The translations under genes were made by a program, and so were the position numbers. Under the pieces are notes generated by a model, which worked only from the letters and a program-made list of their open reading frames with translations, had not been told where the DNA came from and did no database searches. Source: Flavobacterium pisciphilum (GTDB taxonomy: Bacteria > Bacteroidota > Bacteroidia > Flavobacteriales > Flavobacteriaceae). From it: 64,000 bases of DNA. Of this stretch, positions 1-64,000 are shown piece by piece. How positions within the stretch are numbered: the first letter of the stretch is position 1; each line of letters opens with the position of its first letter. The stretch lies in NCBI RefSeq assembly GCF_020905345.1, contig NZ_JAJJMO010000001.1, forward strand, positions 5,084,001 to 5,148,000. The letters are read 5' to 3'.

Positions 1-1
1 C

Positions 2-226
2 ATTGTTTTTACAGCTGGAATAGGAGAAAACTCATCGTATATGCGAAAACTAGTATGTACAGATATGGAATATTTTGGAATAGAGTTAGATCAGGACAAA
101 AATCAGATTCGCTCTAAATCCATTCGTGAAATTAATACAGAAACATCTAAAACCAAAATTTTGGTAATTCCTACAGATGAAGAGTTTGAAATTGCAAATC
201 AGGTTTATCATTTGCTTAAAAACTAA
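2..226 (+). CDS. ackA: Acetate kinase, C-terminal part (cut by the window edge)
   Basis: The reading frame is open from base 2 and ends at 226, giving the last 74 residues. The segment FTAGIGENSSYMRK matches the conserved nucleotide-binding stretch near the C-terminus of acetate kinases, and the tail with VIPTDEEFEIA is also typical. The enzyme interconverts acetate plus ATP and acetyl phosphate in the cytoplasm, with phosphotransacetylase as its usual partner. The N-terminal four fifths lie outside the window. A hairpin terminator follows 25 bases after the stop. Propionate kinase is the main alternative in this fold. Confidence 0.88.
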   Translation: MVFTAGIGENSSYMRKLVCTDMEYFGIELDQDKNQIRSKSIREINTETSKTKILVIPTDEEFEIANQVYHLLKN

Positions 227-250
227 ATAAAATTAATTATTTTATAAAAA

Positions 251-277
251 AAGCTTCTCGTTGAGAGGCTTTTTTTA
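251..277 (+). terminator. Rho-independent terminator after ackA
   Basis: Nine-base arms AAGCTTCTC (251-259) and GAGAGGCTT (263-271) pair with one G-U and are followed by a run of seven T. It separates ackA from the regulator gene downstream. Confidence 0.85.
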
Positions 278-301
278 TATGAAAAATTGAATAAATGTGA
301 T

Positions 302-309
302 TATATTTG
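302..309 (+). promoter_or_regulatory. -7 box of the regulator gene
   Basis: TATATTTG fits the Bacteroidota -7 consensus TAnnTTTG exactly. No good -33 TTG is seen at the usual distance. The box overlaps a possible TTG start at 307, which makes the later TTG at 328 the better start because it would lie about 12 bases into the transcript. Confidence 0.5.
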
Positions 310-327
310 GGCATAAATACCAATATT

Positions 328-3072
328 TTGAAATCAAATCTTCTTAATTTATTTTTCCTCTTTTTTATAACATTTCAAATTCAAGCTCAAGAGTTACTTC
401 CTTTTGTAGAAAATTATAATAAGTCTAATTACGAGGGAGATAACCAAACATGGAGTGTTGCACAAGGGAATGATAATGCAATGTATTTTGCAAACAATCA
501 TTATTTGGTGCGTTATAATGGTGTTGTTTGGGAGAAATATACATTGCCAAACAAAACAATCATTCGTTCAATTATGGTTGATGGTGATAAAATCTATTCA
601 GGATCGTATAAAGAATTTGGTTATTGGTATAGAGAAGATGGAAAAATGAAATACGTTTCTATTTCTAAAAATAGGAGGGTATTTGATGAAAATGAAAATG
701 AAGAGGTTTGGAAAATTTTTAAACTGAATGATTTAATTTATTTTCAATCATTCAATCAGATTTTTGTTTACGACGGAAAATCAATCAAAAAAACGAAGCT
801 ACCATTTTTAATATCTTATTGCTTTATTATCAATAATCGGTTGCTTATAGCTTCTGTTGAACATGGGGTTTTTGTTGTTAATGGAAACAAATTAAATCCT
901 GTAAAAGGTTGGGGAACTTTAAAAAACAATGTCATTCATGCTATTGAAAAGTATCAGAATAAAATATACATTTTTACACATAAAAAAGGAATTTTTGTAG
1001 AAAACAAAGGAAATTTGATTGCTTGGGATAATCCATTAAATGAGGTTTTAAAGAATGCAAATATAAATGTTGCCCGATTTTTAAAAAACAACAAACTTAT
1101 AATTGGTACAGCTGGAGAAGGTGTCTATATGTTTGATTTTAATGATAATTCTTTTAAAAACATCAATAGGAAAAATGTATTGATGAACAATTCTATTTTG
1201 AGTATTGGATTGGATAAAGAAGATGACTTATGGCTAGGTTTGGATAACGGAATAGCTCATATCGAAGTTACATCGCCAGTTTCTATTTTTTATGATAATT
1301 CAGGAATTTTAGGATCGGTATATTCAGTTGTAAACATTGATAAAGGATATTTAATGGCATCCAATCATGGTGTTTTTAAATATGCGGATAAAAAACTTTC
1401 CTTGATTCCTAATAGTCAAGGACAAGCTTGGAATATAAGTAAAGTAGATAATAGATACTTTATTGGTCATAATGAAGGAACATTCTTGTATGGAAACGGA
1501 CAGTTTTCTAAGTTAAACACAACAAATGGGGGATGGAATTTAACCAAAAGTAATATTGGTAATTCTTATTTTCAAGCAACTTATAGTGGCGTTGTTGTAT
1601 ATAAAGATATTAATAACCTAGAACAAAAAGTAGTCTTAAAAGGATTAAGAAAGCCTATAAAATACGTCGCTCAAAACAGAAAAAATGAGGTATGGGCGGC
1701 TGATAATTATAGAGGTTTATATAGAATTTTATATAACGATAATTATGAAACTACAAAAGTAGAAAATGTTACGCAGCACAGTAAAATTGGAAATGACTTT
1801 GGTGTGAAAATATTTGAGTTTAGAAAAGAAATTCTTTTTTTGATAAATAAAACTTGGTACACTTATAATTCGATATCCAATCTTCTGGAAAAGAATGAAC
1901 TTTTTAATTCTAATTTTAATAATATCACAGATGTGGCAGCTATTGATGAAAATCATTTTATCTTATTGCAAGAAGGGCTTTTATATCATATTTATGCAAA
2001 TGGTAATAAATTTATATGGAATAGTATTCAAGAGAAATATTATAAAGGAAAAATCATCAATGACAACCTAAATATATTTAAAAGTAAGAACAACTACTTA
2101 TTGAATTTGGATGATGGTTTTATTTTATTTCAACCCAAAGATATAAATAGCCAAAAATTAGATTTAAAGGTTGAGGCATTCAATGACGAAAACTTAATCG
2201 AAAACAATTCTAGTATAAATTATAATTCAGAATTAAGGATAAATGTAATCTCAGGCCTATTTGGTGCAGCTAAGCCAAATTTATTTTATAAAATTAATGA
2301 TGAGAATAATTTTAGGTCTATAAAAGATGGTTTAATCGTTTTGAATAACTTAAATAGTGGTTCACATGGTATAGAAATTTATAATCATGATGGGCTAAGC
2401 TATAGCAAAATTTCGAGTTTTGATTTTCTTGTTGCAAAGCCATGGTATCTTTCCTATTGGATGCTTTTATTGTATTTGTCTTTTATAGCAGGTATTTTGT
2501 ATATCTATTATAGATGGAATAAGATGCGTTATTTACAAAAACTAGAATTAAGAGAAGAGGAGCTAAGACATCAAAAGGAAATTCTAGAAATGGAATTGAA
2601 AGCAGAGAATGATTTGAATAGTCAAGAGTACCAAAAACATATTCTGGAACTTGAATTGCAAACCAAATCATCAGAGGTTGCTGGTAAATCTCTTTCTATC
2701 GCTAAACAAAGTGAAATGATTGAAAAGATTCAGAGTATTTTAGATTCTGAAACCGACTTTAATAAACTTAAGAGTGAGATTAAAAAAGCTATAAAAATAA
2801 ATGCTGTCAATAAACACGAATGGGAAACTTTTGAAAATAACTTAAATCAAATTCACAATGAATTTGTATCAAATCTTTTGCAAAAATATCCTAGTTTAAC
2901 TTCAAAGGATGTTAAGCTTTGCATTTACTTAAAAATGAATCTTTCTTCAAAAGAGATTGCACCTTTAATGAATATTTCATTTAGAGGAGTAGAACTACAT
3001 CGTTATCGATTAAGAAAGAAATTGAATCTAGTTCAAGATGAAAACCTTTCTAACTTTTTATTAAATCTATAA
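328..3072 (+). CDS. Membrane-spanning beta-propeller/LuxR-HTH regulator (SusC/D activator type)
   Basis: This is a 914-residue sensor-regulator that probably senses a glycan fragment in the periplasm and activates the adjacent susCD genes. In order it shows a signal peptide ending near AQE, repeated two-component-regulator-type propeller blades to about residue 620, a Y_Y_Y-like domain to about 700, one membrane helix at about 706-728 (WYLSYWMLLLYLSF), a coiled coil to about 800, and a LuxR-type helix-turn-helix at about 857-905 (SSKEIAPLMNISFRGVELHR). It has no histidine kinase domain, so it differs from hybrid two-component systems. No ATG is available near the 5' end. I chose TTG 328 over TTG 307 because 307 lies inside the -7 box and the 328 product starts MKSNLLNLFFLFF, a cleaner signal peptide. 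Confidence 0.85.
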   Translation: MKSNLLNLFFLFFITFQIQAQELLPFVENYNKSNYEGDNQTWSVAQGNDNAMYFANNHYLVRYNGVVWEKYTLPNKTIIRSIMVDGDKIYSGSYKEFGYWYREDGKMKYVSISKNRRVFDENENEEVWKIFKLNDLIYFQSFNQIFVYDGKSIKKTKLPFLISYCFIINNRLLIASVEHGVFVVNGNKLNPVKGWGTLKNNVIHAIEKYQNKIYIFTHKKGIFVENKGNLIAWDNPLNEVLKNANINVARFLKNNKLIIGTAGEGVYMFDFNDNSFKNINRKNVLMNNSILSIGLDKEDDLWLGLDNGIAHIEVTSPVSIFYDNSGILGSVYSVVNIDKGYLMASNHGVFKYADKKLSLIPNSQGQAWNISKVDNRYFIGHNEGTFLYGNGQFSKLNTTNGGWNLTKSNIGNSYFQATYSGVVVYKDINNLEQKVVLKGLRKPIKYVAQNRKNEVWAADNYRGLYRILYNDNYETTKVENVTQHSKIGNDFGVKIFEFRKEILFLINKTWYTYNSISNLLEKNELFNSNFNNITDVAAIDENHFILLQEGLLYHIYANGNKFIWNSIQEKYYKGKIINDNLNIFKSKNNYLLNLDDGFILFQPKDINSQKLDLKVEAFNDENLIENNSSINYNSELRINVISGLFGAAKPNLFYKINDENNFRSIKDGLIVLNNLNSGSHGIEIYNHDGLSYSKISSFDFLVAKPWYLSYWMLLLYLSFIAGILYIYYRWNKMRYLQKLELREEELRHQKEILEMELKAENDLNSQEYQKHILELELQTKSSEVAGKSLSIAKQSEMIEKIQSILDSETDFNKLKSEIKKAIKINAVNKHEWETFENNLNQIHNEFVSNLLQKYPSLTSKDVKLCIYLKMNLSSKEIAPLMNISFRGVELHRYRLRKKLNLVQDENLSNFLLNL

Positions 3073-3132
3073 AACATCTTATTTTTTTAGAGATAATATA
3101 TTATTTAACTTTTATTTTTATCAAATTGCAAT

Positions 3133-3168
3133 ACATCATTACTACATCAACATGATGTAGAGTGATGT
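3133..3168 (+). terminator. Long hairpin with TGATGTA repeats, terminator and/or operator
   Basis: The perfect arms CTACATCA (3142-3149) and TGATGTAG (3153-3160) are extended by ACATCA (3133-3138) and TGATGT (3163-3168), making a roughly 16-pair stem with a small internal asymmetry. It is followed by TTTTTTATTTTG, so it can end transcription of the regulator gene. The TGATGTA unit recurs at 3226-3232 nearer susC, so an operator role is also possible. Confidence 0.6.
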
Positions 3169-3277
3169 TTTTTATTTTGTGTAAGTGCTTTTAAATCATT
3201 AATTTAATGTGGTATTTATGCCTTTTGATGTATTCATGTAGTATTTCTATTTAACGTACTATAACGTTGTAATTATC

Positions 3278-3285
3278 TAAGTTTG
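3278..3285 (+). promoter_or_regulatory. -7 box of susC
   Basis: TAAGTTTG matches TAnnTTTG and would start transcription about 25 bases before the susC ATG. An inverted repeat, AACGT (3253-3257) with ACGTT (3264-3268), sits just upstream where a -33 box would be expected. That would suit a promoter that needs an activator. Confidence 0.55.
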
Positions 3286-3314
3286 ACGAACTAACTTTAA
3301 CAATTTATTAATAT

Positions 3315-6300
3315 ATGAGAAATCTTATTTTTAGCTTATTAGCGCTCATTCTACTTCCAGCGTATATGTCTGGTCAAGTAATTAAAGGTAAGGTTTTGGA
3401 TTCACAAGGCATGGCAATTCCAGGAGCAATGGTAGTAGCTACAGAATCTAGAACTTCAACTGACACAGATTTTGATGGTAATTTTGAACTTAAGGGCAAA
3501 ATAGGAGAGCCATTAAAAATTAGCATGGTTGGGTTTGAAGCAGTAACGATAAACTCAACTTCAACTCCTATGAGTATAGTTTTGAAAGAATCTGAAGATA
3601 CAGCTTTAAAAGAAGTTGTTGTTATTGGATATGGAACAAGAAAGAAAGTTGATAATACTTCGGCTGTAAGTTCAATCAAATCGGAAGAAATTACTAAAAT
3701 GAAAGTATTGAATGCTTCTCAAGCAATACAAGGTAAAGCAGCTGGGGTTCAGGTTTCAGCTTCAGATGCACCAGGAAGTACACCTTCGATTGTGATTAGA
3801 GGTATTGGTACAGCATTAGGAGGAAGAAGTCCTTTATATGTTGTAGATGGTATGCCAACGGAGAATATCAATAATATCAATACAAATGATATTACTTCTT
3901 ATGAAATTTTGAAAGATGCTTCTGCACTTGCTATCTATGGTACAAGAGGAGCTAATGGTGTAATTATGATTACAACCAAAACAGGAAAAGGAAAACTTAC
4001 TGTTGAGGTAGAGAGTTTTACAGGTTTTAGAACTCCTTTGAAAAAAGTAAAAATGGCTAGTAGTGAAGAATATGCTCGTTATTCAAATCCTACTTACCTA
4101 AAAGACTATCCAGATGGAAGATTTTCGGCTAATCAGCCTTATAATACAAATTGGTTAGATGAAATTACTAGAACAGGATCATACACTCAAAATAATCTTG
4201 CTATTTCAGGGGCTTCAGAGAATATAAAATACTTTTTTAGTGTAGGTAATTATGAAGAAAAAGGTATTTTGAATGGAACGGAATATGGACGTACAACTAT
4301 TAGAAATAATAATGAATTTAAAATTTCTGATAGACTTAAATTAACTCAAAATTTTAGTGTAAGTACTATAAAAAATACACCTAAACCTTTAAGTGCATTT
4401 TCTTCAGCTTATAGACAATCTCCTATAGTTCCAGTACGTTTCCCTAGTGGAAAATATGGAGTTGCATTTGATTCAAATGGAGTTGCTTCAGAGAGCGGAA
4501 AGTCATTTAATAATGTTGGAAATCCAGTAGCTCAGTTAGATTATAATAATGAGAAACAGCAAAGTATTATTTTGCAAGGAGGGTTAAAATTAGATTATGA
4601 AATTAGTAAATCATTAAAATTTACTTCTCAATTTAACGGAGAATCATATTCTTACAAGCAATATAATTATGTTGATAATGTAGCTATTTGGTTAGCGGCA
4701 GAACCTTCTCGTGTAGAGTCAGGGTATCCTTCAAGTTTAAATAAAAATACATTAACAAGAACTAGAGAGGATTATTTTAATTGGAACTTATCGAATTACT
4801 TAACATATAACAAGGTTTTTGGTAACATTCATGATATTGAGGTTACTGCTGGTATGGAATCTAATGTGATAGGAAGTAGAGAGAAGTTAACAATTGATAG
4901 AAAGAATGTAGATCCAAATTCTAATTATTGGTCTATAAAAGGGATTAATTCTGCTAGTTCAATAACAGGTTATAAAGATGAAGCTTCTAATGAAAGAAGA
5001 TTAGCATCTTATTTTGGACGTTTCCAATACAAATTAATGGACAGGTATTTACTTACTGGTACTGTAAGACGTGATGGATCATCTCAATTTGCTAAAGACA
5101 AACGTTGGGGAACATTTCCTTCAGTTGGTTTAGGATGGGTAGTATCTAAAGAAAGTTTCTTAAGTAATGTAGAAACAATTAATTTATTAAAATTAAGAGG
5201 TTCTTGGGGTAGATTAGGAAATCAAAATGTACCACTTAATTCACAGTCATTCACTTCAGGAGTAGATGTACCTGGTTTTGGTTCTGGTATAACAATTAAT
5301 TCACAAGTAGATCCTAATTTGTCTTGGGAAATTGTAGAAGAGCTTTCAGCAGGTTTTGACTTTGAAATATTAAACAATAGATTAAAAGGATCTTTTGATT
5401 TGTATGATAAGAATACAACAAATGCAATTTTGAATGTTTTACCATATGCGACTTCAGGATTAAATTTATCTACACCTATACACGTTGGAGAAGTATCTAA
5501 TAAAGGATATGAAATTGCATTGCGTTGGGATGACAAAATAAATGATAATTTGAGCTATTGGGTAGGTGGTAACTTTTCTCATAATAAAAACAAACTTGCA
5601 AGTCTTTCAAATCCTCTAATTGCTGCTACTACTGGTGGAGATTTAGGGAATGGTGAAAATGTTAAGTATCTTGATTATAGTTCAATAGGAAGACCTTTGG
5701 GAAGTTTTTATATGTATGAATATGCAGGTATTGACCCAGCAAATGGTGATATGTTGTATTATAAGGCAGATGGAAGCAAGGTTAAACAACAATTATTAGA
5801 CGAAAGACTTGATAAAAAATATGTAGGTTCAGTATTACCAAAAATTAATTACGGTATTAGTTTAGGATTGAATTATAAAAATATTGATTTTTCTGTTGAC
5901 GGTTATGGTACAGGAGGAGCAAAAGTATACAATGGTAAAAAAGCACAACGATTTGGAGGAGATAATATTGAGTCTTCTTTAACTAATAATTTTTGGACAC
6001 CAACAAATACAACAGCTTCAAATCCAGCACCTTTTAATCAGATTCCAAAAGCTTCGACTTATTACCTAGAATCAGCAGATTTCTTTAGAATCAACAACAT
6101 TACTTTAGGATATAAACTTCCTCTAAAAGAGGATCAGTTTATTAGTTTTTGTAGATTATATGTAAATGCAATTAATCCGTTTATTACACAAAAATTCTCA
6201 GGTTTTTCACCTGATGTTGTAGGAGATGGTAACCCAGTTAGTGGTAATCAAGGGGTAGAGTTAGATGCTTACCCATCATTGAGATCATTTGTTATAGGCG

Positions 6301-6317
6301 CTAATTTAAAATTTTAA
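3315..6317 (+). CDS. SusC/RagA-family TonB-dependent outer membrane transporter
   Basis: This 1000-residue protein imports oligosaccharides across the outer membrane using TonB energy, with SusD as its lid. It has a signal peptide (MRNLIFSLLALILLPAYMSG), a carboxypeptidase-D-like N-terminal domain at about 22-95 (IKGKVLDSQGMAIPGA), the SusC signature VVVIGYGTRKK at about 101-111, a plug domain with PLYVVDGMPTENI and YGTRGANGVIMITTKTGKG, and a long beta-barrel ending in a C-terminal aromatic strand (LRSFVIGANLKF). susD starts 4 bases after its stop. The substrate cannot be read from the protein; the GH144 and GH3 neighbours suggest a beta-1,2-glucan. Confidence 0.95.
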   Translation: MRNLIFSLLALILLPAYMSGQVIKGKVLDSQGMAIPGAMVVATESRTSTDTDFDGNFELKGKIGEPLKISMVGFEAVTINSTSTPMSIVLKESEDTALKEVVVIGYGTRKKVDNTSAVSSIKSEEITKMKVLNASQAIQGKAAGVQVSASDAPGSTPSIVIRGIGTALGGRSPLYVVDGMPTENINNINTNDITSYEILKDASALAIYGTRGANGVIMITTKTGKGKLTVEVESFTGFRTPLKKVKMASSEEYARYSNPTYLKDYPDGRFSANQPYNTNWLDEITRTGSYTQNNLAISGASENIKYFFSVGNYEEKGILNGTEYGRTTIRNNNEFKISDRLKLTQNFSVSTIKNTPKPLSAFSSAYRQSPIVPVRFPSGKYGVAFDSNGVASESGKSFNNVGNPVAQLDYNNEKQQSIILQGGLKLDYEISKSLKFTSQFNGESYSYKQYNYVDNVAIWLAAEPSRVESGYPSSLNKNTLTRTREDYFNWNLSNYLTYNKVFGNIHDIEVTAGMESNVIGSREKLTIDRKNVDPNSNYWSIKGINSASSITGYKDEASNERRLASYFGRFQYKLMDRYLLTGTVRRDGSSQFAKDKRWGTFPSVGLGWVVSKESFLSNVETINLLKLRGSWGRLGNQNVPLNSQSFTSGVDVPGFGSGITINSQVDPNLSWEIVEELSAGFDFEILNNRLKGSFDLYDKNTTNAILNVLPYATSGLNLSTPIHVGEVSNKGYEIALRWDDKINDNLSYWVGGNFSHNKNKLASLSNPLIAATTGGDLGNGENVKYLDYSSIGRPLGSFYMYEYAGIDPANGDMLYYKADGSKVKQQLLDERLDKKYVGSVLPKINYGISLGLNYKNIDFSVDGYGTGGAKVYNGKKAQRFGGDNIESSLTNNFWTPTNTTASNPAPFNQIPKASTYYLESADFFRINNITLGYKLPLKEDQFISFCRLYVNAINPFITQKFSGFSPDVVGDGNPVSGNQGVELDAYPSLRSFVIGANLKF

Positions 6318-6321
6318 TAAT

Positions 6322-7782
6322 ATGAAAAGATTATATATATCAATATTTGTACTTTCTGGATTATTCTTTTCTGGATGCGCAAATGATTTTCTAGATGTAG
6401 ATCAAACTGAGACACTTCCAGATGATCCAAGTCTAATAAATAATGATGAAGGAGCTAAAAGTTTAGTGACAGCAATCTACAATCAATTTTTAAGCTGGGA
6501 TATGTCATCTTTTGGTTGGATTGCAGTATCAAGTATCATTTCAGATGATGCAGATAAAGGTTCAGATCCTGGAGATACAGGAGTAGACAAAGATATTATC
6601 GATGGATTAACTTATAATGCTTCAACTCCATCATTCCAATCTGTTTGGAATGCTAATTATGTAGGGATAAATAGATGTAATCAAGCTTTGTTATTTTTTC
6701 CAAAGTTAGATAAAGTAACACCAGCTTTGAAAACTAGATTAGAAGGTGAAGCTAAGTTCATGAGAGCTTTTATGTACTTTACTTTAGTAAAAGGATATGG
6801 AGGGGTGCCTATTATTGATCATCCACCAATTCCAGGTTCAGATGCAGACAGAACAATGCAATTGACACGTAGATCAGCAGCAGAAGTGTATGCCTTTATT
6901 GAAAAAGACTTAAATGATGCAATAACAAATTTACCTGATAGATCAACTTACGGACCAGAAGATAAAGCTCGAGTTTCTAAAGGTTCTGCTTATGCTTTAT
7001 TAGCAAAAGTAAATCTATATCAAAAAAATTGGCAAAAAGTTATTGATAATTGCGATAAAGTAACAGGATATAGCCTAGTTTCAGATTATGCTTCTATGTA
7101 TAAAAAAGAAGGAGAATTTGGATCAGAATCTATTTTTGAAATTAATGGAGTAGGATCTACTTCTAGTCCAGGATTCGGAATTGCTAATTATACTGCTTCA
7201 CAATCTCCACGTGGTACAGGTGGATGGGGTTGGGGTTTCAATACACCATCTGAAGGATTAGCAAAAGCTTATGAAGTTGGAGATGTTAGAAAAAATGCAA
7301 CTATTATTTTTAGAGGGTCTACATTGTATGATGGTAGAGTAATTCCTGCTACTGTAGCTAACGCCATGTATAACTATAAAGCATATTCATCTGATTTCTA
7401 TAACCAAGAGTTTACAGATACCAATCTTAGATATTTAAGATATGCTGAAGTTTTATTAATGAAAGCTGAGGCGCTAAACGAAGTAGGGCAAACAGCAACA
7501 GCTATTCCTTTATTAAATCAAGTTCGTCAAAGAGCAGGGTTAGGTATTACACCAGCTGTATCTCAAGATGATGTTAGAAAAGCAATCTGGAAAGAAAGAA
7601 GAGTAGAGTTGGCTTTTGAGCATGATAGATGGTTTGACCTTGTAAGAACTGGTCAAGCAGAAGCAGCTATGGCAGCAGATGGAAAAACTTTTATTGTAGG
7701 AAAACATGAATTATTTCCTATTCCAAATTCATTCTTAAGAGAGGCATCAGGTCTTTCACAACAAAACCCAGGAGGTTACTAA
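6322..7782 (+). CDS. SusD/RagB-family surface glycan-binding lipoprotein
   Basis: The 486-residue product begins with a lipoprotein signal (LSGLFFSGCAND), so it should be acylated and surface exposed as the lid of the SusC transporter. TPR-like SusD helices are visible, including EGEAKFMRAFMYFTLVKGYGGVPII and the C-terminal RAGLG...WKERRVELAFEHDRWFDLVRTG block that marks the family. The protein ends in the usual FPIPNSF...QNPGGY tail. It lies directly after susC and before a terminator, so susCD probably form the high-expression core, with some read-through into the enzyme genes. Confidence 0.95.
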   Translation: MKRLYISIFVLSGLFFSGCANDFLDVDQTETLPDDPSLINNDEGAKSLVTAIYNQFLSWDMSSFGWIAVSSIISDDADKGSDPGDTGVDKDIIDGLTYNASTPSFQSVWNANYVGINRCNQALLFFPKLDKVTPALKTRLEGEAKFMRAFMYFTLVKGYGGVPIIDHPPIPGSDADRTMQLTRRSAAEVYAFIEKDLNDAITNLPDRSTYGPEDKARVSKGSAYALLAKVNLYQKNWQKVIDNCDKVTGYSLVSDYASMYKKEGEFGSESIFEINGVGSTSSPGFGIANYTASQSPRGTGGWGWGFNTPSEGLAKAYEVGDVRKNATIIFRGSTLYDGRVIPATVANAMYNYKAYSSDFYNQEFTDTNLRYLRYAEVLLMKAEALNEVGQTATAIPLLNQVRQRAGLGITPAVSQDDVRKAIWKERRVELAFEHDRWFDLVRTGQAEAAMAADGKTFIVGKHELFPIPNSFLREASGLSQQNPGGY

Positions 7783-7798
7783 AAAATAGAATACCAAA

Positions 7799-7838
7799 AA
7801 TCACTTCCTTCAACTCTGGAGGAAGTGATTATTTATTA
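7799..7838 (+). terminator. Terminator between susD and the enzyme genes
   Basis: AATCACTTCC (7799-7808) pairs with GGAAGTGATT (7821-7830) around a 12-base loop. The T-run is interrupted (ATTTATT), so it may only attenuate transcription into the glycosidase genes. Confidence 0.65.
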
Positions 7839-7856
7839 ATTGCATAAATTTTTATA

Positions 7857-9230
7857 ATGATTAGAATTTCAGTTTTATTAATCTCTTTTGCTTTTTTTGG
7901 TTGCGGTTCTAATGCTGACAAATCAAAAGATAGTGCAACAGTGACTTCAGAAGTTGTAAAACTAACGGATGAAGAGCTTGTTGAAGTAGTGCAAAAACAA
8001 ACTTTTAAATATTTTTGGGATTATGCCGAACCAAATTCGGGCTTGGCGAGAGAGCGTTATCATCCTGATGGGGTTTATCCCGAAAATGATGCTAATGTTG
8101 TTACAACCGGAGGTTCTGGTTTTGGATTAATGGCGATAGTGTCTGGAATGTCAAGAGGATACATTACAAAGAAAGAAGGTGTTGATAGACTTAATAAAAT
8201 TGCTGATTTCTTGGACAAAGCTGACCGTTTTCACGGAGCTTGGTCACATTGGATAGATGGAAATACAGGAAAAGTAAAGCCGTTTGGAACTAAAGATAAT
8301 GGAGGAGATTTAGTTGAGACTTCATTTTTGGTTAGTGGAATGATTACAGTTCGTGAATATTTAAAAAATGGTTCAGATACTGAAAAAGCAGTTGCTAAAA
8401 AATATGACGCACTTTGGAAAGGTGTAGATTGGAAATGGTATACTAATAACAAAAATGTATTGTATTGGCATTGGTCGCCTACCTACGATTGGCAAATGAA
8501 CTTTCCTCTAGAAGGATATAATGAATGTTTGATTACTTATATATTGGCAGCAGCTTCGCCAACACACCCAATTACACCGAAAGAATACCACGAAGGTTGG
8601 GCAAGAAACGGAGGAATAGTTTCGACTAAATCGAAATATAACATTCCTCTGGTTTTAAAGCACAATGGAGCCGAAGAATATGGAGGTCCTTTATTTTGGG
8701 CACATTATTCTTATGTTGGACTAGATCCAAATCAGTTAACCGATAAGTATGCTAACTATTGGGATTTAAATGTAAATCACGTAAAAATTGATTATGAGTA
8801 CTGTGTAGAGAATCCTAAGAAATATAAAGGATATGGCCCAGATTATTGGGGACTAACAGCATCATATTCTAGAAACTCAGATGGAACTACAGGTTACAAT
8901 GCACATATGCCAAGTAACGATGTAGGAGTTATTGCTCCAACAGCAGCAATAAGCTCAATTGTTTATACACCAAAAGAGTCTATTGCGGTAATGCGTAATT
9001 TATATGAAAATCACAAAAAAGATGCTTGGGGAGTAGCTGGATTTTATGATGCAAGTAGCCTACAATATGGATGGACAGCTCAACGCTATTTGGCGATAGA
9101 TCAAGGCCCAGAAGTAGTAATGATAGAAAACTATCGTACAGGTTTATTATGGGAATTATTCATGAATGCTCCAGAAGTAAAACAAGGGTTAATAAACTTG
9201 GGTTTTCACTCAGGTAAATACGGATTCTAG
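7857..9230 (+). CDS. Glucoamylase-like family protein, probable GH144 beta-1,2-glucanase
   Basis: The 457-residue product has an N-terminal lipoprotein signal (LISFAFFGCGSNAD) and an (alpha/alpha)-type glycosidase domain from about residue 38. FKYFWDYAEPNSGLARERYHP, GGSGFGLMAIVSGMSRGYI, GTKDNGGDLVETSF and EGYNECLITYILAAASPTHPI are hallmarks of the glucoamylase-like family that includes GH144 endo-beta-1,2-glucanases and sophorose-releasing enzymes. Conserved acidic residues that could act in catalysis are D147, D151, E154, E219 and E223; I cannot assign the pair with certainty. The lipoprotein anchor puts it in the outer membrane or periplasm. With GH3 downstream it should cut beta-1,2-glucan to sophoro-oligosaccharides. 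The GH144 assignment rests on family memory, not on a search. Confidence 0.8.
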   Translation: MIRISVLLISFAFFGCGSNADKSKDSATVTSEVVKLTDEELVEVVQKQTFKYFWDYAEPNSGLARERYHPDGVYPENDANVVTTGGSGFGLMAIVSGMSRGYITKKEGVDRLNKIADFLDKADRFHGAWSHWIDGNTGKVKPFGTKDNGGDLVETSFLVSGMITVREYLKNGSDTEKAVAKKYDALWKGVDWKWYTNNKNVLYWHWSPTYDWQMNFPLEGYNECLITYILAAASPTHPITPKEYHEGWARNGGIVSTKSKYNIPLVLKHNGAEEYGGPLFWAHYSYVGLDPNQLTDKYANYWDLNVNHVKIDYEYCVENPKKYKGYGPDYWGLTASYSRNSDGTTGYNAHMPSNDVGVIAPTAAISSIVYTPKESIAVMRNLYENHKKDAWGVAGFYDASSLQYGWTAQRYLAIDQGPEVVMIENYRTGLLWELFMNAPEVKQGLINLGFHSGKYGF

Positions 9231-9242
9231 AACAGCCTTACA

Positions 9243-9944
9243 ATGAAGTATAAATTAGCAGTGACAGCTCTATTGTTTTCAATCATTTCTTTTGCTCAAA
9301 CAATTGTAAATGGGAATATGAAAACCGAAATCATTCAAAAACATGAACTAGGGTACGCATTGCATATTCCAGCAAGTATAAAAGAGAAAAAACCATTGCT
9401 AATTTTTCTTCATGGTTCAGGCGAAAAGGGAACCGATATTGAAAAAGTAAAAATTCACGGTCCATTTAAGTATTTAAAAGATCACAAACTAGATGCATAT
9501 GTTCTTGCTCCACAATGCCCGGAGAATGAAGAATGGGATGCAGAAGTTTTATACCGATTGATTTTAAAAATCCAGAAAGAGAATAATATCGATTCAGATC
9601 GAATTTATGTTACTGGGCTAAGTTTAGGAGGTTGGGGAACATGGAATCTAGCTTTTGCACATCCAGATATGTTTGCAGCAATTGTGCCTATTTCAGGATT
9701 TGTAGATTTAATTCAGTTAGAACAAACCTGTAAAATAGCAAAGATTCCAACACGAATTTTTCACGGATTAATGGATGATGTCGTGAATATAGATTATGCG
9801 ATTACAATTTATAAGGAATTAAAAAAATGTAATAGCAATGTAGAATTGACCATTTTTGATGATGCAGGTCATGATAGTTGGTCGAGAGTATATGACAACC
9901 AGCAAATTTATGACTGGATGTTCAAACAAGTAAGAAATAAATAA
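9243..9944 (+). CDS. Secreted alpha/beta-hydrolase, probable esterase
   Basis: This 233-residue protein has a signal peptide ending at SFAQ and a compact alpha/beta-hydrolase fold of the prolyl-oligopeptidase or PHB-depolymerase-like type. The oxyanion-hole region LIFLHGSGEKG, the nucleophile elbow GLSLGG (Ser127), an acidic residue at 178/179 (GLMDDVVN) and His210 (DAGHDSW) make a complete triad. It sits 12 bases after the glucanase and 10 before the GH3 gene, so it belongs to the glucan operon. An ester-removing role, for example on succinylated or acetylated glucan, is an inference from context. Confidence 0.8.
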   Translation: MKYKLAVTALLFSIISFAQTIVNGNMKTEIIQKHELGYALHIPASIKEKKPLLIFLHGSGEKGTDIEKVKIHGPFKYLKDHKLDAYVLAPQCPENEEWDAEVLYRLILKIQKENNIDSDRIYVTGLSLGGWGTWNLAFAHPDMFAAIVPISGFVDLIQLEQTCKIAKIPTRIFHGLMDDVVNIDYAITIYKELKKCNSNVELTIFDDAGHDSWSRVYDNQQIYDWMFKQVRNK

Positions 9945-9954
9945 AACCCATAGA

Positions 9955-12255
9955 ATGAAAAACAAATTAGTAATACTCTTTTTAGGATGTACTTTTTTGA
10001 GTTATGCTCAAAAGAAAGAAGCCAAAAAAACTGTAAAGATTAAGCCAAGAACAGAGTTTGTTTCAGAGTTGATGTCAAAAATGACAGTAGACGAAAAAAT
10101 CGGACAGTTAAATTTACCTACTTCAGGAGATATAACAACTGGTCAAGCTAATAGTTCTAATGTTGCTAAAAATATTGAAGAAGGCAAAGTAGGTGGATTA
10201 TTCAATATTAAATCAGTTAAGAAGATAAAAGAAGTACAAAGGATTGCAGTAGAAAAAAGCAGATTAAAAATTCCATTGCTTTTTGGTATGGATGTTATTC
10301 ATGGTTACGAGACTACTTTTCCTATCCCTCTAGGATTATCTTGTATTTGGGATATGAAATTGATTGAAAGAAGTGCTCAAATTGCTGCAAAAGAAGCTAG
10401 TGCTGATGGTATTAACTGGACTTTCTCACCTATGGTAGATATCTCTCGTGATCCACGTTGGGGTAGAGTTTCAGAGGGATCAGGAGAAGATCCGTTTTTA
10501 GGTAGCGAAATTGCAAAAGCAATGGTAAATGGATACCAACAAAATGATCTTTCAAAAAACAATACGCTATTATCATGTGTAAAACATTTTGCTTTATATG
10601 GTGCGCCAGAAGCAGGACGTGATTACAACACAGTAGATATGAGTAAAATAAGAATGTATAATGAGTATTTCCCTCCTTATAAAGCAGCTGTAGATGCAGG
10701 TGTAGGTTCAGTTATGGCATCATTTAATGAAGTTGATGGAATCCCAGCAACTGGAAGTAAATGGTTAATGACAGATGTTTTAAGAAAAGAATGGGGTTTT
10801 AAAGGATTTGTTGTTACAGATTATACAGGAATTCCAGAAATGATTGACCACGGAATGGGTGATTTGCAAACTGTATCAGCATTAGCTTTAAATGCAGGTG
10901 TTGAGATGGATATGGTAGGAGAAGGATTCCTTACTACATTAAAAAAATCATTGGCAGAGAATAAAGTAAGTATGGAACAATTGGATAATGCGGTGCGTCT
11001 TATCCTTGAAGCAAAATACGATTTAGGATTGTTTGAAGATCCATATAGATATTGTGATGATAAAAGAGCTAAAACTGAAATTTTCACAACAAGCCATAGA
11101 GCCGAAGCAAGAAAAATTGCTTCTCAATCATTGGTTTTATTGAAAAATCAAAATCAGATTTTGCCTTTGAAAAAATCAGGAACTATTGCAGTAATCGGAC
11201 CATTGGCAGATGCTAAAGAAAACATGCCAGGAACTTGGAGTGTTGCTACAAACATGAATACAGCTATTTCATTATTAACAGGAATCAAAGAAGTTGCAGG
11301 TAAATCGACAAAAGTGCTTTATGCAAAAGGAAGTAACTTAGATTACGATGCAGCATTTGAGGAAAAAGCAACAATGTTTGGTAAAACATTACACCGTGAT
11401 AACAGAACTAAAGAAGAATTACTTGCTGAAGCTTTAAAAGTAGCTAATCAATCGGATGTAATTGTAGCTGCAATTGGAGAATCTGCTGAGATGAGTGGAG
11501 AAAGCAGCAGTAGAACTAATTTAGAAATTCCACAAGCGCAAAAAGATTTATTACAAGCATTATTAAAAACAGGAAAACCAGTTGTTTTAGTTTTATTTGA
11601 TGGTCGTCCATTAGTAATAAAAGAAGAGAACGAAACAGTTCCAGCTATTCTTAATGTTTGGTTTGCAGGAAGTGAAGCAGGATATGCAATTGCAGATGTT
11701 TTGTTTGGAGATGAAAATCCTTCAGGAAAATTAACTTCAACATTCCCAAGAAACGTAGGACAAGTGCCTATTTATTATAACCAAAAAAATACAGGAAGAC
11801 CACTTTTAAACAAAGAAGGGAAATTTGAAAAATTCAGATCAAACTTTATAGATGAAAGAAACGAGCCTTTATTCGCTTTTGGTTATGGATTAAGTTATAC
11901 AACTTTCGACTATTCAAACTTAAAAATTTCATTTGATAAAATGAATTTCAACGGAAAACTAAATGTTACTGTTGATGTTACAAATACAGGGAATTTTGAT
12001 GGTAAAGAAGTAGTACAATTGTACATAAGAGATTTAGTAGGTTCAGTTACAAGACCAGTAAGAGAACTTAAAGGTTTCCAAAAAATACACCTTAAAAAAG
12101 GTGAAAAACAAACTGTGAATTTTGAAATTTCAGTAGAAGATTTGAAATTTTATAATTCAAATTTAAAATTTATTGCAGAGCCAGGCCAATTCGACATATT
12201 CGTAGGTGGAGACTCTAATGCAGACAAGAAAGTTAGTTTTGAGTTAATCAATTAA
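9955..12255 (+). CDS. GH3 beta-glucosidase (BglX-like), probable beta-1,2-glucosidase
   Basis: The 766-residue protein has a signal peptide (LFLGCTFLSYAQ), an N-terminal TIM-barrel GH3 domain, an alpha/beta sandwich domain and a C-terminal fibronectin-III-like domain from about residue 665. Asp289 in FVVTDYTG is the expected nucleophile, and Glu516 in MSGESSSR is a good acid/base candidate. The length matches periplasmic BglX-type enzymes. In beta-1,2-glucan loci of Bacteroidota a GH3 of this kind releases glucose from sophoro-oligosaccharides, which fits the GH144 neighbour. Other beta-glucoside linkages remain possible. It is the last gene before a strong terminator. Confidence 0.92.
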   Translation: MKNKLVILFLGCTFLSYAQKKEAKKTVKIKPRTEFVSELMSKMTVDEKIGQLNLPTSGDITTGQANSSNVAKNIEEGKVGGLFNIKSVKKIKEVQRIAVEKSRLKIPLLFGMDVIHGYETTFPIPLGLSCIWDMKLIERSAQIAAKEASADGINWTFSPMVDISRDPRWGRVSEGSGEDPFLGSEIAKAMVNGYQQNDLSKNNTLLSCVKHFALYGAPEAGRDYNTVDMSKIRMYNEYFPPYKAAVDAGVGSVMASFNEVDGIPATGSKWLMTDVLRKEWGFKGFVVTDYTGIPEMIDHGMGDLQTVSALALNAGVEMDMVGEGFLTTLKKSLAENKVSMEQLDNAVRLILEAKYDLGLFEDPYRYCDDKRAKTEIFTTSHRAEARKIASQSLVLLKNQNQILPLKKSGTIAVIGPLADAKENMPGTWSVATNMNTAISLLTGIKEVAGKSTKVLYAKGSNLDYDAAFEEKATMFGKTLHRDNRTKEELLAEALKVANQSDVIVAAIGESAEMSGESSSRTNLEIPQAQKDLLQALLKTGKPVVLVLFDGRPLVIKEENETVPAILNVWFAGSEAGYAIADVLFGDENPSGKLTSTFPRNVGQVPIYYNQKNTGRPLLNKEGKFEKFRSNFIDERNEPLFAFGYGLSYTTFDYSNLKISFDKMNFNGKLNVTVDVTNTGNFDGKEVVQLYIRDLVGSVTRPVRELKGFQKIHLKKGEKQTVNFEISVEDLKFYNSNLKFIAEPGQFDIFVGGDSNADKKVSFELIN

Positions 12256-12281
12256 TTGGTTGGTTAGATTGATTCGTGTTT

Positions 12282-12316
12282 GGCCCTTCGTATTGGTTTC
12301 GAAGGGCCTTTTTTTT
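12282..12316 (+). terminator. Terminator of the glucan operon
   Basis: GGCCCTTCG (12282-12290) pairs perfectly with CGAAGGGCC (12300-12308) around a 9-base loop, followed by eight T. Confidence 0.92.
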
Positions 12317-12441
12317 AACTTAAAATTTATTTTTTAAGATATTTAGTTCTTAGTCAGATATGATAAAACATAGTAGTTTCTAAAGAAACGCTACATCTAT
12401 TAATTTTTTAGAATAATTATAAACCTTAAAATTTCTATATA

Positions 12442-13224
12442 ATGAATGCTATTAAAATATTCCCTGCATTTTTGATGCTAATGATATTTGTATTTACTTC
12501 TTGTAATGTCACAAAAAATGGTATTGTTGCACATCGTGGAGCATGGAAAAAAAATAATTTACCAGAAAACTCAATTGCTGCTCTTAGACACGCTATAGAT
12601 TTAAAAGCTGTAGGTTCAGAATTTGACGTTGTTATGACAGTCGATGACTCACTTGTGATAAATCATGATCCACATTATAATAACTTAATTGTTGAAGAAA
12701 CTAAATATGCAGACTTAATCAAGTTTAAACTTTCTAATGGAGAGAAACTACCAACTTTGAGAGAGTATATTATAGAAGGGAAAAAGAATAATAAGCACAC
12801 TACTTTGGTATGCGAAATAAAACCTTCAGGAGTAAGTAAAGAGAGAGGAAAAAAAATTGCTTTAAAAGCAGTTGAGATAGTTAAAAGTCTTAATGCAGAA
12901 AAGATAACTTCATATATCAGTTTTGATTATGAAATACTGAAACAAATTAGAGAAGTAGATTCTAAAACTACATTGCAATATTTGGAAGGAAATAAATCTC
13001 CAAAAGAAGTAAAACTAGATAATATAACAGGTGTTGATTATCATTATTCAGTTTTTAGAAAATACCCAAATTGGATTAAAGAAGCAAAGGATAATAAGAT
13101 AACTTTAAATGTCTGGACAGTTAATGATGTTGTTGATATGGATTGGATTATTGAAAATAATTTTGACTATATCACAACCAATGAACCAGAGTTGTTAAGT
13201 GAAAGAATAAAGGTTAAAAAATAG
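12442..13224 (+). CDS. Glycerophosphodiester phosphodiesterase family lipoprotein
   Basis: The product has 260 residues with a lipoprotein signal (MIFVFTSCNVTK). The GDPD TIM-barrel motifs are present: AHRGAW with His31, ENSIAALRHAI, SEFDVVMTVDDSLVINHDP with His75, a conserved CEIKP and the C-terminal VWTVND...TTNEPELL. These enzymes hydrolyse glycerophosphodiesters to glycerol-3-phosphate and an alcohol, using a divalent metal. The gene lies 186 bases after the glucan operon and 32 bases before the GH43 gene, with which it probably forms an operon. A role on phosphoglycerol groups of glucans is possible but inferred; ordinary phospholipid scavenging is the conservative reading. Confidence 0.9.
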   Translation: MNAIKIFPAFLMLMIFVFTSCNVTKNGIVAHRGAWKKNNLPENSIAALRHAIDLKAVGSEFDVVMTVDDSLVINHDPHYNNLIVEETKYADLIKFKLSNGEKLPTLREYIIEGKKNNKHTTLVCEIKPSGVSKERGKKIALKAVEIVKSLNAEKITSYISFDYEILKQIREVDSKTTLQYLEGNKSPKEVKLDNITGVDYHYSVFRKYPNWIKEAKDNKITLNVWTVNDVVDMDWIIENNFDYITTNEPELLSERIKVKK

Positions 13225-13256
13225 ATTTCTTTTAAATCTTATTTGTAAAATTTAAA

Positions 13257-15191
13257 ATGATGAAAAATAGATATAAACTGTATTCAATAGTGCTTTTACT
13301 GCTTTTGGTAGGATGTAAAATTCATACATCTGAATCAAAAACTAATCTTTTAGGAAAGACCGAATGGTTTGATCCAAATAAACGGGCATCAACATATTGT
13401 AATCCGATAAATATTGGATACAATTACACCACTGAAAATCATAACAGAATTCCTGAATCCCGTCGTTCGAGTGCCGATCCTGTAATTATCACTTATAAAG
13501 GGGAATATTATTTATTTGCTACAAATCAAGCAGGATTCTTTTGGAGTAAAGATATGTCTAACTGGGAATTTGTTTACGGAAGTTTTCAAAGACGACCAGC
13601 CGACGATGATCAGTGTGCACCAGCAGCTTGGGTAGTAAATGATACCTTATTTTATGTAGGATCCACATGGAAGAAAGATCACCCAGTTTGGAAAACGGCT
13701 GATCCAAAATCAGGTAGATGGTTGAGACATGTTGATACAGCAATGTTACCAACTTGGGATCCAGCAATTTTTCAGGATGATGATAAAAAAGTATATATGT
13801 ACTATGGTTCAAGCGGGAAATTACCACTTGTAGGAACCGAAGTAGATTATAAAACATGGTTACCAGTAGGGAATCAGGCAGATTATGCAAAACTGTATGC
13901 AGCAACTGAGGTAGAAGACATTCAGCGTCCGTATGGAGAGATAAAAGAGGTGGTGGGCTTAGATCCTGCAAATCATGGTTGGGAGCGCTTTGGGCCTAAT
14001 AATGATATGGAACCAGCGCCTTGGGGAGATTTTATTGAGGGAGCTTGGATGACCAAACATAACGGAAAGTATTATATGCAATACGGAGCTCCAGCTACTG
14101 AGTTTAAAGGGTATGCCAATGGGGTGCATGTAGGAGACCATCCTTTAGGTCCATTTGTTTACCAAAAACACAACCCGATGTCATATAAACCAGGAGGATT
14201 TGTAATAGGAGCAGGGCACGGAAATACGTTTGCTGATAATTATGGTAATTATTGGAATACAGGAACATGCAAAATATCAATAAAAGACCGGTTTGAGCGC
14301 CGGATTGATATGTTTCCAGCAGGATTTGATAAAGATGATGTAATGTACTCTATCACATCGTATGGAGATTTTCCAATAGTACTACCAACAAAACAACGAG
14401 ATCAGACCAAAGGAGCCTCATCAGGATGGATGTTACTTTCGTATAAAAAGCCAGTAACGGTTTCGTCATCAGAAGAATGCATGGAGGTTCAAACGCATAG
14501 GGTAGACAATGGAGGAAAAAAAGTATTTGAAAAAATATGTTACGATGCTAAAAATCTGACAGATGAGAATATTCAAACCTATTGGTCTGCAAAAACGAGT
14601 AATTCAGGAGAATGGTTGCAACTGGATTTAGGTAGAAAAATGCAAGTAAATGCTTTGCAAATAAACTATGCCGATCATAAAGCGACACAATATAATAAGG
14701 CAATGGATATTTATTATCAGTATAAGATATTTATGTCAGATGATGCTATAAATTGGACTTTGGTAGTAGATAAGTCACAGAATGATAAAGATGTACCACA
14801 TGATTACGTAGAATTAACAAAACCCATTAAGGCTCGTTATATAAAAATGGTAAACATACATAATGCTTCAGGATTGTTTGCTGTGTCAGATTTTAGAGTT
14901 TTTGGAAATGGATTATTAGAAAAACCAAAACCAGTTTCAGAATTTAAAGTTGATAGAAGTTCTAAAGATAGCCGTAATGCAATGATACAATGGAAACAAC
15001 AACCAGATGCAATAGGGTATAATATTTATTATGGAATTACACCTGATAAATTGTACAACAGCATTATGGTTTACGATGAAAGCACTTATGATTTCAGAGG
15101 TTTAGACAAAGGAACTAATTACTATTTTACTATTGAAGCTTTTAATGAGAATGGTATTAGTCTGAAAAATGAAATTATTGAAGTTAAATAA
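13257..15191 (+). CDS. GH43 glycosidase with discoidin (CBM32-like) and FnIII domains
   Basis: This is a 644-residue lipoprotein (LLLLVGCKIH). A five-bladed GH43 propeller covers about residues 60-400, with the expected triad visible as Asp74 (SSADPVI), Asp168 (TWDPAIF) and Glu261 (IEGAWM). A discoidin/F5-8C domain at about 400-560 (NIQTYWSAKTS, LQLDLGRKMQVNALQI) should bind sugar, and a FnIII domain closes the protein. Known activities of the family are arabinofuranosidase, xylosidase and galactosidase; I cannot tell which applies. It starts 32 bases after the phosphodiesterase gene. Confidence 0.88.
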   Translation: MMKNRYKLYSIVLLLLLVGCKIHTSESKTNLLGKTEWFDPNKRASTYCNPINIGYNYTTENHNRIPESRRSSADPVIITYKGEYYLFATNQAGFFWSKDMSNWEFVYGSFQRRPADDDQCAPAAWVVNDTLFYVGSTWKKDHPVWKTADPKSGRWLRHVDTAMLPTWDPAIFQDDDKKVYMYYGSSGKLPLVGTEVDYKTWLPVGNQADYAKLYAATEVEDIQRPYGEIKEVVGLDPANHGWERFGPNNDMEPAPWGDFIEGAWMTKHNGKYYMQYGAPATEFKGYANGVHVGDHPLGPFVYQKHNPMSYKPGGFVIGAGHGNTFADNYGNYWNTGTCKISIKDRFERRIDMFPAGFDKDDVMYSITSYGDFPIVLPTKQRDQTKGASSGWMLLSYKKPVTVSSSEECMEVQTHRVDNGGKKVFEKICYDAKNLTDENIQTYWSAKTSNSGEWLQLDLGRKMQVNALQINYADHKATQYNKAMDIYYQYKIFMSDDAINWTLVVDKSQNDKDVPHDYVELTKPIKARYIKMVNIHNASGLFAVSDFRVFGNGLLEKPKPVSEFKVDRSSKDSRNAMIQWKQQPDAIGYNIYYGITPDKLYNSIMVYDESTYDFRGLDKGTNYYFTIEAFNENGISLKNEIIEVK

Positions 15192-15255
15192 TTATAGATT
15201 CTATTTTTTCAAAAAACGTACAGGAAAATGTAGAAGAGTTACAAAGAAATTTGTT

Positions 15256-15263
15256 TATTTTTG
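15256..15263 (+). promoter_or_regulatory. -7 box of the M28 peptidase gene
   Basis: TATTTTTG matches TAnnTTTG; the predicted transcript would carry a leader of about 40 bases. Confidence 0.45.
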
Positions 15264-15311
15264 AAACTAAAACTTTTTTAAGTTAACTAACTTCAAAACG
15301 CTATATAACCA

Positions 15312-16691
15312 ATGAAAAAAACATCCTTATTAACCTTATTACTTTTAAGTGGTTTGCTGTCATACGCACAAACACCAGATGAAAAGAATATTAAATTAAT
15401 TTACAAATCAGCTTTAACAAATTCTAAATGTTATACATGGTTAGAATACCTATCTAATGATATTGGAGGTCGTTTGTCTGGTTCAACAAACGCTGCTGAA
15501 GCAGTTCAGTACACAAAAAATCAATTAGAAAGTATTGGTTTAGACAGAGTATATCTTCAAGAAGTAATGGTACCACATTGGGTTCGCGGAGAAAAAGAAA
15601 CTGCTTATATTTTAAACAATAAAATAAAAACAGAAGTGCCAATTACAGCATTGGGAGGTTCGATTGCTACACCAAAAACAGGAATTACTGCAGAGGTAAT
15701 CGAAGTAAAAGGGATTAAAGAACTAAATGAACTTGGAGCTAAAGTAAAAGGTAAGATAGTATTCTTTAATAGACCGATGGATCCTGAAAATGTTGAAACC
15801 TTTAAATCATACGGAGGTTGTGTAGATCAAAGATATGCTGGAGCAAAAGAAGCAGCTAAATTTGGAGCAGTGGGAACAATTGTACGTTCGATGAATTTAA
15901 GACAAGATGATTTTCCACATACTGGAGCGCAAAGTTATGGTGATTTGCCAAAATCAGAATACATACCAACTGCTGCAATAAGTACCAATGGAGCAGATTT
16001 ATTAAGTAAATCTTTAAAGAGCAATCCAAATTTAACGTTTTACTTCAAACAGTCTTGTGAGACATTACCAGATGTATTGTCGCATAATGTAATTGGAGAA
16101 TTGAAAGGAACAGAGAATCCAGGAAATATTATGATTGTTGGCGGACATCTTGATTCTTGGGATTTAGCCGACGGTTCACATGATGATGGTGCAGGAGTAG
16201 TACAAAGCATGGAAGTAATACGTATTCTTAAAAATTTAGGGTATAAACCTAAAAACACTATCCGCGTTGTCTTGTTTATGAACGAGGAAAACGGAGGAAA
16301 AGGTGGAGCGATGTATGAAGAAATGGCACAAAAAAATAAAGAGAATCATATTTTTGCATTAGAGAGCGATTCAGGAGGATTTAGCCCAAGAGGGTTTTCT
16401 TTTGAAACAGATGATGAAAATTTCAAAAAAATAGAAAGTTATAAAAGTTTATTTGAGCCTTATTTAGTTCATAGTTTTGTAAAAGGGCATAGTGGGTCAG
16501 ATATTGGACATTTAACCTCTAAAACGCTTGTTAAAGCTGGTTTGAAGCCAGATTCACAACGTTACTTTGATTATCACCATGCAGCCAATGATAAATTTGA
16601 TGCAATAAACAAAAGAGAACTAGAATTGGGAGCTGCAACAATGGCTTCATTGGTGTATCTTATTGATCAAAATGGAATCTTAACCAAATAG
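15312..16691 (+). CDS. Secreted M28-family zinc aminopeptidase/carboxypeptidase
   Basis: The 459-residue protein has a signal peptide ending at SYAQ, a protease-associated (PA) insert at about residues 120-240, and an M28 catalytic domain. The dizinc ligands and catalytic Glu are readable in GGHLDSWDLADGSHDDGAG, NEENGG, ESDSGG and FDYHHAANDKFD. The overall layout resembles plasma glutamate carboxypeptidase/aminopeptidase Q-type enzymes. It has its own promoter and terminator and is probably unrelated to the glucan locus. It should act in the periplasm or outside the cell. Confidence 0.9.
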   Translation: MKKTSLLTLLLLSGLLSYAQTPDEKNIKLIYKSALTNSKCYTWLEYLSNDIGGRLSGSTNAAEAVQYTKNQLESIGLDRVYLQEVMVPHWVRGEKETAYILNNKIKTEVPITALGGSIATPKTGITAEVIEVKGIKELNELGAKVKGKIVFFNRPMDPENVETFKSYGGCVDQRYAGAKEAAKFGAVGTIVRSMNLRQDDFPHTGAQSYGDLPKSEYIPTAAISTNGADLLSKSLKSNPNLTFYFKQSCETLPDVLSHNVIGELKGTENPGNIMIVGGHLDSWDLADGSHDDGAGVVQSMEVIRILKNLGYKPKNTIRVVLFMNEENGGKGGAMYEEMAQKNKENHIFALESDSGGFSPRGFSFETDDENFKKIESYKSLFEPYLVHSFVKGHSGSDIGHLTSKTLVKAGLKPDSQRYFDYHHAANDKFDAINKRELELGAATMASLVYLIDQNGILTK

Positions 16692-16734
16692 TCTATTTCC
16701 CTTTTTTGTAAATAACAAAAACCACTTAATTTAA

Positions 16735-16774
16735 ATGCCCCAAAAAGGATACAACTTTTTTGGGGCATTTTTTT
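16735..16774 (+). terminator. Terminator after the M28 peptidase
   Basis: ATGCCCCAAAAA (16735-16746) pairs with TTTTTGGGGCAT (16757-16768), followed by T7. Confidence 0.9.
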
Positions 16775-16896
16775 GTACTTAAGTTTTGATTTAAGTATAA
16801 AAATACATCAGATTATTATAATAAACTTAATTAAATGTCTGATTTAGATGTTGTTGTGTTTGTTTTTATTTGTTTTATACTTTATTTAACCATTTA

Positions 16897-16930
16897 TTGA
16901 TTAGACATTGATGACTAATCATTAACTTTG
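16897..16930 (+). promoter_or_regulatory. Promoter of the SDR gene
   Basis: A TTG at 16897-16899 and TAACTTTG at 16923-16930 are separated by 23 bases, at the long end of the Bacteroidota range. The spacer is filled by a palindrome (listed separately), as expected for a repressor-controlled promoter. The start codon is 30 bases downstream. Confidence 0.6.
16898..16921 (+). promoter_or_regulatory. 24-bp palindrome, candidate MarR operator
   Basis: TGATTAGACAT (16898-16908) is mirrored by ATGACTAATCA (16911-16921) with one mismatch per arm and a 2-base centre. It lies exactly between the -33 and -7 boxes of the SDR promoter. The MarR gene after the SDR gene is the natural candidate for the protein that binds it. 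Confidence 0.65.
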
Positions 16931-16959
16931 AAATATAATAATCCTAAAAAAAGAAAAAG

Positions 16960-17709
16960 ATGAAACGTTTTGAAAATAAAGTTGCCTTTATTACAGGAGG
17001 TAATTCAGGAATAGGGAAAGTTTCAGCACTTGCAATTGCAAAAGAAGGGGCTGCAGTAATGATTACTGATCTAGGTGAGACTTCTCAGGTAGTAGAAGAA
17101 ATAAAAAAAGCAGGAGGTAAAGCAGCCTATGTAAAATGTGATGTTTCTAAACCAGAAGAAGTGGAATATGCGGTTAATGAAACAATTAAAATTTTCGGTA
17201 GGTTGGATGTAGCACTTAATAATGCTGGTATTGTAGATACAAGCCTGAAACACATTAATGAAAAAACACTTGAAGAGTGGAACAAAGTAATTGCTGTAAA
17301 TTTGAGCGGTGTGTTTTACGGAATGAAATATCAGATTGCACAGATGCGTAAACAAGGAGGTGGATCGATTGTTAATATCGGTTCAGTAATGAGCCAGGTT
17401 ACAGATATGGGTATTGCTTCGTATGTTTCTTCAAAACATGGAGTGGTCGGATTAACGAAAGCAGCAGCTTTGGAAAATGGAACAGAAAATATTCGTGTCA
17501 ATATAATTGGTCCAGGATATGTTGAAACTCCAATATTAATGGACAATGCTGGATCAGGAGCAGCCGAATATCTAAAATCAAAAACTGCAATGAAACGATT
17601 AGGAAAACCAGAAGAGATTGCTAAAGCATTTTTATTTCTAGCTTCTGATGATGCTAGTTACTGTACAGGAGCCTATTTACCTGTAGACGGAGGGTATTTA
17701 ATTCAATAA
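16960..17709 (+). CDS. SDR-family NAD(P)-dependent oxidoreductase
   Basis: The 249-residue classical short-chain dehydrogenase has the cofactor motif TGGNSGIGK at residues 11-19, NNAG, the catalytic Ser in NIGSVMSQ, YVSSK with the Tyr/Lys pair, and the C-terminal YCTGAYLPVDGGYL. The Asp in MITDLGETS after the second strand suggests a preference for NAD. The substrate is unknown; glucose 1-dehydrogenase and 3-oxoacyl reductase names are common for such sequences but unsupported here. A MarR gene follows and a palindrome covers the promoter, which suggests induction by a small aromatic or oxidising compound. Confidence 0.88.
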   Translation: MKRFENKVAFITGGNSGIGKVSALAIAKEGAAVMITDLGETSQVVEEIKKAGGKAAYVKCDVSKPEEVEYAVNETIKIFGRLDVALNNAGIVDTSLKHINEKTLEEWNKVIAVNLSGVFYGMKYQIAQMRKQGGGSIVNIGSVMSQVTDMGIASYVSSKHGVVGLTKAAALENGTENIRVNIIGPGYVETPILMDNAGSGAAEYLKSKTAMKRLGKPEEIAKAFLFLASDDASYCTGAYLPVDGGYLIQ

Positions 17710-17740
17710 TTAGTATCTTTGAAAGATGTTTTAGAGGAAA

Positions 17741-17769
17741 AAAGAAGGAGATTAGCTCCTTCTTTTTTT
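17741..17769 (+). terminator. Terminator between the SDR and marR genes
   Basis: AAAGAAGGAG (17741-17750) pairs with CTCCTTCTTT (17756-17765) around a 5-base loop, followed by T-rich sequence. A TATCTTTG box at 17714-17721 lies upstream of it, so the hairpin might also act in the marR leader. Confidence 0.75.
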
Positions 17770-17794
17770 ATAATCTTGTTTTACAGATAAAATT

Positions 17795-18247
17795 ATGACT
17801 TTTGATAAAAAACACATTCCTTCTCCTTCCATAAAAAGAGAACTAGGTTTAAATCTGCTTGAAACTTTTAATTGGGCATATACTAAATCTCAATTGTTCT
17901 TTGCTAGATATGGATTGACCTCTCAGCAGTATAATGTCTTAAAAATACTCGCAGATAATGATAAAGCGTTATCTACTTCTGATATATTGGCACAAATGGT
18001 CGAAAAAAATGCAGGGGTTTCACGACTAGTAGATCGTTTAGTCTTGAAGAAATTAGTGATAAAAGAAACTGTAGCTTCCGATAAGCGTTTAATTGCAGTC
18101 ATTATCACTGAAGAAGGAGTAAAGTTGCTGAATAAAGTCGATGTAGAGCTTCATGTATTGGATGAGGAAGTATACGGGGCATTAACAAATCAAGAAGCAG
18201 ATCAGCTAAATTACTTATTGAAGAAAATAAAAAACACAGAGATATAA
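17795..18247 (+). CDS. MarR-family transcriptional regulator
   Basis: This is a 150-residue winged-helix protein. LTSQQYNVLKIL starts the HTH, followed by LSTSDILAQM, the recognition-helix region AGVSRLVDRLVLKKLV and a wing with ASDKRLIAVIITEEG. The protein starts 85 bases after the SDR stop, beyond a terminator. It probably represses the SDR gene through the palindrome at 16898-16921; this is inferred from position. Confidence 0.88.
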   Translation: MTFDKKHIPSPSIKRELGLNLLETFNWAYTKSQLFFARYGLTSQQYNVLKILADNDKALSTSDILAQMVEKNAGVSRLVDRLVLKKLVIKETVASDKRLIAVIITEEGVKLLNKVDVELHVLDEEVYGALTNQEADQLNYLLKKIKNTEI

Positions 18248-18288
18248 AAGTATCTTTTTTTAGATAATACTTTAAAATTAAATGTATA

Positions 18289-18325
18289 AAAGCCGTCCCA
18301 AATTAGTGTTGAGACGGCTTTTTTT
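18289..18325. terminator. Bidirectional terminator between convergent marR and creD
   Basis: AAAGCCGTC (18289-18297) pairs with GACGGCTTT (18313-18321) and is followed by a T-run on the plus strand. It serves marR and may also serve the minus-strand creD operon. Confidence 0.8.
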
Positions 18326-18327
18326 GT

Positions 18328-19683
18328 TTAATTATTTCCCCAGTCTATTTTTCTTGAGAAGTACATAACAGCGGCTAGGATTAAAAAGAGTCCTACACTA
18401 CCTACTAGTAACGCATAATTCTCTAATTGGATAATGACATAAATAAATGTGTATAATCCGGTAAGTGAACAACCAATAAATATTGGAAACTTCTTCGTTT
18501 TTAAAATTGAAAAAGAATAGGCTGTAATAAGCGTTATAACCGCAATTCCAGATAATAGATACGCTTTGGTAAAATTACTATGTTCAGTTATCGAAATTAA
18601 TAAAGTGTAAAACATAATGAGAGCCAAACCAATCATTGAATATTGAAAGATATGGATGCTAATTTTACTCATATTTTGGATTAAAAAGAAAATCAAGAAT
18701 GTAAGCCCAATAACAAGAAAACCATATTTAGAGGCACGCTCATTTTGTTGGTATTGATCTACAGGAATTACAAAGTCAACTCCAAAACTATACGAATTTA
18801 GGTCAGGTAATATATCAAAAGCCTGTTGTGAGAATGCTCTGTTTATATGCAAAATTTTCCAATTTGCTGTAAAGCCAGTTTTGCTTATGTCTTTTGTTTT
18901 ATCATCAGGCAAGTAATTACCAGTAAAGCTAGGAGATGCCCAGTTTGATTTCATTTCAACATTGGTAGTTTTACCAATCGGAACAATCTTAATTTGTTTA
19001 CTACCGTTGTAGGTAATAGCAAAACTATAATCAGTTTTTGGAGCTGAAAGTATTGTTGTTAAATCGATAAAACCTGTTTCTAGGGCTTCGGTACTATCAA
19101 GTTTAGCTGAATTATACACAGGTTCAAAAACATAAGTGGTACTTCCGAATTTAATTTTCACCTCTTCTTTTATGCTCTTTAGATTGGTAGTTTTGATTAA
19201 GATAGTTGCCTTGTCCCATTGAATCGCTTCTTTCGCAATATTTCTGCTGCTAAAATCAGGCTGCACATAATTACCCTTAAATTTCATATCAGCAGTAAAG
19301 ACAGCCGACTCATAATTGTTTCTATTTAGGATTTTAGTATCAGTATTAGAATTGATGTTTAATTCTTCTGGAAAAAAATAGGCATATTTAGTTGATGCTA
19401 CTTTTTGCTTTACCGTTTCTTTAGTTTTTTCATTTATGGTTACTGTTTCTTCATAAGAAGTATATGGGATCTTTAATATTGGACCGTAGATATATACTTT
19501 TTCTCCCCATTTTTCATTGATTTCGGTAATGACATCATTTTGTCTAAAAGAACGTTCAGTGATTAAATTTTTTACATACTCTAACGGTATTAATAAAAAT
19601 AAGGTTAGTAAGCCAACCATAATCATTTTGGCAGAGTTCGACTGAAAAATTGAAGTCGATTTTGGAGTTTCATTTGTTTCCAT
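18328..19683 (-). CDS. creD: CreD-family inner membrane protein
   Basis: The 451-residue protein has one N-terminal membrane helix (KMIMVGLLTLFLLIPLEYVKNLI), a long extracytoplasmic beta-rich region with the CreD signature ERSFRQNDVITEINEKWGEKVYIYGPILKIPY, and about six C-terminal membrane helices. In enterobacteria CreD belongs to the CreBC regulon and affects envelope integrity and colicin E2 tolerance; its biochemical role is unknown. Here it is the last gene of a six-gene operon headed by a membrane protein and containing its own winged-helix regulator, not CreBC. Confidence 0.9.
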   Translation of the reverse strand: METNETPKSTSIFQSNSAKMIMVGLLTLFLLIPLEYVKNLITERSFRQNDVITEINEKWGEKVYIYGPILKIPYTSYEETVTINEKTKETVKQKVASTKYAYFFPEELNINSNTDTKILNRNNYESAVFTADMKFKGNYVQPDFSSRNIAKEAIQWDKATILIKTTNLKSIKEEVKIKFGSTTYVFEPVYNSAKLDSTEALETGFIDLTTILSAPKTDYSFAITYNGSKQIKIVPIGKTTNVEMKSNWASPSFTGNYLPDDKTKDISKTGFTANWKILHINRAFSQQAFDILPDLNSYSFGVDFVIPVDQYQQNERASKYGFLVIGLTFLIFFLIQNMSKISIHIFQYSMIGLALIMFYTLLISITEHSNFTKAYLLSGIAVITLITAYSFSILKTKKFPIFIGCSLTGLYTFIYVIIQLENYALLVGSVGLFLILAAVMYFSRKIDWGNN

Positions 19684-19716
19684 TGTAAAGTGTTTTTGAG
19701 TTTGATGATTAATAGA

Positions 19717-20025
19717 TTAAATTTTTGGTACCATTGAATAGTATAAAAGTGCAATTGGAATGTTTGATAAGAGAATTAAAATTTTACCACCTATATATTC
19801 TCTTTGGTTTGGTAGTATGAAATAGCTATGAACAAGATGCAATAGAACAATTACATTGAGGAGTATTGCAGCGACGACAAAAAGGAAGCCTAAAATCAAG
19901 ATATTGGAGTTGTCTTTTAACAATAAAAAAAATAGAAATAAAATAGTGCCTATAGTAAAGCATCCAATAGCAAGCTCAGTTGATGGTCTTCCTTCAAATT
20001 TTTCTTCATTAATTAAGTCTTTCAT
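19717..20025 (-). CDS. Small four-helix membrane protein of unknown function
   Basis: The 102-residue protein has a short charged N-terminus (MKDLINEEKFEGRPSTEL) and about four hydrophobic segments (CFTIGTILFLFFLLL, ILILGFLFVVAAILLNVIVLLHLV, ILILLSNIPIALLYY). I recognise no family. It lies 5 bases after the COQ4-like gene and 33 before creD, so it is part of the creD operon. Confidence 0.7.
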   Translation of the reverse strand: MKDLINEEKFEGRPSTELAIGCFTIGTILFLFFLLLKDNSNILILGFLFVVAAILLNVIVLLHLVHSYFILPNQREYIGGKILILLSNIPIALLYYSMVPKI

Positions 20026-20030
20026 GATTT

Positions 20031-20483
20031 TTAAATTTTAAAAGTTTTTTGAATTGATTGAATAGGTGTTAATAACATTTTAGAGAAGTCTAAATAATAA
20101 AAAGGCATGGCGCTTTTTCCTCTTTTATACTGTTTCAAAAAATAACCAAGCTGTGTAGGGTAGAAGAGTGTTCCTGATATAATCACCATAAATAGGTACA
20201 AACTCTTTTTGCGATTGCCTAAAAGATAATATTGCATTCCAATTTCATCAATAACTGAAATTCCAGTATTGGTTAAAACATGAATGATATCATGATCTTC
20301 TAGTTTAGCTTGAATATCAAAATTGTTTCTATGAAGAAAATCACCCAATCCAAATCCTAAGCTTCCTTCTGGAAAAGCAAGTAATTCGGTTTTGTTGACC
20401 TCCCATGGTGCATTTTTCTTTATGTATTTCTGGTAAGGTATTCTAGACCATTCATACAATTTTTCAATTAATTGATCTCTCAT
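20031..20483 (-). CDS. COQ4-like protein with the HDxxHx11E motif
   Basis: The 150-residue protein contains His64-Asp65-x-x-His68 and Glu80 spaced exactly as HDxxHx(11)E, the zinc-binding signature of the COQ4 family. PEGSLGFGLGDFLHRN before it resembles the COQ4 region upstream of the motif. COQ4 in eukaryotes acts in ubiquinone biosynthesis, but flavobacteria normally use menaquinone, so a different substrate is likely. The C-terminal part is moderately hydrophobic and may sit on the membrane. A perfect inverted repeat lies 18 bases upstream of its start, identical in its arms to one at the operon head. The family call rests on the motif and needs a profile search. Confidence 0.72.
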   Translation of the reverse strand: MRDQLIEKLYEWSRIPYQKYIKKNAPWEVNKTELLAFPEGSLGFGLGDFLHRNNFDIQAKLEDHDIIHVLTNTGISVIDEIGMQYYLLGNRKKSLYLFMVIISGTLFYPTQLGYFLKQYKRGKSAMPFYYLDFSKMLLTPIQSIQKTFKI

Positions 20484-20500
20484 TTTTGTGTTTTTAAAAG

Positions 20501-20519
20501 TACTTTGTATTTCAAAGTA
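20501..20519 (-). promoter_or_regulatory. Inverted repeat operator, copy 2 (internal to the creD operon)
   Basis: TACTTTG (20501-20507), five bases, then CAAAGTA (20513-20519). The same 7-5-7 palindrome occurs at 22171-22189 before the first gene of the operon. It is the likely binding site of the operon's winged-helix regulator and may control an internal promoter for the COQ4-like, small membrane and creD genes. Confidence 0.75.
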
Positions 20520-20538
20520 AATAGATAAAAAAAGGGTG

Positions 20539-20835
20539 TTATTTTTTCTGTATTAATTTTTCAAGAGCGTCAATATGTGCAACAAATGCAAGTTTACCAC
20601 TTTTAGTAGCTCTATAGCTTGTATTGGGCTTTTTACCAATAAATTGCTTTTGTATTTCGATATAATTTTCTTGTTCCAATGCTTTAGCATGGCTTGCAAG
20701 ATTACCATCAGTAACACCCAAAAGCTCTTTCAGAGTACTAAAATCAGCTGATTCATTGACCATCAAAACAGACATGATACCAAGTCGGATTCGATGATCG
20801 AAGGCTTTATTTATATTTTGAATGATGCTTTTCAA
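20539..20835 (-). CDS. Winged-helix transcriptional regulator (HTH_34/ArsR-like)
   Basis: The 98-residue protein is a single winged helix: FDHRIRLGIMSVLMVNES, FSTLKELLGVTDGNLASHAKALEQENYI, and a wing with KKPNTSYRATKSGKLAF. This matches the short DNA-binding proteins found with YiiX/CreD operons in Bacteroidota. The start is TTG, 3 bases after the stop of the YiiX-like gene; no upstream ATG is available. It probably binds the two TACTTTG-N5-CAAAGTA palindromes in its own operon. Confidence 0.85.
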   Translation of the reverse strand: MKSIIQNINKAFDHRIRLGIMSVLMVNESADFSTLKELLGVTDGNLASHAKALEQENYIEIQKQFIGKKPNTSYRATKSGKLAFVAHIDALEKLIQKK

Positions 20836-20838
20836 TTT

Positions 20839-21528
20839 TTAATAGGTATCAATTACTGTTTTTAATAATTTAGAATCAACGATGTTAGATGGGGCAACTA
20901 CATCTTCCTCAAGAGGGATATTGTTTCCATATCGTTCTTTTAATATTTTTTGTACGCGTTTGTCCTCTAGATTAAAATCTTTCATTTTTTTCAGCGGACA
21001 TAATTCAATGCCAGCGCCATTTTTATAAATTTTCCAAATTAATTCGGAGCAATATATTTTATCATCAGACCAGCCAAAATAAGGATCATAATCAGTATTA
21101 AGGAAATTTCGACTATAAATCTCCATTTTTTCGATAACAGTAGGAGTCAAAGCTGTAGAATCTTTTAATCTTTTTACCACAATTTTTTGATCTTTACCAT
21201 GTTGAATCCATTCGTCTAAAGGAGTTAGTTTTACGGGCTGCACAGCTTCAAAAACAAAACGTTTACCATCTAAAAAATAAACGATTCCACAATGAGAAAA
21301 CTTAGAATCTGTGGCAATTCTTACTGCTTCACATTGGCTAGACTCAGAGGTTTGAAAAATTAAATCACCAGCTTGGATTTTATCTAAAAGAGTAGTTTTT
21401 AGTTTCGGATTTTCAACAGTTGCTTTTGAAAAAGGATCGTTCGGAAAAAACTGCTTTGTGATGTATAAAGCACAGCAAAAGCTGATTATTAAGGTAACCC
21501 CAGCAAAAATATATTTTAATTTTTTCAT
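20839..21528 (-). CDS. YiiX-like permuted NlpC/P60 hydrolase
   Basis: The 229-residue protein has one N-terminal membrane or signal segment (YIFAGVTLIISFCCALYI). It has the YiiX layout in permuted order: AGDLIFQT, His79 in FSHCGIVYF, Glu94 in RFVFEAV, and the catalytic Cys160 in KIYCSELIWKIY. YiiX-type proteins are thought to cleave amide or thioester bonds in lipids or peptides; the substrate here is unknown. It is the second gene of the creD operon and is probably periplasm-facing or membrane anchored. Confidence 0.85.
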   Translation of the reverse strand: MKKLKYIFAGVTLIISFCCALYITKQFFPNDPFSKATVENPKLKTTLLDKIQAGDLIFQTSESSQCEAVRIATDSKFSHCGIVYFLDGKRFVFEAVQPVKLTPLDEWIQHGKDQKIVVKRLKDSTALTPTVIEKMEIYSRNFLNTDYDPYFGWSDDKIYCSELIWKIYKNGAGIELCPLKKMKDFNLEDKRVQKILKERYGNNIPLEEDVVAPSNIVDSKLLKTVIDTY

Positions 21529-21558
21529 ATTTTATTTTTGAATTATACCGATTAAAGA

Positions 21559-22164
21559 TTATTTTCTATCGTATTTGAAGTACATAATACTTCCGTATAG
21601 AATATGGCAAACACCAAAACCTAATGCCCAAAATTCTAATGCATAACCTGAGAATTCAGTAGAGATTAAACCAAGAATGATTATTGTAATTCCTAAATAA
21701 CGTACATCTCTCAAAGTATATTTACTTGCATTAACACATGCTAATCCGTAAAATAGGAGAGTAACAGGAGCAATTAAACCATAGTAGCCATTTCGCAGCA
21801 AAAGTAAACCGAAAATCCCACCAGAAACAAGCGGAATCAAAAAATTGATTAGCAATCTTTTTGAAGCAGTATTCCATATTTTCTCACCTTCTTTTTTTGC
21901 TTTACTTACAGTTAATATCGCAGAAGTAATAATAGAAAATAATAGGACTAGAAATGCAGTCAATACAATTAACTTAAAAGTTTTACTTTCCAGAGTTATA
22001 TAATATCCCACATGACTTTCAATAAGACCATTGGCAATATGAGCTCCAATAAGAGCATATATTCCTGCCATAATTCCTGATAAACCACTTAATGAAATAA
22101 ACTGAGAAGATTTATTCATCATGTTTTTTATTTCACTAATATCCTGTAAATATTTATCTTTCAT
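21559..22164 (-). CDS. Multi-pass membrane protein heading the creD operon
   Basis: This 201-residue protein starts at the ATG at 22164 (MKDKYLQDISEIKNMMNKSS). An in-frame TTG at 22185 lies inside the operator palindrome and is rejected as a start. About six hydrophobic segments follow (SGIMAGIYALIGAHIANGL, LIVLTAFLVLLFSIITSAIL, LLINFLIPLVSGGIFGLLLL and others). I do not recognise a named function, though such proteins recur with wHTH/YiiX/CreD genes in Bacteroidota. The operator ends 7 bases upstream. Confidence 0.8.
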   Translation of the reverse strand: MKDKYLQDISEIKNMMNKSSQFISLSGLSGIMAGIYALIGAHIANGLIESHVGYYITLESKTFKLIVLTAFLVLLFSIITSAILTVSKAKKEGEKIWNTASKRLLINFLIPLVSGGIFGLLLLRNGYYGLIAPVTLLFYGLACVNASKYTLRDVRYLGITIIILGLISTEFSGYALEFWALGFGVCHILYGSIMYFKYDRK

Positions 22165-22170
22165 ATAAAG

Positions 22171-22189
22171 TACTTTGAAATACAAAGTA
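22171..22189 (-). promoter_or_regulatory. Inverted repeat operator, copy 1 (creD operon head)
   Basis: TACTTTG (22171-22177), five bases, CAAAGTA (22183-22189). On the minus strand the arm also resembles a -7 box one base short (TACTTTG), with TTTG 21 bases upstream of it. A bound regulator would therefore cover the promoter. Confidence 0.75.
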
Positions 22190-22197
22190 AGTAATTA

Positions 22198-22230
22198 AAA
22201 AAATAGTCACCAAATAAAATGGCAACTATT
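22198..22230 (-). terminator. Terminator after the outer-membrane barrel gene
   Basis: Read on the minus strand, AATAGTTGCCA pairs with TGGTGACTATT (two G-U pairs), followed by seven T. It closes the kdsA operon just before the creD operon promoter. Confidence 0.75.
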
Positions 22231-22247
22231 TTTTATGAATTTGTAAA

Positions 22248-23093
22248 TTATAATCTGAAGATACCTCCGAAAGCAATAATTCTCTGGAAGAAGAAAAAGT
22301 CTTGAGAAGCTTTATCGTCACTACTTTGCGTAGTTCTAATGTCTTGCATATTGATATAACCACCTTTTAACTCTCCTTGTACGTAAAAATGTTTAAAGAA
22401 AGTAATATTTATACCAGCTTTAGCAGATAAGCCATATCCTGAAACATGAAAATCATCATGACGATCTTTACCTAATAAAGTAGTGTTTGTTTTAGGATAT
22501 AAAAGTCCAAAACCTAAACCTTCAGTCAAGTTAATTTGAACTTTATCAGTATTAGGAAGATTAAACCATTTTGAAATGTCATCAAATCTAGAAACTTCTG
22601 TATGGATATAGTTCAAACCATCTGTATGTTCGTACATTAAGAATTTTTCAGTTAAAAGAACTTTATTAGGGTCTCCAGCAACTAATTCATCGTATGATCC
22701 TGCGTTTGGATAATATCCATCAATTCCAACTTCACGATCTTGGTACATTACATATTTCATGTGATCCAGACCGATTGTTACACTGTAATGGTCGCTAATA
22801 AAATAACCTAAACGTAAATTAGTTTGAGGAATGGTCATTCTTGAAGGATTAACATAATCCATATGCCATCCTTTTGGTTTGTCATGTGCAGGTACATTGT
22901 TTAATGTAAAATTGTAATCTTTACCTCTAAAGTTGATATCCGATTTACTGTAACTTTCTCTGTTACCACCCCAAGAAACGAAGAATTTCCCTTTATTATG
23001 TGCTGTGTATTTGTCTTGTACTGCTATTTGTTCTTGCGCAAAAGTGTTTACTGAAAAACACAACAAGAAAAATAAAATAAAATTAGTTTTCAA
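22248..23093 (-). CDS. Outer-membrane beta-barrel protein of unknown function
   Basis: The 281-residue protein begins at TTG 23093, giving MKTNFILFFLLCFSVNTFAQ, a clean signal peptide. The longer TTG start at 23141 would overlap kdsA and add a non-signal extension. The body alternates aromatic and polar strands (FFVSWGGNRESY, LRLGYFISDHYSVTIGLDH, HFYVQGELKGGYINM) and ends in an aromatic strand (FQRIIAFGGIFRL), typical of small barrels. No function is recognised. It follows kdsA by 16 bases and is probably co-transcribed, which could suggest an envelope role. Confidence 0.75.
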   Translation of the reverse strand: MKTNFILFFLLCFSVNTFAQEQIAVQDKYTAHNKGKFFVSWGGNRESYSKSDINFRGKDYNFTLNNVPAHDKPKGWHMDYVNPSRMTIPQTNLRLGYFISDHYSVTIGLDHMKYVMYQDREVGIDGYYPNAGSYDELVAGDPNKVLLTEKFLMYEHTDGLNYIHTEVSRFDDISKWFNLPNTDKVQINLTEGLGFGLLYPKTNTTLLGKDRHDDFHVSGYGLSAKAGINITFFKHFYVQGELKGGYINMQDIRTTQSSDDKASQDFFFFQRIIAFGGIFRL

Positions 23094-23109
23094 TGTAATA
23101 AGTTTAAAA

Positions 23110-23928
23110 TTAAAATTGATTAATGGTTTTTCTGATAGCAACCAGTTTAGTCATTAAATCTTCAAAATAGTCTAAATGCAACATGTTTGCACCGTCGCTT
23201 TTTGCATTAGCTGGGTCAAAATGAGTTTCGATAAAAATACCATCAACACCTACAGCAATACCTGCTTTCGCAACTGTTTCGATCATATCAGGTCTTCCAC
23301 CAGTTACACCTACAGTTTGATTTGGTTGTTGTAGCGAATGCGTTACATCAAGAACTGTTGTAGCATATTGTTGCATTGTTGGAATACCTCTATAATCTAC
23401 AATCATATCTTGGTAGCCAAACATAGTACCACGGTCAGTAACCATTACATTTTGGTTGTTGCAATCCAATACTTTTTGTACAGCATGTTTCATGCTCTCA
23501 GGACTCATAAATTGTCCTTTTTTCAAGTTAACTACTTTTCCTGTATTGGCAGCAGCCACAACAAGATCAGTCTGACGTACTAAAAATGCTGGAATTTGTA
23601 AAACATCTACATATTGAGCAGCCATATCAGCATCCTCATTAGTATGAATATCAGTTACAGTAGGAACATGAAATGTTTCTGAAACTTTTCTTAGAATTTT
23701 TAATGCTTTTTCATCACCAATTCCAGAGAAGCTATCTATTCTAGAACGGTTTGCTTTTTTAAAAGATCCCTTAAAAACATAAGGAATTTGAAGTTTGTCA
23801 GTAATACCAATTAATTTTTCTGCAATACGCATCGCCATCTCTTCGCCTTCAATGGCACAAGGACCTGCTAATAAAAAGAAATTACCGCTATCAGTATGCT
23901 TAATTTGTGGAATATGTTGTATGTTCAT
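23110..23928 (-). CDS. kdsA: 3-deoxy-8-phosphooctulonate (KDO-8-P) synthase
   Basis: This is a 272-residue TIM-barrel enzyme. FLLAGPCAIEGEEMA, the FKGSFKKANRSRIDSFSG phosphate/PEP-binding stretch, VTDIHTNEDA, VNLKKGQFMSPE, TDRGTMFGYQDMIVDYRG and the C-terminal ETHFDPANAKSDG are diagnostic. It condenses arabinose-5-phosphate with PEP for lipopolysaccharide KDO. The VTDRG and MFGYQD context resembles metal-independent KdsA, though I cannot decide this from one sequence. The expected length is kept. Confidence 0.97.
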   Translation of the reverse strand: MNIQHIPQIKHTDSGNFFLLAGPCAIEGEEMAMRIAEKLIGITDKLQIPYVFKGSFKKANRSRIDSFSGIGDEKALKILRKVSETFHVPTVTDIHTNEDADMAAQYVDVLQIPAFLVRQTDLVVAAANTGKVVNLKKGQFMSPESMKHAVQKVLDCNNQNVMVTDRGTMFGYQDMIVDYRGIPTMQQYATTVLDVTHSLQQPNQTVGVTGGRPDMIETVAKAGIAVGVDGIFIETHFDPANAKSDGANMLHLDYFEDLMTKLVAIRKTINQF

Positions 23929-23950
23929 AGTATGAATTTTTAAGACAGTG

Positions 23951-23958
23951 CAAAGGTA
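23951..23958 (-). promoter_or_regulatory. -7 box of kdsA
   Basis: The minus strand reads TACCTTTG, a match to TAnnTTTG, 22 bases before the ATG. No -33 TTG is visible at the expected distance. Confidence 0.5.
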
Positions 23959-24329
23959 GTTATGATTTATGAGTTTGAGATGAAGATTTAAGAAATTTTT
24001 AAGATGCCTTTACTGTTAAATATGTAGTTCTTTTCTTAAAATAATATTTCAGATGATTTGATTTGGGTGATCTAAGGTAAAATAGACTTTTCCATAAATG
24101 ATTTTCTTTTTCAGTATGCTGAGTATTGTGTCTTAACGATATGTAAAGTAATTTCATATACAATAACTGTCTTTGATAAGATGGTTATAATGTGTCCTTG
24201 TATATGTGTCTGATAGTCAATTTGTTTTGGTTTTCAGGAGGTGTTGTAGAAATGAGGTTAGTTGCTATTTCTATTTATTATGCTTAATACACCTGAATTA
24301 GAGATTATAATTTCCATGATTAAATAGTT
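23959..24329. other. Intergenic region without a recognised gene
   Basis: About 370 AT-rich bases lie between the kdsA promoter and the stop of the DUF3817 gene. I found no ORF with coding character, no strong hairpin and no repeat shared with the rest of the window. Confidence 0.5.
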
Positions 24330-24632
24330 TTATAGTTTACTTAAAATTTTTCTATCAATATAAAAAGTTCCAAAAGGGATAATTGAAGCCAATAGCACTT
24401 TCCAAATAGTCGTTTTAAATTGCCATTTTTGTTCAACCCCGATGCTTAAAGTGTTGATTATAAAAAGTACAAATAAGAATCCATGTATGGTTCCCATTAT
24501 TTTAGAACCATCAGGATAATTGAAAAAGTATTTTAGTGGTACTGCTATAAAAACAAGAATGAGTAATGATATTCCTTCAAGCATAGCTATCAGACGTAAT
24601 CTTCCAATATTTGTTTTGAGTAAATGTTTCAT
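24330..24632 (-). CDS. DUF3817 family membrane protein
   Basis: The 100-residue protein has three membrane helices and the DUF3817 pattern: RLIAMLEGISLLILVFIAVPLKYF, then GTIHGFLFVLFI with its conserved His, then KVLLASIIPFGTFYIDRKI. The function of the family is unknown. It follows the next upstream gene (24664-25128) by 31 bases and should be co-transcribed under the TetR operator. Confidence 0.85.
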   Translation of the reverse strand: MKHLLKTNIGRLRLIAMLEGISLLILVFIAVPLKYFFNYPDGSKIMGTIHGFLFVLFIINTLSIGVEQKWQFKTTIWKVLLASIIPFGTFYIDRKILSKL

Positions 24633-24663
24633 ATTAAATTATTATTTAAGTTGATAATTAGTA

Positions 24664-25128
24664 TTATAAAGCTCTTATATAGGGTCTTTGTGATAGGATA
24701 GAAAAAGGCCAAGGAACAGCAATTAAGAAGACCATGAATGCAATAATGAACCAAATCAACATAATCTTAAACTTTTCTTTATCAGTTGATTTTCTTTTGG
24801 ATAAGGCAGCGCCTATCGTTAAAATAATCACGCCTATGGTCATTAATGTAGGATGAATTAGGGTGTAGAATAAAACATCAAAGTTTTGAATCGCTTCAGG
24901 CACATTTTTCCAGAAATATTTTATAATCGGACTTTGGATATAAAGTATTATTCCAATTGTTAATTGTATATGAGTAAATGTTGTCGCCCATTGTCTGATT
25001 AAAGTATCGCTATAAGAGAACTTTTGGTTGGTTTTGTATCCATTATATGCTTTATAAATGGCATAAATAAGACTTATAATTACTAACCAACGGATTAAAG
25101 AATGAAGAAAAAGTAGAGTAGGGTACAT
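24664..25128 (-). CDS. Four-helix membrane protein, cytochrome b-like small family
   Basis: The 154-residue protein has four hydrophobic helices, with His9 and Arg13 in LLFLHSLIRWLVIISL, His53 in FTHIQLTIGIILYI, and His92 in LIHPTLMTIGVIILTI. The regularly placed histidines within membrane helices resemble small b-type cytochrome-like proteins of Bacteroidota, but heme binding is inference. Its leader contains a 24-bp palindrome almost identical to the one before the tetR gene, so it is the probable target of that repressor. Confidence 0.75.
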   Translation of the reverse strand: MYPTLLFLHSLIRWLVIISLIYAIYKAYNGYKTNQKFSYSDTLIRQWATTFTHIQLTIGIILYIQSPIIKYFWKNVPEAIQNFDVLFYTLIHPTLMTIGVIILTIGAALSKRKSTDKEKFKIMLIWFIIAFMVFLIAVPWPFSILSQRPYIRAL

Positions 25129-25161
25129 ATTGTTATGTGCTTTAATTAATTATTGTGTTTT

Positions 25162-25185
25162 AAAACATACTAATTAGTATGTTTT
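25162..25185 (-). promoter_or_regulatory. 24-bp perfect palindrome, TetR operator 1
   Basis: AAAACATACTAA (25162-25173) is followed by its exact reverse complement (25174-25185). On the minus strand it includes TATGTTTT, one base off the -7 consensus, 34 bases before the target gene's start. A bound repressor would block this promoter. Confidence 0.85.
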
Positions 25186-25197
25186 TGGGTAAAAAAA

Positions 25198-25788
25198 TTA
25201 TTTTAAAAGATTAAGATAGTTTTTAAGTTCATTCAAATAATTCATATAGACAGATTTATTGTTTTCAAGTTTACCAAAATTACGGATTCCCCAGTAACCT
25301 GAAATAATGAAAAAAGTAACTTGTTTTGCGTTTATGTTTGGATTAATGAAATTGTTTTTTTTTCCATTTTCAATACTTGTGATCATTTGATTTTCCCATT
25401 CTTTCATTTGTTTTAAAATAGACTTTCTAAAGCTCTCATTCCAAGGAGTCATTTCCTGTACAAAATTTGAAATTGGGCAACCATATTCTACTTTCATAAA
25501 TTTGTTTTCCATTAGCAGCTCATACATCATATTGTAAATAGATTCTAATGGGTTTCCATCAGGAGAATCTAGTAATATATTGTTTTTGATTGTGCTGGGA
25601 TTCAGAATCTCATTTATAATAGCAATTCCCATTTCATTTTTATTCTTGAAGTGGTAATAAAAGGCTCCTTTAGTTACTTGTGTAGTAGCAAGTATATCAT
25701 CAATACTGGTAGCCTGGTACCCCTTGGCATAGATAAGTTCATAGCTTTTTTGTAAAATATTTAGCCTGGTTGCTTCAGCTTTTTTCAT
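25198..25788 (-). CDS. TetR/AcrR-family transcriptional repressor
   Basis: The 196-residue protein has the N-terminal TetR HTH at about residues 8-53 (LNILQKSYELIYAKGYQATSIDDI and TKGAFYYHFKNKNEMG) and a larger ligand domain with a conserved CPISNFVQEM region. The ATG is directly preceded by a near copy of the operator before the adjacent membrane-protein gene, so autoregulation is likely. The order is tetR, then the cytochrome b-like gene, then DUF3817, all on the minus strand. The inducer is unknown. Confidence 0.92.
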   Translation of the reverse strand: MKKAEATRLNILQKSYELIYAKGYQATSIDDILATTQVTKGAFYYHFKNKNEMGIAIINEILNPSTIKNNILLDSPDGNPLESIYNMMYELLMENKFMKVEYGCPISNFVQEMTPWNESFRKSILKQMKEWENQMITSIENGKKNNFINPNINAKQVTFFIISGYWGIRNFGKLENNKSVYMNYLNELKNYLNLLK

Positions 25789-25812
25789 AAAACATACTAG
25801 TTAGTATTTTTT
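25789..25812 (-). promoter_or_regulatory. TetR operator 2, abutting the tetR start codon
   Basis: AAAACATACTAG (25789-25800) with TTAGTATTTTTT (25801-25812) matches operator 1 at 22 of 24 positions. It touches the ATG at 25786-25788. The minus strand places TATGTTTT right before the ATG, so the tetR mRNA may be leaderless. Confidence 0.8.
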
Positions 25813-25940
25813 TTGTAAAGAAAGCAAATATTTACGGTTTGTGCAAGCAGATTTTTGTTCTACTTGTTTTTTAAAATATGAAAATACAATTGCAGATGAA
25901 AAAAGAAAAATTATAAAAGCTGTTTTGATTTAAGCATAAT

Positions 25941-26258
25941 TTATTGTCTTTTTTCATAGTATCTTTTAATAAAGAACTGTACAATAATGGTAACTAAAAG
26001 TAAAATTGCAAAAAGAAAATTAAAAGCAACAATTCCTAGCATTACCAAGCCACATCTATTCTGATATTCAATATTTGCATTTATATTTTCAGAAGCGATA
26101 TATACAGAAAGTATTGATAAAGGTATTTGTAAAATTATAGTGATTAGAGATATATAACCAAAATTTAATTTTATCTTTTTTTTAATTGCTTTGGATCCCC
26201 ATATAATTTGAATCAAAAATGGTATTACCAGTAGTATAAAAGGTGATATTCCGTACAT
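25941..26258 (-). CDS. Hypothetical three-helix membrane protein
   Basis: The 105-residue protein has three hydrophobic segments (FILLVIPFLIQIIWGSKAI, FGYISLITIILQIPLSILSVYIA, LVMLGIVAFNFLFAILLLVTIIVQFFI) and a basic C-terminus. No family is recognised. It stands alone between the tetR unit and a lipoprotein gene on the same strand. Confidence 0.6.
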   Translation of the reverse strand: MYGISPFILLVIPFLIQIIWGSKAIKKKIKLNFGYISLITIILQIPLSILSVYIASENINANIEYQNRCGLVMLGIVAFNFLFAILLLVTIIVQFFIKRYYEKRQ

Positions 26259-26424
26259 TTATAAGATTTTTTTTGCTGTTTTGATTACTAATGTTAGGAA
26301 CTGAATACCTGAATTACAGAGATTGCTTATTAAGTCTGTAAACAGTAAACTGAGACTGTCTTTCGACTTCGCTTAGGATGACAATAACACAAACCGAGAC
26401 TGTAAACTGAGGCTGCAAACTGAA

Positions 26425-26874
26425 TTATTTCTTCAAAGTCAATCCAAGTGGGACCATCAAAATACCTTTTTCGTAGATGTTAAGATATAAATTAATTGGT
26501 TTTTTCTGTCCTTCCCATTTTAGTTCATAAACATCAAGAAATCCAGCACCCATATCACTTCTTTTAGAAGGGAATGGACAACAGCTTTCAAGTTTAGTAT
26601 AAGTTATTTTCTCGCCATTTGGACCAGCCAAAGCATTTAAAAAGCGTTGTTGATTAATAACTTCATCTTTAGAAGTTCTGTAAAAAATGTTTACAGGGTA
26701 ATCTTTGTCATAGCCATATTTTTTGTCTTTACTATATGCTGTAATTACAAAAGTATTGTCTTTAGTTAAGGTCAGGTTTGGTGCATTATCATCTACATTT
26801 TTTAAAGTAGATTTTGTGCTTACACATGATGTAGCAGTAATAAGTAAAACTATAAAAAGAGCTATTTTTTTCAT
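26425..26874 (-). CDS. Hypothetical lipoprotein
   Basis: The 149-residue protein has a lipoprotein signal (LIVLLITATSCVSTK-like, Cys17). The mature part has a beta-rich character with the conserved-looking segments YGYDKDYPVNIFYR, FLNALAGPNGEKITY and LESCCPFPS. I recall related flavobacterial lipoproteins, but with no established function. The upstream intergenic region carries a decayed inverted repeat. Confidence 0.75.
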   Translation of the reverse strand: MKKIALFIVLLITATSCVSTKSTLKNVDDNAPNLTLTKDNTFVITAYSKDKKYGYDKDYPVNIFYRTSKDEVINQQRFLNALAGPNGEKITYTKLESCCPFPSKRSDMGAGFLDVYELKWEGQKKPINLYLNIYEKGILMVPLGLTLKK

Positions 26875-27062
26875 TTTTAAGGCAGTTTAATAATACAAAT
26901 GTAAGTGGTTTTAATAAAAATAGTCCATAGATTAAAAAGAATTAAATTTTTTCTTTTTAGTCGCAGGAGAGACCTAACAGGTTTTAAAAATCTATTGGGT
27001 CTAAAGCAATTTTTGATCTTTTTAATTATAAAAAAGAAACAGTACAAATGTACATTGGCTTT

Positions 27063-27740
27063 CTATTTTGTTTTTATTGAATTCAGTTTTAAAATACCAA
27101 TTACAATCAGATATTGTGCCATAAGATAGGTAAGCATAATAAAAAACGAACTTTTATAAATAGGTTCGTAAAATTTGTCCATTGCTAAAATACTATCAGA
27201 AAGGACAAAAATAATCGCCCCAATAAATATATAGGTATTAGCAGGTTTGTCCCAAACTAAATAACCACTAAATGCATATAAAAGCATTGTAGAAATTGTC
27301 AATGCATAAACAATTACAGGAAGTTGTAAATCACCCAATTTTGGTAGCAGAACGGTAAGCATCGTTGCCAAATAAATTAAAATAGCTACTAACCCAATAT
27401 AGAAAGTGCTTTTGTTTCTTGAAACATCAGGTTTGTTTTGCTTATTAAACAGAACAATATAAATGATATGGGATAGTAAAAATGCAACTAAGCCTAATAT
27501 AAAATAGATTTCGGCAATATCAGCAAACAATAATATTACATCACCAACCCATGAGAAAAATAAAGCACCAAGGAGTATTTTTTTGGAAGGAAATTCACTC
27601 GAAAAATAAACTCCAAGCCATAAAATCGGAATCAGTAACCCTTTTAAATACCAAGCAATATGTTCAAGATTAAAAAGAAGAATTAAAAGATAAAAAAGAC
27701 TAAAACCTACAAAGATTTTTAAGAATAAAGGGCTTTTCAT
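27063..27740 (-). CDS. Lysoplasmalogenase (YhhN/TMEM86 family)
   Basis: This 225-residue protein has about eight membrane helices and fits the YhhN pattern: FFSWVGDVILLF, FILGLVAFLLSHIIYIVLF, and the C-terminal GAIIFVLSDSILAMDKFY with conserved Ser-Asp and Asp-Lys-Phe. TMEM86B in animals hydrolyses the vinyl-ether bond of lysoplasmalogens. The gene lies 9 bases after an AGMO-like hydroxylase gene and is probably co-transcribed with it, which supports ether-lipid cleavage as the shared role. Confidence 0.88.
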   Translation of the reverse strand: MKSPLFLKIFVGFSLFYLLILLFNLEHIAWYLKGLLIPILWLGVYFSSEFPSKKILLGALFFSWVGDVILLFADIAEIYFILGLVAFLLSHIIYIVLFNKQNKPDVSRNKSTFYIGLVAILIYLATMLTVLLPKLGDLQLPVIVYALTISTMLLYAFSGYLVWDKPANTYIFIGAIIFVLSDSILAMDKFYEPIYKSSFFIMLTYLMAQYLIVIGILKLNSIKTK

Positions 27741-27749
27741 AGTTTGTAT

Positions 27750-29021
27750 TTAAGAGTTTACCAGTATAGGTTTTATGCTTTTGAAATCGACTTTTACGAA
27801 ATAAATTGTGATCAATAAAGAAATAATGAGGTATCCAATAATAAAAATATTACCGAAAGGGAAAACAGAATTAAGACCGAACCAATCTCCAAAATAATAA
27901 ATAATTGCAAGAACGGTTACTAAACGTAAGCTTTCCCATAAAATAGCAAAACGATTTTTATCCATTAGTTCAGTATAGCTATAGATAGTTATGAAAATAA
28001 AAAAGCCATAATAAAAGATATTTGGGAAACCAATCTTGGCAATATTACTAAACAAATAACTTACAAATAGCAATGTTATCATAACTTGGGTAATCGACCA
28101 GTATATGAGTTTTGTAGAGTTATCAGTTCCGTATTTGGCATAATTATATACATCAGTAATTTTATTGACAGGATATTTTTCTTCAAAATTTTCAGGACGC
28201 CAGCCAGTTGGTTTGAACCATATTGTAAATTTATCTTTCCAGTTCTCAGCACGCCAAGCATCGCTAATTAATAATGCTAAATGCTGAAAGTTAATTCGAA
28301 TGGGATTCCATGTATTTGCGGGTCTTGTGATACCAAAAACTGGCGGAACAGTTTCTAATTCTTCTTGAAAAGTACCAAAAAGTTTATCCCAGAATATAAA
28401 TATCTGTGAATGATTTTTATCTAAATATTCAGGATTGATGGCATGGTGAACCCTGTGATGGGATGGAGTTACTAAGATATGTTCTAATGCTCCCATTTTT
28501 TTTATGTATTTGGTATGATACCAAAATTGCAAAAATAAGTGTAGTGGTAATGTAATTGCAATTACAGTTGCAGGAACACCAAGTAGGGCAGCTGGAATTA
28601 GTAAAAAAGTAAATAAATTAACAAAACTAGCTATGGGCTGTCGTAGGGCACAGGCTAGATTAAATTCTTCACTGCTATGATGAATAGCATGTTTATTCCA
28701 AAGAAAGTTAATCTGATGGGATAGACGATGACTCCAATAGCCGTAAAAATCAATGACAAAGAATCCAACTATATAAGTAATTATAGTGTTTTCGATGTGA
28801 TAAATAGCAATTTTAGAAACCAGCCATTCATACGAAATGAAAGTGATGGTAAGACCTAGAACATCTTTTACCGAATTTGTAATCCCTGAGCTTATGCTAG
28901 ATACACTATCAATAAGAGGAACATGGTCTTGTTTTATGTATAGACCATACGATTTTTCGATTATAATTAACAATAAAAAAATCGGCATTGCAATGATTAG
29001 TATTTTCCCGTACTCTTCCAT
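27750..29021 (-). CDS. Sterol desaturase/fatty acid hydroxylase superfamily, AGMO-like
   Basis: The 423-residue membrane protein has the di-iron histidine clusters of the superfamily: HRLSH at 98-102, HAIHH at 111-115 and SHHRVHH with the His pairs at 188-189 and 192-193. The fold is N-terminal, followed by an extra C-terminal block of four to five helices (from about 300) as in the longer members close to TMEM195. TMEM195 is alkylglycerol monooxygenase, which cleaves ether lipids and needs tetrahydrobiopterin. A general sterol desaturase label is the safe alternative. Confidence 0.87.
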   Translation of the reverse strand: MEEYGKILIIAMPIFLLLIIIEKSYGLYIKQDHVPLIDSVSSISSGITNSVKDVLGLTITFISYEWLVSKIAIYHIENTIITYIVGFFVIDFYGYWSHRLSHQINFLWNKHAIHHSSEEFNLACALRQPIASFVNLFTFLLIPAALLGVPATVIAITLPLHLFLQFWYHTKYIKKMGALEHILVTPSHHRVHHAINPEYLDKNHSQIFIFWDKLFGTFQEELETVPPVFGITRPANTWNPIRINFQHLALLISDAWRAENWKDKFTIWFKPTGWRPENFEEKYPVNKITDVYNYAKYGTDNSTKLIYWSITQVMITLLFVSYLFSNIAKIGFPNIFYYGFFIFITIYSYTELMDKNRFAILWESLRLVTVLAIIYYFGDWFGLNSVFPFGNIFIIGYLIISLLITIYFVKVDFKSIKPILVNS

Positions 29022-29025
29022 AAAA

Positions 29026-29070
29026 AAAATAGTGTAATTTATTCAAATATAGAATAAATTACACTATTTT
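29026..29070 (-). terminator. Perfect 19-bp hairpin between clpS and the AGMO-like gene
   Basis: The arms 29026-29044 and 29052-29070 are exact complements around a 7-base loop and are followed on the minus strand by eight T. It can terminate clpS, but its T-run ends at the AGMO start codon, so it must also affect the leader of that gene. Confidence 0.85.
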
Positions 29071-29090
29071 TTAAATTATTGATAATTATT

Positions 29091-29366
29091 TTAGATTATC
29101 TCTGCACTTAACCCAGCTTCCAGAAGTTGGGTGCATTGTGGCTTTAACTTATCCATCGGTCCCGTTTTTACGGTACATTTTCCGTTGTAATGAACAATTA
29201 AAGAACATTGTTCTGCTTGTTCGGGTGTATGATTGCACACGCGAATTAAGGTTTCTATTACATGATCAAAAGTATTTACATCATCATTATACACAATGAT
29301 TTCGTTGTTAAAAGATATTGCTTCCTTTTCCCGAACTTTTTCTCTTACTTTTTCTTTAGTACTCAT
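29091..29366 (-). CDS. clpS: ClpS, adaptor of the ClpAP/ClpCP protease
   Basis: The 91-residue protein has the ClpS core: IIVYNDDVNTFDHVIETLIRV with the N-degron-binding Asn-Asp-Asp, then CSLIVHYNGKCTVKTG and the C-terminal helix LEAGLSAEII. It delivers N-end-rule substrates to the Clp ATPase. The first 15 residues are highly charged (KEKVREKVREKE). It lies 34 bases after prmA. Confidence 0.95.
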   Translation of the reverse strand: MSTKEKVREKVREKEAISFNNEIIVYNDDVNTFDHVIETLIRVCNHTPEQAEQCSLIVHYNGKCTVKTGPMDKLKPQCTQLLEAGLSAEII

Positions 29367-29400
29367 TTTTTTTAGTTTTTGTACTGTTGTAATTAATTAA

Positions 29401-30237
29401 CTACAAATTTACATATTTTAAAGAAACCCAATTATTTCTTTGAAATTTTTTAACATATTCCAATCCTTTTTCAGTGCAAGAAGCATCGATGTAAGGAATG
29501 TCTTCTTCATAAAAGCCACTTAATAATAAAGTCCCTTTTGGGTTCAGGCAATCAACATAACTTTGCATATCATTTAGTAAAATATTACGGTTGATATTAG
29601 CAATAATCAAATCGTATTTTTTACCTGCCAATAATGCTGCGTCACCTTCATAAACGCTGATATGTTTGCAATTATTGCGTTCAGCATTTTCTATAGAGTT
29701 TAAATAGCACCAATTATCAATGTCGATTGCGTCAATAGGTTGAGCGCCTTTCATTTCGGCAAGAATAGCAAGTATAGCAGTTCCACAACCCATATCTAAG
29801 GTTTTCATTCCATTAACATCCATCTCTAATAGATGCTGAATCATCATGTGAGTTGTTTCATGATGTCCAGTTCCAAAGCTCATTTTTGGTTCGATTACAA
29901 TGTCAAACTCAGCATTTGTTTTTGGATGAAATGGAGCACGAACATGACAGTTTCCATCAACATCAATAGGCTCGAAGTTTTTTTCCCATTCTTCATTCCA
30001 ATTTACTTGCTCAATTTCTTCGAATGTATATTCAATCTTAAATTCATCCGATTGCAAAATATGAATATCTTCTAGAATCGTTTCGTCCCATAAATCTTTT
30101 TGTACAAAAGCAGAAATTCCAGTTTCGGTTTCGGTAAAACTCTCAAAAGCTTTCTCGCCTAATTCGGCAATTAGTATTTCTGATCCTAATTCTTTAGGTT
30201 CAATTGTAAAGTGATACCCGATATAAATGTTTGACAT
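29401..30237 (-). CDS. prmA: Ribosomal protein L11 methyltransferase
   Basis: The 278-residue protein has an N-terminal substrate-recognition domain and a SAM-binding Rossmann domain from about residue 120. FGTGHHETTHMMIQHLLE, LDMGCGTAILAILAEMKGA, AIDIDNWC and ANINRNILLNDM (the NxN-type motif) are characteristic. It trimethylates L11 in the cytoplasm. It is followed by clpS, probably in one transcript. Confidence 0.95.
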   Translation of the reverse strand: MSNIYIGYHFTIEPKELGSEILIAELGEKAFESFTETETGISAFVQKDLWDETILEDIHILQSDEFKIEYTFEEIEQVNWNEEWEKNFEPIDVDGNCHVRAPFHPKTNAEFDIVIEPKMSFGTGHHETTHMMIQHLLEMDVNGMKTLDMGCGTAILAILAEMKGAQPIDAIDIDNWCYLNSIENAERNNCKHISVYEGDAALLAGKKYDLIIANINRNILLNDMQSYVDCLNPKGTLLLSGFYEEDIPYIDASCTEKGLEYVKKFQRNNWVSLKYVNL

Positions 30238-30251
30238 ATTTGTTTTTTTTG

Positions 30252-30259
30252 CAAAGGTA
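30252..30259 (-). promoter_or_regulatory. -7 box of prmA
   Basis: The minus strand reads TACCTTTG 14 bases before the ATG, predicting a leader of only a few bases. The same box sequence precedes kdsA. Confidence 0.5.
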
Positions 30260-30349
30260 GCAATCGAAACTTGAAATTGTTTAAAAAAATGAATAACGTT
30301 ATCATATTATACAGTACTTTAGCTTAAAATTTGTAAGTATTATTAAAAA

Positions 30350-31492
30350 ATGAAAGGCTTAATTGTTGTACTATTATTTATTGTTATAAATAGTTCGGGA
30401 TGTGATGAAAAACAAGAAGTAATTCGTTCTTTTTGTTATTGGAAAACAAGTGCTTATTTTGATAAAGAAGAGGATTCAATTTGTAAGACTTTAAATGTAG
30501 AACATATGTATGTTCGTTTTTTTGATGTCGATTGGAATCCATACACAAAAGAACCACTTCCAGTAGCTACGATTAGGCATTTTGACTTTAACGAGAGTAA
30601 TCCTGTTATTACGCCAAGTGTTTTTATTACCAATGATGTTGTGTTAGAGTCAAGTAGGGAGCAATTGGATACTTTGGCTAAAAGAATTCAGAAAAGGATA
30701 AAAGAAATTGGACTCAGTTATATAGATCGTAAAGCAGGAGTAAACGCAGATAGAATTGTTTATGCTGATTATGATAAGCAAAAAGGGGATTTTAGAAAAA
30801 GATTGAATTCAGATTCCATAAAAGCTATTGAATTAGGCAAGCTGAACCCCGATTTTAGCGAAATATTAATTGATTGTGATTGGACAGAAAAATCAAAAGA
30901 GAATTATTTTTATTTGTTAGAGCAAGTTAAAAAAGAATTAAAAAATTGCCAATTGTCAGCAACTATACGATTGTGGCAATATAAATATTCTGAAAAAGCG
31001 GGAGTTCCTCCTGTTGATAGAGGGTTATTAATGTGTTACAATCTATCTAGTCCAAATGATTATAAGACAAAAAACTCTATTGGAACTAGTGATGAATTAG
31101 AAAAATATATCACCCATAGTGACTATAAGCTTGATTTAGATATAGCGTTACCACTATATAGTTGGTCGGTTGTTTTTAGAGGGAATCAGTTTAAAGGAAT
31201 TATATCTGATTATGAGGAATTTATTAAAGATGGCGAAAGGTTCAAAAAAATAGCACCTAACAAATATATACTCCAAGATGACGTTTTGGTAGGACAGACA
31301 TATTTGCGTAATGGTGATGAAATAAGAATTGAAAAAATCTCAGATGAAGAGATTAACAAAATGATTTCAATTATAAAGAATAGGGTACCATTTGATAATA
31401 ATACAAAGGTTACTTTCTTTTCATTTGATAAAAAATACATCCATGATTATGGAATCAAAAACATATCCGGTTATTATGCGCGTTTTCAGTAG
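30350..31492 (+). CDS. Hypothetical lipoprotein, first of an unrecognised two-gene unit
   Basis: The 380-residue protein has a lipoprotein signal (LLFIVINSSGCDEKQ). The body mixes alpha and beta segments: VEHMYVRFFDVDWNPYTKEP, a central DCDWTEKSKENYFYLLEQVK, LSATIRLWQYKYS, GLLMCYNLSSPNDYK and LDIALPLYSWSVVFR. The alternation and the acidic/aromatic strand ends hint at a TIM-barrel-like or glycosidase-like fold, but I see no catalytic signature and assign no function. The next gene overlaps its 3' end by 17 bases, so the two are translationally coupled. Confidence 0.75.
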   Translation: MKGLIVVLLFIVINSSGCDEKQEVIRSFCYWKTSAYFDKEEDSICKTLNVEHMYVRFFDVDWNPYTKEPLPVATIRHFDFNESNPVITPSVFITNDVVLESSREQLDTLAKRIQKRIKEIGLSYIDRKAGVNADRIVYADYDKQKGDFRKRLNSDSIKAIELGKLNPDFSEILIDCDWTEKSKENYFYLLEQVKKELKNCQLSATIRLWQYKYSEKAGVPPVDRGLLMCYNLSSPNDYKTKNSIGTSDELEKYITHSDYKLDLDIALPLYSWSVVFRGNQFKGIISDYEEFIKDGERFKKIAPNKYILQDDVLVGQTYLRNGDEIRIEKISDEEINKMISIIKNRVPFDNNTKVTFFSFDKKYIHDYGIKNISGYYARFQ

Positions 31493-33797
31493 CATAATTT
31501 TATTATTTGCTTTTCAGTTTTCGTTTGCTTGTGGGTGGAGCGAATCTGACGAAACAAGTCGATTAGTTTTGTTTAAATCTGAAAGAACGGGATTTTTAAA
31601 ATTGAATTATTTTTGTTATTCGGCTAATACCTTTCACGAAGTCAGTGAAGTGTCTAGTAAAGATCAGGAATTAAATTGTTTAGAATGGCAGAGAAAAATA
31701 GGGGCTACTGTTACTACAGCTGATATTTATACGATTTTGTATGAAACAGATTCAGATAAATTTCAAGTAGCTTATCAAAATAAGATATTAAAACAGACTT
31801 TTGCCAAAAATACTTTTATTGCAACTTTGTTGCTTCCTAAAAATAAAGCCTTTTTAGATTATTTAGTATTTGCTAAAAAATTAGAGTATAATAACGTCCC
31901 AAGCTCAAAATGGGAATCCTGGAGTAGTATAGATAGTTATCAAGAAAATGCAAACTCTGTTGCATTAGATGATTATGATGAAAAAATTTCTTCTGCTAAA
32001 GATCCTTTTTTAAAACAGCGTTATGCTTTTCTTATTCTTAGGGACCGTTTTTATAGTGCTGATAAAGCTGAAGTAATCCGTTTGTATGATACTTATTTTG
32101 CTAATAATAAAAATACAATTTTAGAGCCTTGGGCATTGTATTATAAAGCATTGTGTATTGATGATTTTCCTCTTCAGAATTATTTGTTAAGTAAAGTTTT
32201 TGCCTCTTGTGAGGATAAAACATTTGCAGTGATGCAACATTATAATTTTAGAAAGACAGCAGCAACATTGAGTTTAGCTAAAAATGATGAAGAGCGTAAT
32301 ATGATCTTGATTATTGAAAGCATGCGAAACCCTGCACCAGATTTAAATACGATGAAGCAAGTTTACAAGTTAGACCCTAATAGTATTTATTTTAGTTTTT
32401 TGGTTCAAAGAGAAATTAATAAACTCGAAGATTGGATTTTTACTCCTAAATATTCAGTTAATAAGATTCCTGCGATTAGTTCCGATTTATCGAGCTGGTA
32501 CGATAATTATGTAAATGCAAAAACAGTTAATTTTAATAAAGATATCATCTATTTAAAAGAACTGAAACAATTTTTGATTGAGGTTCATGGTACAGTTTCA
32601 GGGGAACAAAAAGATTTTATTTCATCGGCAATTGCGCAATTGTGTTTTATAGACGATGAAATTGAGCTTGGGAAAAAGTATGTTGCTATGATTTCTGATA
32701 AAGCCAATGCTTCAATCCAGTTGCAAAAAAATATCCAATTGGCTCTTGTAGTGTTGAAACAAGATAATTTGCAAGACAAAAATATCCAGAACAATCTCTT
32801 TAATTATTTTAATGCGATAGAAAACTTGGTTGAAGAGGATAATAGTTTGCTTAAGAATTTATATAGTTTATATAGAATAGCAAGTAATGAATTTTCTAAA
32901 AAAGGAGATAGAGCAACAGCAGGCTTGTTGTTTTTAAAGTCTAATCTTAAAAAAGAAGCTTTGAATTCGTGGTATTATTATGAGCCAGCTTTTTATCAAT
33001 ATATTGGTTATTTTGAAAGATATGCAACTCTGGAGGATATGGATAATTTGATTGCATTATATAAAAAGGAAAATAAAACACCATTTGAAAAATATATTTT
33101 GGCAGGGACAATAGCCCCAGATGTAAATTATTATAGAGATGTAAAAGGAACTATTGCTTTTAGAAAAAACAATTTAGCACTAGCATATCAAATATTTGCG
33201 AGCATGCCAGCAGATTTTTGGCAAAAAAACTATGAGTATAAGCATTTTTTAAATGAAGATCCATTTGTTCCTAAAGTCTTGCAAAAGCAGAAAGAAAAAA
33301 AGTTTACTTATCATTTTAATAAAGCCGAATTTGTGGCTAGATTAATTGAGTTAAAAAAAGAAAATACTGCCAAAAGTAATTTGCTATTGGCTCATGCTTA
33401 CTTTAACGTCTCTTATTGGGGAAATTCTTGGATGATGATTGCTTACGACTGGTCTTCTAGTGGAAATTGGAAAACGTACTCAGATTATGTTTATGGAGAG
33501 ACTAATTATGATGCTGAGATGACCTATCAAAATTCAAATTATTATAGATGTACGTTGGCTAAAATGTATTATGAAAAAGCACTAGAATTATCTAGAAATA
33601 AAGAAGAGAAAGCATTGGCAAGTTTAATGATTTTCGAATGCAACTATTATGATTATTATAAAGATTTAGATAATTTTATTGGTAAACGAGCCGCTTTTAA
33701 ATCAGGTAAAGAATTAGTTGATTTTTATACTATTTATAATAAAACAAACACATTTAAGCAATATAATTGTCCGCTTTTAAAAGCATTTATAAATTAG
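31476..33797 (+). CDS. Hypothetical secreted helical-repeat protein, second of the unit
   Basis: The 773-residue protein starts at ATG 31476 (MRVFSSIILLFAFQFSFACG), a clean signal peptide; ATG 31449 would add an acidic, unlikely N-terminus. Cys21 after the hydrophobic segment may be a lipid-attachment site, though the context FACGW is not a strong lipobox. The mature part is dominated by helices with aromatic and acidic pairs (KALCIDDFPLQNYLLSKVF, ALNSWYYYEPAFYQYIGYF, MYYEKALELSRNKEEKALAS) that resemble degenerate TPR repeats. No named family is recognised. A strong terminator follows. Confidence 0.72.
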   Translation: MRVFSSIILLFAFQFSFACGWSESDETSRLVLFKSERTGFLKLNYFCYSANTFHEVSEVSSKDQELNCLEWQRKIGATVTTADIYTILYETDSDKFQVAYQNKILKQTFAKNTFIATLLLPKNKAFLDYLVFAKKLEYNNVPSSKWESWSSIDSYQENANSVALDDYDEKISSAKDPFLKQRYAFLILRDRFYSADKAEVIRLYDTYFANNKNTILEPWALYYKALCIDDFPLQNYLLSKVFASCEDKTFAVMQHYNFRKTAATLSLAKNDEERNMILIIESMRNPAPDLNTMKQVYKLDPNSIYFSFLVQREINKLEDWIFTPKYSVNKIPAISSDLSSWYDNYVNAKTVNFNKDIIYLKELKQFLIEVHGTVSGEQKDFISSAIAQLCFIDDEIELGKKYVAMISDKANASIQLQKNIQLALVVLKQDNLQDKNIQNNLFNYFNAIENLVEEDNSLLKNLYSLYRIASNEFSKKGDRATAGLLFLKSNLKKEALNSWYYYEPAFYQYIGYFERYATLEDMDNLIALYKKENKTPFEKYILAGTIAPDVNYYRDVKGTIAFRKNNLALAYQIFASMPADFWQKNYEYKHFLNEDPFVPKVLQKQKEKKFTYHFNKAEFVARLIELKKENTAKSNLLLAHAYFNVSYWGNSWMMIAYDWSSSGNWKTYSDYVYGETNYDAEMTYQNSNYYRCTLAKMYYEKALELSRNKEEKALASLMIFECNYYDYYKDLDNFIGKRAAFKSGKELVDFYTIYNKTNTFKQYNCPLLKAFIN

Positions 33798-33864
33798 ATT
33801 TTGGCATTGGTTAAGTGGGTTGATGCCGATTAACGGATAGTTTGTATGTGAAAAACATAAAACA

Positions 33865-33898
33865 AAAAAGAGCGATAAAATTAATTATCGCTCTTTTT
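33865..33898. terminator. Bidirectional terminator
   Basis: AAAAAGAGCGATAA (33865-33878) is exactly complementary to TTATCGCTCTTTTT (33885-33898), with A- and T-runs on both sides. It serves the convergent hypothetical gene and the DUF349 gene. Confidence 0.9.
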
Positions 33899-33918
33899 AT
33901 TTATTGCCCTTAATAGAT

Positions 33919-35937
33919 TTAGTTGTTGTTATCTAAATTTCTTAATTGGTGTAATTTTTCTTTCCAAACGTCAAGACTTTCTTTGTGTAGCGCAATGTTT
34001 TTGCGAACTTCTAGAACGATTGAATTTTCTTTTTTTGCATTTTTTGTATTGGTAAAGAACTGAATGTTATTCTCTAATTGGAAAATTTCATTTTGAACTT
34101 CTTCAATTTTACGCATTAAGAAAATTTTCTCATTGTCTAATTTTCTAGTATCGTTGCTTTCTGATAAATTATCAATTCTGTTTGAAAAACGAATCATTTC
34201 TGTTTCCTTTTTGCTTAGACTTAATTTTTCAAAAAGAGCATCTAGAATTTTATTGAATTTACCTTCGATATGACGTCTAGGGAAGGGTACTTTTCCGAAG
34301 CCTTTCCATGTCTCGATGTGTAATTTAATAGCATCAAGATCGGTTTTATGGTCACCAGTAAGTTGAAATTCTCTGATAGTTTCTAAGTAGGCTTTTTTGT
34401 TGTCAAATGCAGCTACTTCATCACCATTCTCTTCGTTTTTGTGCTCTTTTAGTTTATCAAAATAACTATTACAAGCATCTTTAAATTCTTTCCAGATTTT
34501 ATCTGAATATTTTCTAGGAACATGACCAATTTGTTTCCACTCTTCCTGAATTTTCTTCATTATTGGAGTAGTCGATTCATAATCGGTACTTTCTTGTAAT
34601 TCTTTGGCTTTGGCAACTAGAGCCATTTTTTTATTTAAATTGTCGTTTTGGTCTTTTTTAATGTCTTTGTAAAATGAATTTTTAAAAGTATTAAAATTTC
34701 TAACGGCAGTTTTAAATGCACTCCAAGTAGCTTCGTTTACATCTGAAGGAACTTTTCCAGCTGCAAAAAATGCAGAACGTAACGCTTCTACTTTTTCTAT
34801 TTGTTGCAACCATAAAGAGTGTGTATTCACTTTCTCGGTAGCAAGAGTTTCAATTTGTGAAATGATGTTTTTCTTAACTTCTAGATTTTCAAGTTCTGTA
34901 CCTCTAATGTTTTCGAACAAAACTTCACGTTTATCATGGATTTTTTTAGTTAATTCACTAAACTTATTCCATATTTCATCACGATGTTCTTTAGAAACGG
35001 GACCGATATCTTCTTTCCAGATTCTATGTAAATCTTGTAGTTCTCTAAATGCTTTACTTACATCAGCTTCGTTTACTAATTCTTCTACGCGAGCAACAAT
35101 TTTTTGTTTTTGTTCTAGATTGTGTTTAAAATCTAAATCTCTAGCTTCACGATCTAAATGTAGATAATCATAAAAGTTCTCAACATGAAAATGGTAGTTA
35201 TTCCATACGTGATTGTATTTATCTTTTGGAATTGAACCTGCATTTTTCCATCTTTCTCTTAATTCATTAAAGTGCTTAAGAGTGTCTTTTATGTTTTCTT
35301 GCGGATTAATAAGCTCTTTTAATTCCTCAACAATAGCCAATCTGTTTTCTAAATTTGATTTTAGATTGGTTTGTAGACTTTTAAAGTGTGCATTTCTATG
35401 GTCTCTGAATATATTGTAATATTCATCAAATTTTGTTTTTAATGGAGAATGATATTGAAATTCTTCGTTTGGATCTTGATTTTCAGCATTGAATTCTTCT
35501 CTTTTTTCTTCGATAAGATGATTGTACTGAAGCAAAAACGATTTTTTAATCTCTTCAATATGCTCTTTTACAGACATAACTTTATCTGACGAAACTAATT
35601 TTTTTAGTTCTGCAACTAACTCGTCTAGCGAAAAAGTATTATAATCATGCATTGGAAGGTCATGACGCTCTTTTAGCGTTTCATCTTCACTTTCTTCGGC
35701 ATTAGAATTGGTTATTGCATCTAATGCTTTCTGATTTTGAGTCTCGGCAACAGTTTCTTTATCTGACAATTCTTCTTCAGAAGAAGTTATTGTGTTTTCA
35801 GATTCAGCTACAACGGTTTCCGCTTCACTTTCATTAATTTCAACTGAAACAGTTTGATTGTTTTCAGTAGAATTTGCAGATTCAATTTCTAATTTTCCAT
35901 CTGCCTCTTGCAGGTTATCATTCTTTTCTTCTAACAT
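33919..35937 (-). CDS. DUF349 repeat protein
   Basis: The 672-residue protein begins with about 95 acidic, low-complexity residues rich in Glu, Ser and Asn. The rest is a series of roughly 70-residue helical DUF349 repeats, seen as recurrent Trp-containing segments (FNELRERWKNAGSIPKDKYNHVW, LQDLHRIWKEDIGPVSKEHRDEIW, IQEEWKQIGHVPRKYSDKIW, IETWKGFGKVPFPRRHIEGKF). A coiled coil forms the C-terminus. The function of the family is not established. The protein is probably cytoplasmic, as no signal is present. Confidence 0.92.
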   Translation of the reverse strand: MLEEKNDNLQEADGKLEIESANSTENNQTVSVEINESEAETVVAESENTITSSEEELSDKETVAETQNQKALDAITNSNAEESEDETLKERHDLPMHDYNTFSLDELVAELKKLVSSDKVMSVKEHIEEIKKSFLLQYNHLIEEKREEFNAENQDPNEEFQYHSPLKTKFDEYYNIFRDHRNAHFKSLQTNLKSNLENRLAIVEELKELINPQENIKDTLKHFNELRERWKNAGSIPKDKYNHVWNNYHFHVENFYDYLHLDREARDLDFKHNLEQKQKIVARVEELVNEADVSKAFRELQDLHRIWKEDIGPVSKEHRDEIWNKFSELTKKIHDKREVLFENIRGTELENLEVKKNIISQIETLATEKVNTHSLWLQQIEKVEALRSAFFAAGKVPSDVNEATWSAFKTAVRNFNTFKNSFYKDIKKDQNDNLNKKMALVAKAKELQESTDYESTTPIMKKIQEEWKQIGHVPRKYSDKIWKEFKDACNSYFDKLKEHKNEENGDEVAAFDNKKAYLETIREFQLTGDHKTDLDAIKLHIETWKGFGKVPFPRRHIEGKFNKILDALFEKLSLSKKETEMIRFSNRIDNLSESNDTRKLDNEKIFLMRKIEEVQNEIFQLENNIQFFTNTKNAKKENSIVLEVRKNIALHKESLDVWKEKLHQLRNLDNNN

Positions 35938-36141
35938 TTTGTCAATGTATAAGGTTTTTACTTTAAATCTAGAGCGAAAGATACTAAAGGTGTTCCGAAC
36001 TACAAAATAAATCCATTATTTATAGTGTGTTTAAGTTTAAAATTCTTGTTAAATGGTTGTTTATGAGGTTGTAAATGCGATTAAGGATACTGTTGGATAT
36101 TTAAAATATTCTCGTTTTTTTGCTTAAAAAGGATTTTACTG

Positions 36142-37545
36142 CTATTTTTTATTTGAAAATCGTTTTACAATTGCCTGATAATGTTTGCCTCCGTCTTTTA
36201 GTTTTCTTTCCTGTGTTTTAAGGTTTACAGCGTATAATCCAAATTTTTTTGCATAACCTAAACTCCACTCAAAATTATCAATTAAGGACCAATAATAATA
36301 CCCTCTCACATCATATCCGTCTTTTATAGCTTCAGATATGGCGTATAATTCTCTTTCTATAAATAGCCCTCGTCTGTTGTCTTTGGCATCGGCAATACCT
36401 GTTTCGGTAATTATAATGGGTTTTTTGATTCGAGACATTCGTTTAATTGCTCTGTATATCCCTTCGGGATAAACCGTATAATCCATATCAGTCATTTCTT
36501 CGCCTGCTACTGGTGAAAACATTTTTTCATGTTCGATGAATTTAAATGTAGTAGCATAGTGAGAGTAATAATTTAGCCCCATGAAGTCTATAGTGTTGGG
36601 GGCATCTTTATCAAAATAATTTTCATTGGCTTGAAATGGAACTCCAAAATGATATTTCCCAGTTTCGAAAAAGTTTAATGACGAATTGTTAAAATTATCA
36701 TTGGCTACCAAGGCTCCCATCCAATCAAGTAGGCTCCATCTGTTTTTGGGTTCAAAGAAGAAAATGTCTTTTACGATGCCTATTTGTGACTCCTTACCAT
36801 TTGGTAATTTCTTCATCATTTTGTAGGCTTGTGTGTGGGCAATTAGTATGTTTTTTAAGACTCTTCCAGCAATCTTAGAATTCTTTTTACCTGGAGGAAA
36901 AATATCTGACATGAATGCTAGATTTGTGTAAACATTAATTTCATTAAATGTTGTCCAATACGTAACTCGATTGCTGTATTTTTTGAATACAATTTTTACG
37001 AATAATAGAAAGTAAGCAATGTTTTCTTCTTTTTCAAATCCGTCTTTGTTCATAAACCACAGTGGTTCTTCGAAATGATGTAATGTAATGTTTGGGGTGA
37101 TTTTTTTAGCCAATAAGCTATCAATTACATTTGAGTAATGCTGAATAGCATCGGAATCGAATTTACCTTCCTCGGGGTTTATTTTGCTCCATGATAAAGA
37201 GAAGCGATAAGCATTTACACCTAGCTCTTCCATTAGTTCTATGTCTTTTGGATATAGATTCCAATGATCTGTAGCAAGTCCTGCTTTGTCATGGTTATCA
37301 ATTCGTGGTTTGCCATTTTGGTCTTTCTGGTTTTCCCACCATGACCAGTTGTTATTTGTGTGACCTCCTTCGACTTGATGTGCTGCTGTAGCGGTTCCCC
37401 AATGAAAGTTTTTAGGAAAATTTAAGTTGGAAGTATTTTTTTGAGACCAATCCCAGTTTGTTAATGGGTATTTTGTAGAAAGGTAAATAATTATGAGCAG
37501 GTATAGTATTGCAATAACAACTAGTACTTTTAAATATACATTCAT
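36142..37545 (-). CDS. GH1 beta-glycosidase with an N-terminal membrane anchor
   Basis: The 467-residue protein starts with a hydrophobic helix (LKVLVVIAILYLLIIIYL) and continues into a GH1 TIM barrel. FHWGTATAAHQVEGG is the family signature, Glu202 in TTFNEINVYTN is the acid/base and Glu381 in IITETGIAD is the nucleophile. YYWSLIDNFEWSLGYAKKFGLY completes the active-site region. Membrane-anchored GH1 enzymes are less common than cytoplasmic ones. The substrate is a beta-glucoside or similar. Confidence 0.92.
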   Translation of the reverse strand: MNVYLKVLVVIAILYLLIIIYLSTKYPLTNWDWSQKNTSNLNFPKNFHWGTATAAHQVEGGHTNNNWSWWENQKDQNGKPRIDNHDKAGLATDHWNLYPKDIELMEELGVNAYRFSLSWSKINPEEGKFDSDAIQHYSNVIDSLLAKKITPNITLHHFEEPLWFMNKDGFEKEENIAYFLLFVKIVFKKYSNRVTYWTTFNEINVYTNLAFMSDIFPPGKKNSKIAGRVLKNILIAHTQAYKMMKKLPNGKESQIGIVKDIFFFEPKNRWSLLDWMGALVANDNFNNSSLNFFETGKYHFGVPFQANENYFDKDAPNTIDFMGLNYYSHYATTFKFIEHEKMFSPVAGEEMTDMDYTVYPEGIYRAIKRMSRIKKPIIITETGIADAKDNRRGLFIERELYAISEAIKDGYDVRGYYYWSLIDNFEWSLGYAKKFGLYAVNLKTQERKLKDGGKHYQAIVKRFSNKK

Positions 37546-37770
37546 GCTTTGTCTATCTATTTTTTGATAATAACAAAGCTAGAGCATTAAGGTTAAGTGG
37601 TTGTTTTATGGTGTTATGTTAGTATTAAAAAAAAACTGTTTGTAAAGAGGGATGGAGGGAGGTTTAAAAGGTGTAGAGAGGTAAAGTAACACAGGTGAAA
37701 TTTGAATGACTATAATCTTATATTCTAGATAGTCTAGATTGGGATTGTTTTGGGATAGTTGTTTCTGTAA

Positions 37771-37804
37771 AAAAAAAGACCACAATCTTGTGATTGTAGT
37801 CTTT
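37771..37804 (-). terminator. Terminator after aroE
   Basis: Read on the minus strand, a 13-base arm AAAGACTACAATC pairs with GATTGTGGTCTTT (one G-U) around a 4-base loop and is followed by a long T-run. The rest of the 37546-37823 gap holds nothing I recognise. Confidence 0.88.
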
Positions 37805-37823
37805 AGTATTTTTTTTGAGTTTT

Positions 37824-38573
37824 TTATTTATTCCAGATTTTCCATGCTTTTTCGGCTTGGAAAATAAGCATATCATATCCGTTTTTTATGGTTGCTCCGT
37901 TTTCTTTAGCTTTTTTAAGAAATGTTGTTTCTTCTGGATTGTATATTAAATCGTAAGCAATGTGTCTTTTTGTGAAAAACTCATACGGAATTGCTGGACA
38001 AGCCTCGATGTTTGGGCTAGTGCCAACAGGTGTACTATTGATTATAATTTGGTAGTTATCAAAAGTTGTAGCATTGATTAGATTGTAATCAATACAATCC
38101 TCTTTTGCCTCGCGTGAAACAAACGTGTATAATATACCTAATTCATCCAAAGCATAAGCGACTGCTTTTGAAGCACCTCCTGTACCAAGAATTAAAGCTT
38201 TCTTGTGGTGTGGTTTCAATAAAGGTTTCAATGATTTTTTAAAACCATAGTAATCGGTGTTGTATCCTTTTAGTTTTCCTTTTTTGGTGAATCTAATAGT
38301 GTTTACAGCACCGATTAATGTAGCTTTTTTTGATAGTTTATCTAAAAAGGGTAATACTTGTTGTTTGTAGGGTATTGTTACATTTAATCCTTTTAAATCC
38401 GGATTGTTTTTCGTTAACGTTGTAAAATGGTTAATTTCTGGAATATCAAAATTTTCATAACTACATCCTTTAAAATGTTCGTCGCTGAATTTTTCGGTAA
38501 AATAACCTTTCGAAAAAGAATAACTAATGTTTTTTCCTAACAAACCGAAACGCCTTTTTAAAATATGAATCAT
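37824..38573 (-). CDS. aroE: Shikimate dehydrogenase
   Basis: The 249-residue protein has the shikimate-binding motif SYSFSKGYF, the catalytic lysine in NVTIPYKQ, GAVNTIRF, YNTDYYGF, the NADP-binding LGTGGASKAV and NSTPVGTSPN. It reduces 3-dehydroshikimate in aromatic amino-acid synthesis. The start ATG overlaps the stop of the TPR gene by one base (TAATG), so the two are translationally coupled. The length is slightly short for AroE but complete. Confidence 0.95.
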   Translation of the reverse strand: MIHILKRRFGLLGKNISYSFSKGYFTEKFSDEHFKGCSYENFDIPEINHFTTLTKNNPDLKGLNVTIPYKQQVLPFLDKLSKKATLIGAVNTIRFTKKGKLKGYNTDYYGFKKSLKPLLKPHHKKALILGTGGASKAVAYALDELGILYTFVSREAKEDCIDYNLINATTFDNYQIIINSTPVGTSPNIEACPAIPYEFFTKRHIAYDLIYNPEETTFLKKAKENGATIKNGYDMLIFQAEKAWKIWNK

Positions 38574-39970
38574 TATTGTTTTTTATGTTTTGTAATATAG
38601 TTTTGTACCATTTTTTTTGTCCAAACTACAGGGAATAAGTCTTCGATTAATATGTAATTATCGAATTTTAATCGCAATCCATTACTTAAATGGAATTTAG
38701 CTTTTGTGTTATCCTGTATCATGAAATATAATCCAGCCAAACGGTATTCGATTTCGTTTTCTTCTGGGAAATATTCTGATGCTTGTAATAAGGTTTGTAT
38801 AGCACTTTCAAACTCGCCCAAAAACTGAAGTATATCTACCCAAAACAACCACGTGTCAAGTGAATAATCACCAAACTCTACTGCTTTTCGGTAGCCAAAC
38901 TCTGCTTCTTCAAAAAAGTTCATTTGTTTGTTTATTGTTGCATAACGTTTCCAATACAAACGATTTTGATTGTCTATTGCTAATGCTTTGTTGACAAAAA
39001 ACAATGCTTTTTGATAGTTTTTCTGGCGTACATAAAAATCGGTTATGGCTATCCATCCTTTATCTAAAAGAGGATCTTCATGAACGGTTTTATTGTAATA
39101 TTTTAATGCTAATGCTTTGTTTCCAAGTTTTTCGTAACATTTTCCTATTCTCAATAGTGCATACGAAGTTGCATCATCGAGTTCGATGGTACGATTGTAG
39201 CTTTCTATTGCTTCGGCATATTTTTTTAAACGTTCGAATGCTTTGGCTCTTTCCATGAAAGCACCAAGAAACTCATCGTCGATTAGGGTAGCATAATCAA
39301 AAGCACGTATTGCGCTCTCATATTCTTTTATGCCATAATGCAAACGACCTAGCTGGTGCCAAGCGATTTCACTATATGGGTTTTTGTTTATATACTTGTT
39401 TAAATAGGTAATAGCTTCTTGATTTTGGTCTAAAAACTCAAAACAATAAACTACATTGTATAAGGCCGATTGGTCTTCCAAATCTTCTTCTAGACATTTG
39501 ATAAAGTTCTCTTTTGCCATTTCAAGATTGTCCATAAAAAGATATTCCATACCGATTAAATTGTACACATCGGCAAAATCATCGGTATATTCCAAAGCGA
39601 TTTTAAGCAGTTCGACTGCTTTTTCGTGTTGGTCTCTTTTAGAATAGATGTTTGCTTTCTGGATGTAAATTTCTTCGTTGTTGGGTTCGATTGCGTACAA
39701 CTCATTTAAAAGCTTTTCAGCTATTTCGAGTTTGTCGTCATACACTAGCATCTCTACTTGTACTAATTTTAAGCCTGTAGATTTTGGATGTTGGTCTAAT
39801 GCAAGTTTTAAGGCTTTCTTTGCTAAATTAGCCTTGCCTATGTCCAGATAATGAAGGATAATCTCTTCGAATTCTTCTGAATCAAAAAAGAGTACTTTGT
39901 TAGTTTTTAACATTGACTCAAATTTGGATAGGGATAGGTTATAATCTTCTTCTTCGTTGCTTAATTGCAT
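38573..39970 (-). CDS. TPR repeat protein
   Basis: The 465-residue protein consists almost entirely of tetratricopeptide repeats (about ten), for example AEKLLNELYAIEPNNEEIYIQKANIY, AIRAFDYATLIDDEFLGAFMERAKAF and ALKYYNKTVHEDPLLDKGWIAI. No signal peptide is present, so it is probably a cytoplasmic scaffold. It is coupled to aroE; this gene pair is, as far as I recall, common in flavobacteria. Confidence 0.93.
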   Translation of the reverse strand: MQLSNEEEDYNLSLSKFESMLKTNKVLFFDSEEFEEIILHYLDIGKANLAKKALKLALDQHPKSTGLKLVQVEMLVYDDKLEIAEKLLNELYAIEPNNEEIYIQKANIYSKRDQHEKAVELLKIALEYTDDFADVYNLIGMEYLFMDNLEMAKENFIKCLEEDLEDQSALYNVVYCFEFLDQNQEAITYLNKYINKNPYSEIAWHQLGRLHYGIKEYESAIRAFDYATLIDDEFLGAFMERAKAFERLKKYAEAIESYNRTIELDDATSYALLRIGKCYEKLGNKALALKYYNKTVHEDPLLDKGWIAITDFYVRQKNYQKALFFVNKALAIDNQNRLYWKRYATINKQMNFFEEAEFGYRKAVEFGDYSLDTWLFWVDILQFLGEFESAIQTLLQASEYFPEENEIEYRLAGLYFMIQDNTKAKFHLSNGLRLKFDNYILIEDLFPVVWTKKMVQNYITKHKKQ

Positions 39971-40162
39971 ACTGTATTTTTTTGATATTAGCCTTTTATA
40001 AAATTAGGCAACATGTTTTTGTTATGTGGAGAAAGAAGGAATTGTTGTGAACAATTTAATTAACAATATTGGTAGTGTATACAAGCTGTTTTTAGGTGAA
40101 ACCTTTTTTTTAACGGATTGTATTTTATTTTTTTAACTGTTTTGTTATCAACGATATGCGTT

Positions 40163-40236
40163 AGCCCAGATAGCAGCGGTATCCTTTTGTTTTTTTCTTT
40201 AAAAACAAAAGATATAGCGGATAGCTGGAAATAGCT
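40163..40236. ncRNA. Structured intergenic element, possible Flavo-1-like RNA
   Basis: A 74-base nested structure lies between the TPR and aminotransferase genes. The innermost stem is a perfect 11-bp pair, CTTTTGTTTTT (40184-40194) with AAAAACAAAAG (40201-40211). Outside it CCAG (40166-40169) pairs with CTGG (40225-40228) and AGC (40163-40165) with GCT (40234-40236). The two internal-loop strands both contain ATAGC-rich sequence (ATAGCAGCGGTATC and GATATAGCGGATAG). The inner stem plus T-run could also act as a terminator. I recall similar sequences in other flavobacteria; the link to the Rfam Flavo-1 motif is a guess. Confidence 0.45.
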
Positions 40237-40237
40237 C

Positions 40238-41431
40238 CTAATTATTCTTTTTGTTTATTATTTCATCCATTACATTTAGGATTGTGGCGCAACCTTCTCT
40301 TATTTCTTCTTCTGAAATTGTTAACGGAGGTGTAATGCGTATCGCACATCCTTCAAACAGTAACCAAAATAAAATAAGCCCTTTGTCCTGACAGCTTAAA
40401 ATAACTTCGTTTGTTATTTCGGCACTTTCTGTCATGGCTGCAAGCATTAATCCTCTTCCTCTAACTTCCTTAATCAAAGGATGTACCAAAAGTGATCTAA
40501 TTAGTTTTTCTTTTTCTAATGTTTCAGGCATTAGGTTTGTTTCAGTAATTTCTTTCAAAGTCGCCAAACAGGCTGACGCAATGACAGGGTGTCCTCCAAA
40601 TGTGGTTATATGACCGAGTTTTGGGTTTTCGGTTAGCAAGTCCATTTTTTCTGCTGATGCTGTAAATGCGCCTACTGGCATTCCGCCTCCCATTCCTTTT
40701 CCCATAACGACGATATCGGGAACGACATCGTAATTCTGGAATCCGAATAGTTTTCCGGTTCTTCCAAATCCTGGCTGGATTTCGTCGACTATCATCATAG
40801 CTCCAACTTCGTCACAGCGTTTGCGTACTTTTTGTAAAAAGTTATCGTGTGGCTCTATAAATCCTGCTCCTCCTTGAATTGTTTCTAAAATAATTCCGGC
40901 TGTTTTGGTAGTTATTTTTTGTAAATCTTCTTCGCTATTGAAGGTTATAAAATCTACATCTGGAATTAAAGGTCTAAAGGCTTGTTTGCGCTCTTCGAAT
41001 CCCATAACACTCATTGAGCCCATTGTGTTACCGTGATAGGCATTATAACACGATATTAACTGACTGCGTCCTGTTGTTCTTCGGGCTAGTTTTAATGCAC
41101 CTTCAATTGCTTCGGTTCCTGAATTTACTAAATAGGTTTTATTTAATGATTCTGGTAGGAGAGAAGCCATTAGTTTACAATATTCTACCGCTGGGCTTTG
41201 TGAATACTCTCCGTAGACCATTACGTGCGAATATTTGTCTAGTTGGTCTTTTATTGCTTGATTTACTCTCGGATGTTGGTGTCCAAGGGTACAGGCTGAT
41301 ACACCTGCTACAAAATCTAAATATTTTTTATTATTGGTATCGTATATGTAAGATCCTATAGCGTGTGAAACTTCCATTCCTAATGGATATGGTGATGTTT
41401 GTGCTTGGTATTTTATAAAATCGGGATTCAT
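40238..41431 (-). CDS. Class III PLP-dependent aminotransferase (acetylornithine/ornithine type)
   Basis: The 397-residue protein shows the class III pattern: VAGVSACTLGHQHPRV, NSGTEAIEGALKLAR, the PLP-contact IVDEIQPGFGRTGKLFGFQ, and the Schiff-base lysine in VVMGKGMGGGMPVGAF. TTFGGHPVIASA follows as expected. It may act on acetylornithine, ornithine or 4-aminobutyrate; I cannot choose. It is located between the OstA-like gene and the structured element. Confidence 0.9.
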   Translation of the reverse strand: MNPDFIKYQAQTSPYPLGMEVSHAIGSYIYDTNNKKYLDFVAGVSACTLGHQHPRVNQAIKDQLDKYSHVMVYGEYSQSPAVEYCKLMASLLPESLNKTYLVNSGTEAIEGALKLARRTTGRSQLISCYNAYHGNTMGSMSVMGFEERKQAFRPLIPDVDFITFNSEEDLQKITTKTAGIILETIQGGAGFIEPHDNFLQKVRKRCDEVGAMMIVDEIQPGFGRTGKLFGFQNYDVVPDIVVMGKGMGGGMPVGAFTASAEKMDLLTENPKLGHITTFGGHPVIASACLATLKEITETNLMPETLEKEKLIRSLLVHPLIKEVRGRGLMLAAMTESAEITNEVILSCQDKGLILFWLLFEGCAIRITPPLTISEEEIREGCATILNVMDEIINKKNN

Positions 41432-41550
41432 TTTTTTTTTCTTTTAAGATACTGTGGTTCTAAGGTCTGCTAATATTACTGAGAACTGAGAACTATGACT
41501 GTTAACTGCGACTGCTAACCGAGTCTGTTAATTAAAAATGAGAGTAAATA
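41432..41550. repeat. Degenerate AACTGnGACTG repeat cluster
   Basis: Within the short gap, ACTGAGAACTGAGAACT, GACTGTTAACTGCGACTG and CCGAGTCTG form a run of related 8- to 11-base units. Similar clusters occur at 26330-26415 and 56070-56105. Confidence 0.55.
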
Positions 41551-43203
41551 CTATTTTTTAGCCTTTACTGTCTTTTTTGAAGGTTTCTTTTTGTCGTAAT
41601 CAAGTGTTTCTTTCCTTATTTTCATAGGAACATTTTCTTTGGCATTCTCAATTTTGCCTTCTTCGACTAATTTATCATTGAGTTCGTTTTCTTCGGCAGT
41701 GAATATATCGTCTTTTGACTTAATTTTTTCTTCTCCTCTCCAATTCATCCCTCGCAGTTTCCGTGCATTTTCGGGTAATTCGGCTTCTGGAAAGATATCT
41801 CCATCGACCTGATTGAAGAATGTAATGGTTTCGATAGCATTATTTTCGAGTATAAGATTGATTTTACTACTTACGTTTTTATTGATTCCTATGAGTTCTT
41901 GGGCATCATTACGCATATAATAAACAACTTCTGTATTCTTTATTACATCGACATCGTGTAGTTTTCCTTCTTTAAATTTTCCATATAAATTTAATCCCTT
42001 GACTTGATTATAGCCGGTTCCCAAGGTATCCTTGGAGATGATAAAGGTATTATTGAGGACTTTTAGCGAGTCGAGTTTTTTGGTGTTGTTGTCACCAATA
42101 AGGTGCATGATATCTCCTGTAATCTGACTTTCGCCATTCCAGAGTATTGGGTTTCCTATTAGTTTGGTTAAAGCCGTTCGGCTACTTGAATGTATCGAAT
42201 CGCATTTTCCGCTCATATCTGTTTTAAAAAATCGAACATTATTAAAGGCTCGTATAATACGATCGCCTTCTTTTCCTGTAACCATTAGTCTTTTTCCGTG
42301 TATGTAAACCGAATCGTTCTCGACAAAGTTTATCGCTACGGCTCTCTTAGTTACAAACATAGAATCTTTTTGTTTGTATATTTCAGCATAATGCCCTTTT
42401 ACAATTCCTCGATTTATTGAGTCGGTAATTTTTACATTTCGCGTTGCCGAAGCAAAATCTTTGTTTCGGTCGTAGTACAAACTATCTCCTTCAATCAACC
42501 GATCTTCATAGCGGATGTATGATTTTCTGAGAAAATGGGCTAGATTCTTTTTGGTGTCGTAAAACCCTTTTTCTGTATAGATAAAATCGGTTTTACTAGT
42601 AATTGTTGATGGTCCAAACAAATAGGAATGTCCAGAATTACTGTAATAATCCAGATGATTTGATTTTATAATACATTTAGGATTGGTAACTGTAACTGCA
42701 GTTAAGAATTTAAACTTTTTTTCTGCTACATAATATCTCCCAGATTTACTTTCTAAAGTATTTTCTCTGTTTACAATGGTTCCTTTGGAATTATAGTATA
42801 CTTCTTGGATATTCCTGTCGAAGTTAATGGTGTCAGTTTGTAATGTTGCGTCTGGTGAACTCATAACAGGATTTCCTGTTGCAAACGCTTTTTTTGAATT
42901 ACCACTATATTCAGCATATTTACTGTTTAGAAATAAGGTGTCACCTTGTACGATTTGTACATTTCCAAATGCTTTTAGGTAGTTTTCTCCTTCAAACAAA
43001 TAAGCTTTGTTACATGTTAAAACAACACCATCGTGATTTACTTTTACATTTCCGGTAAGTAAAACAGCGCCCGGCATTTCGATTTCGTTTCTATCTACAA
43101 AATCTGAATGTTCGATGTTGATAATTTTTGGAGCCTGTGCTATTCCTAAATTTACACTTAAAATGAGCAAGCAGCTATATATGAAAAAGAGTGATTTCTT
43201 CAA
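41551..43203 (-). CDS. OstA-like periplasmic protein (LptA/LptD N-terminal fold)
   Basis: The 550-residue protein has a signal peptide ending at IAQA and repeated OstA-type strands (IEMPGAVLLTGNVKVNHDGVVLTCNKAYL, FLNSKYAEYSGNSKKAFATGNPVM). OstA-fold proteins carry lipopolysaccharide across the periplasm or form part of the transport bridge. The C-terminal 90 residues are charged and low in complexity (KKPSKKTVKAKK). The start is TTG; the -7 box at 43220-43227 would give a leader of about 10 bases to this codon. Confidence 0.88.
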   Translation of the reverse strand: MKKSLFFIYSCLLILSVNLGIAQAPKIINIEHSDFVDRNEIEMPGAVLLTGNVKVNHDGVVLTCNKAYLFEGENYLKAFGNVQIVQGDTLFLNSKYAEYSGNSKKAFATGNPVMSSPDATLQTDTINFDRNIQEVYYNSKGTIVNRENTLESKSGRYYVAEKKFKFLTAVTVTNPKCIIKSNHLDYYSNSGHSYLFGPSTITSKTDFIYTEKGFYDTKKNLAHFLRKSYIRYEDRLIEGDSLYYDRNKDFASATRNVKITDSINRGIVKGHYAEIYKQKDSMFVTKRAVAINFVENDSVYIHGKRLMVTGKEGDRIIRAFNNVRFFKTDMSGKCDSIHSSSRTALTKLIGNPILWNGESQITGDIMHLIGDNNTKKLDSLKVLNNTFIISKDTLGTGYNQVKGLNLYGKFKEGKLHDVDVIKNTEVVYYMRNDAQELIGINKNVSSKINLILENNAIETITFFNQVDGDIFPEAELPENARKLRGMNWRGEEKIKSKDDIFTAEENELNDKLVEEGKIENAKENVPMKIRKETLDYDKKKPSKKTVKAKK

Positions 43204-43219
43204 TTGATTAAATTTTTGT

Positions 43220-43227
43220 CAAATTTA
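43220..43227 (-). promoter_or_regulatory. -7 box of the OstA-like gene
   Basis: The minus strand reads TAAATTTG, matching TAnnTTTG, 16 bases before the TTG start codon, and so supports that start. Confidence 0.5.
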
Positions 43228-43476
43228 TGAAAAAGGAAACAACCTTAACTGATATTAGGATTTATTTATAATTCAAAATTACACTTAAATTTTGGATGTT
43301 ACTATTTTTAAGTTATCAACAAATAATCTTACTAACACGTTGTAGTGTTTGTAGTGGGGGCAATTTTTTAGTTAATTTTTTATTGATGAATTTAAGTTTT
43401 AAAAAATAGATTAAATTTAAAAATTCGTTAATGCTTTTTTGCATTAAAAAATTAATATAATGAAGTTATAAAAGAT

Positions 43477-45348
43477 ATGATAAAAGCAAGAGTTCTTGTG
43501 GCAGGGATTACCGCTATGGTTTTGGTTACTGCATGTAAAACAAAAGATATAAAACTAAATACGGACAAAAAAGTAGTAGTTTCTGAAAATAAAGTTGTGG
43601 TCTATCAAGTTTTTACTCGTTTGTTTGGAAATAAAAACACAACCAATAAACCTTGGGGTACTATTGAAGAAAATGGAGTAGGGAAGTTCAATGATTTTAC
43701 AGATAAAGCGTTAAATGAAATTAAAGATTTAGGAGTTACCTATATTTGGTATACAGGTGTTCCTCACCATGCCTTAGTTCGTGATTATACTGCATACGGA
43801 ATTTCTAATGATGATCCTGAGGTAGTAAAAGGAAGAGCTGGATCTCCATATGCTGTAAAGGATTATTATAATGTAAATCCTGATTTGGCAGTTAATCCTG
43901 CGAATCGCTTGCAAGAATTTGAGGCTTTGATTGCTCGTACGCATAAAGCAGGTTTAAAAGTTATTATAGATATTGTTCCGAATCATATTGCTAGAAAATA
44001 TGAAGGCAAAAACAATCCAACTGGTGTGAATGATTTTGGTGCTAATGATGATGTTTCTGTTGTGTATAAACGGGATAATAATTTTTACTATATACCCAAT
44101 ACTCCTTTTGAGATTCCAGATAATGTTGTTCCGCTAAATGGAGAGAAAAATCCACTTGTAGATGGTAAATTTGATGAATATCCTGCAAAATGGACTGGTA
44201 ACGGTTCTAGTAAAGCTAAACCGGATCAAAATGATTGGTATGAAACTGTAAAAGTAAATTATGGTATTCGTCCTGATGGTTCTAAAGATTTTCCTGAATT
44301 GCCTGCTGGGTTTGATGCAAAACCGTATCAAGATCATTATGATTTCTGGAAGGATAAAGAGGTTCCTGATTCTTGGAAAAAATTTAAATCAATTGCCTTG
44401 TATTGGATTTCTAAAGGTGTTGATGGCTTTCGTTATGATATGGCCGAAATGGTTCCGTATGAATTTTGGAGTTATATGAACTCTGCTATTAAGACTAAGA
44501 ATTCAAATGCTTTTTTGCTTGCCGAGGTATATAATCCAAAAGAGTATCGTAATTATATTCATTTGGGAAAAATGGATTACTTATATGATAAGGTTGAAAC
44601 GTATGATAAACTGAAAGATATCATTAAAGGAAAGTCATCTCCTGATGAACTTTCAGAGATTCAACATAATATGGCAGATATAGAGCATAATATGTTACAC
44701 TTTTTGGATAACCATGATGAGCAACGTTTGGCAAATTCTGAGTTTGCAGGAACCCCAGAGAAAGGAAAGCCACTAATGGTTGTTTCTACTACAATAAGTA
44801 CTTCGCCTACGATGGTATATTTTGGGCAAGAAGTAGGTGAGGCTGGGAATGAAGATGCAGGTTTTGGGAAGCCTTCTAGAACTTCTATTTTTGATTATAT
44901 TGGAGTGCCTAATCATCAACGATGGATGAACAACGGTAAATTTGATGGTGGACAGCTTTCACAATCGGAAAAGAACCTGCGAGATTTTTATAAGCGATTA
45001 TTGAATTTTTCTATAAAAAGCCCTGCTTTAATGGGGCAATTTCAAGAAATCCAGACTGTAAACCGTAAGGATACTCCAGCTTATGATGCTAGCATTTATT
45101 CTTATGTGCGTTGGTCAGAGAATCAAAAACTAATCGTTGTGGCTAATTTTTCTGCTGATAAAACAAGTGTATTTGAATTAAAAATCCCAGCAGCTGTTAT
45201 CTCAAAATGGAATTTGAAAGATGGAGCGTATTTGCTAACAGATCAATTGTATTTAAAAGATAAAGTAAAGCTAAATGTAACAAATGGAGAAGGGCATGCT
45301 AAGATTAGGATAGCGCCATCTGAATCGTTTATTTATGAAGTGAAGTAG
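43477..45348 (+). CDS. GH13 alpha-amylase family lipoprotein
   Basis: The 623-residue protein has a lipoprotein signal (MVLVTACKTKD) and a GH13 barrel. The catalytic residues are Asp321 (GFRYDMAEMV), Glu350 (LLAEVYNP) and Asp414 (FLDNHDEQR), with VIIDIVPNHIARKYEG as conserved region I. A long insertion at about residues 200-300 contains proline- and aspartate-rich sequence. A C-terminal beta domain follows. It should act on alpha-glucans at the cell surface or in the periplasm. No SusCD lies nearby; the gene stands alone with its own terminator. Confidence 0.93.
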   Translation: MIKARVLVAGITAMVLVTACKTKDIKLNTDKKVVVSENKVVVYQVFTRLFGNKNTTNKPWGTIEENGVGKFNDFTDKALNEIKDLGVTYIWYTGVPHHALVRDYTAYGISNDDPEVVKGRAGSPYAVKDYYNVNPDLAVNPANRLQEFEALIARTHKAGLKVIIDIVPNHIARKYEGKNNPTGVNDFGANDDVSVVYKRDNNFYYIPNTPFEIPDNVVPLNGEKNPLVDGKFDEYPAKWTGNGSSKAKPDQNDWYETVKVNYGIRPDGSKDFPELPAGFDAKPYQDHYDFWKDKEVPDSWKKFKSIALYWISKGVDGFRYDMAEMVPYEFWSYMNSAIKTKNSNAFLLAEVYNPKEYRNYIHLGKMDYLYDKVETYDKLKDIIKGKSSPDELSEIQHNMADIEHNMLHFLDNHDEQRLANSEFAGTPEKGKPLMVVSTTISTSPTMVYFGQEVGEAGNEDAGFGKPSRTSIFDYIGVPNHQRWMNNGKFDGGQLSQSEKNLRDFYKRLLNFSIKSPALMGQFQEIQTVNRKDTPAYDASIYSYVRWSENQKLIVVANFSADKTSVFELKIPAAVISKWNLKDGAYLLTDQLYLKDKVKLNVTNGEGHAKIRIAPSESFIYEVK

Positions 45349-45395
45349 TTTAATAGATTAGGTTATAGAGCCTGTCTAGTTTGTTTTTATATATT

Positions 45396-45438
45396 AACCT
45401 TGTTCTATGAAATAACAGTCATAAAACAAGGTTTTTTT
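45396..45438 (+). terminator. Terminator after the alpha-amylase gene
   Basis: AACCTTGTT (45396-45404) pairs with AACAAGGTT (45425-45433), followed by T7. Confidence 0.8.
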
Positions 45439-45530
45439 ATTGATGTATTTGTAAATTGAATGGGAGTGGTATTTAATCTGCCTTAAAATAGTGTTTGTTG
45501 TGTCTGTTTCAGAATCAGCTATATAAAAAG

Positions 45531-45560
45531 AAAGCTGATACATTGTATCAGCTTTTTTTT
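45531..45560. terminator. Terminator after the superoxide dismutase gene (also usable on plus)
   Basis: AAAGCTGATAC (45531-45541) pairs with GTATCAGCTTT (45545-45555), with T-rich flanks on both strands. Confidence 0.82.
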
Positions 45561-46350
45561 AGACTCTACCAACCTTGGTTAGTGCAGTTTTATAATTTTC
45601 GTTTATCTTTTCCCAATTGACAATATTGAAGAAAGCATCAACATAGCTATTTTTTCTATTTTGATAATCTAGATAATAAGCGTGTTCCCATAAATCCAAA
45701 GCTAAAATTGGGGTTCCCGGAATTAGAGCATTTTTCATTAATGGATTGTCTTGGTTTTCAGTTGTGGTTATCTGAAGCTTTCCAGCTTTATCTACGACTA
45801 ACCAAACCCATCCTGATCCAAATTGTTTACTTGCTTCATTTTTAAATAATGATTTAAAATTAGCAAACGATCCAAATTCTTTATTCATTGCACTTGCTAA
45901 TGTATCTGTAGCTTGCTCTGATTCTGGTTTTGGAGTCATACATTTCCAATAAAGGGTATGATTGTAGTATCCGCCTGCGTTATTACGCAGTTTAGCATCA
46001 TTCAAGTCTAGTTTGCTCAAAATTTGCTCAATCGTCATATTTACATAATCTGTATTAGCGATTGCTTTATTTAGATTATTTGTATAGGTTAAATAATGCT
46101 TTGAGTAATGTGTTTCGAGTGTTAATGATCTGATGTTTGGAGCCAAAGCATTATAGGCATACGGAAGTCTTTCAAGTTGAAATGCCCCTGGGTTTGCTTT
46201 TACTTCGTCTGGACTACCAATTATTATTTTTTCATCTTTTGAAGGTAACGGAACTTCTACAACTTCGGTAAGTTTGTTATTGTCGTTACATGAAAGAATT
46301 GTAAGTGAAATCAAGATAAAAAACGAAAATTGAATACCATATTTTTTCAT
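45559..46350 (-). CDS. Superoxide dismutase (Mn/Fe family) with a lipoprotein signal
   Basis: The 263-residue protein carries a lipobox (ISLTILSCNDNN), about 50 linker residues, then a full SOD domain. Metal ligands are visible in ETHYSKHYLTYTNNLN, YYNHTLYW and DLWEHAYYLDYQNRK. The residues NNAGGYYNH and ENQDNPLM (Gly and late Gln) are of the Mn or cambialistic type rather than Fe-type. It converts superoxide to peroxide and oxygen. The lipoprotein signal predicts a periplasmic or surface enzyme, unlike the usual cytoplasmic form. It lies 7 bases after the ACBP gene. Confidence 0.92.
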   Translation of the reverse strand: MKKYGIQFSFFILISLTILSCNDNNKLTEVVEVPLPSKDEKIIIGSPDEVKANPGAFQLERLPYAYNALAPNIRSLTLETHYSKHYLTYTNNLNKAIANTDYVNMTIEQILSKLDLNDAKLRNNAGGYYNHTLYWKCMTPKPESEQATDTLASAMNKEFGSFANFKSLFKNEASKQFGSGWVWLVVDKAGKLQITTTENQDNPLMKNALIPGTPILALDLWEHAYYLDYQNRKNSYVDAFFNIVNWEKINENYKTALTKVGRV

Positions 46351-46357
46351 AAAATAT

Positions 46358-46627
46358 CTATTTAGTTATTAGTGAATTAATGATTTCTATATAATTTTCT
46401 TTAGCTTCATCTGTGCTTAAATGACTAATTTGAATCCATGCATTTGTTTTAAAAGCATTTCTTAAGTCAAAATTTTCAGATTGATTATACTTTGCCGTTC
46501 CAAAAGTAGCTTGTTTATAAAAAGCATACAGCCTCAATTGCACATCTTGTGGCAGTGAGGCTTGCGTCATTTTGGAAGCAATTTCGACAGCCTCTAAAAA
46601 TCGTATGTCTAGGTCTTTTTCTGTCAT
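46358..46627 (-). CDS. Acyl-CoA-binding protein
   Basis: This 89-residue four-helix protein has the ACBP signature: FLEAVEIASKMTQ, LRLYAFYKQATFGTAKYN and FKTNAWIQISHLSTDEAKENYIEII. It binds medium- and long-chain acyl-CoA in the cytoplasm. ACBPs are mainly known from eukaryotes and occur in a minority of bacteria. The ATG overlaps the psd stop by one base (TAATG), tying it to phospholipid synthesis genes. Confidence 0.93.
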   Translation of the reverse strand: MTEKDLDIRFLEAVEIASKMTQASLPQDVQLRLYAFYKQATFGTAKYNQSENFDLRNAFKTNAWIQISHLSTDEAKENYIEIINSLITK

Positions 46628-47280
46628 TAAGCTTTTGTAGCGATAATTGTTTTACCACCAATTGCTTTTTGGTTTAATACCACATTGATAGGCGTACCCA
46701 AAGGTAAGAAAATATCTACTCTTGAGCCAAATTTAATAAAACCAGCATCAGTACCTTGTTCTACTTGCATACCTTCTTGTGCATAATTTACAATTCGACG
46801 AGCCAATGCTCCTGCAATTTGTCTGTATAGAACTTCTCCGAAAGATTTATTTTCGATTACAACTGTTGTTCTTTCGTTTTCTTCACTTGCTTTTGGATGC
46901 CATGCAACTAAGAATTTACCTGGGTGGTATTTGCTAAATTTCACAATTCCGTCTAATGCATAACGAGTTACGTGTACATTTATTGGTGACATGAAAATTG
47001 AAATTTGAAGACGTTTGTCTTTAAAATATTCTCCTTCGTAAACTTCTTCAATCACAACAACTTTACCATCAACTGGAGCAAGAATTTGATTGATGTCTTT
47101 AATTACAGTTCTCTTAGGGTTTCTGAAAAACTGCAATATGATGATTAGTAGCAATAACGCACTAATCTGAATTAGCATTTTGATCCAATTGGTATCAATA
47201 AAATGATCAGTTAATAAAAGTACAACACTAACGAATATAGTGCCTAATAAAATGGATTGGGTTCCTTCTTTATGAAACAT
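46627..47280 (-). CDS. psd: Phosphatidylserine decarboxylase (short, archaeal-type)
   Basis: The 217-residue proenzyme has two N-terminal membrane segments, and self-cleavage is expected between Gly185 and Ser186 (IKFGSRVDIFL). IFMSPINVHVTRYALDG, GKFLVAWHPKASEENERT and GALARRIVNYAQEG are family motifs. The short form lacks the LGST extension of E. coli Psd. It makes phosphatidylethanolamine from phosphatidylserine. Its start overlaps the cdsA end by 11 bases. Confidence 0.95.
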   Translation of the reverse strand: MFHKEGTQSILLGTIFVSVVLLLTDHFIDTNWIKMLIQISALLLLIIILQFFRNPKRTVIKDINQILAPVDGKVVVIEEVYEGEYFKDKRLQISIFMSPINVHVTRYALDGIVKFSKYHPGKFLVAWHPKASEENERTTVVIENKSFGEVLYRQIAGALARRIVNYAQEGMQVEQGTDAGFIKFGSRVDIFLPLGTPINVVLNQKAIGGKTIIATKA

Positions 47281-48157
47281 AATTTAAAATTTGATAAAAT
47301 AAAAATACAATTGGTGCTACAAATATAACACTATCTAATCGATCTAAAACACCTCCATGTCCAGGCATTATTGTTCCGCTATCTTTAACTCCGGCAATTC
47401 TTTTAAATTTTGATTCAATTAAATCGCCGATAGTACCAAAAACTCCAACGATTAAAGCAATAATAGTCCATATTAAAATAGATTTATCACTGAAATTTGG
47501 GTTTGGTTTGATGTATAATTTTGAAATTAAAAAGCCTGCAAAACAAGCAAAAACAACTCCACCTAGAAATCCTTCTATGGTCTTTTTTGGTGAAATACGT
47601 TCAAATAATTTATGTTTTCCTATAGATTTGCCGACCAAATAGGCAAAGGTATCATTTGTCCATATAAGAATGAATAATCCAATAATGATTTTAGGATTAT
47701 AATCTTTAACTCCAAATGAAATTTTGGTAATAAAAATAAAGGGTAGTGTAATGTATCCTAATAAATAGATGTATTTAGATGTTCTACTTATAGTTTGGGT
47801 ATCATCAAATAAAAACACAATACATTTTACAGATATCAACAATGTAATTACTAGTAATACAGTATTTAATTGATCTATATTGATAGTAAATTTAATATCT
47901 TCTTTTAAGAATTTATTGATGTAGTTTTCTGTTTCGTTTTTGTAAAAGCTAATCAGTGCAACTGACGAATAAAAAGTGGAAACAAATAAAAGTGAAAATA
48001 TTTTATTGATGTTAGCTAGATTACAAAATTCATACGTTGCAATTACTAGGAAAACACCGAAAAGTATAATGAAACTTTCCGTTGAATACAGGATAGACGT
48101 TAATAGTAATACTATATAAACGGCACCTGATAGAGCTCTCTTGAGGGTTTCATTCAT
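47270..48157 (-). CDS. cdsA: Phosphatidate cytidylyltransferase
   Basis: The 295-residue integral membrane protein has seven to eight hydrophobic helices and the CDP-alcohol signature near the C-terminus (IGDLIESKFKRIAGVKDSGTIMPGHGGVLDRLDS). The motif ISPKKTIEGFLGG is also present. It forms CDP-diacylglycerol from CTP and phosphatidate, the precursor for the serine pathway that ends at psd next door. It lies 1 base before the LUD gene on the same strand. Confidence 0.96.
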   Translation of the reverse strand: MNETLKRALSGAVYIVLLLTSILYSTESFIILFGVFLVIATYEFCNLANINKIFSLLFVSTFYSSVALISFYKNETENYINKFLKEDIKFTINIDQLNTVLLVITLLISVKCIVFLFDDTQTISRTSKYIYLLGYITLPFIFITKISFGVKDYNPKIIIGLFILIWTNDTFAYLVGKSIGKHKLFERISPKKTIEGFLGGVVFACFAGFLISKLYIKPNPNFSDKSILIWTIIALIVGVFGTIGDLIESKFKRIAGVKDSGTIMPGHGGVLDRLDSVIFVAPIVFLFYQILNYVS

Positions 48158-48158
48158 A

Positions 48159-48761
48159 TTATAGATCTTCTAAGAGCAATAAATATAAGTTCTTAGCAAC
48201 ACTTCCGTATTGCGTAAAATCTTCTTCTTTTGCTTTTTCGAAATATTTTATAGTGGTAATATTGGTAGGGTAGTCTCTTTCGTATTTACGTTTTATGGCG
48301 CTTAGTCCATCACTTTTGGCAGTCAGAATTTGACTTGTAGTTGCAATAATAACAATATTTACGGGTAACTCGTTTGGTTTATTTTGTTTTATTTGTTTTG
48401 ATGAAAATAATATTGACCCTTCTTCTGCGATTAAGTTTTCACAACTAGCTAATAAAAATTTAGGATGAGCTGGGTTTTGATAAATTAATTTATTTTCTTC
48501 AAGTAAATGGAATAAGGCTGGTTCAAAACATGAAACTTCGTTTTCAAACCAATCGTTTTCTTCTAAGATATTTTCAAATTGTTCAGTTACTTCTTGAGTG
48601 TTTTCGCAATATAAAAATTTACCTCCATTTTTTTTAAAATTAAAAATGAATTGCTCATCTATAGAAAGAGGATTATCAGAATGTGAATTGCTATATTCAC
48701 TTTGATTCTCTTCTTCAGATTCGTCATGGCTGGAGCCAAATAATTTTTTAAAAAAACTCAT
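48159..48761 (-). CDS. LUD domain (LutC/YkgG-like) protein
   Basis: The 200-residue protein has a charged N-terminal linker rich in Ser and Glu, then a LUD-like fold with ENLIAEEGSILFSS, NIVIIATTSQIL and DGLSAIKRKYERDYPTNITTIKYFEKAKEEDFTQYGS. LUD proteins include LutC of lactate oxidation, but LutA and LutB are absent here, so that role is unlikely. The position between ftsH and cdsA is, from memory, conserved in flavobacteria. Confidence 0.85.
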   Translation of the reverse strand: MSFFKKLFGSSHDESEEENQSEYSNSHSDNPLSIDEQFIFNFKKNGGKFLYCENTQEVTEQFENILEENDWFENEVSCFEPALFHLLEENKLIYQNPAHPKFLLASCENLIAEEGSILFSSKQIKQNKPNELPVNIVIIATTSQILTAKSDGLSAIKRKYERDYPTNITTIKYFEKAKEEDFTQYGSVAKNLYLLLLEDL

Positions 48762-48808
48762 TATTGTTGAAATGCTTTACGTGTTAATTGAAAACGTTCA
48801 AAGATAAA

Positions 48809-48847
48809 AAAATCTTAATTCAAAAGTGGCTTTTGAATTAAGATTTT
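48809..48847 (-). terminator. Terminator after ftsH
   Basis: Two 18-base perfectly complementary arms (48809-48826 and 48830-48847) around a 3-base loop are followed on the minus strand by T-rich sequence. It separates the rsfS-ftsH pair from the lipid block. Confidence 0.92.
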
Positions 48848-48874
48848 AAAAATAATTATATTATTTTGGTAGTA

Positions 48875-50800
48875 TTACGAAACTACTTCTTCTAGATTTT
48901 TATCAAAAGTACGTTTTCCGAAAATTGCTTCTAAGTCATCTTTGAAAATAACTTCTTTTTCAATAAGGATTTCAGCAAGCTGATTTAACTTGTCTTTGTT
49001 CTCTTCTAATATTTGGATTGCTCTTTGGTATTGACCCTCAATTAGTTCTGAAATTTCTTGATCGATAACTTTTGCAGTCTCATCTGAATATGGTTTTGAA
49101 AAGTTATATTCACTTTGTCCTGTTGAATCGTAATAAGTAACATTTCCGATTTTTTCATTCAATCCGTAAATTGTTACCATTGCACGAGCTTGACGTGTAA
49201 CTTTTTCTAAATCGCTTAATGCACCAGTCGAAATTCTGTCAAAAGTTACTTTTTCAGCAGCTCTTCCACCCATAGTAGCACACATTTCGTCTAACATTTG
49301 GTCTGTTCTTACGATTTGTCTCTCTTCTGGTAGGTACCAAGCAGCTCCTAAACTTTGTCCACGAGGAACAATAGTTACCTTAATAAGTGGTGCTGCATGT
49401 TCCAACATCCAACTTACAGTAGCATGTCCTGCTTCGTGAATTGCAATTGCTTTTTTCTCTTCTGGAGTAATAATTTTGTTTTTCTTTTCTAATCCACCTA
49501 CAATTCTGTCTACAGCATCAAGGAAATCTTGTCTGTCTACAGCTGTTTTGTTGTTTCTTGCAGCGATTAATGCAGCTTCATTACATACGTTTGCAATGTC
49601 TGCTCCTGAAAATCCTGGAGTTTGTTTTGCAAGGAAATCTAAATCAAGACCTTCTACTTTTTTCAAAGGAGCTAAGTGTACTTGGAAGATTTCTGCTCTT
49701 TCACGAATGTCTGGTAAATCAACAAAAATTTGTCTGTCAAAACGACCTGCACGCATTAAAGCTTTGTCTAAAACGTCGGCTCTGTTTGTTGCAGCTAATA
49801 CAATTACGTTTGAGTTTGTTCCAAAACCATCCATTTCGGTTAGTAATTGGTTCAATGTGTTTTCTCTTTCGTCGTTACCACCTGACATATTGCTTTTTCC
49901 ACGTGCTCTACCTACAGCATCAATTTCATCAATAAATATGATTGCTGGAGATTTTTCTTTAGCTTGTTTAAACAAATCACGTACACGTGAAGCTCCTACA
50001 CCAACAAACATTTCAACAAAATCAGAACCTGATAATGAGAAGAATGGTACTTGTGCTTCACCAGCAACTGCTTTTGCTAATAACGTTTTTCCTGTTCCAG
50101 GAGGTCCTACTAGTAAAGCTCCTTTAGGAATCTTACCTCCTAAGTTAGTATACTTTTCAGGGTTTTTCAAGAATTCTACAATTTCTTGTATCTCTTCTTT
50201 TGCACCTTCTAAACCAGCTACATCTTTAAATGTAGTTTTAATATCTGTTTTTTCATCAAATAGCTTAGCTTTCGATTTTCCAATATTAAAAATTTGTCCG
50301 CCACCGCCACCAGCGCCGCCTGACATTTTTCTCATAATGAAAATCCAAACTCCAATAAGGATGATTATTGGAAGTAAACCAACTAAAATATCAGTCCAGT
50401 TACTTTTTTGAACAAAATTAAAATCTTTCAGTTTCCCTTCGGCTACTGCTTTTTCTAACTTAGTTTGAAAAATTTGGTCATTACCAATTTCCAAAGTATA
50501 GTGAGGACCTTTATTTGGTCGGTCAAATATGTCTTTAGATACTTTTTTTTGCGCTGGATCCTTAAGTGCAGCAGCATTTAGATACACTTCAGCTTCAGCT
50601 TTATTGTATACAATTACTTTTTCAATTTGTCCTTTTTCTAAAAAATCATTGAATTTAGAAGAAGTTAATTGTGCCGGCTCTTGTAAACTTGATCCTCCGG
50701 TTGCAAAACTGATAAATAAAAATATTAAAAGTATTGCGGTATAAATTAACCAAGGACTTATTTTAAATTTACTCGGGGTTGGATTATTATCTTTAGCCAT
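48875..50800 (-). CDS. ftsH: ATP-dependent zinc metalloprotease FtsH
   Basis: The 641-residue protein has two membrane helices (LIYTAILLIFLFISFA at about 19-34 and ILVGLLPIIILIGVWIFIMRKM at about 138-160), a Gly-rich linker, an AAA domain with GPPGTGKTLLAKAVAGE, IIFIDEIDAVGRARG and the second region of homology, and an M41 zinc protease domain with HEAGH. It degrades membrane and short-lived cytoplasmic proteins. It starts 15 bases after rsfS, so the two are one transcript. Confidence 0.97.
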   Translation of the reverse strand: MAKDNNPTPSKFKISPWLIYTAILLIFLFISFATGGSSLQEPAQLTSSKFNDFLEKGQIEKVIVYNKAEAEVYLNAAALKDPAQKKVSKDIFDRPNKGPHYTLEIGNDQIFQTKLEKAVAEGKLKDFNFVQKSNWTDILVGLLPIIILIGVWIFIMRKMSGGAGGGGGQIFNIGKSKAKLFDEKTDIKTTFKDVAGLEGAKEEIQEIVEFLKNPEKYTNLGGKIPKGALLVGPPGTGKTLLAKAVAGEAQVPFFSLSGSDFVEMFVGVGASRVRDLFKQAKEKSPAIIFIDEIDAVGRARGKSNMSGGNDERENTLNQLLTEMDGFGTNSNVIVLAATNRADVLDKALMRAGRFDRQIFVDLPDIRERAEIFQVHLAPLKKVEGLDLDFLAKQTPGFSGADIANVCNEAALIAARNNKTAVDRQDFLDAVDRIVGGLEKKNKIITPEEKKAIAIHEAGHATVSWMLEHAAPLIKVTIVPRGQSLGAAWYLPEERQIVRTDQMLDEMCATMGGRAAEKVTFDRISTGALSDLEKVTRQARAMVTIYGLNEKIGNVTYYDSTGQSEYNFSKPYSDETAKVIDQEISELIEGQYQRAIQILEENKDKLNQLAEILIEKEVIFKDDLEAIFGKRTFDKNLEEVVS

Positions 50801-50815
50801 TTGAAGAAAGTTTCT

Positions 50816-51187
50816 TTAGTATTTGTTTTCGATTGTAGTTATTTTGGCATCTCCCCAAAGACTCTCGATATTGTAATATTCTCGAATGTGCTTTTGAAAT
50901 ACGTGAACAACAATATGCACGTAATCGATAAGAACCCATTCTGCGTTATCGGTTCCTTCAACATGCCAAGGTTTGTCTTTTAGTTCTTTCGATACAGTTT
51001 TTTGGATTGAGCCTACTATGGCGTTAACTTGGGTATTCGAATTTCCGTTGCATATGATGAAATAATCGCAAACTGCTGCGTCTATTTCCCTTAAGTCCAA
51101 GATACTAATATCATTTCCTTTTACTTCTTCGATTCCTTTGATTATGTTCGCTAACAGAACATCATTATTAACAGTCTTTTTCGCCAT
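50816..51187 (-). CDS. rsfS: Ribosomal silencing factor RsfS
   Basis: The 123-residue protein fits the RsfS/Iojap family: GNDISILDLREIDAAVCDYFIICNGNSNTQVNAI, KPWHVEGTDNAEWVLIDYVHIVVHVF and REYYNIESLWGDA. It binds ribosomal protein uL14 and prevents subunit joining under starvation. It is divergent from birA across 93 bases. Confidence 0.96.
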   Translation of the reverse strand: MAKKTVNNDVLLANIIKGIEEVKGNDISILDLREIDAAVCDYFIICNGNSNTQVNAIVGSIQKTVSKELKDKPWHVEGTDNAEWVLIDYVHIVVHVFQKHIREYYNIESLWGDAKITTIENKY

Positions 51188-51204
51188 GAATTATTTTATA
51201 TGAG

Positions 51205-51238
51205 TTTGTAAAGTTACCAATTTTTGTGATTATTTTTG
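51205..51238 (+). promoter_or_regulatory. Promoter of birA
   Basis: TTTG (51205-51208) and TATTTTTG (51231-51238) with a 22-base spacer fit the Bacteroidota sigma consensus. The leader would be about 36 bases. Confidence 0.65.
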
Positions 51239-51280
51239 AACCTTAACAAAATATTAAATTAAGTTATATAAATTATTTAG

Positions 51281-52009
51281 ATGAAACTAATCAAACTCGA
51301 TGCCATAGATTCAACGAATGAGTTCTTAAAATCATTAAGTAGCCAACAAGAACCTGAGAACTTTACTGTTGTTACTGCCGAAAATCAAACAAAAGGGAAA
51401 GGACAAATGGGTGCTATTTGGAGCTCTGAAGTGGGTAAGAATTTAATAATGAGTGTGTTGGTTAAGGATTTCTTGCTTAATAATGAAGAGTTTTTTAATC
51501 TAAATATTATTATTTCGCTATCTGTAATAAAGGCTTTAGAAGAATTAAATATTCCTGATTTAAGTATTAAGTGGCCTAACGACATTATGTCATACAATAA
51601 GAAATTAGGCGGTATTTTGATTGAAAATACGCTCAAAAGTGACGGTACTATCGTGTCAGTTGTTGGTTTAGGATTAAATGTTAACCAAACTAACTTCCAA
51701 AACCTGCCAAACGCTTCTTCACTTGCAGTTATTTGTAACACCGAATTTAACAAAGAAGAACTTGTTGTTTTGATTGTTGAGAAAATGAAAGAAAAAATTC
51801 TTTTGTGGAATGAACAGTCTGCTGTATTTTGGGATGAATATTTCAACAAATTGTTTAGAAAAGGTGTTCCAATGCCTTTTAAAAGCCTAGATAATCAAAA
51901 TTTTATGGGAATTATTCAAGGGGTTTCTCCAATAGGGAAATTACAAGTCTTGTTGGAAGATGATTCTGTTTCTGAATTTGAAATTAAAGAAATACAGATG
52001 CTTTATTGA
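51281..52009 (+). CDS. birA: Biotin--[acetyl-CoA-carboxylase] ligase, catalytic domain only
   Basis: The 242-residue protein has DAIDSTNEFLKSL, the biotin/AMP loop KGKGQMGAIWSSEVGKNL (the GRGRxG equivalent), IKWPNDIM with the catalytic Lys, and GLGLNVNQ. A C-terminal SH3-like domain follows. The N-terminal DNA-binding domain of BirA repressors is absent, so it should only attach biotin to carboxylase carrier proteins. Confidence 0.95.
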   Translation: MKLIKLDAIDSTNEFLKSLSSQQEPENFTVVTAENQTKGKGQMGAIWSSEVGKNLIMSVLVKDFLLNNEEFFNLNIIISLSVIKALEELNIPDLSIKWPNDIMSYNKKLGGILIENTLKSDGTIVSVVGLGLNVNQTNFQNLPNASSLAVICNTEFNKEELVVLIVEKMKEKILLWNEQSAVFWDEYFNKLFRKGVPMPFKSLDNQNFMGIIQGVSPIGKLQVLLEDDSVSEFEIKEIQMLY

Positions 52010-52109
52010 GTTTTTAGGGGTACTAAGGTCCTGAGTTTCTGAGGTGCTAAGGGATATAGGGGCAAAGTTGCAAAGAGACAAAGGTTTTCTTTGTAAGGTT
52101 CTGAGTTTC

Positions 52110-52223
52110 TTAGTTGCTAAGGCTCTAAGTTGTCTAGACGCTTAGGTTTCTGTTTATACGTAAAGCATCGCAATATTGTCACACTGACGAAGGAAGGGTC
52201 TCATAAAGTAACTCGTCAAAGGA
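52110..52223. repeat. 114-base direct repeat, copy A
   Basis: It starts TTAGTTGCTAAGGC and ends CTCGTCAAAGGA. It is identical to copy B except for two substitutions near its middle (TTTCTG/TTTCAG and ATCGCA/ATCACA). It contains an inverted TGACGA...TCGTCA pair about 34 bases across. Confidence 0.88.
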
Positions 52224-52333
52224 CTCAGAGGTTTTTTTGTAAGTTGCTAAGGTTCTGATTTTCTGAGGGGTATAGGGACAAAGTTGCAAAGGGACAAAGG
52301 TTCAGAGGTTTTGTTTTTAAGTTGCTAAGGTTC

Positions 52334-52447
52334 TTAGTTGCTAAGGCTCTAAGTTGTCTAGACGCTTAGGTTTCAGTTTATACGTAAAGCATCACAATAT
52401 TGTCACACTGACGAAGGAAGGGTCTCATAAAGTAACTCGTCAAAGGA
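52334..52447. repeat. 114-base direct repeat, copy B
   Basis: Same boundaries and length as copy A, 224 bases further on. The near identity suggests a recent tandem duplication. Confidence 0.88.
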
Positions 52448-52609
52448 TTTAGAAGTTTTCTTTGTAAGGTTCTAAGCTTTTGAGGTACTGAGGTGCTAAG
52501 GAGTATAGAGGCAAAGTTGCAAAGGTTCAAAGGTTCAAAGGTTTTGAGCAGATATAAATCTGCTAGACTTGTTTGATCTGCGTGGAAAAGGGAAAATTCT
52601 AGTATAAAA

Positions 52610-52635
52610 AAAGTCCGATTTCACAATCGGACTTT
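52610..52635. terminator. Bidirectional terminator
   Basis: AAAGTCCGATT (52610-52620) pairs exactly with AATCGGACTTT (52625-52635) around TCAC, with A- and T-rich flanks. It ends the SRPBCC gene on the minus strand. Confidence 0.9.
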
Positions 52636-52662
52636 AAATTTTTTATATGTGACAAGCAACAA

Positions 52663-53055
52663 TTATAGTTTTGTCATGTTATTGGCAAGGGTTTCGATAA
52701 ACTTCCCGATTGGCCCTTTTATCATCATTGCCATCATCGGATTGAATTCTCCTTCAAAGTCCAATTTTACAGCACTAGAAGTGTCTGAAACTGTTTCGAT
52801 GTTAGATACCAATGTAAATGGTAGTTTGTCGCTTGCAGCACCCAAAACAATTTTGCTTGGAGCTGTTTTTTCTTTCATTTTTAATTTTATTTCTGGCATT
52901 CCCTTTAAGCCAAAAATAAATGCATCTTCACCTATTACTTCAAATTTAGCAATGTTGTCTGGCATTAATTTTTCAAAATTTTTCACATCACTCAATAAAT
53001 CAAATAATTCTTGAGCCGATTTCTGAACAGTAACTTTTGGACTTTCTAAGTTCAT
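52663..53055 (-). CDS. SRPBCC (START-like) family protein
   Basis: The 130-residue protein matches the small SRPBCC fold: an N-terminal strand with SPKVTVQKSAQELFDLLSDVKNFEKLMPDNI, a beta sheet (KFEVIGEDAFIFGLKGMPEIKLKMKEK), and a long C-terminal helix (MMAMMIKGPIGKFIETLANNM). Such proteins bind hydrophobic ligands; the ligand here is unknown. It lies 58 bases after pyrE on the same strand. Confidence 0.85.
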   Translation of the reverse strand: MNLESPKVTVQKSAQELFDLLSDVKNFEKLMPDNIAKFEVIGEDAFIFGLKGMPEIKLKMKEKTAPSKIVLGAASDKLPFTLVSNIETVSDTSSAVKLDFEGEFNPMMAMMIKGPIGKFIETLANNMTKL

Positions 53056-53113
53056 ATTTATTCGTGTTTTTATTCTGAAAAATCAGAAAATTTATTTTTA
53101 AAAATTTAAAAAA

Positions 53114-53758
53114 TTATTCTTGTTTCCAAGCAGCAGGGTTTACGTTCCATTCCTGTAAAGTAATTAAATCTTCTTCTGGAATGTACTTTTTTGCAACAGC
53201 AAGGTTTAATAAATTTGAATAGTTACTCAATGTGTATAAGTCGATTTTTGCATCTTTAAAGTTTTTTTCAGCAACATCAAAGCCATAAGTAAATATTGCA
53301 GCCATCCCTTTTATGTTAGCTCCAGCATTACGTAAAGCCTCAACAGCAAGTAAGCTACTGTTTCCTGTGCTTATTAAATCTTCAACAACAACAACATTTT
53401 GTCCCTTTTGTAAAAAACCTTCAACTTGATTTTGTCTTCCGTGTTTTTTAGGTTCTGGTCTAACATATACAAACGGTAATCCTAAGCTTTCAGCAACAAG
53501 AATACCAATACCAATGGCTCCTGTAGCGACTCCAGCGATTACATCTGGCTTACCAAATTGTTTTTCAATGTTCTTAGCAAACTCATCTCTAACATAATTT
53601 CTGATGCTTGGAAATGAGAGAATTAGCCTGTTATCACAATAAATAGGTGATTTCCATCCTGAAGCCCATGTAAAAGGATTTCCTGGATTCAATTTAATTG
53701 CATTTATTTGCAAAAGCAATTCGGCTGTTTTTTCGGCAGTATCTTTATTAAAAATCAT
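53114..53758 (-). CDS. pyrE: Orotate phosphoribosyltransferase
   Basis: The 214-residue enzyme starts MIFNKDTAEKTAELLLQINA; a longer reading frame upstream would run into the divergent NUDIX gene. AGVATGAIGIGILVAESLGLPFVYVRPEPKKHGRQNQVEG and the PRPP loop VVVVEDLISTGNSSL are diagnostic. It makes OMP from orotate and PRPP. A consensus promoter ends 4 bases before the ATG, which suggests a leaderless mRNA. Confidence 0.96.
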   Translation of the reverse strand: MIFNKDTAEKTAELLLQINAIKLNPGNPFTWASGWKSPIYCDNRLILSFPSIRNYVRDEFAKNIEKQFGKPDVIAGVATGAIGIGILVAESLGLPFVYVRPEPKKHGRQNQVEGFLQKGQNVVVVEDLISTGNSSLLAVEALRNAGANIKGMAAIFTYGFDVAEKNFKDAKIDLYTLSNYSNLLNLAVAKKYIPEEDLITLQEWNVNPAAWKQE

Positions 53759-53762
53759 AGTA

Positions 53763-53792
53763 CAAATGTATAAAGTTTTTGTGAACGACAAA
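53763..53792 (-). promoter_or_regulatory. pyrE promoter, inside the NUDIX gene
   Basis: The minus strand carries TTTG (53792-53789), an 18-base spacer, and TACATTTG (53770-53763), a full match to the Bacteroidota consensus. The -7 box overlaps the NUDIX start codon (53766-53768), and only four bases separate it from the pyrE ATG. Confidence 0.8.
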
Positions 53793-54377
53793 CCACTTTT
53801 TTTGACAAATGAAATCTCCAAAGAGACTAATTTTCAATTGTTCTTGTTGGAAAGTATTGACATAGAGCAAATTATAGTCAAAATGTTCCAAAATAAAATT
53901 CAGGCAGCATATTTATATCATCCTGACGAGAAGGAAATTATGAAAACGTTAAAGTCAAAAATTCCTGTGAATAAGGCAGGAGGAGGGCTTGTTTATAATA
54001 AAAAAGGTGAGGTGTTATTTATCTTTAGAAATGGAAAATGGGACCTGCCAAAGGGTGGAATAGAAAAAGGTGAAGCGATCGAAGAGACCGCTATGCGTGA
54101 GGTAGAAGAGGAAACAGGTGTAGGGAAATTAAGAATTACCAACAAATTGCAAAAGACCTATCACGTTTTTAAACGCAATGGTAAATACAAATTAAAAATT
54201 ACGCATTGGTTCGAAATGCAATCCGATTTTAAAGGAACTCCTCAAGGACAATTAGAAGAAGGAATCGAAAAAGTTGCTTGGTTAAATCCAGTTCAAATAA
54301 AAGAAGCTCTTAAAAATTCTTACGAGAACATTAAATTATTATTCGAAGAAGAAAATAAAATTATTGTGAAAGAGTAG
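53766..54377 (+). CDS. NUDIX hydrolase with an N-terminal extension
   Basis: The 203-residue protein has a Nudix box GGIEKGEAIEETAMREVEEE followed by TGV, a full match to Gx5Ex7REUxEExGU, at about residues 98-120. Before it about 65 residues form a separate small domain (MYKVFVNDKPLFLTNE...). It should hydrolyse a nucleoside diphosphate linked to another group; the substrate is unknown. It is divergent from pyrE with a 7-base gap between start codons. Confidence 0.9.
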   Translation: MYKVFVNDKPLFLTNEISKETNFQLFLLESIDIEQIIVKMFQNKIQAAYLYHPDEKEIMKTLKSKIPVNKAGGGLVYNKKGEVLFIFRNGKWDLPKGGIEKGEAIEETAMREVEEETGVGKLRITNKLQKTYHVFKRNGKYKLKITHWFEMQSDFKGTPQGQLEEGIEKVAWLNPVQIKEALKNSYENIKLLFEEENKIIVKE

Positions 54378-54514
54378 GGAGTGTAAGATGTTTTTTTGTG
54401 AAATGTGAGATGGCTTTTGTGAAATGTAAAAGAAAGTTAGTAACTCTAAAAAATATGCACTTAGAATCTTGGCAATGACGTGTCACCATATAAATAATTA
54501 AACTTCCACAAAAC

Positions 54515-55501
54515 ATGAGAAAAAATATTTTTATACTTTCATTATTGTTAACCTCTTCATTTTGTATTGCTCAAAATTGGTTTCCCCCAACAAATGGTAA
54601 TGTAGGTATTGGAACAATAGAGCCAGCATTTAAGTTGGATGTTAATGGAGGAGGCCGTTTTAAGATAGATGATGATCAATCTGGTATAGGCGGTTTAACC
54701 ATAGAAACAAATAATGGAACAAATTTAAAAATAGGAGGGAATACAACTTATAGTTGGATACAATCTCATGCGGCGTTACCTCTTTACATAAATGAGCTTG
54801 GTAATAATACAATATTTAATCGTAGAGATGGTAATGTAGGTATTGGAACAACAAATCCCTTAGCAAAACTAGATGTTAATGGAGAAGTAAAAGTTAAAGA
54901 AAATTTATTTATTACAGGCGCGTCAGGGGGATATACTACTGGCGATAACCCAATTTTATTTTTTGGGGTAAGTAATGGATTTGCAAGAATAAATATTCCA
55001 TTTGGAGATAAAATGATTCTATCTTCTTATCATGGATATGCATTTAAGACTAGTTATAATGGTGCAACTCCAATTACAGCATTAACGATTGGTATTACAG
55101 GAGATGTAGGTATAGGAGTAACCAATCCAGATGAAAAACTTACTGTAAAAGGAAAAATTCATGCCCAAGAAGTAAGGATTGACTTAGCAGCTCCTATTGT
55201 GCCTGATTATGTTTTTGCTAATGATTATAAATTGAGATCATTAGAGGAAGTAGAGGATTATGTAAAAGAGAATCGTCATTTACCTGAAATTCCGTCTGCT
55301 GCTGTAATTGAAAAAAATGGATTGATGCTTGCCGAAATGAATATGAGTTTATTGAAAAAGATTGAGGAACTAACTCTTTATGCTATAGAACAGAAGAAAG
55401 AATTAAGCACTCAAAAGGAGGAAATAATTCAATTAAAAAAATACAATACAGAATTGGAACTTATTAAAGAGAGATTGTTGAAATTAGAAGGTCATAAATA
55501 A
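54515..55501 (+). CDS. Secreted protein with NVGIGT repeats, surface/tail-fibre-like
   Basis: The 328-residue protein has a signal peptide (LSLLLTSSFCIAQ). Three copies of a repeat occur as NVGIGTIEPAFKLDVNG, NVGIGTTNPLAKLDVNG and DVGIGVTNPDEKLTVKG, as in many Bacteroidota surface proteins and phage-fibre-like proteins. The C-terminal part (PDYVFANDYKLRSLEEVEDY, ENRHLPEIPSA, GLMLAEMNMSLLKKIEELTLY) is a recurring domain followed by a coiled coil. No function is known; adhesion or trimeric fibre formation is a guess. Confidence 0.8.
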   Translation: MRKNIFILSLLLTSSFCIAQNWFPPTNGNVGIGTIEPAFKLDVNGGGRFKIDDDQSGIGGLTIETNNGTNLKIGGNTTYSWIQSHAALPLYINELGNNTIFNRRDGNVGIGTTNPLAKLDVNGEVKVKENLFITGASGGYTTGDNPILFFGVSNGFARINIPFGDKMILSSYHGYAFKTSYNGATPITALTIGITGDVGIGVTNPDEKLTVKGKIHAQEVRIDLAAPIVPDYVFANDYKLRSLEEVEDYVKENRHLPEIPSAAVIEKNGLMLAEMNMSLLKKIEELTLYAIEQKKELSTQKEEIIQLKKYNTELELIKERLLKLEGHK

Positions 55502-55540
55502 GCTATATTTTTACCATATATTTTCACTTTCAAAAAAAGC

Positions 55541-56035
55541 TTATTTAAATCGCTCGAGAGTTTTGTCGATTAAATTCTCAATTTCTAAAAATTTATACGC
55601 CATTTTCAAAACTTCTTCCTGAAAGTGCTCTAAATCTAGTTTTAGCCAGCCTTCCATTAAGGTTAATGGACCGTGATTTACGCTTACATTTTGCCATTTA
55701 TGAGTGTAATCTTTGAAATCTTCCCTAAAGAGTTCAGCAAATTTTCTGCTTTGTATAGAATGTCCTTTTAGTTTTCTCAATTTTAAAGCATGAATATTAT
55801 ACATTATTTTTTGCTTTTCTATTGTTGAATCATTGATCCAAAGAGAAAAAAAGATTCTTGATTCGGCAGTTAATGGCTCTTGTGGATTGTTTGTCCATGA
55901 TTTTTTATACAATTTGATAAAAACAGAATCCAAATAAATACCAACTGAAACTTCAATTGATTTTTCACGTAAAAGTTTTTGATCAAGTTGATCTGCTACC
56001 TTTTGAAAGTTTTCTAGATAAAAAGAAGTATCCAT
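55541..56035 (-). CDS. Conserved hypothetical cytoplasmic protein
   Basis: The 164-residue protein has no signal or membrane helix. It is mixed alpha/beta with VSVGIYLDSVFIKLYKKSW, SRIFFSLWIND, KIMYNIHALKLRKLKGHSIQSRKFAELF and a helical C-terminus. I recognise no family. The high content of charged and aromatic residues suggests a folded, expressed protein. Confidence 0.68.
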   Translation of the reverse strand: MDTSFYLENFQKVADQLDQKLLREKSIEVSVGIYLDSVFIKLYKKSWTNNPQEPLTAESRIFFSLWINDSTIEKQKIMYNIHALKLRKLKGHSIQSRKFAELFREDFKDYTHKWQNVSVNHGPLTLMEGWLKLDLEHFQEEVLKMAYKFLEIENLIDKTLERFK

Positions 56036-56186
56036 GTTTTATTTACTATTTAGAGAATAACCCAGTGGTTTAGTTTGCAGTCACGGTGTGCAGTCTCAGT
56101 TAGAAATTGCAATAAATCCATTTCTCATTTTACATTTTGCCTTTTATAAATCCACGCTATCAGAGTAAGAATATTTGTTTCCAAAT

Positions 56187-56654
56187 TTAATCATAACACC
56201 CAAAATTTAAGCTCTTCATTTTTCCATCTTCCGCTTCTCCAACCAATACAGTTGATTTATCATGTTCAATTTTATCTCTATTTTTAAATAGTTCATCTTT
56301 ATTTAGCGTTTTACAGTCTTTTGAATAAATGAGTGTATTAGAGTCTACTTTATAAGTTCTTATTTTTGAATTTTTATTTATGATTATCTTTTCATCAACA
56401 TTTTCATATTTTATTTGAACAAAATCAATATCAATAACTACCTCATCATTAATTTTATATATTCTTTTTAAAAAAGCATTTATTTCCTTTTTGTCTTCTC
56501 CAAAGACAATTTTGTCGGATGATTTTAAATCATTTTTTATTTTTTCTGATTCCGTTTTTATGTGTGTTTTCTCAGAGTTTAAATTGTTTTCCTTATTTCC
56601 ATTGCAGGAAAATATTAAAATTAAAACGAGAAACCATAAAATGTTTTTTTTCAT
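56187..56654 (-). CDS. Hypothetical lipoprotein
   Basis: The 155-residue protein has a lipobox (LVLILIFSCNGNKEN, Cys18) and a lysine- and glutamate-rich body with no family I recognise. It lies between two other small genes on the same strand. Confidence 0.65.
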   Translation of the reverse strand: MKKNILWFLVLILIFSCNGNKENNLNSEKTHIKTESEKIKNDLKSSDKIVFGEDKKEINAFLKRIYKINDEVVIDIDFVQIKYENVDEKIIINKNSKIRTYKVDSNTLIYSKDCKTLNKDELFKNRDKIEHDKSTVLVGEAEDGKMKSLNFGCYD

Positions 56655-56713
56655 TGCTTTATTTCTATTTGTTCTGGTTAATTTTTCTATTAATTGTATT
56701 TTTTTATTTAAAT

Positions 56714-57055
56714 CTATTTGTTTAGCAGGTTTGGTTTTGTCATAATTATAACAGCACCTCTCTCTCCTTGAAAGCCATACAGCATAGTAGCAGTTTGTTT
56801 ATTCAAAAATGCAATTTGATATAAGTCTTTTTTTTCTAAAGGTATAAAGATTGTATCATTATTAATATCATATTCAAATGGACGACCATCAATTATTACA
56901 ATTGGAGTTGAAGTTATTTGGTCTAATTTTATTATTTTATGAATCGAATCGGATAAAAAATATTTTTGATTATCAGTGTCTTTAAGCACGAAAGTTTTAT
57001 TTTTTGAGCAACCAAAAATTGTAATTAAAATAAGTGCTAGTATGAGTTTTTTCAT
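56714..57055 (-). CDS. Small lipoprotein resembling an isolated TonB plug segment
   Basis: The 113-residue protein has a lipobox (LILITIFGCSKNK). The mature part reads TPIVIIDGRPFEYDINN and later ATMLYGFQGERGAVIIMTK, which parallels the SusC plug motifs PLYVVDGMP and YGTRGANGVIMITTK in this window. The length is far too short for a receptor. It could be a plug-derived protein that interacts with a TonB system, or a relic. Function unknown. Confidence 0.7.
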   Translation of the reverse strand: MKKLILALILITIFGCSKNKTFVLKDTDNQKYFLSDSIHKIIKLDQITSTPIVIIDGRPFEYDINNDTIFIPLEKKDLYQIAFLNKQTATMLYGFQGERGAVIIMTKPNLLNK

Positions 57056-57130
57056 AAAACCTTCTTTCTTAGAGGATATTGGCTATAGCAATAGTGCTAT
57101 TAGGAACTTTTGCGTAGTCCCTTGCGTTCA

Positions 57131-57145
57131 CGAGTGAGACACTCG
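57131..57145. repeat. Short perfect hairpin in the M14 downstream region
   Basis: CGAGTG (57131-57136) pairs with CACTCG (57140-57145) around AGA. It sits in the 177-base gap between the plug-like gene and the M14 gene, next to AAAGCTTTGCGAA, a motif also found near 59140. Confidence 0.5.
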
Positions 57146-57232
57146 GGTTAGTAGTGCTAGCATTGATGAACAAACAAAGCAAAGCTTTGCGAACTTTGTG
57201 GTTAAACCTTTTTGCATTTCACAAAATACACT

Positions 57233-58960
57233 TTACAAAACCCGATAAACTGGATACTGCATATGTGCTTTTTCATAATAAGCAGAATGTTTGTAAACCC
57301 AATCCAGTTGTGCTTCTGAATCTTTGGCAAGTTTAGGGTCGTTGAGTTTGGCTTGTTCTAATTCGGCTTTTAATTTTGGATTGTCTTTTAATAGTTTAGC
57401 GGCAGTATCTTCAAAAACATATTCTGAGTAGCCTTCTTTTTGCTGTAGAATCGTATCGAAGAAATTCCAGTTAAAGAAGGAATCAACACCTTCTGGTTCT
57501 AGTGTTTCTAGTAGGTATTTGATTGCTTTTTGTTGGGTTTTGAATACATAATCTCCTTTGTGAAAAGGCACTTTTGTTATTTGTGAAGTTACTTTGGTGT
57601 TTCGGTGTAGATAATGTCCTTCGTAAGCAGAATTTGTTGTTTTAAAATCGGCAATCCTGTAACTTTCAACTTCTATTATAGTATCATTTTTTAGTTGTGT
57701 GTAAGCAGCTCCATTGCTTTTGAGTAAATCGATAACATTCCAGTACCCTTTAGGAATAATATAGGCAGTCGGCACTGTGATATCTTTTACTGATTTGAAC
57801 TCTTTTATATAAGGAATGTCTTTTTTGTATGGTTTTGTTCTGTCATAAAACAAACGGTTACCAGTGGTAGCATCGCTTTTTTTGTGAGTTGCTTCATATC
57901 CTAGAAAGTTAAAGGTTGTCATTTTTGTGCTATCAATTTCCCATTTTATGGTATATGTTTTTTTAGGAACGTATTGCGCTTCATTTTTCAAACGCATTTC
58001 TTTTATTTTCTTGTAATTAGCATCGGTAAAGTCAATTGTTGTTGTCATGTATTCGTAAGTTGCTTTTACACGGTCGGCATAATTTTTAAGCATATGTGTT
58101 TCTACTACAAATCCAATTGTATTAAAAAGAGAGGTGTAACCAGTTGTGTAACGCGGACTATCTGAAAATTGTATAAAACCATTATCTGGTGTTTCCTCAA
58201 ATGCATTTACATAAGGAGTAGTTTCTAGGTTCTTTTTCTGTAAATCTTTTATCAAGGCAGGCATCATTTCGTTATTGAGGTAATCACCCAAAACAGTACC
58301 TAATTTGTTATGTTGTGTCATAATATAGGTTAGTTTGTATTGGTAATCGGAGCCATTACTTACGTGATTGTCGATAAAAACATCTGGATTTGTTTTATGG
58401 AATATTTCAACAAAACTTTTGGTATTGCGCGTGTCTGATTTAATTAAATCACGGTTTAGGTCGTAATTTCTAGCGTTTCCGCGAAAACCATATTCCTCAG
58501 GTCCATCTTGATTGGCTCTGGTTGTAGAGTTTCGGTTTAATGCGCCGCCAATATTGTAAACTGGAATGGTTACAATAACGGTGTTTTTAGGTGCTTTTAT
58601 TTTTCCAAGTGCTAGATCTCTAAATAATTGCATTGTTGCATCAATTCCGTCTGGTTCTCCAGCATGGATTCCGTTGTTAAGAAGTATTACAGCTTTGTTT
58701 TTTTTGATTGTATTAAAATCAAATTGTTTGTCAGGATTAAAAGTGATTATATGCAATGGATAGCCACTATCTGTAAGTCCCATTTCCTGCATTTTTATAG
58801 TCGGAAAATCATGCGCAAGAAGTGTGTAGTATTTTATGGTTTCTTGGTAATTGGCTGATTGATTTCCGTTTCCTTTTTCGAAATAAGTATCGTATTTATT
58901 GCCTTTTTGAGCAAAAATAATAAATGAGAAAAGTAAAAATGGAATAGTAAAAAGTCTCAT
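57233..58960 (-). CDS. Secreted M14-family zinc carboxypeptidase
   Basis: The 575-residue protein has a signal peptide (LFTIPFLLFSFIIFAQ). The M14 zinc site is readable as NNGIHAGEPDGIDATM (His and Glu of HxxE) and the substrate region includes NARNYDLNRDLIKSDT and a later IDNHVSNGSDYQYK with the third ligand. A large C-terminal region (about residues 350-575) is typical of long bacterial M14 proteins. It should trim peptides outside the cytoplasm. Its upstream region contains a repeat also present at 60645-60760. Confidence 0.9.
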   Translation of the reverse strand: MRLFTIPFLLFSFIIFAQKGNKYDTYFEKGNGNQSANYQETIKYYTLLAHDFPTIKMQEMGLTDSGYPLHIITFNPDKQFDFNTIKKNKAVILLNNGIHAGEPDGIDATMQLFRDLALGKIKAPKNTVIVTIPVYNIGGALNRNSTTRANQDGPEEYGFRGNARNYDLNRDLIKSDTRNTKSFVEIFHKTNPDVFIDNHVSNGSDYQYKLTYIMTQHNKLGTVLGDYLNNEMMPALIKDLQKKNLETTPYVNAFEETPDNGFIQFSDSPRYTTGYTSLFNTIGFVVETHMLKNYADRVKATYEYMTTTIDFTDANYKKIKEMRLKNEAQYVPKKTYTIKWEIDSTKMTTFNFLGYEATHKKSDATTGNRLFYDRTKPYKKDIPYIKEFKSVKDITVPTAYIIPKGYWNVIDLLKSNGAAYTQLKNDTIIEVESYRIADFKTTNSAYEGHYLHRNTKVTSQITKVPFHKGDYVFKTQQKAIKYLLETLEPEGVDSFFNWNFFDTILQQKEGYSEYVFEDTAAKLLKDNPKLKAELEQAKLNDPKLAKDSEAQLDWVYKHSAYYEKAHMQYPVYRVL

Positions 58961-58968
58961 GGTTTGGT

Positions 58969-59091
58969 TTTTAATAGAAAAATCAAATATAAAGTTTTAT
59001 TTGTTTCAGGTTTCAAGTTTTAAGTTGAAATGAGAGTAGAGTTACTTTTATATATTTACAGTAAAATATATTAATTTATTTGTTGTAAATT
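58969..59091. repeat. Dispersed repeat, copy 1 (upstream of the M14 gene)
   Basis: A stretch of about 120 bases beginning TTTTAATAGAAA is clearly related to 60645-60760: both contain AAGTTTTATTTGTTTC, GGTTTCAAGTT, TTGAAATGAGAGTA and ATATTTACAGTAAAA in order. Copy 1 has a small extra duplication (TTTTAAG). Confidence 0.8.
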
Positions 59092-59291
59092 AATGAGGGT
59101 TAGTTTTTTAACGGTTTTTGAGATTAAATGCAAAAAGCTTTGCGAATTTTGTTGTAAAAATAACTTGACATTAAAATAAAACTTGTACTTTGAAACTTAT
59201 AATCGTATAAGCTTTCTCATAAATTATATAACTTTTTTTGTTTTATAATTAAGACTTTTGATATGTTCTAACCATTAAACCCCAAAAAATC
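59092..59291. other. Intergenic, nothing further recognised
   Basis: The remaining 200 AT-rich bases before the sugar dehydrogenase gene show a short AAAAGCTTTGCGAA motif near 59140 and no clear -7 box. Confidence 0.4.
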
Positions 59292-60518
59292 ATGAGAAAT
59301 ATTAACCAAATTGCTATTGTTTCGAGTGTGCTAATAAGTTTATTAAGCTGCTCTAGTGATAAAGATGTCGATGTAAATCCAGGTACAATAACAAATCCTG
59401 TAGAAGGGAATGCTGCCAATACAACTTACAAACCAGCATTTGAAGGACAAACCCGAATTAGCGGTGTGCAGACTAATACACCTTATGAGGGAGTTGTTAT
59501 TGCTACAACATTAACTAGTCCGTGGGGAATTACAAGTCTTACTGATGGCAGATTATTAATCACCGAAAAAACAGGAACAATGCGTATTGCTACAACAGCT
59601 GGAGTTGTAAGTGGCGCAATAACAGGTATTCCTGCCGTTAATTCTGCCGGACAAGGAGGTTTATTAGGACTATGCATTGATCCTGAATTTGCAACTAATC
59701 GTATGATTTATTGGGTTTTTGCAGAGGCTACAACTGGCGGAAATAATACAGCGGTAGCCAAAGGAAAATTATCAACTGATGAAAAAACAATCGAAGGCGC
59801 AACTGTTATTTACAGAGCCAAACCAGCCAATGCAAGTACACTTCATTATGGTGGACGTATTCTTTTTGATAAAACAGGTTTTCTTGTTGTAAGTACTGGA
59901 GAAAGATCTGTACTTGAAACCAGACCTTTAGCGCAATCAGTTGCAACAGGTTTGGGTAAAGTAATTAGAATAACAAAAGAGGGGCAACCCGCAACTGGAA
60001 ATCCTACTTTTATGCAAGCCGGAGCTTTACCAGAATTATATAGTATTGGTCATAGAAATCCACAGGGTTTAGCACTTAATCCAGTTACTAATGAAATTTG
60101 GCTTGCCGAGCACGGACCACGTGGAGGAGATGAAATCAATCGTATAAAAGCAGGTGCAAATTACGGATGGCCAACCATTACATACGGGATAGAATACAGC
60201 GGAGAAAAAATTGGAGCGGGAATTCAGCAGCAAGATGGTTTAGAGCAACCGGTTTACTATTGGGATCCAGTGGTTTCACCAAGCGGAATGACTTTTTATA
60301 CAGGAAATCGTGTTCCAGAATGGCAAAATAATCTTTTCATAGGGGCTTTAAGTGGAATGCATATCGTACGTCTTGCCATAAAAGACAATAAAATTGTTGG
60401 CGAAGAAAGACTTTTGGCTTCAGAAAACCAACGTTTTAGAGATGTTACTCAAGGAAAAGACGGGGCATTATACGCTGTTACTGATGGTGGAAGACTTTAT
60501 AAGATTGACAAAAAATAA
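59292..60518 (+). CDS. PQQ-dependent sugar dehydrogenase family lipoprotein (Asd/YliI type)
   Basis: The 408-residue protein has a lipobox (VLISLLSCSSDKD) and a six-bladed propeller of the soluble glucose/sorbosone dehydrogenase family: SPWGITSLTDGRLLITEKTGTMRIAT, GQGGLLGLCIDPEFATNRMIYWVFAE, LHYGGRILFDKTGFLVVSTGER, YSIGHRNPQGLALNP and WLAEHGPRGGDEINRI with the conserved His residues. It should oxidise aldose sugars in the periplasm if PQQ is supplied; no PQQ synthesis genes are seen here. Related repeats lie on both sides. Confidence 0.92.
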   Translation: MRNINQIAIVSSVLISLLSCSSDKDVDVNPGTITNPVEGNAANTTYKPAFEGQTRISGVQTNTPYEGVVIATTLTSPWGITSLTDGRLLITEKTGTMRIATTAGVVSGAITGIPAVNSAGQGGLLGLCIDPEFATNRMIYWVFAEATTGGNNTAVAKGKLSTDEKTIEGATVIYRAKPANASTLHYGGRILFDKTGFLVVSTGERSVLETRPLAQSVATGLGKVIRITKEGQPATGNPTFMQAGALPELYSIGHRNPQGLALNPVTNEIWLAEHGPRGGDEINRIKAGANYGWPTITYGIEYSGEKIGAGIQQQDGLEQPVYYWDPVVSPSGMTFYTGNRVPEWQNNLFIGALSGMHIVRLAIKDNKIVGEERLLASENQRFRDVTQGKDGALYAVTDGGRLYKIDKK

Positions 60519-60644
60519 CAATCAATTTATAAAATATCCTACTTTTAGAAGCCTTCTTAATCACTAAAATAGCATTAAGTTTTTAGTACTGTGAAAAGTC
60601 TCCCGACTTCGTATAGTAATTTAAGAACACTTTAAAGAGCGGAG
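60519..60644. other. Intergenic, nothing recognised
   Basis: These 126 bases follow the dehydrogenase stop and hold no hairpin strong enough to call a terminator. AAGTCTCCCGACTTCG resembles a small stem. Confidence 0.4.
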
Positions 60645-60760
60645 TTTTAATAGAAAATAAAATATGAAGTTTTATTTGTTTCGGGTTTCAAGTTGAAATG
60701 AGAGTATAGTTACTTAGATATATTTACAGTAAAACACATTAACTTATTTCTCGCAAATTT
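60645..60760. repeat. Dispersed repeat, copy 2 (downstream of the dehydrogenase)
   Basis: Begins TTTTAATAGAAA and follows the order of motifs in copy 1 at 58969-59091. Inside it, a 23-base arm (60675-60697) pairs with an arm at 60852-60874. Confidence 0.8.
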
Positions 60761-60874
60761 GCAATACCGCAAGGAAACTAAACGGTGTATGGCTCTTTGC
60801 TCCCAAAAGCTAGCGGGATTGCGATAAAATCTGCACAAAGTTTAACTGCAATTCAACTTGAAACCTGAAACAAA
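60675..60874. repeat. 200-base element with 23-base terminal inverted repeats
   Basis: The left arm 60675-60697 and the right arm 60852-60874 are complementary at 22 of 23 positions. The interior carries GCAAATTTGC-type and GCGGGATTGCG sequence but no ORF. It looks like a MITE or a palindromic intergenic repeat. The right arm ends 7 bases from the mocR stop and may also serve as terminator structure. Confidence 0.65.
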
Positions 60875-60881
60875 TTCCCAA

Positions 60882-62294
60882 TCACAAATGTTTAGCGAGC
60901 TCGATAATCCCTTCTTCGATTTGTTGTTCGGTGAGTGAGGCATAGCCTAAACGGAAACCCGATATTGGTTTGTTAAAACTAAATTTTTCGGGAGTCATGA
61001 TTTCGATGCCTTTTAAAAGAAGTTTATCAGCTATTTCATAGCCATTGACGGGTGAATTTGGGACAATCCAAAATGCCAAACCACCTTCGGGTTTTAGGAA
61101 TGTGGTTTTATCTTTTAGGTATTTATTACAAATGGTTTCAAAATAATCTCTTTTGGCTTTGTAAATAAGGGTGGTTCGTTTGAGATGTCTTTTTATTTCG
61201 CCTTCATTTATAAGTTGTAAAACAGCTTCTTCCATTATATTATCGCCTTGAACATCGATCATTTTGCGATGTCTGGCTACTTTTTCTATCGTTTCGGGAT
61301 TGCTTACTAAATAGCCAATTCGTAGTGCTGGCGCGACAATTTTGCTTAATGTTCCGATGTAGATTGTGTTTTTTGCATTGCTATAACTTGACAGTGGTAA
61401 GATTGGTCTTTGCCCAAAATGGAATTCATTGTCATAATCATCTTCAATAATTATAAAACCATAGGTATTGGATAGTTCTATGAGTTTTAATCTTCTTTTT
61501 AGACTCAATGTTACAGTTGTTGGGAATTGATGATGAGGAGTGACGTAAATGGCTTTTATAGTATCATGTTTTTTTAAGTATTCTTCTACCTCATCGACTA
61601 CTAATCCGTCTTTATCGACTGATACAGGGAGTAATTGTGCTCCTGCATTTTCAAATGTTTCCCAAGCGGGTTTGTATCCAGGGTTTTCTACCAGTATATA
61701 ATCGCCTTTAGTAAATAAACAATGCGAAGCTAGGTACATTGCCATCTGACTGCCTCGTGTAATGCATATTTCATCTGGAGTAACATTCATTCCTCTTTTA
61801 AAATTCAGCATTTGTACAATGGCTTTTCTGAATTCTAAATTGCCCAATTCACTACTGTAGCCCATTATTTGCCAGCGTGATTTTCGATTGAAGATTTGTC
61901 TGTAAGCTCTCGCTAACTCATTCATTGGTGCAATTCGGCTATCGGGAATACCATCATCAAAAACTAGAAGAGGATTTATTTCTTTAGTTATTGGTTCTGT
62001 TTTTCTTTTGTGGTTTGTTGTTTCAATAACATTCGGTAGAATATCTGCTACAAAAGTTCCTTTTCTCTCCAATGTGATAAGCCAACCTTCAGCAATGAGC
62101 ACGTCTAGTGCCTCGATTACAGTATTTCTGTTCACTTTGAGTAGTCCAGCTAGTTGCCTGCTTCCGGGTAGTGCATTCCCGCTATTAAGTATTCCAGTTT
62201 TGATGGCTTCAATAATAGCATCGGCTATTTGGAGATAAATTGCTTTATCTGAATTATTGTTCAGTTGAATTTCTAATTTCCAAGGTCTTAACAT
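60882..62294 (-). CDS. MocR/GntR-family regulator with an aminotransferase-like domain
   Basis: The 470-residue protein starts MLRPWKLEIQLNNN; an in-frame extension to 62411 would pass through the promoter and is rejected. An N-terminal GntR winged helix (YLQIADAIIEAIKTG, LPGSRQLAGLLKVNRNTVIEAL) is followed by a fold-type I aminotransferase domain with the PLP lysine in YIGTLSKIVAPALRIGYLV and IIEDDYDNEFHF. It is divergent from the cupin and DapA-like genes, with its -7 box only 3 bases from theirs, so it most likely controls them in response to a PLP-linked metabolite. Confidence 0.92.
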   Translation of the reverse strand: MLRPWKLEIQLNNNSDKAIYLQIADAIIEAIKTGILNSGNALPGSRQLAGLLKVNRNTVIEALDVLIAEGWLITLERKGTFVADILPNVIETTNHKRKTEPITKEINPLLVFDDGIPDSRIAPMNELARAYRQIFNRKSRWQIMGYSSELGNLEFRKAIVQMLNFKRGMNVTPDEICITRGSQMAMYLASHCLFTKGDYILVENPGYKPAWETFENAGAQLLPVSVDKDGLVVDEVEEYLKKHDTIKAIYVTPHHQFPTTVTLSLKRRLKLIELSNTYGFIIIEDDYDNEFHFGQRPILPLSSYSNAKNTIYIGTLSKIVAPALRIGYLVSNPETIEKVARHRKMIDVQGDNIMEEAVLQLINEGEIKRHLKRTTLIYKAKRDYFETICNKYLKDKTTFLKPEGGLAFWIVPNSPVNGYEIADKLLLKGIEIMTPEKFSFNKPISGFRLGYASLTEQQIEEGIIELAKHL

Positions 62295-62337
62295 CTGGAC
62301 TAGGTATTTGTGTTTAAACTGTGCTATATGGGTAGTC

Positions 62338-62345
62338 CAAAGATA
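62338..62345 (-). promoter_or_regulatory. -7 box of mocR
   Basis: The minus strand reads TATCTTTG, predicting a transcript start near 62331 and a leader of about 37 bases to the ATG at 62294. Confidence 0.6.
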
Positions 62346-62348
62346 GGG

Positions 62349-62356
62349 TAATTTTG
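62349..62356 (+). promoter_or_regulatory. -7 box of the cupin operon
   Basis: TAATTTTG matches TAnnTTTG. The predicted start near 62363 gives a leader of about 30 bases to ATG 62394 and argues against the ATG at 62367. Confidence 0.6.
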
Positions 62357-62393
62357 TAAAGCAATAATGCAGAAAATAAATAATTATAAAATT

Positions 62394-62852
62394 ATGGAAA
62401 CTAAAAAACAATTTTCATCAAAAGACTTTCACGAAACCTTTGCTAGACCAACTTTTGTGATGCCTGCAAAACTAATTCACAAAAATGTAGAAGATGCAGG
62501 AGTGCACAACCAATTCTCTACAGAACGAAAGCACCCTGTTTTCTTTATAGATCTTCCTAGCAAAAACGTAAGTATGACTATTGGTGGTTTATTGCCCGAT
62601 CAAATGACAAACAGACACAGACATACGTATGAAACTGTATTGTATGTTATTGAGGGACATGGATACACAGAGATTGAAGATACTAGAATAGAGTGGAAGG
62701 CTGGCGATGCAGTTTATATTCCGAGTTGGGCTTGGCATAGACATAAGAATTTAAGCAGCGAGGTATCTGCTAAATATATTGCATGCGAAAATGCACCTCA
62801 ACTTCAAAATTTAGGTGTTGCATTACGAGAAGAAGAAGGAAGAGATCTTTAA
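62394..62852 (+). CDS. Cupin-domain protein
   Basis: The 152-residue protein (METKKQFSSKDFHETF) contains a cupin core with the metal-binding pattern HRHTYETVLYVIEGHGYTEI and the second motif WKAGDAVYIPSWAWHRH, both complete. It probably acts on a small molecule, as a dioxygenase, isomerase or binding protein. The DapA-like gene follows after 16 bases and mocR is divergent. Confidence 0.88.
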   Translation: METKKQFSSKDFHETFARPTFVMPAKLIHKNVEDAGVHNQFSTERKHPVFFIDLPSKNVSMTIGGLLPDQMTNRHRHTYETVLYVIEGHGYTEIEDTRIEWKAGDAVYIPSWAWHRHKNLSSEVSAKYIACENAPQLQNLGVALREEEGRDL

Positions 62853-62868
62853 TTAAACAGAAAAAGAA

Positions 62869-63753
62869 ATGACAAATACTCCATTTAAAGGGGTTATCGC
62901 TTATCCGATTACTCCATTTGATAAAAATGAAAAAGTAGATATTAAACTGTACAAAAAATTATTAGAAAGATTAATTGTCTCTGGTTCTCATGGTGTAGCT
63001 CCACTAGGAAGTACAGGTGTAATGCCGTATTTAACAGATGATGAGAAAGAAGGGATTACAGAAGCAACAATACAGCAAGTTAATGGTAGAGTTCCTGTTT
63101 TGGTTGGCGTATCTAACTTAACAACAGAAAGAACTATTCATCATGCTAAGTTTGCTGAAAAAGCGGGTGCCGATGCGGTTATGATTATTCCTATGAGCTA
63201 TTGGAAATTGACGGATGATGAGATTATTAAGCATTTTGATGCAGTTGCCAAACACATCTCGATACCGATTATGGCTTATAATAATCCGGCAACTAGTGGT
63301 GTAGATATGTCTCCAGCTCTATTGAAAAAAATTCTTGAAATCCCAAATGTAACCATGATTAAGGAAAGTTCTGGTGATGTACAAAGAATGCATTATTTAA
63401 AGCGGGAATTGGGCGATGATGTTGCTTTTTATAATGGTTCAAATCCGTTGGCATTGGCAGCATTTTCTGCGGGGGCGACTGGATGGTGTACTGCTGCGCC
63501 AAATTTAATTCCGGAACTAAACTTAGGTCTATATAATGCAATTCAGAAAAATGATTTAAAAGAAGCTCAAAAGGTGTTTTATAAGCAATTGAATCTTTTA
63601 AAATTGATTGTAAACAAAGGGTTGCCACGAACAATTAAGGCAGGTTTGAAAATTCAGGGAATCGACGCTGGGTTTTTAAGAAGCCCATTAAAACCATTGT
63701 CTGAAATCGAAATAGCTGAAATGGAATTGATTTTTAAAGAATTAGAACTATAA
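62869..63753 (+). CDS. Dihydrodipicolinate synthase/N-acetylneuraminate lyase family protein
   Basis: The 294-residue TIM-barrel class I aldolase has Lys165 (VTMIKESSGD) as the Schiff-base residue and Tyr137 (IMAYNNPATSG) as the proton relay. GSTGVMPYLTDDEK replaces the GTTGE motif of true DapA, with Met/Pro in place of Glu, which argues for a different pyruvate- or keto-acid-linked reaction. It probably works with the cupin in one catabolic step under MocR control. It is not the lysine-synthesis enzyme with any certainty. Confidence 0.9.
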   Translation: MTNTPFKGVIAYPITPFDKNEKVDIKLYKKLLERLIVSGSHGVAPLGSTGVMPYLTDDEKEGITEATIQQVNGRVPVLVGVSNLTTERTIHHAKFAEKAGADAVMIIPMSYWKLTDDEIIKHFDAVAKHISIPIMAYNNPATSGVDMSPALLKKILEIPNVTMIKESSGDVQRMHYLKRELGDDVAFYNGSNPLALAAFSAGATGWCTAAPNLIPELNLGLYNAIQKNDLKEAQKVFYKQLNLLKLIVNKGLPRTIKAGLKIQGIDAGFLRSPLKPLSEIEIAEMELIFKELEL

Positions 63754-63778
63754 GGAGCTAACTATTGAATGTTTTTTA

Positions 63779-63894
63779 ACCGCAAAGGGTACAATTTTTT
63801 TTATGTGTGTGATTTTGTAAAATTGCAAAGTTCATAGCGCTTTGTTTTTTATCAACGATGTGCACTTTATGTAAATTTTTGTATGCTTTGCGGT
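63779..63894. repeat. Inverted repeat element ACCGCAAAG...CTTTGCGGT
   Basis: ACCGCAAAG (63779-63787) is exactly complementary to CTTTGCGGT (63886-63894). The spacer holds further GCAAAG/CTTTG words (TTGCAAAGTTCA, GCGCTTTG). Such intergenic elements recur in this window near 57180 and 59140 in shorter form. Confidence 0.6.
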
Positions 63895-63934
63895 AAAATT
63901 TTTAGGCATTTCTGGTCTCATATCAAACTTAAAA

Positions 63935-63963
63935 TTGCGACTGAGAAAAAATAACTACTTTTG
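63935..63963 (+). promoter_or_regulatory. Promoter of the right-edge gene
   Basis: TTG (63935-63937), an 18-base spacer and TACTTTTG (63956-63963) fit the consensus. The ATG follows after only 4 bases, the same geometry as at pyrE. Confidence 0.75.
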
Positions 63964-63967
63964 CAAA

Positions 63968-64000
63968 ATGAATAAGAAACACCATTCGAATAATATACTT
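63968..64000 (+). CDS. Start of a gene cut by the window edge
   Basis: Eleven codons are visible (MNKKHHSNNIL) and the frame is open to the end. Too little is present to identify it. The promoter immediately upstream supports a real start. Confidence 0.5.
   Translation, partial: MNKKHHSNNIL

Follow-up and report, generated by a model that had tools for sequence, protein, structure and literature searches.

An accessory GDPD-family enzyme in a Flavobacterium locus for beta-1,2-glucan utilization, a candidate for the removal of glucan decorations

Background

Does a locus for utilization of beta-1,2-glucan also carry the means of stripping the polymer of its substituents? The question is raised by the window (the whole stretch of Flavobacterium pisciphilum DNA analysed here, 64,000 nucleotides long), in which a GDPD-family gene is found close to glucanase genes. 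Osmoregulated periplasmic glucans (OPGs) are produced by many Gram-negative bacteria. Those of E. coli bear phosphoglycerol and succinyl groups (PMC3818809; PMC11842490), and an earlier note, made from the sequence of the window alone, took the genes for a possible system degrading such decorated glucans. Our literature search found descriptions neither of GDPD in OPG utilization nor of recycling of decorated OPGs by other bacteria; now that a particular set of genes including a GDPD is at hand, this recycling becomes testable.

Layout of the locus

The gene order is regulator, SusC, SusD, GH144, esterase, GH3, terminator, GDPD, GH43 and M28, with the following features (positions in the window, strand, description, match):

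307..3072, +, regulator: sensor combining two-component-regulator propeller repeats with a LuxR-type helix-turn-helix (GerE 23.3 bits, just below the cut-off of 23.5; Reg_prop 21 bits, above the cut-off of 20.4)
3315..6317, +, SusC-type TonB-dependent outer-membrane transporter (TIGR04056, 747 bits, cut-off 368)
6322..7782, +, SusD-type glycan-binding lipoprotein (PF07980, 6.8e-35)
7799..7830, +, terminator-like stem in the susD-GH144 gap, a possible attenuator (14 pairs, 5 GC)
7857..9230, +, GH144 endo-beta-1,2-glucanase with lipoprotein-like signal, judged by eye (PF10091, 5.2e-80)
9243..9944, +, alpha/beta-hydrolase esterase, 233 aa (Abhydrolase_2, PF02230, 7.7e-16)
9955..12255, +, GH3 beta-glucosidase of BglX type, 766 aa (Glyco_hydro_3, 2.3e-74; BglX model 956 bits, cut-off 666)
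12282..12316, +, intrinsic terminator in the GH3-GDPD gap (9-bp stem, loop of 9, then T8)
12442..13224, +, GDPD, 260 aa, with lipoprotein-like signal, a proposed glycan-decoration phosphodiesterase (PF03009, 7e-25)
13257..15191, +, GH43-like enzyme that also has F5/8 type C and fn3 domains (domain matches)
15312..16691, +, M28-family peptidase, the last gene of the locus (domain match; BLAST relative in 38 of 57 Flavobacterium loci)
16733..16770, +, terminator closing the locus (16 pairs)

The regulator, which precedes SusC in most Flavobacterium loci, begins with TTG in the ORF listing, and its real start may lie elsewhere. The esterase-like hydrolase and the GDPD that the earlier note had placed beside the glucanases are found as described, the ORFs 9243-9944, 9955-12255 and 12442-13224 all lying on the + strand with matches to their families; the gap between GH3 and GDPD is indeed 186 bases long and holds the terminator at 12282-12316. 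The principal glucanase gene, GH144 (7857-9230), falls just short of the region 9243..13224 which that note covered, and the GH43 gene 32 bases 3' of GDPD and the M28 gene after it were passed over.

A SusC/SusD pair is present upstream of GH144, and the roles of backbone cutting and glucose release are predicted from homology with characterised enzymes. The GH3 protein, which may accept beta-1,2-glucooligosaccharides, matches 5xxl, a 'Periplasmic beta-glucosidase' which we take to be BT_3567, with 1104 bits and 3u48 with 1185 bits. The GH144 protein matches the endo-beta-1,2-glucanase CpSGL (5gzk/5gzh) with 613 bits, its motifs DLVETSF and GYNECL being identical, and the acidic residues E154 (DLVETSF) and E223 (GYNECL) are kept relative to 5gzk; E142 of CpSGL, named in PMC11842490, equates with E154 if the PDB chain is presumed to carry a tag of 20 residues. 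The esterase has a GLSLGG nucleophile motif and, by eye, an export-type N-terminus, with 3doh and 3wyd as the closest solved relatives. Judged by its gene content, the locus is a Bacteroidota beta-1,2-glucan utilization locus.

The GDPD protein and its relatives

The GDPD scores 89 bits against PF03009, for which the curated cut-off is 23.6, and it carries a lipoprotein-like export signal. Residues H31, R32, E60, D62, H75 and E125 are invariant in all 15 rows of alignment A1. The best solved relative is the GDPD-GH16 glucanase of Pedobacter terrae (7ww4/7wwc; aligned over residues 22-257 of the locus GDPD, E 2e-75), which was crystallised with laminarin (PMC12448869). Among the 120 listed of 901 homologs of the fusion query, 114 combine GDPD with GH16 and five GDPD with EEP, and one is GDPD alone; EEP-family enzymes either adjoin this type of GDPD or are fused to it. 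One locus (L034) has the order SusC-SusD-GDPD/GH16-GH3-GlpD-like-FGGY kinase-MIP, the last three genes pointing to glycerol. Because the catalytic residues are kept, an export signal is present, relatives are fused to GH16 or EEP domains and glycerol-catabolism genes occur in one such locus, the role of a decoration-removing phosphodiesterase for glucans is well motivated.

As near relatives occur in beta-1,3-glucan and GlcNAc-type loci, this type of GDPD is not OPG-specific. The substituent removed could be another phosphodiester of the same glucan, such as phosphoethanolamine or phosphocholine, or the glycerophosphate of a glucan from another source. OPGs bear phosphoethanolamine as well (PMC3818809; PMC11842490), the substrates of the beta-1,3-glucanase-type GH16 enzymes fused to relatives are not E. 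coli-type OPGs, and the EEP-family partners fit this alternative too. We nevertheless consider it improbable, since the mechanism proposed for GlpQ uses the free C2 hydroxyl of glycerol (PMC7086022) and the GlpD-like, FGGY kinase and MIP genes of L034 point to glycerol.

The host genome (5.46 Mb) has four GDPD-family ORFs, i.e. three besides that of the locus; the scan gave five matches, two of them within one 400-aa frame. A GH97-like gene is found some 2 kb away from another of these ORFs, so GDPDs can adjoin glycoside hydrolases without an evident link.

The terminator and the genes behind it

A general terminator scan with a loop limit of 8 skips the structure at 12282-12316, whose loop is 9; it was caught by our own script. 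By the pattern used in that script, this GH3-GDPD terminator is conserved in the genus, in 68 of 82 loci. The gap between GDPD and GH43 is 32 bases with no terminator in it, and the conserved terminator thus puts GDPD with GH43, apart from GH144-GH3. The promoter motif of Flavobacterium is TTG/TANNTTTG, and no promoter of this type was found in the 186-base GH3-GDPD gap.

With a terminator and 186 bases ahead of GDPD and only 32 bases after it, GDPD, GH43 and M28 might be a module of their own, directed at some other glycan or a glycoprotein and standing beside the beta-1,2-glucan operon; GH43 families act mostly on pentosides or galactosides. We hold this to be very improbable: relatives of the GH43 protein (45-52% identity) were found in GH144 loci, namely in seven of the 20 non-genus loci fetched, five of these between GH144 and GH3, which argues that GH43 belongs with GH144.

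GDPD in the GH144 loci of Flavobacterium

In our sample of 150 genomes of the genus, a close ortholog of the GDPD (at least 70% identity) lies between GH3 and GH43, approximately 3-4 kb from GH144, in all 26 genomes having it. By coordinates, six more Flavobacterium genomes in the order sample have GDPD near GH144. The named scan, whose loci were picked by GDPD similarity, kept 80 loci, 58 of them from Flavobacterium (including one titled Flavobacteriaceae bacterium); GH144 and GH3 stand upstream of GDPD in 58/58 of these, and GH43 downstream in 57/58, the exception (L082) ending after GDPD. With four GDPD ORFs in 5.46 Mb, and yet closeness in 26/26 genomes, the proximity of GDPD and GH144 is beyond chance.

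GDPD is an accessory of the GH144 locus, being present in 26 of the 55 Flavobacterium loci analysed and absent from 29. This set derives from 67 PF10091 matches in 61 genomes of the genus; omitted from it were four loci treated as cut by contig ends (L045, L046, L059, L065), five matches that lie in no SusCD locus (L072-L076), two fragments (L077, L078) and the partial match G104. Placed on the GH3 tree, the GDPD pattern requires five changes and fits one gain with a few losses within the genus, so the many Flavobacterium genomes represent few independent events.

GH97 occurs in 17 of the 55 loci, 12 loci have neither gene and none has both. L065 is actually whole from SusC through GH3 and GH43, with neither GDPD nor GH97, and adding it gives 26 with GDPD, 17 with GH97 and 13 with neither, of 56. 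In L045 a 699-aa ORF occupies the GH97 slot. The counts do show GDPD and GH97 excluding each other in the genus, but there were too few events for the independent-pairs test to bear this out, and it does not hold outside the genus, where L151 and L152 carry both.

Linkage outside Flavobacterium

Two loci that are Chitinophagales by their titles (L142, L149) and one of another genome of the class (L159) show a different order, GH144 followed by GDPD. Of 60 non-genus genomes of the class with a PF10091 match, 48 were analysed and 12 with weak matches only, nearly all in long or partial frames, were omitted; an adjoining GDPD was found in one of the 48, and in 47 there was none. Among genomes of the order outside the genus having GH144 and this type of GDPD, 0/37 had the two linked, with only GDPDs at E <= 1e-38 considered and the genes lying on different contigs in many drafts. 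G722 has a weak PF10091 match in a 1958-aa frame, with a GDPD some 9 kb away; this was not counted as a GH144 locus. The linkage is therefore ruled out as a general Bacteroidota rule. GH or SusCD genes are near this GDPD in 20 of the 22 non-Flavobacterium loci of the named scan. Separate recruitment in Flavobacterium and elsewhere could not be upheld either: the gene order differs, but a single clade uniting the Flavobacterium GDPDs with the others linked to GH144/GH3 is not rejected (p 0.249).

The lack of co-occurrence in other genomes that would have told against the OPG proposal did not come about: GDPD and GH144 lie together in 26/26 genomes of the genus and in L142, L149 and L159, though not in 47/48 class genomes with GH144 and 37/37 order genomes with both genes outside it. 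What stands of that proposal is a GH144/GH3/SusCD beta-1,2-glucan locus to which GDPD is tied by conserved position and by a second arrangement. Its strict form fares worse, given GDPD beside GH144 in just 1/48 non-genus genomes, the terminator, and relatives of GDPD in loci for other glycans.

The same distribution bears on whether GDPD is a general periplasmic glycerophosphodiesterase, serving phospholipid headgroups or phosphate scavenging, which entered the locus once and was then inherited. The tree is compatible with a single gain in the genus, the conserved terminator sets GDPD apart, most GH144 genes elsewhere have no adjoining GDPD, and there is the GDPD near the GH97-like gene. This origin is unlikely in our estimation, as other lineages too have GDPD together with glucan genes, in different gene orders, relatives are covalently fused to GH16, and the genome has three other GDPD ORFs. 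Moreover, none of six phosphodiesterases tabulated for F. johnsoniae at low phosphate (PMC8115612) is a PF03009 protein, a point that counts only if this strain carries the ortholog.

Proposed function

We propose, with confidence and reservation in about equal measure, that this Flavobacterium locus serves the utilization of beta-1,2-glucan and includes an accessory enzyme for removing decorations, the most likely target being OPG-type phosphoglycerol. SusCD would import beta-1,2-glucan or its fragments, GH144 would cleave the beta-1,2 backbone and GH3 would free glucose. The esterase and GDPD would clear the glucan of acyl and glycerophosphoryl-type groups that get in the way of the glucosidases; that the esterase takes off succinyl groups is a guess. 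The freed glycerol phosphate would lose its phosphate in the periplasm and the glycerol would be consumed. That GDPD acts on a phosphodiester group borne by the imported glucan is suggested by the conserved neighbourhood, the export signal, the intact catalytic residues and the glucanase fusions of relatives, and phosphoglycerol of OPG-type glucans is the best candidate for its target.

The GlpQ enzymes that have been characterised act strictly on sn-glycerol-3-phosphoryl groups (PMC7086022), whereas the phosphoglycerol of OPGs derives from phosphatidylglycerol and is sn-1 (PMC3818809; PMC3357500). This stereochemistry counts against the OPG reading, as do the loss or lack of GDPD in 29/55 loci of the genus, the conserved terminator, and the unlinked GDPD and GH144 elsewhere. 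If OPG phosphoglycerol is the target, the GDPD has to take sn-glycerol-1-phosphoryl groups, the reverse of what GlpQ does, and on the degradative side it would match OpgB.

A wider reading, tentative and rather doubtful, is that Bacteroidota have in this subfamily a dedicated 'glycan phosphodiesterase', stripping glycerophosphoryl groups from bacterial and other beta-glucans ahead of the glycosidases, as a single enzyme in beta-1,2-glucan loci and as a GH16 fusion in beta-1,3-glucan loci. The gene set also offers a possible use for the GDPD domain fused to laminarinases. The accessories of GH144 loci (GDPD, GH97, EEP, marine sulfatase) may also report the decoration of environmental beta-1,2-glucan.

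Comparison with known systems

GlpQ and UgpQ belong to the same PF03009 family, and their His, Arg, Glu and Asp correspond (in GlpQ) to those of the locus GDPD, which scores far below the NCBIfam equivalog cut-offs: 56 of 264 bits for PRK09454 and 36 of 254 for PRK11143, presumably UgpQ and GlpQ, respectively. The GDPD domain of the Pedobacter terrae GDPD-GH16 'beta-1,3(4)-glucanase' (7ww4/7wwc), structures which lack a publication of their own according to PMC12448869, is alike, but it is fused to GH16 there and stands alone beside beta-1,2-glucan genes here. The Pus (phosphate utilisation) loci of F. johnsoniae likewise place a SusCD-like transporter beside phosphodiesterases or phosphatases; as presented in PMC8115612, they differ in being without CAZymes, in their induction by phosphate depletion and in having no PF03009 among the phosphodiesterases given. 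The Bacteroidetes GH144 beta-1,2-glucan PULs, including the marine sulfatase form (PMC6499787), share SusCD, GH144 and a lineage-variable accessory that would remove a decoration. In the part of that source used here the accessory is a sulfatase and GDPD is not mentioned, whereas in the present locus it is GDPD with GH43 and an esterase.

Locus organization and transcription

The earlier note had placed a GDPD protein next to an esterase and glucanases, and these genes are confirmed at the locus, the GDPD (PF03009) at window 12442 to 13224.

Features of the locus in the window
307 to 16770, + strand: whole locus, from ORFs and domain matches
12282 to 12316, + strand: terminator in the 186-base gap between the GH3 and GDPD genes, from sequence reading and a pattern script

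ORFs and profile matches give the order regulator (propeller repeats and LuxR-like helix-turn-helix), SusC, SusD, GH144, esterase, GH3, GDPD, GH43-like enzyme (which also has an fn3 and an F5/8 type C domain) and M28 peptidase. The observation was correct, because this region holds the described genes, the terminator and the 186-base gap; we add that the main glucanase, GH144, lies just upstream of the interval which that note delimited, and that the nearest partner of the GDPD is GH43. Packing is tight between SusC and SusD (4 bases), GH144 and esterase (12) and esterase and GH3 (10), the GDPD and GH43 genes are 32 bases apart, and a second terminator is located 3' of the M28 peptidase gene.

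Our own pattern, run with no shuffle control over 82 genus loci drawn from two overlapping sets, recognized the terminator between GH3 and GDPD in 68; five of the misses listed have an over-extended ORF start that shortened the gap. Between GDPD and GH43 the same pattern found none in any of the 82. GDPD and GH43 would therefore be expressed via read-through or an unrecognised promoter. The terminator is compatible with co-induction or its absence, neither proving nor excluding it. A terminator-like stem of 14 pairs between susD and GH144 (window 7799-7830) is a possible attenuator inside the operon.

Backbone and accessory enzymes

The closest solved structures of GH144 are those of an endo-beta-1,2-glucanase (5gzk/5gzh, 613 bits), which we take to be the Chitinophaga pinensis enzyme CpSGL, and the motifs surrounding the two acidic residues are identical. 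GH3 scores above the BglX model cut-off (956 bits vs 666) and reaches 1104 bits with the periplasmic beta-glucosidase 5xxl, presumably the beta-1,2-glucan enzyme of B. thetaiotaomicron. A B. thetaiotaomicron beta-glucosidase acting on beta-1,2-glucans is reported in PMC11842490. Of the 20 non-genus GH144 loci fetched, many repeat the SusCD-(LamG)-GH144-...-GH3 plan. That the locus targets beta-1,2-glucan is a well supported assignment, and we regard it as very likely.

Motifs of serine hydrolases are present in the esterase, which is moderately related to solved esterases. Its relatives occur in 7 of the 20 non-genus loci, so acyl decoration of the glucan is plausible; nothing indicates succinyl specifically. 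GH43 relatives, too, occur in 7 of these 20.

Distribution of the GDPD-GH144 pairing

At an identity of at least 70%, the GDPD is present in 26 of 150 Flavobacterium genomes, own genome (GCF_020905345.1) included, and in all 26 it belongs to the GH144 locus, flanked by GH3 and GH43, as judged by coordinates, with 25 loci read as sequence plus the window. Six more genus genomes from the order sample have the same closeness by coordinates. Among the best 80 of 558 GDPD relatives (named scan), 58 carry the Flavobacterium ortholog, 57 of them titled Flavobacterium and one 'Flavobacteriaceae bacterium'; GH144 and GH3 lie upstream of GDPD in all 58 loci and GH43 downstream in 57, L082 stopping after GDPD. 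These loci were picked by GDPD similarity and overlap with the 150-genome sample.

The 55 genus loci analysed comprise 26 with GDPD, 17 with GH97 after GH3, 12 with neither and 0 with both. GDPD presence requires 5 changes on the GH3 tree, and its history is most simply one gain then losses; the genome count therefore exceeds the number of independent events. One GDPD-less GH144 locus (L052:13812-13910) has a 33-residue remnant of the GDPD C-terminus with 85% identity, probably a GDPD loss. GH97 follows GH3 in L043 (confirmed by Pfam), L050, L053, L055 and other genus GH144 loci without GDPD, and could cut alpha-linkages such as those in alpha-1,6-cyclised beta-1,2-glucans. BLAST places EEP-family genes, a possible alternative phosphodiesterase, in or near GDPD-less GH144 loci L048, L064, L166 and L173.

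Beyond Flavobacterium this pairing is uncommon but does occur. Two cases come from the named scan (best 80 of 558): L142, a Chitinophagaceae MAG (SusC-SusD-LamG-GH144-GDPD-(one gene)-GH3), and L149, a Chitinophagales MAG (SusC-SusD-LamG-GH144-GDPD-GH3); the third, L159, is genome G680 of the class sample. In all three GDPD directly follows GH144, an order unlike that of Flavobacterium. Repeated association of GDPD with GH144/GH3 loci, proposed earlier as a check, is seen in the genus and in these three loci, but GH144 and GDPD are linked in 0 of 37 non-genus order genomes with both genes and adjoin in 1 (G680) of 48 non-genus class genomes with GH144. In the GDPD tree, the 9 of 26 genus orthologs taken in form a single clade (support 100/100), and L142, L149 and L159 group with three GDPDs of GH3-containing loci at 93/89, under the firm-branch threshold; a joint clade of Flavobacterium and this group was not rejected by the topology test (p 0.249).

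The GDPD protein and its relatives

An export signal was read from the GDPD sequence. A cysteine stands just ahead of the mature domain in 52 of 57 readable named orthologs (the 58 from the best 80 of 558, minus L101 with unresolved start) and is absent in 5, so anchoring is common, not universal. His31, Arg32, Glu60, Asp62, His75 and Glu125 are invariant across 15 aligned relatives and resemble the catalytic and calcium residues given for GlpQ in PMC7086022; GlpQ/UgpQ equivalog status is not reached at NCBIfam cut-offs. The best solved relative, 7ww4/7wwc of Pedobacter terrae, pairs a GDPD at its N-terminus with a GH16-type part at its C-terminus, and is listed in PMC12448869 as crystallised with laminarin, without publication.

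A search with a GDPD-GH16 fusion, whose query and length filter favour fusions, gave 901 homologs; the 120 listed comprise 114 GDPD+GH16, 5 GDPD+EEP domain (P0055, P0062, P0081, P0083, P0104) and 1 GDPD alone. GDPD-GH16 fusions are widespread (PDB 7ww4/7wwc; L032, L034, L137, L140, L146, L147, L157, L158), with an EEP gene following in L032, L137, L147 and L157. In L034 (330-9304), SusC-SusD-GDPD/GH16-GH3-GlpD-like-FGGY kinase-MIP lie on one strand, with ~1 kb without listed ORF between fusion and GH3; it is a single case of a glucan locus running on into glycerol catabolism, and L140 starts similarly but without glycerol genes. GDPD also occurs within a GlcNAc-type locus in L033, L138, L153, L154 and L155 (L033 and L153 come from one contig, to which L154 is nearly identical); in L033:3617-15068 it is near genes for SASA esterase, NagB/PIG-L protein, GH2 glucosaminidase-like and GH20 enzymes.

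GH or SusCD genes lie in the fetched stretch of 20 of the 22 named-scan loci (best 80 of 558) without a Flavobacterium ortholog, a biased rate because BLAST queries came partly from GDPD neighbours; the stretches of L141 and L150 have none. From the fusions and varied loci, this GDPD subfamily therefore often accompanies glycan breakdown, not one glycan. A different GDPD of the own genome (L179, C1:2508500-2528400) lies ~2 kb from a GH97-like gene and has no evident export signal in its sequence. A GDPD in a starch-type region is reported for strain IR1 (PMC9131120).

Osmoregulated periplasmic glucans as candidate substrate

Osmoregulated periplasmic glucans (OPGs) of E. coli are described as having a beta-1,2-linked backbone that is branched through beta-1,6 bonds, and as being substituted with phosphoglycerol and phosphoethanolamine from phospholipids and also with succinyl (PMC3818809). 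Modified positions are stated as not identified in PMC11842490, and a 6-(glycerophospho)-glucose moiety is named in PMC3357500. In the feeder's periplasm, GDPD might release glycerol phosphate from OPG, which would make the chain accessible to GH144 and GH3. Its products could be used, since F. johnsoniae is reported to have a constitutive phosphatase, PafA (PMC8812569), and in the own genome a MIP gene adjoins a GlpK-like gene, elsewhere from the locus.

Stereochemistry is the weak point. Characterised GlpQ enzymes are reported to act on sn-glycerol-3-phosphoryl groups only (PMC7086022), whereas OPG phosphoglycerol, derived from phosphatidylglycerol, is given as sn-1 (PMC3818809, PMC3357500); either this GDPD subfamily departs from GlpQ in this respect, or it acts on a different substrate. 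Action of GDPD on OPG phosphoglycerol is our best candidate reading, on which we are evenly balanced.

Comparison with known systems

GH144-bearing beta-1,2-glucan PULs are reported to be abundant (PMC6499787), and in the literature searched no description of a GDPD accessory in one was found. The locus is of this already known kind, here as a variant with a GDPD accessory.
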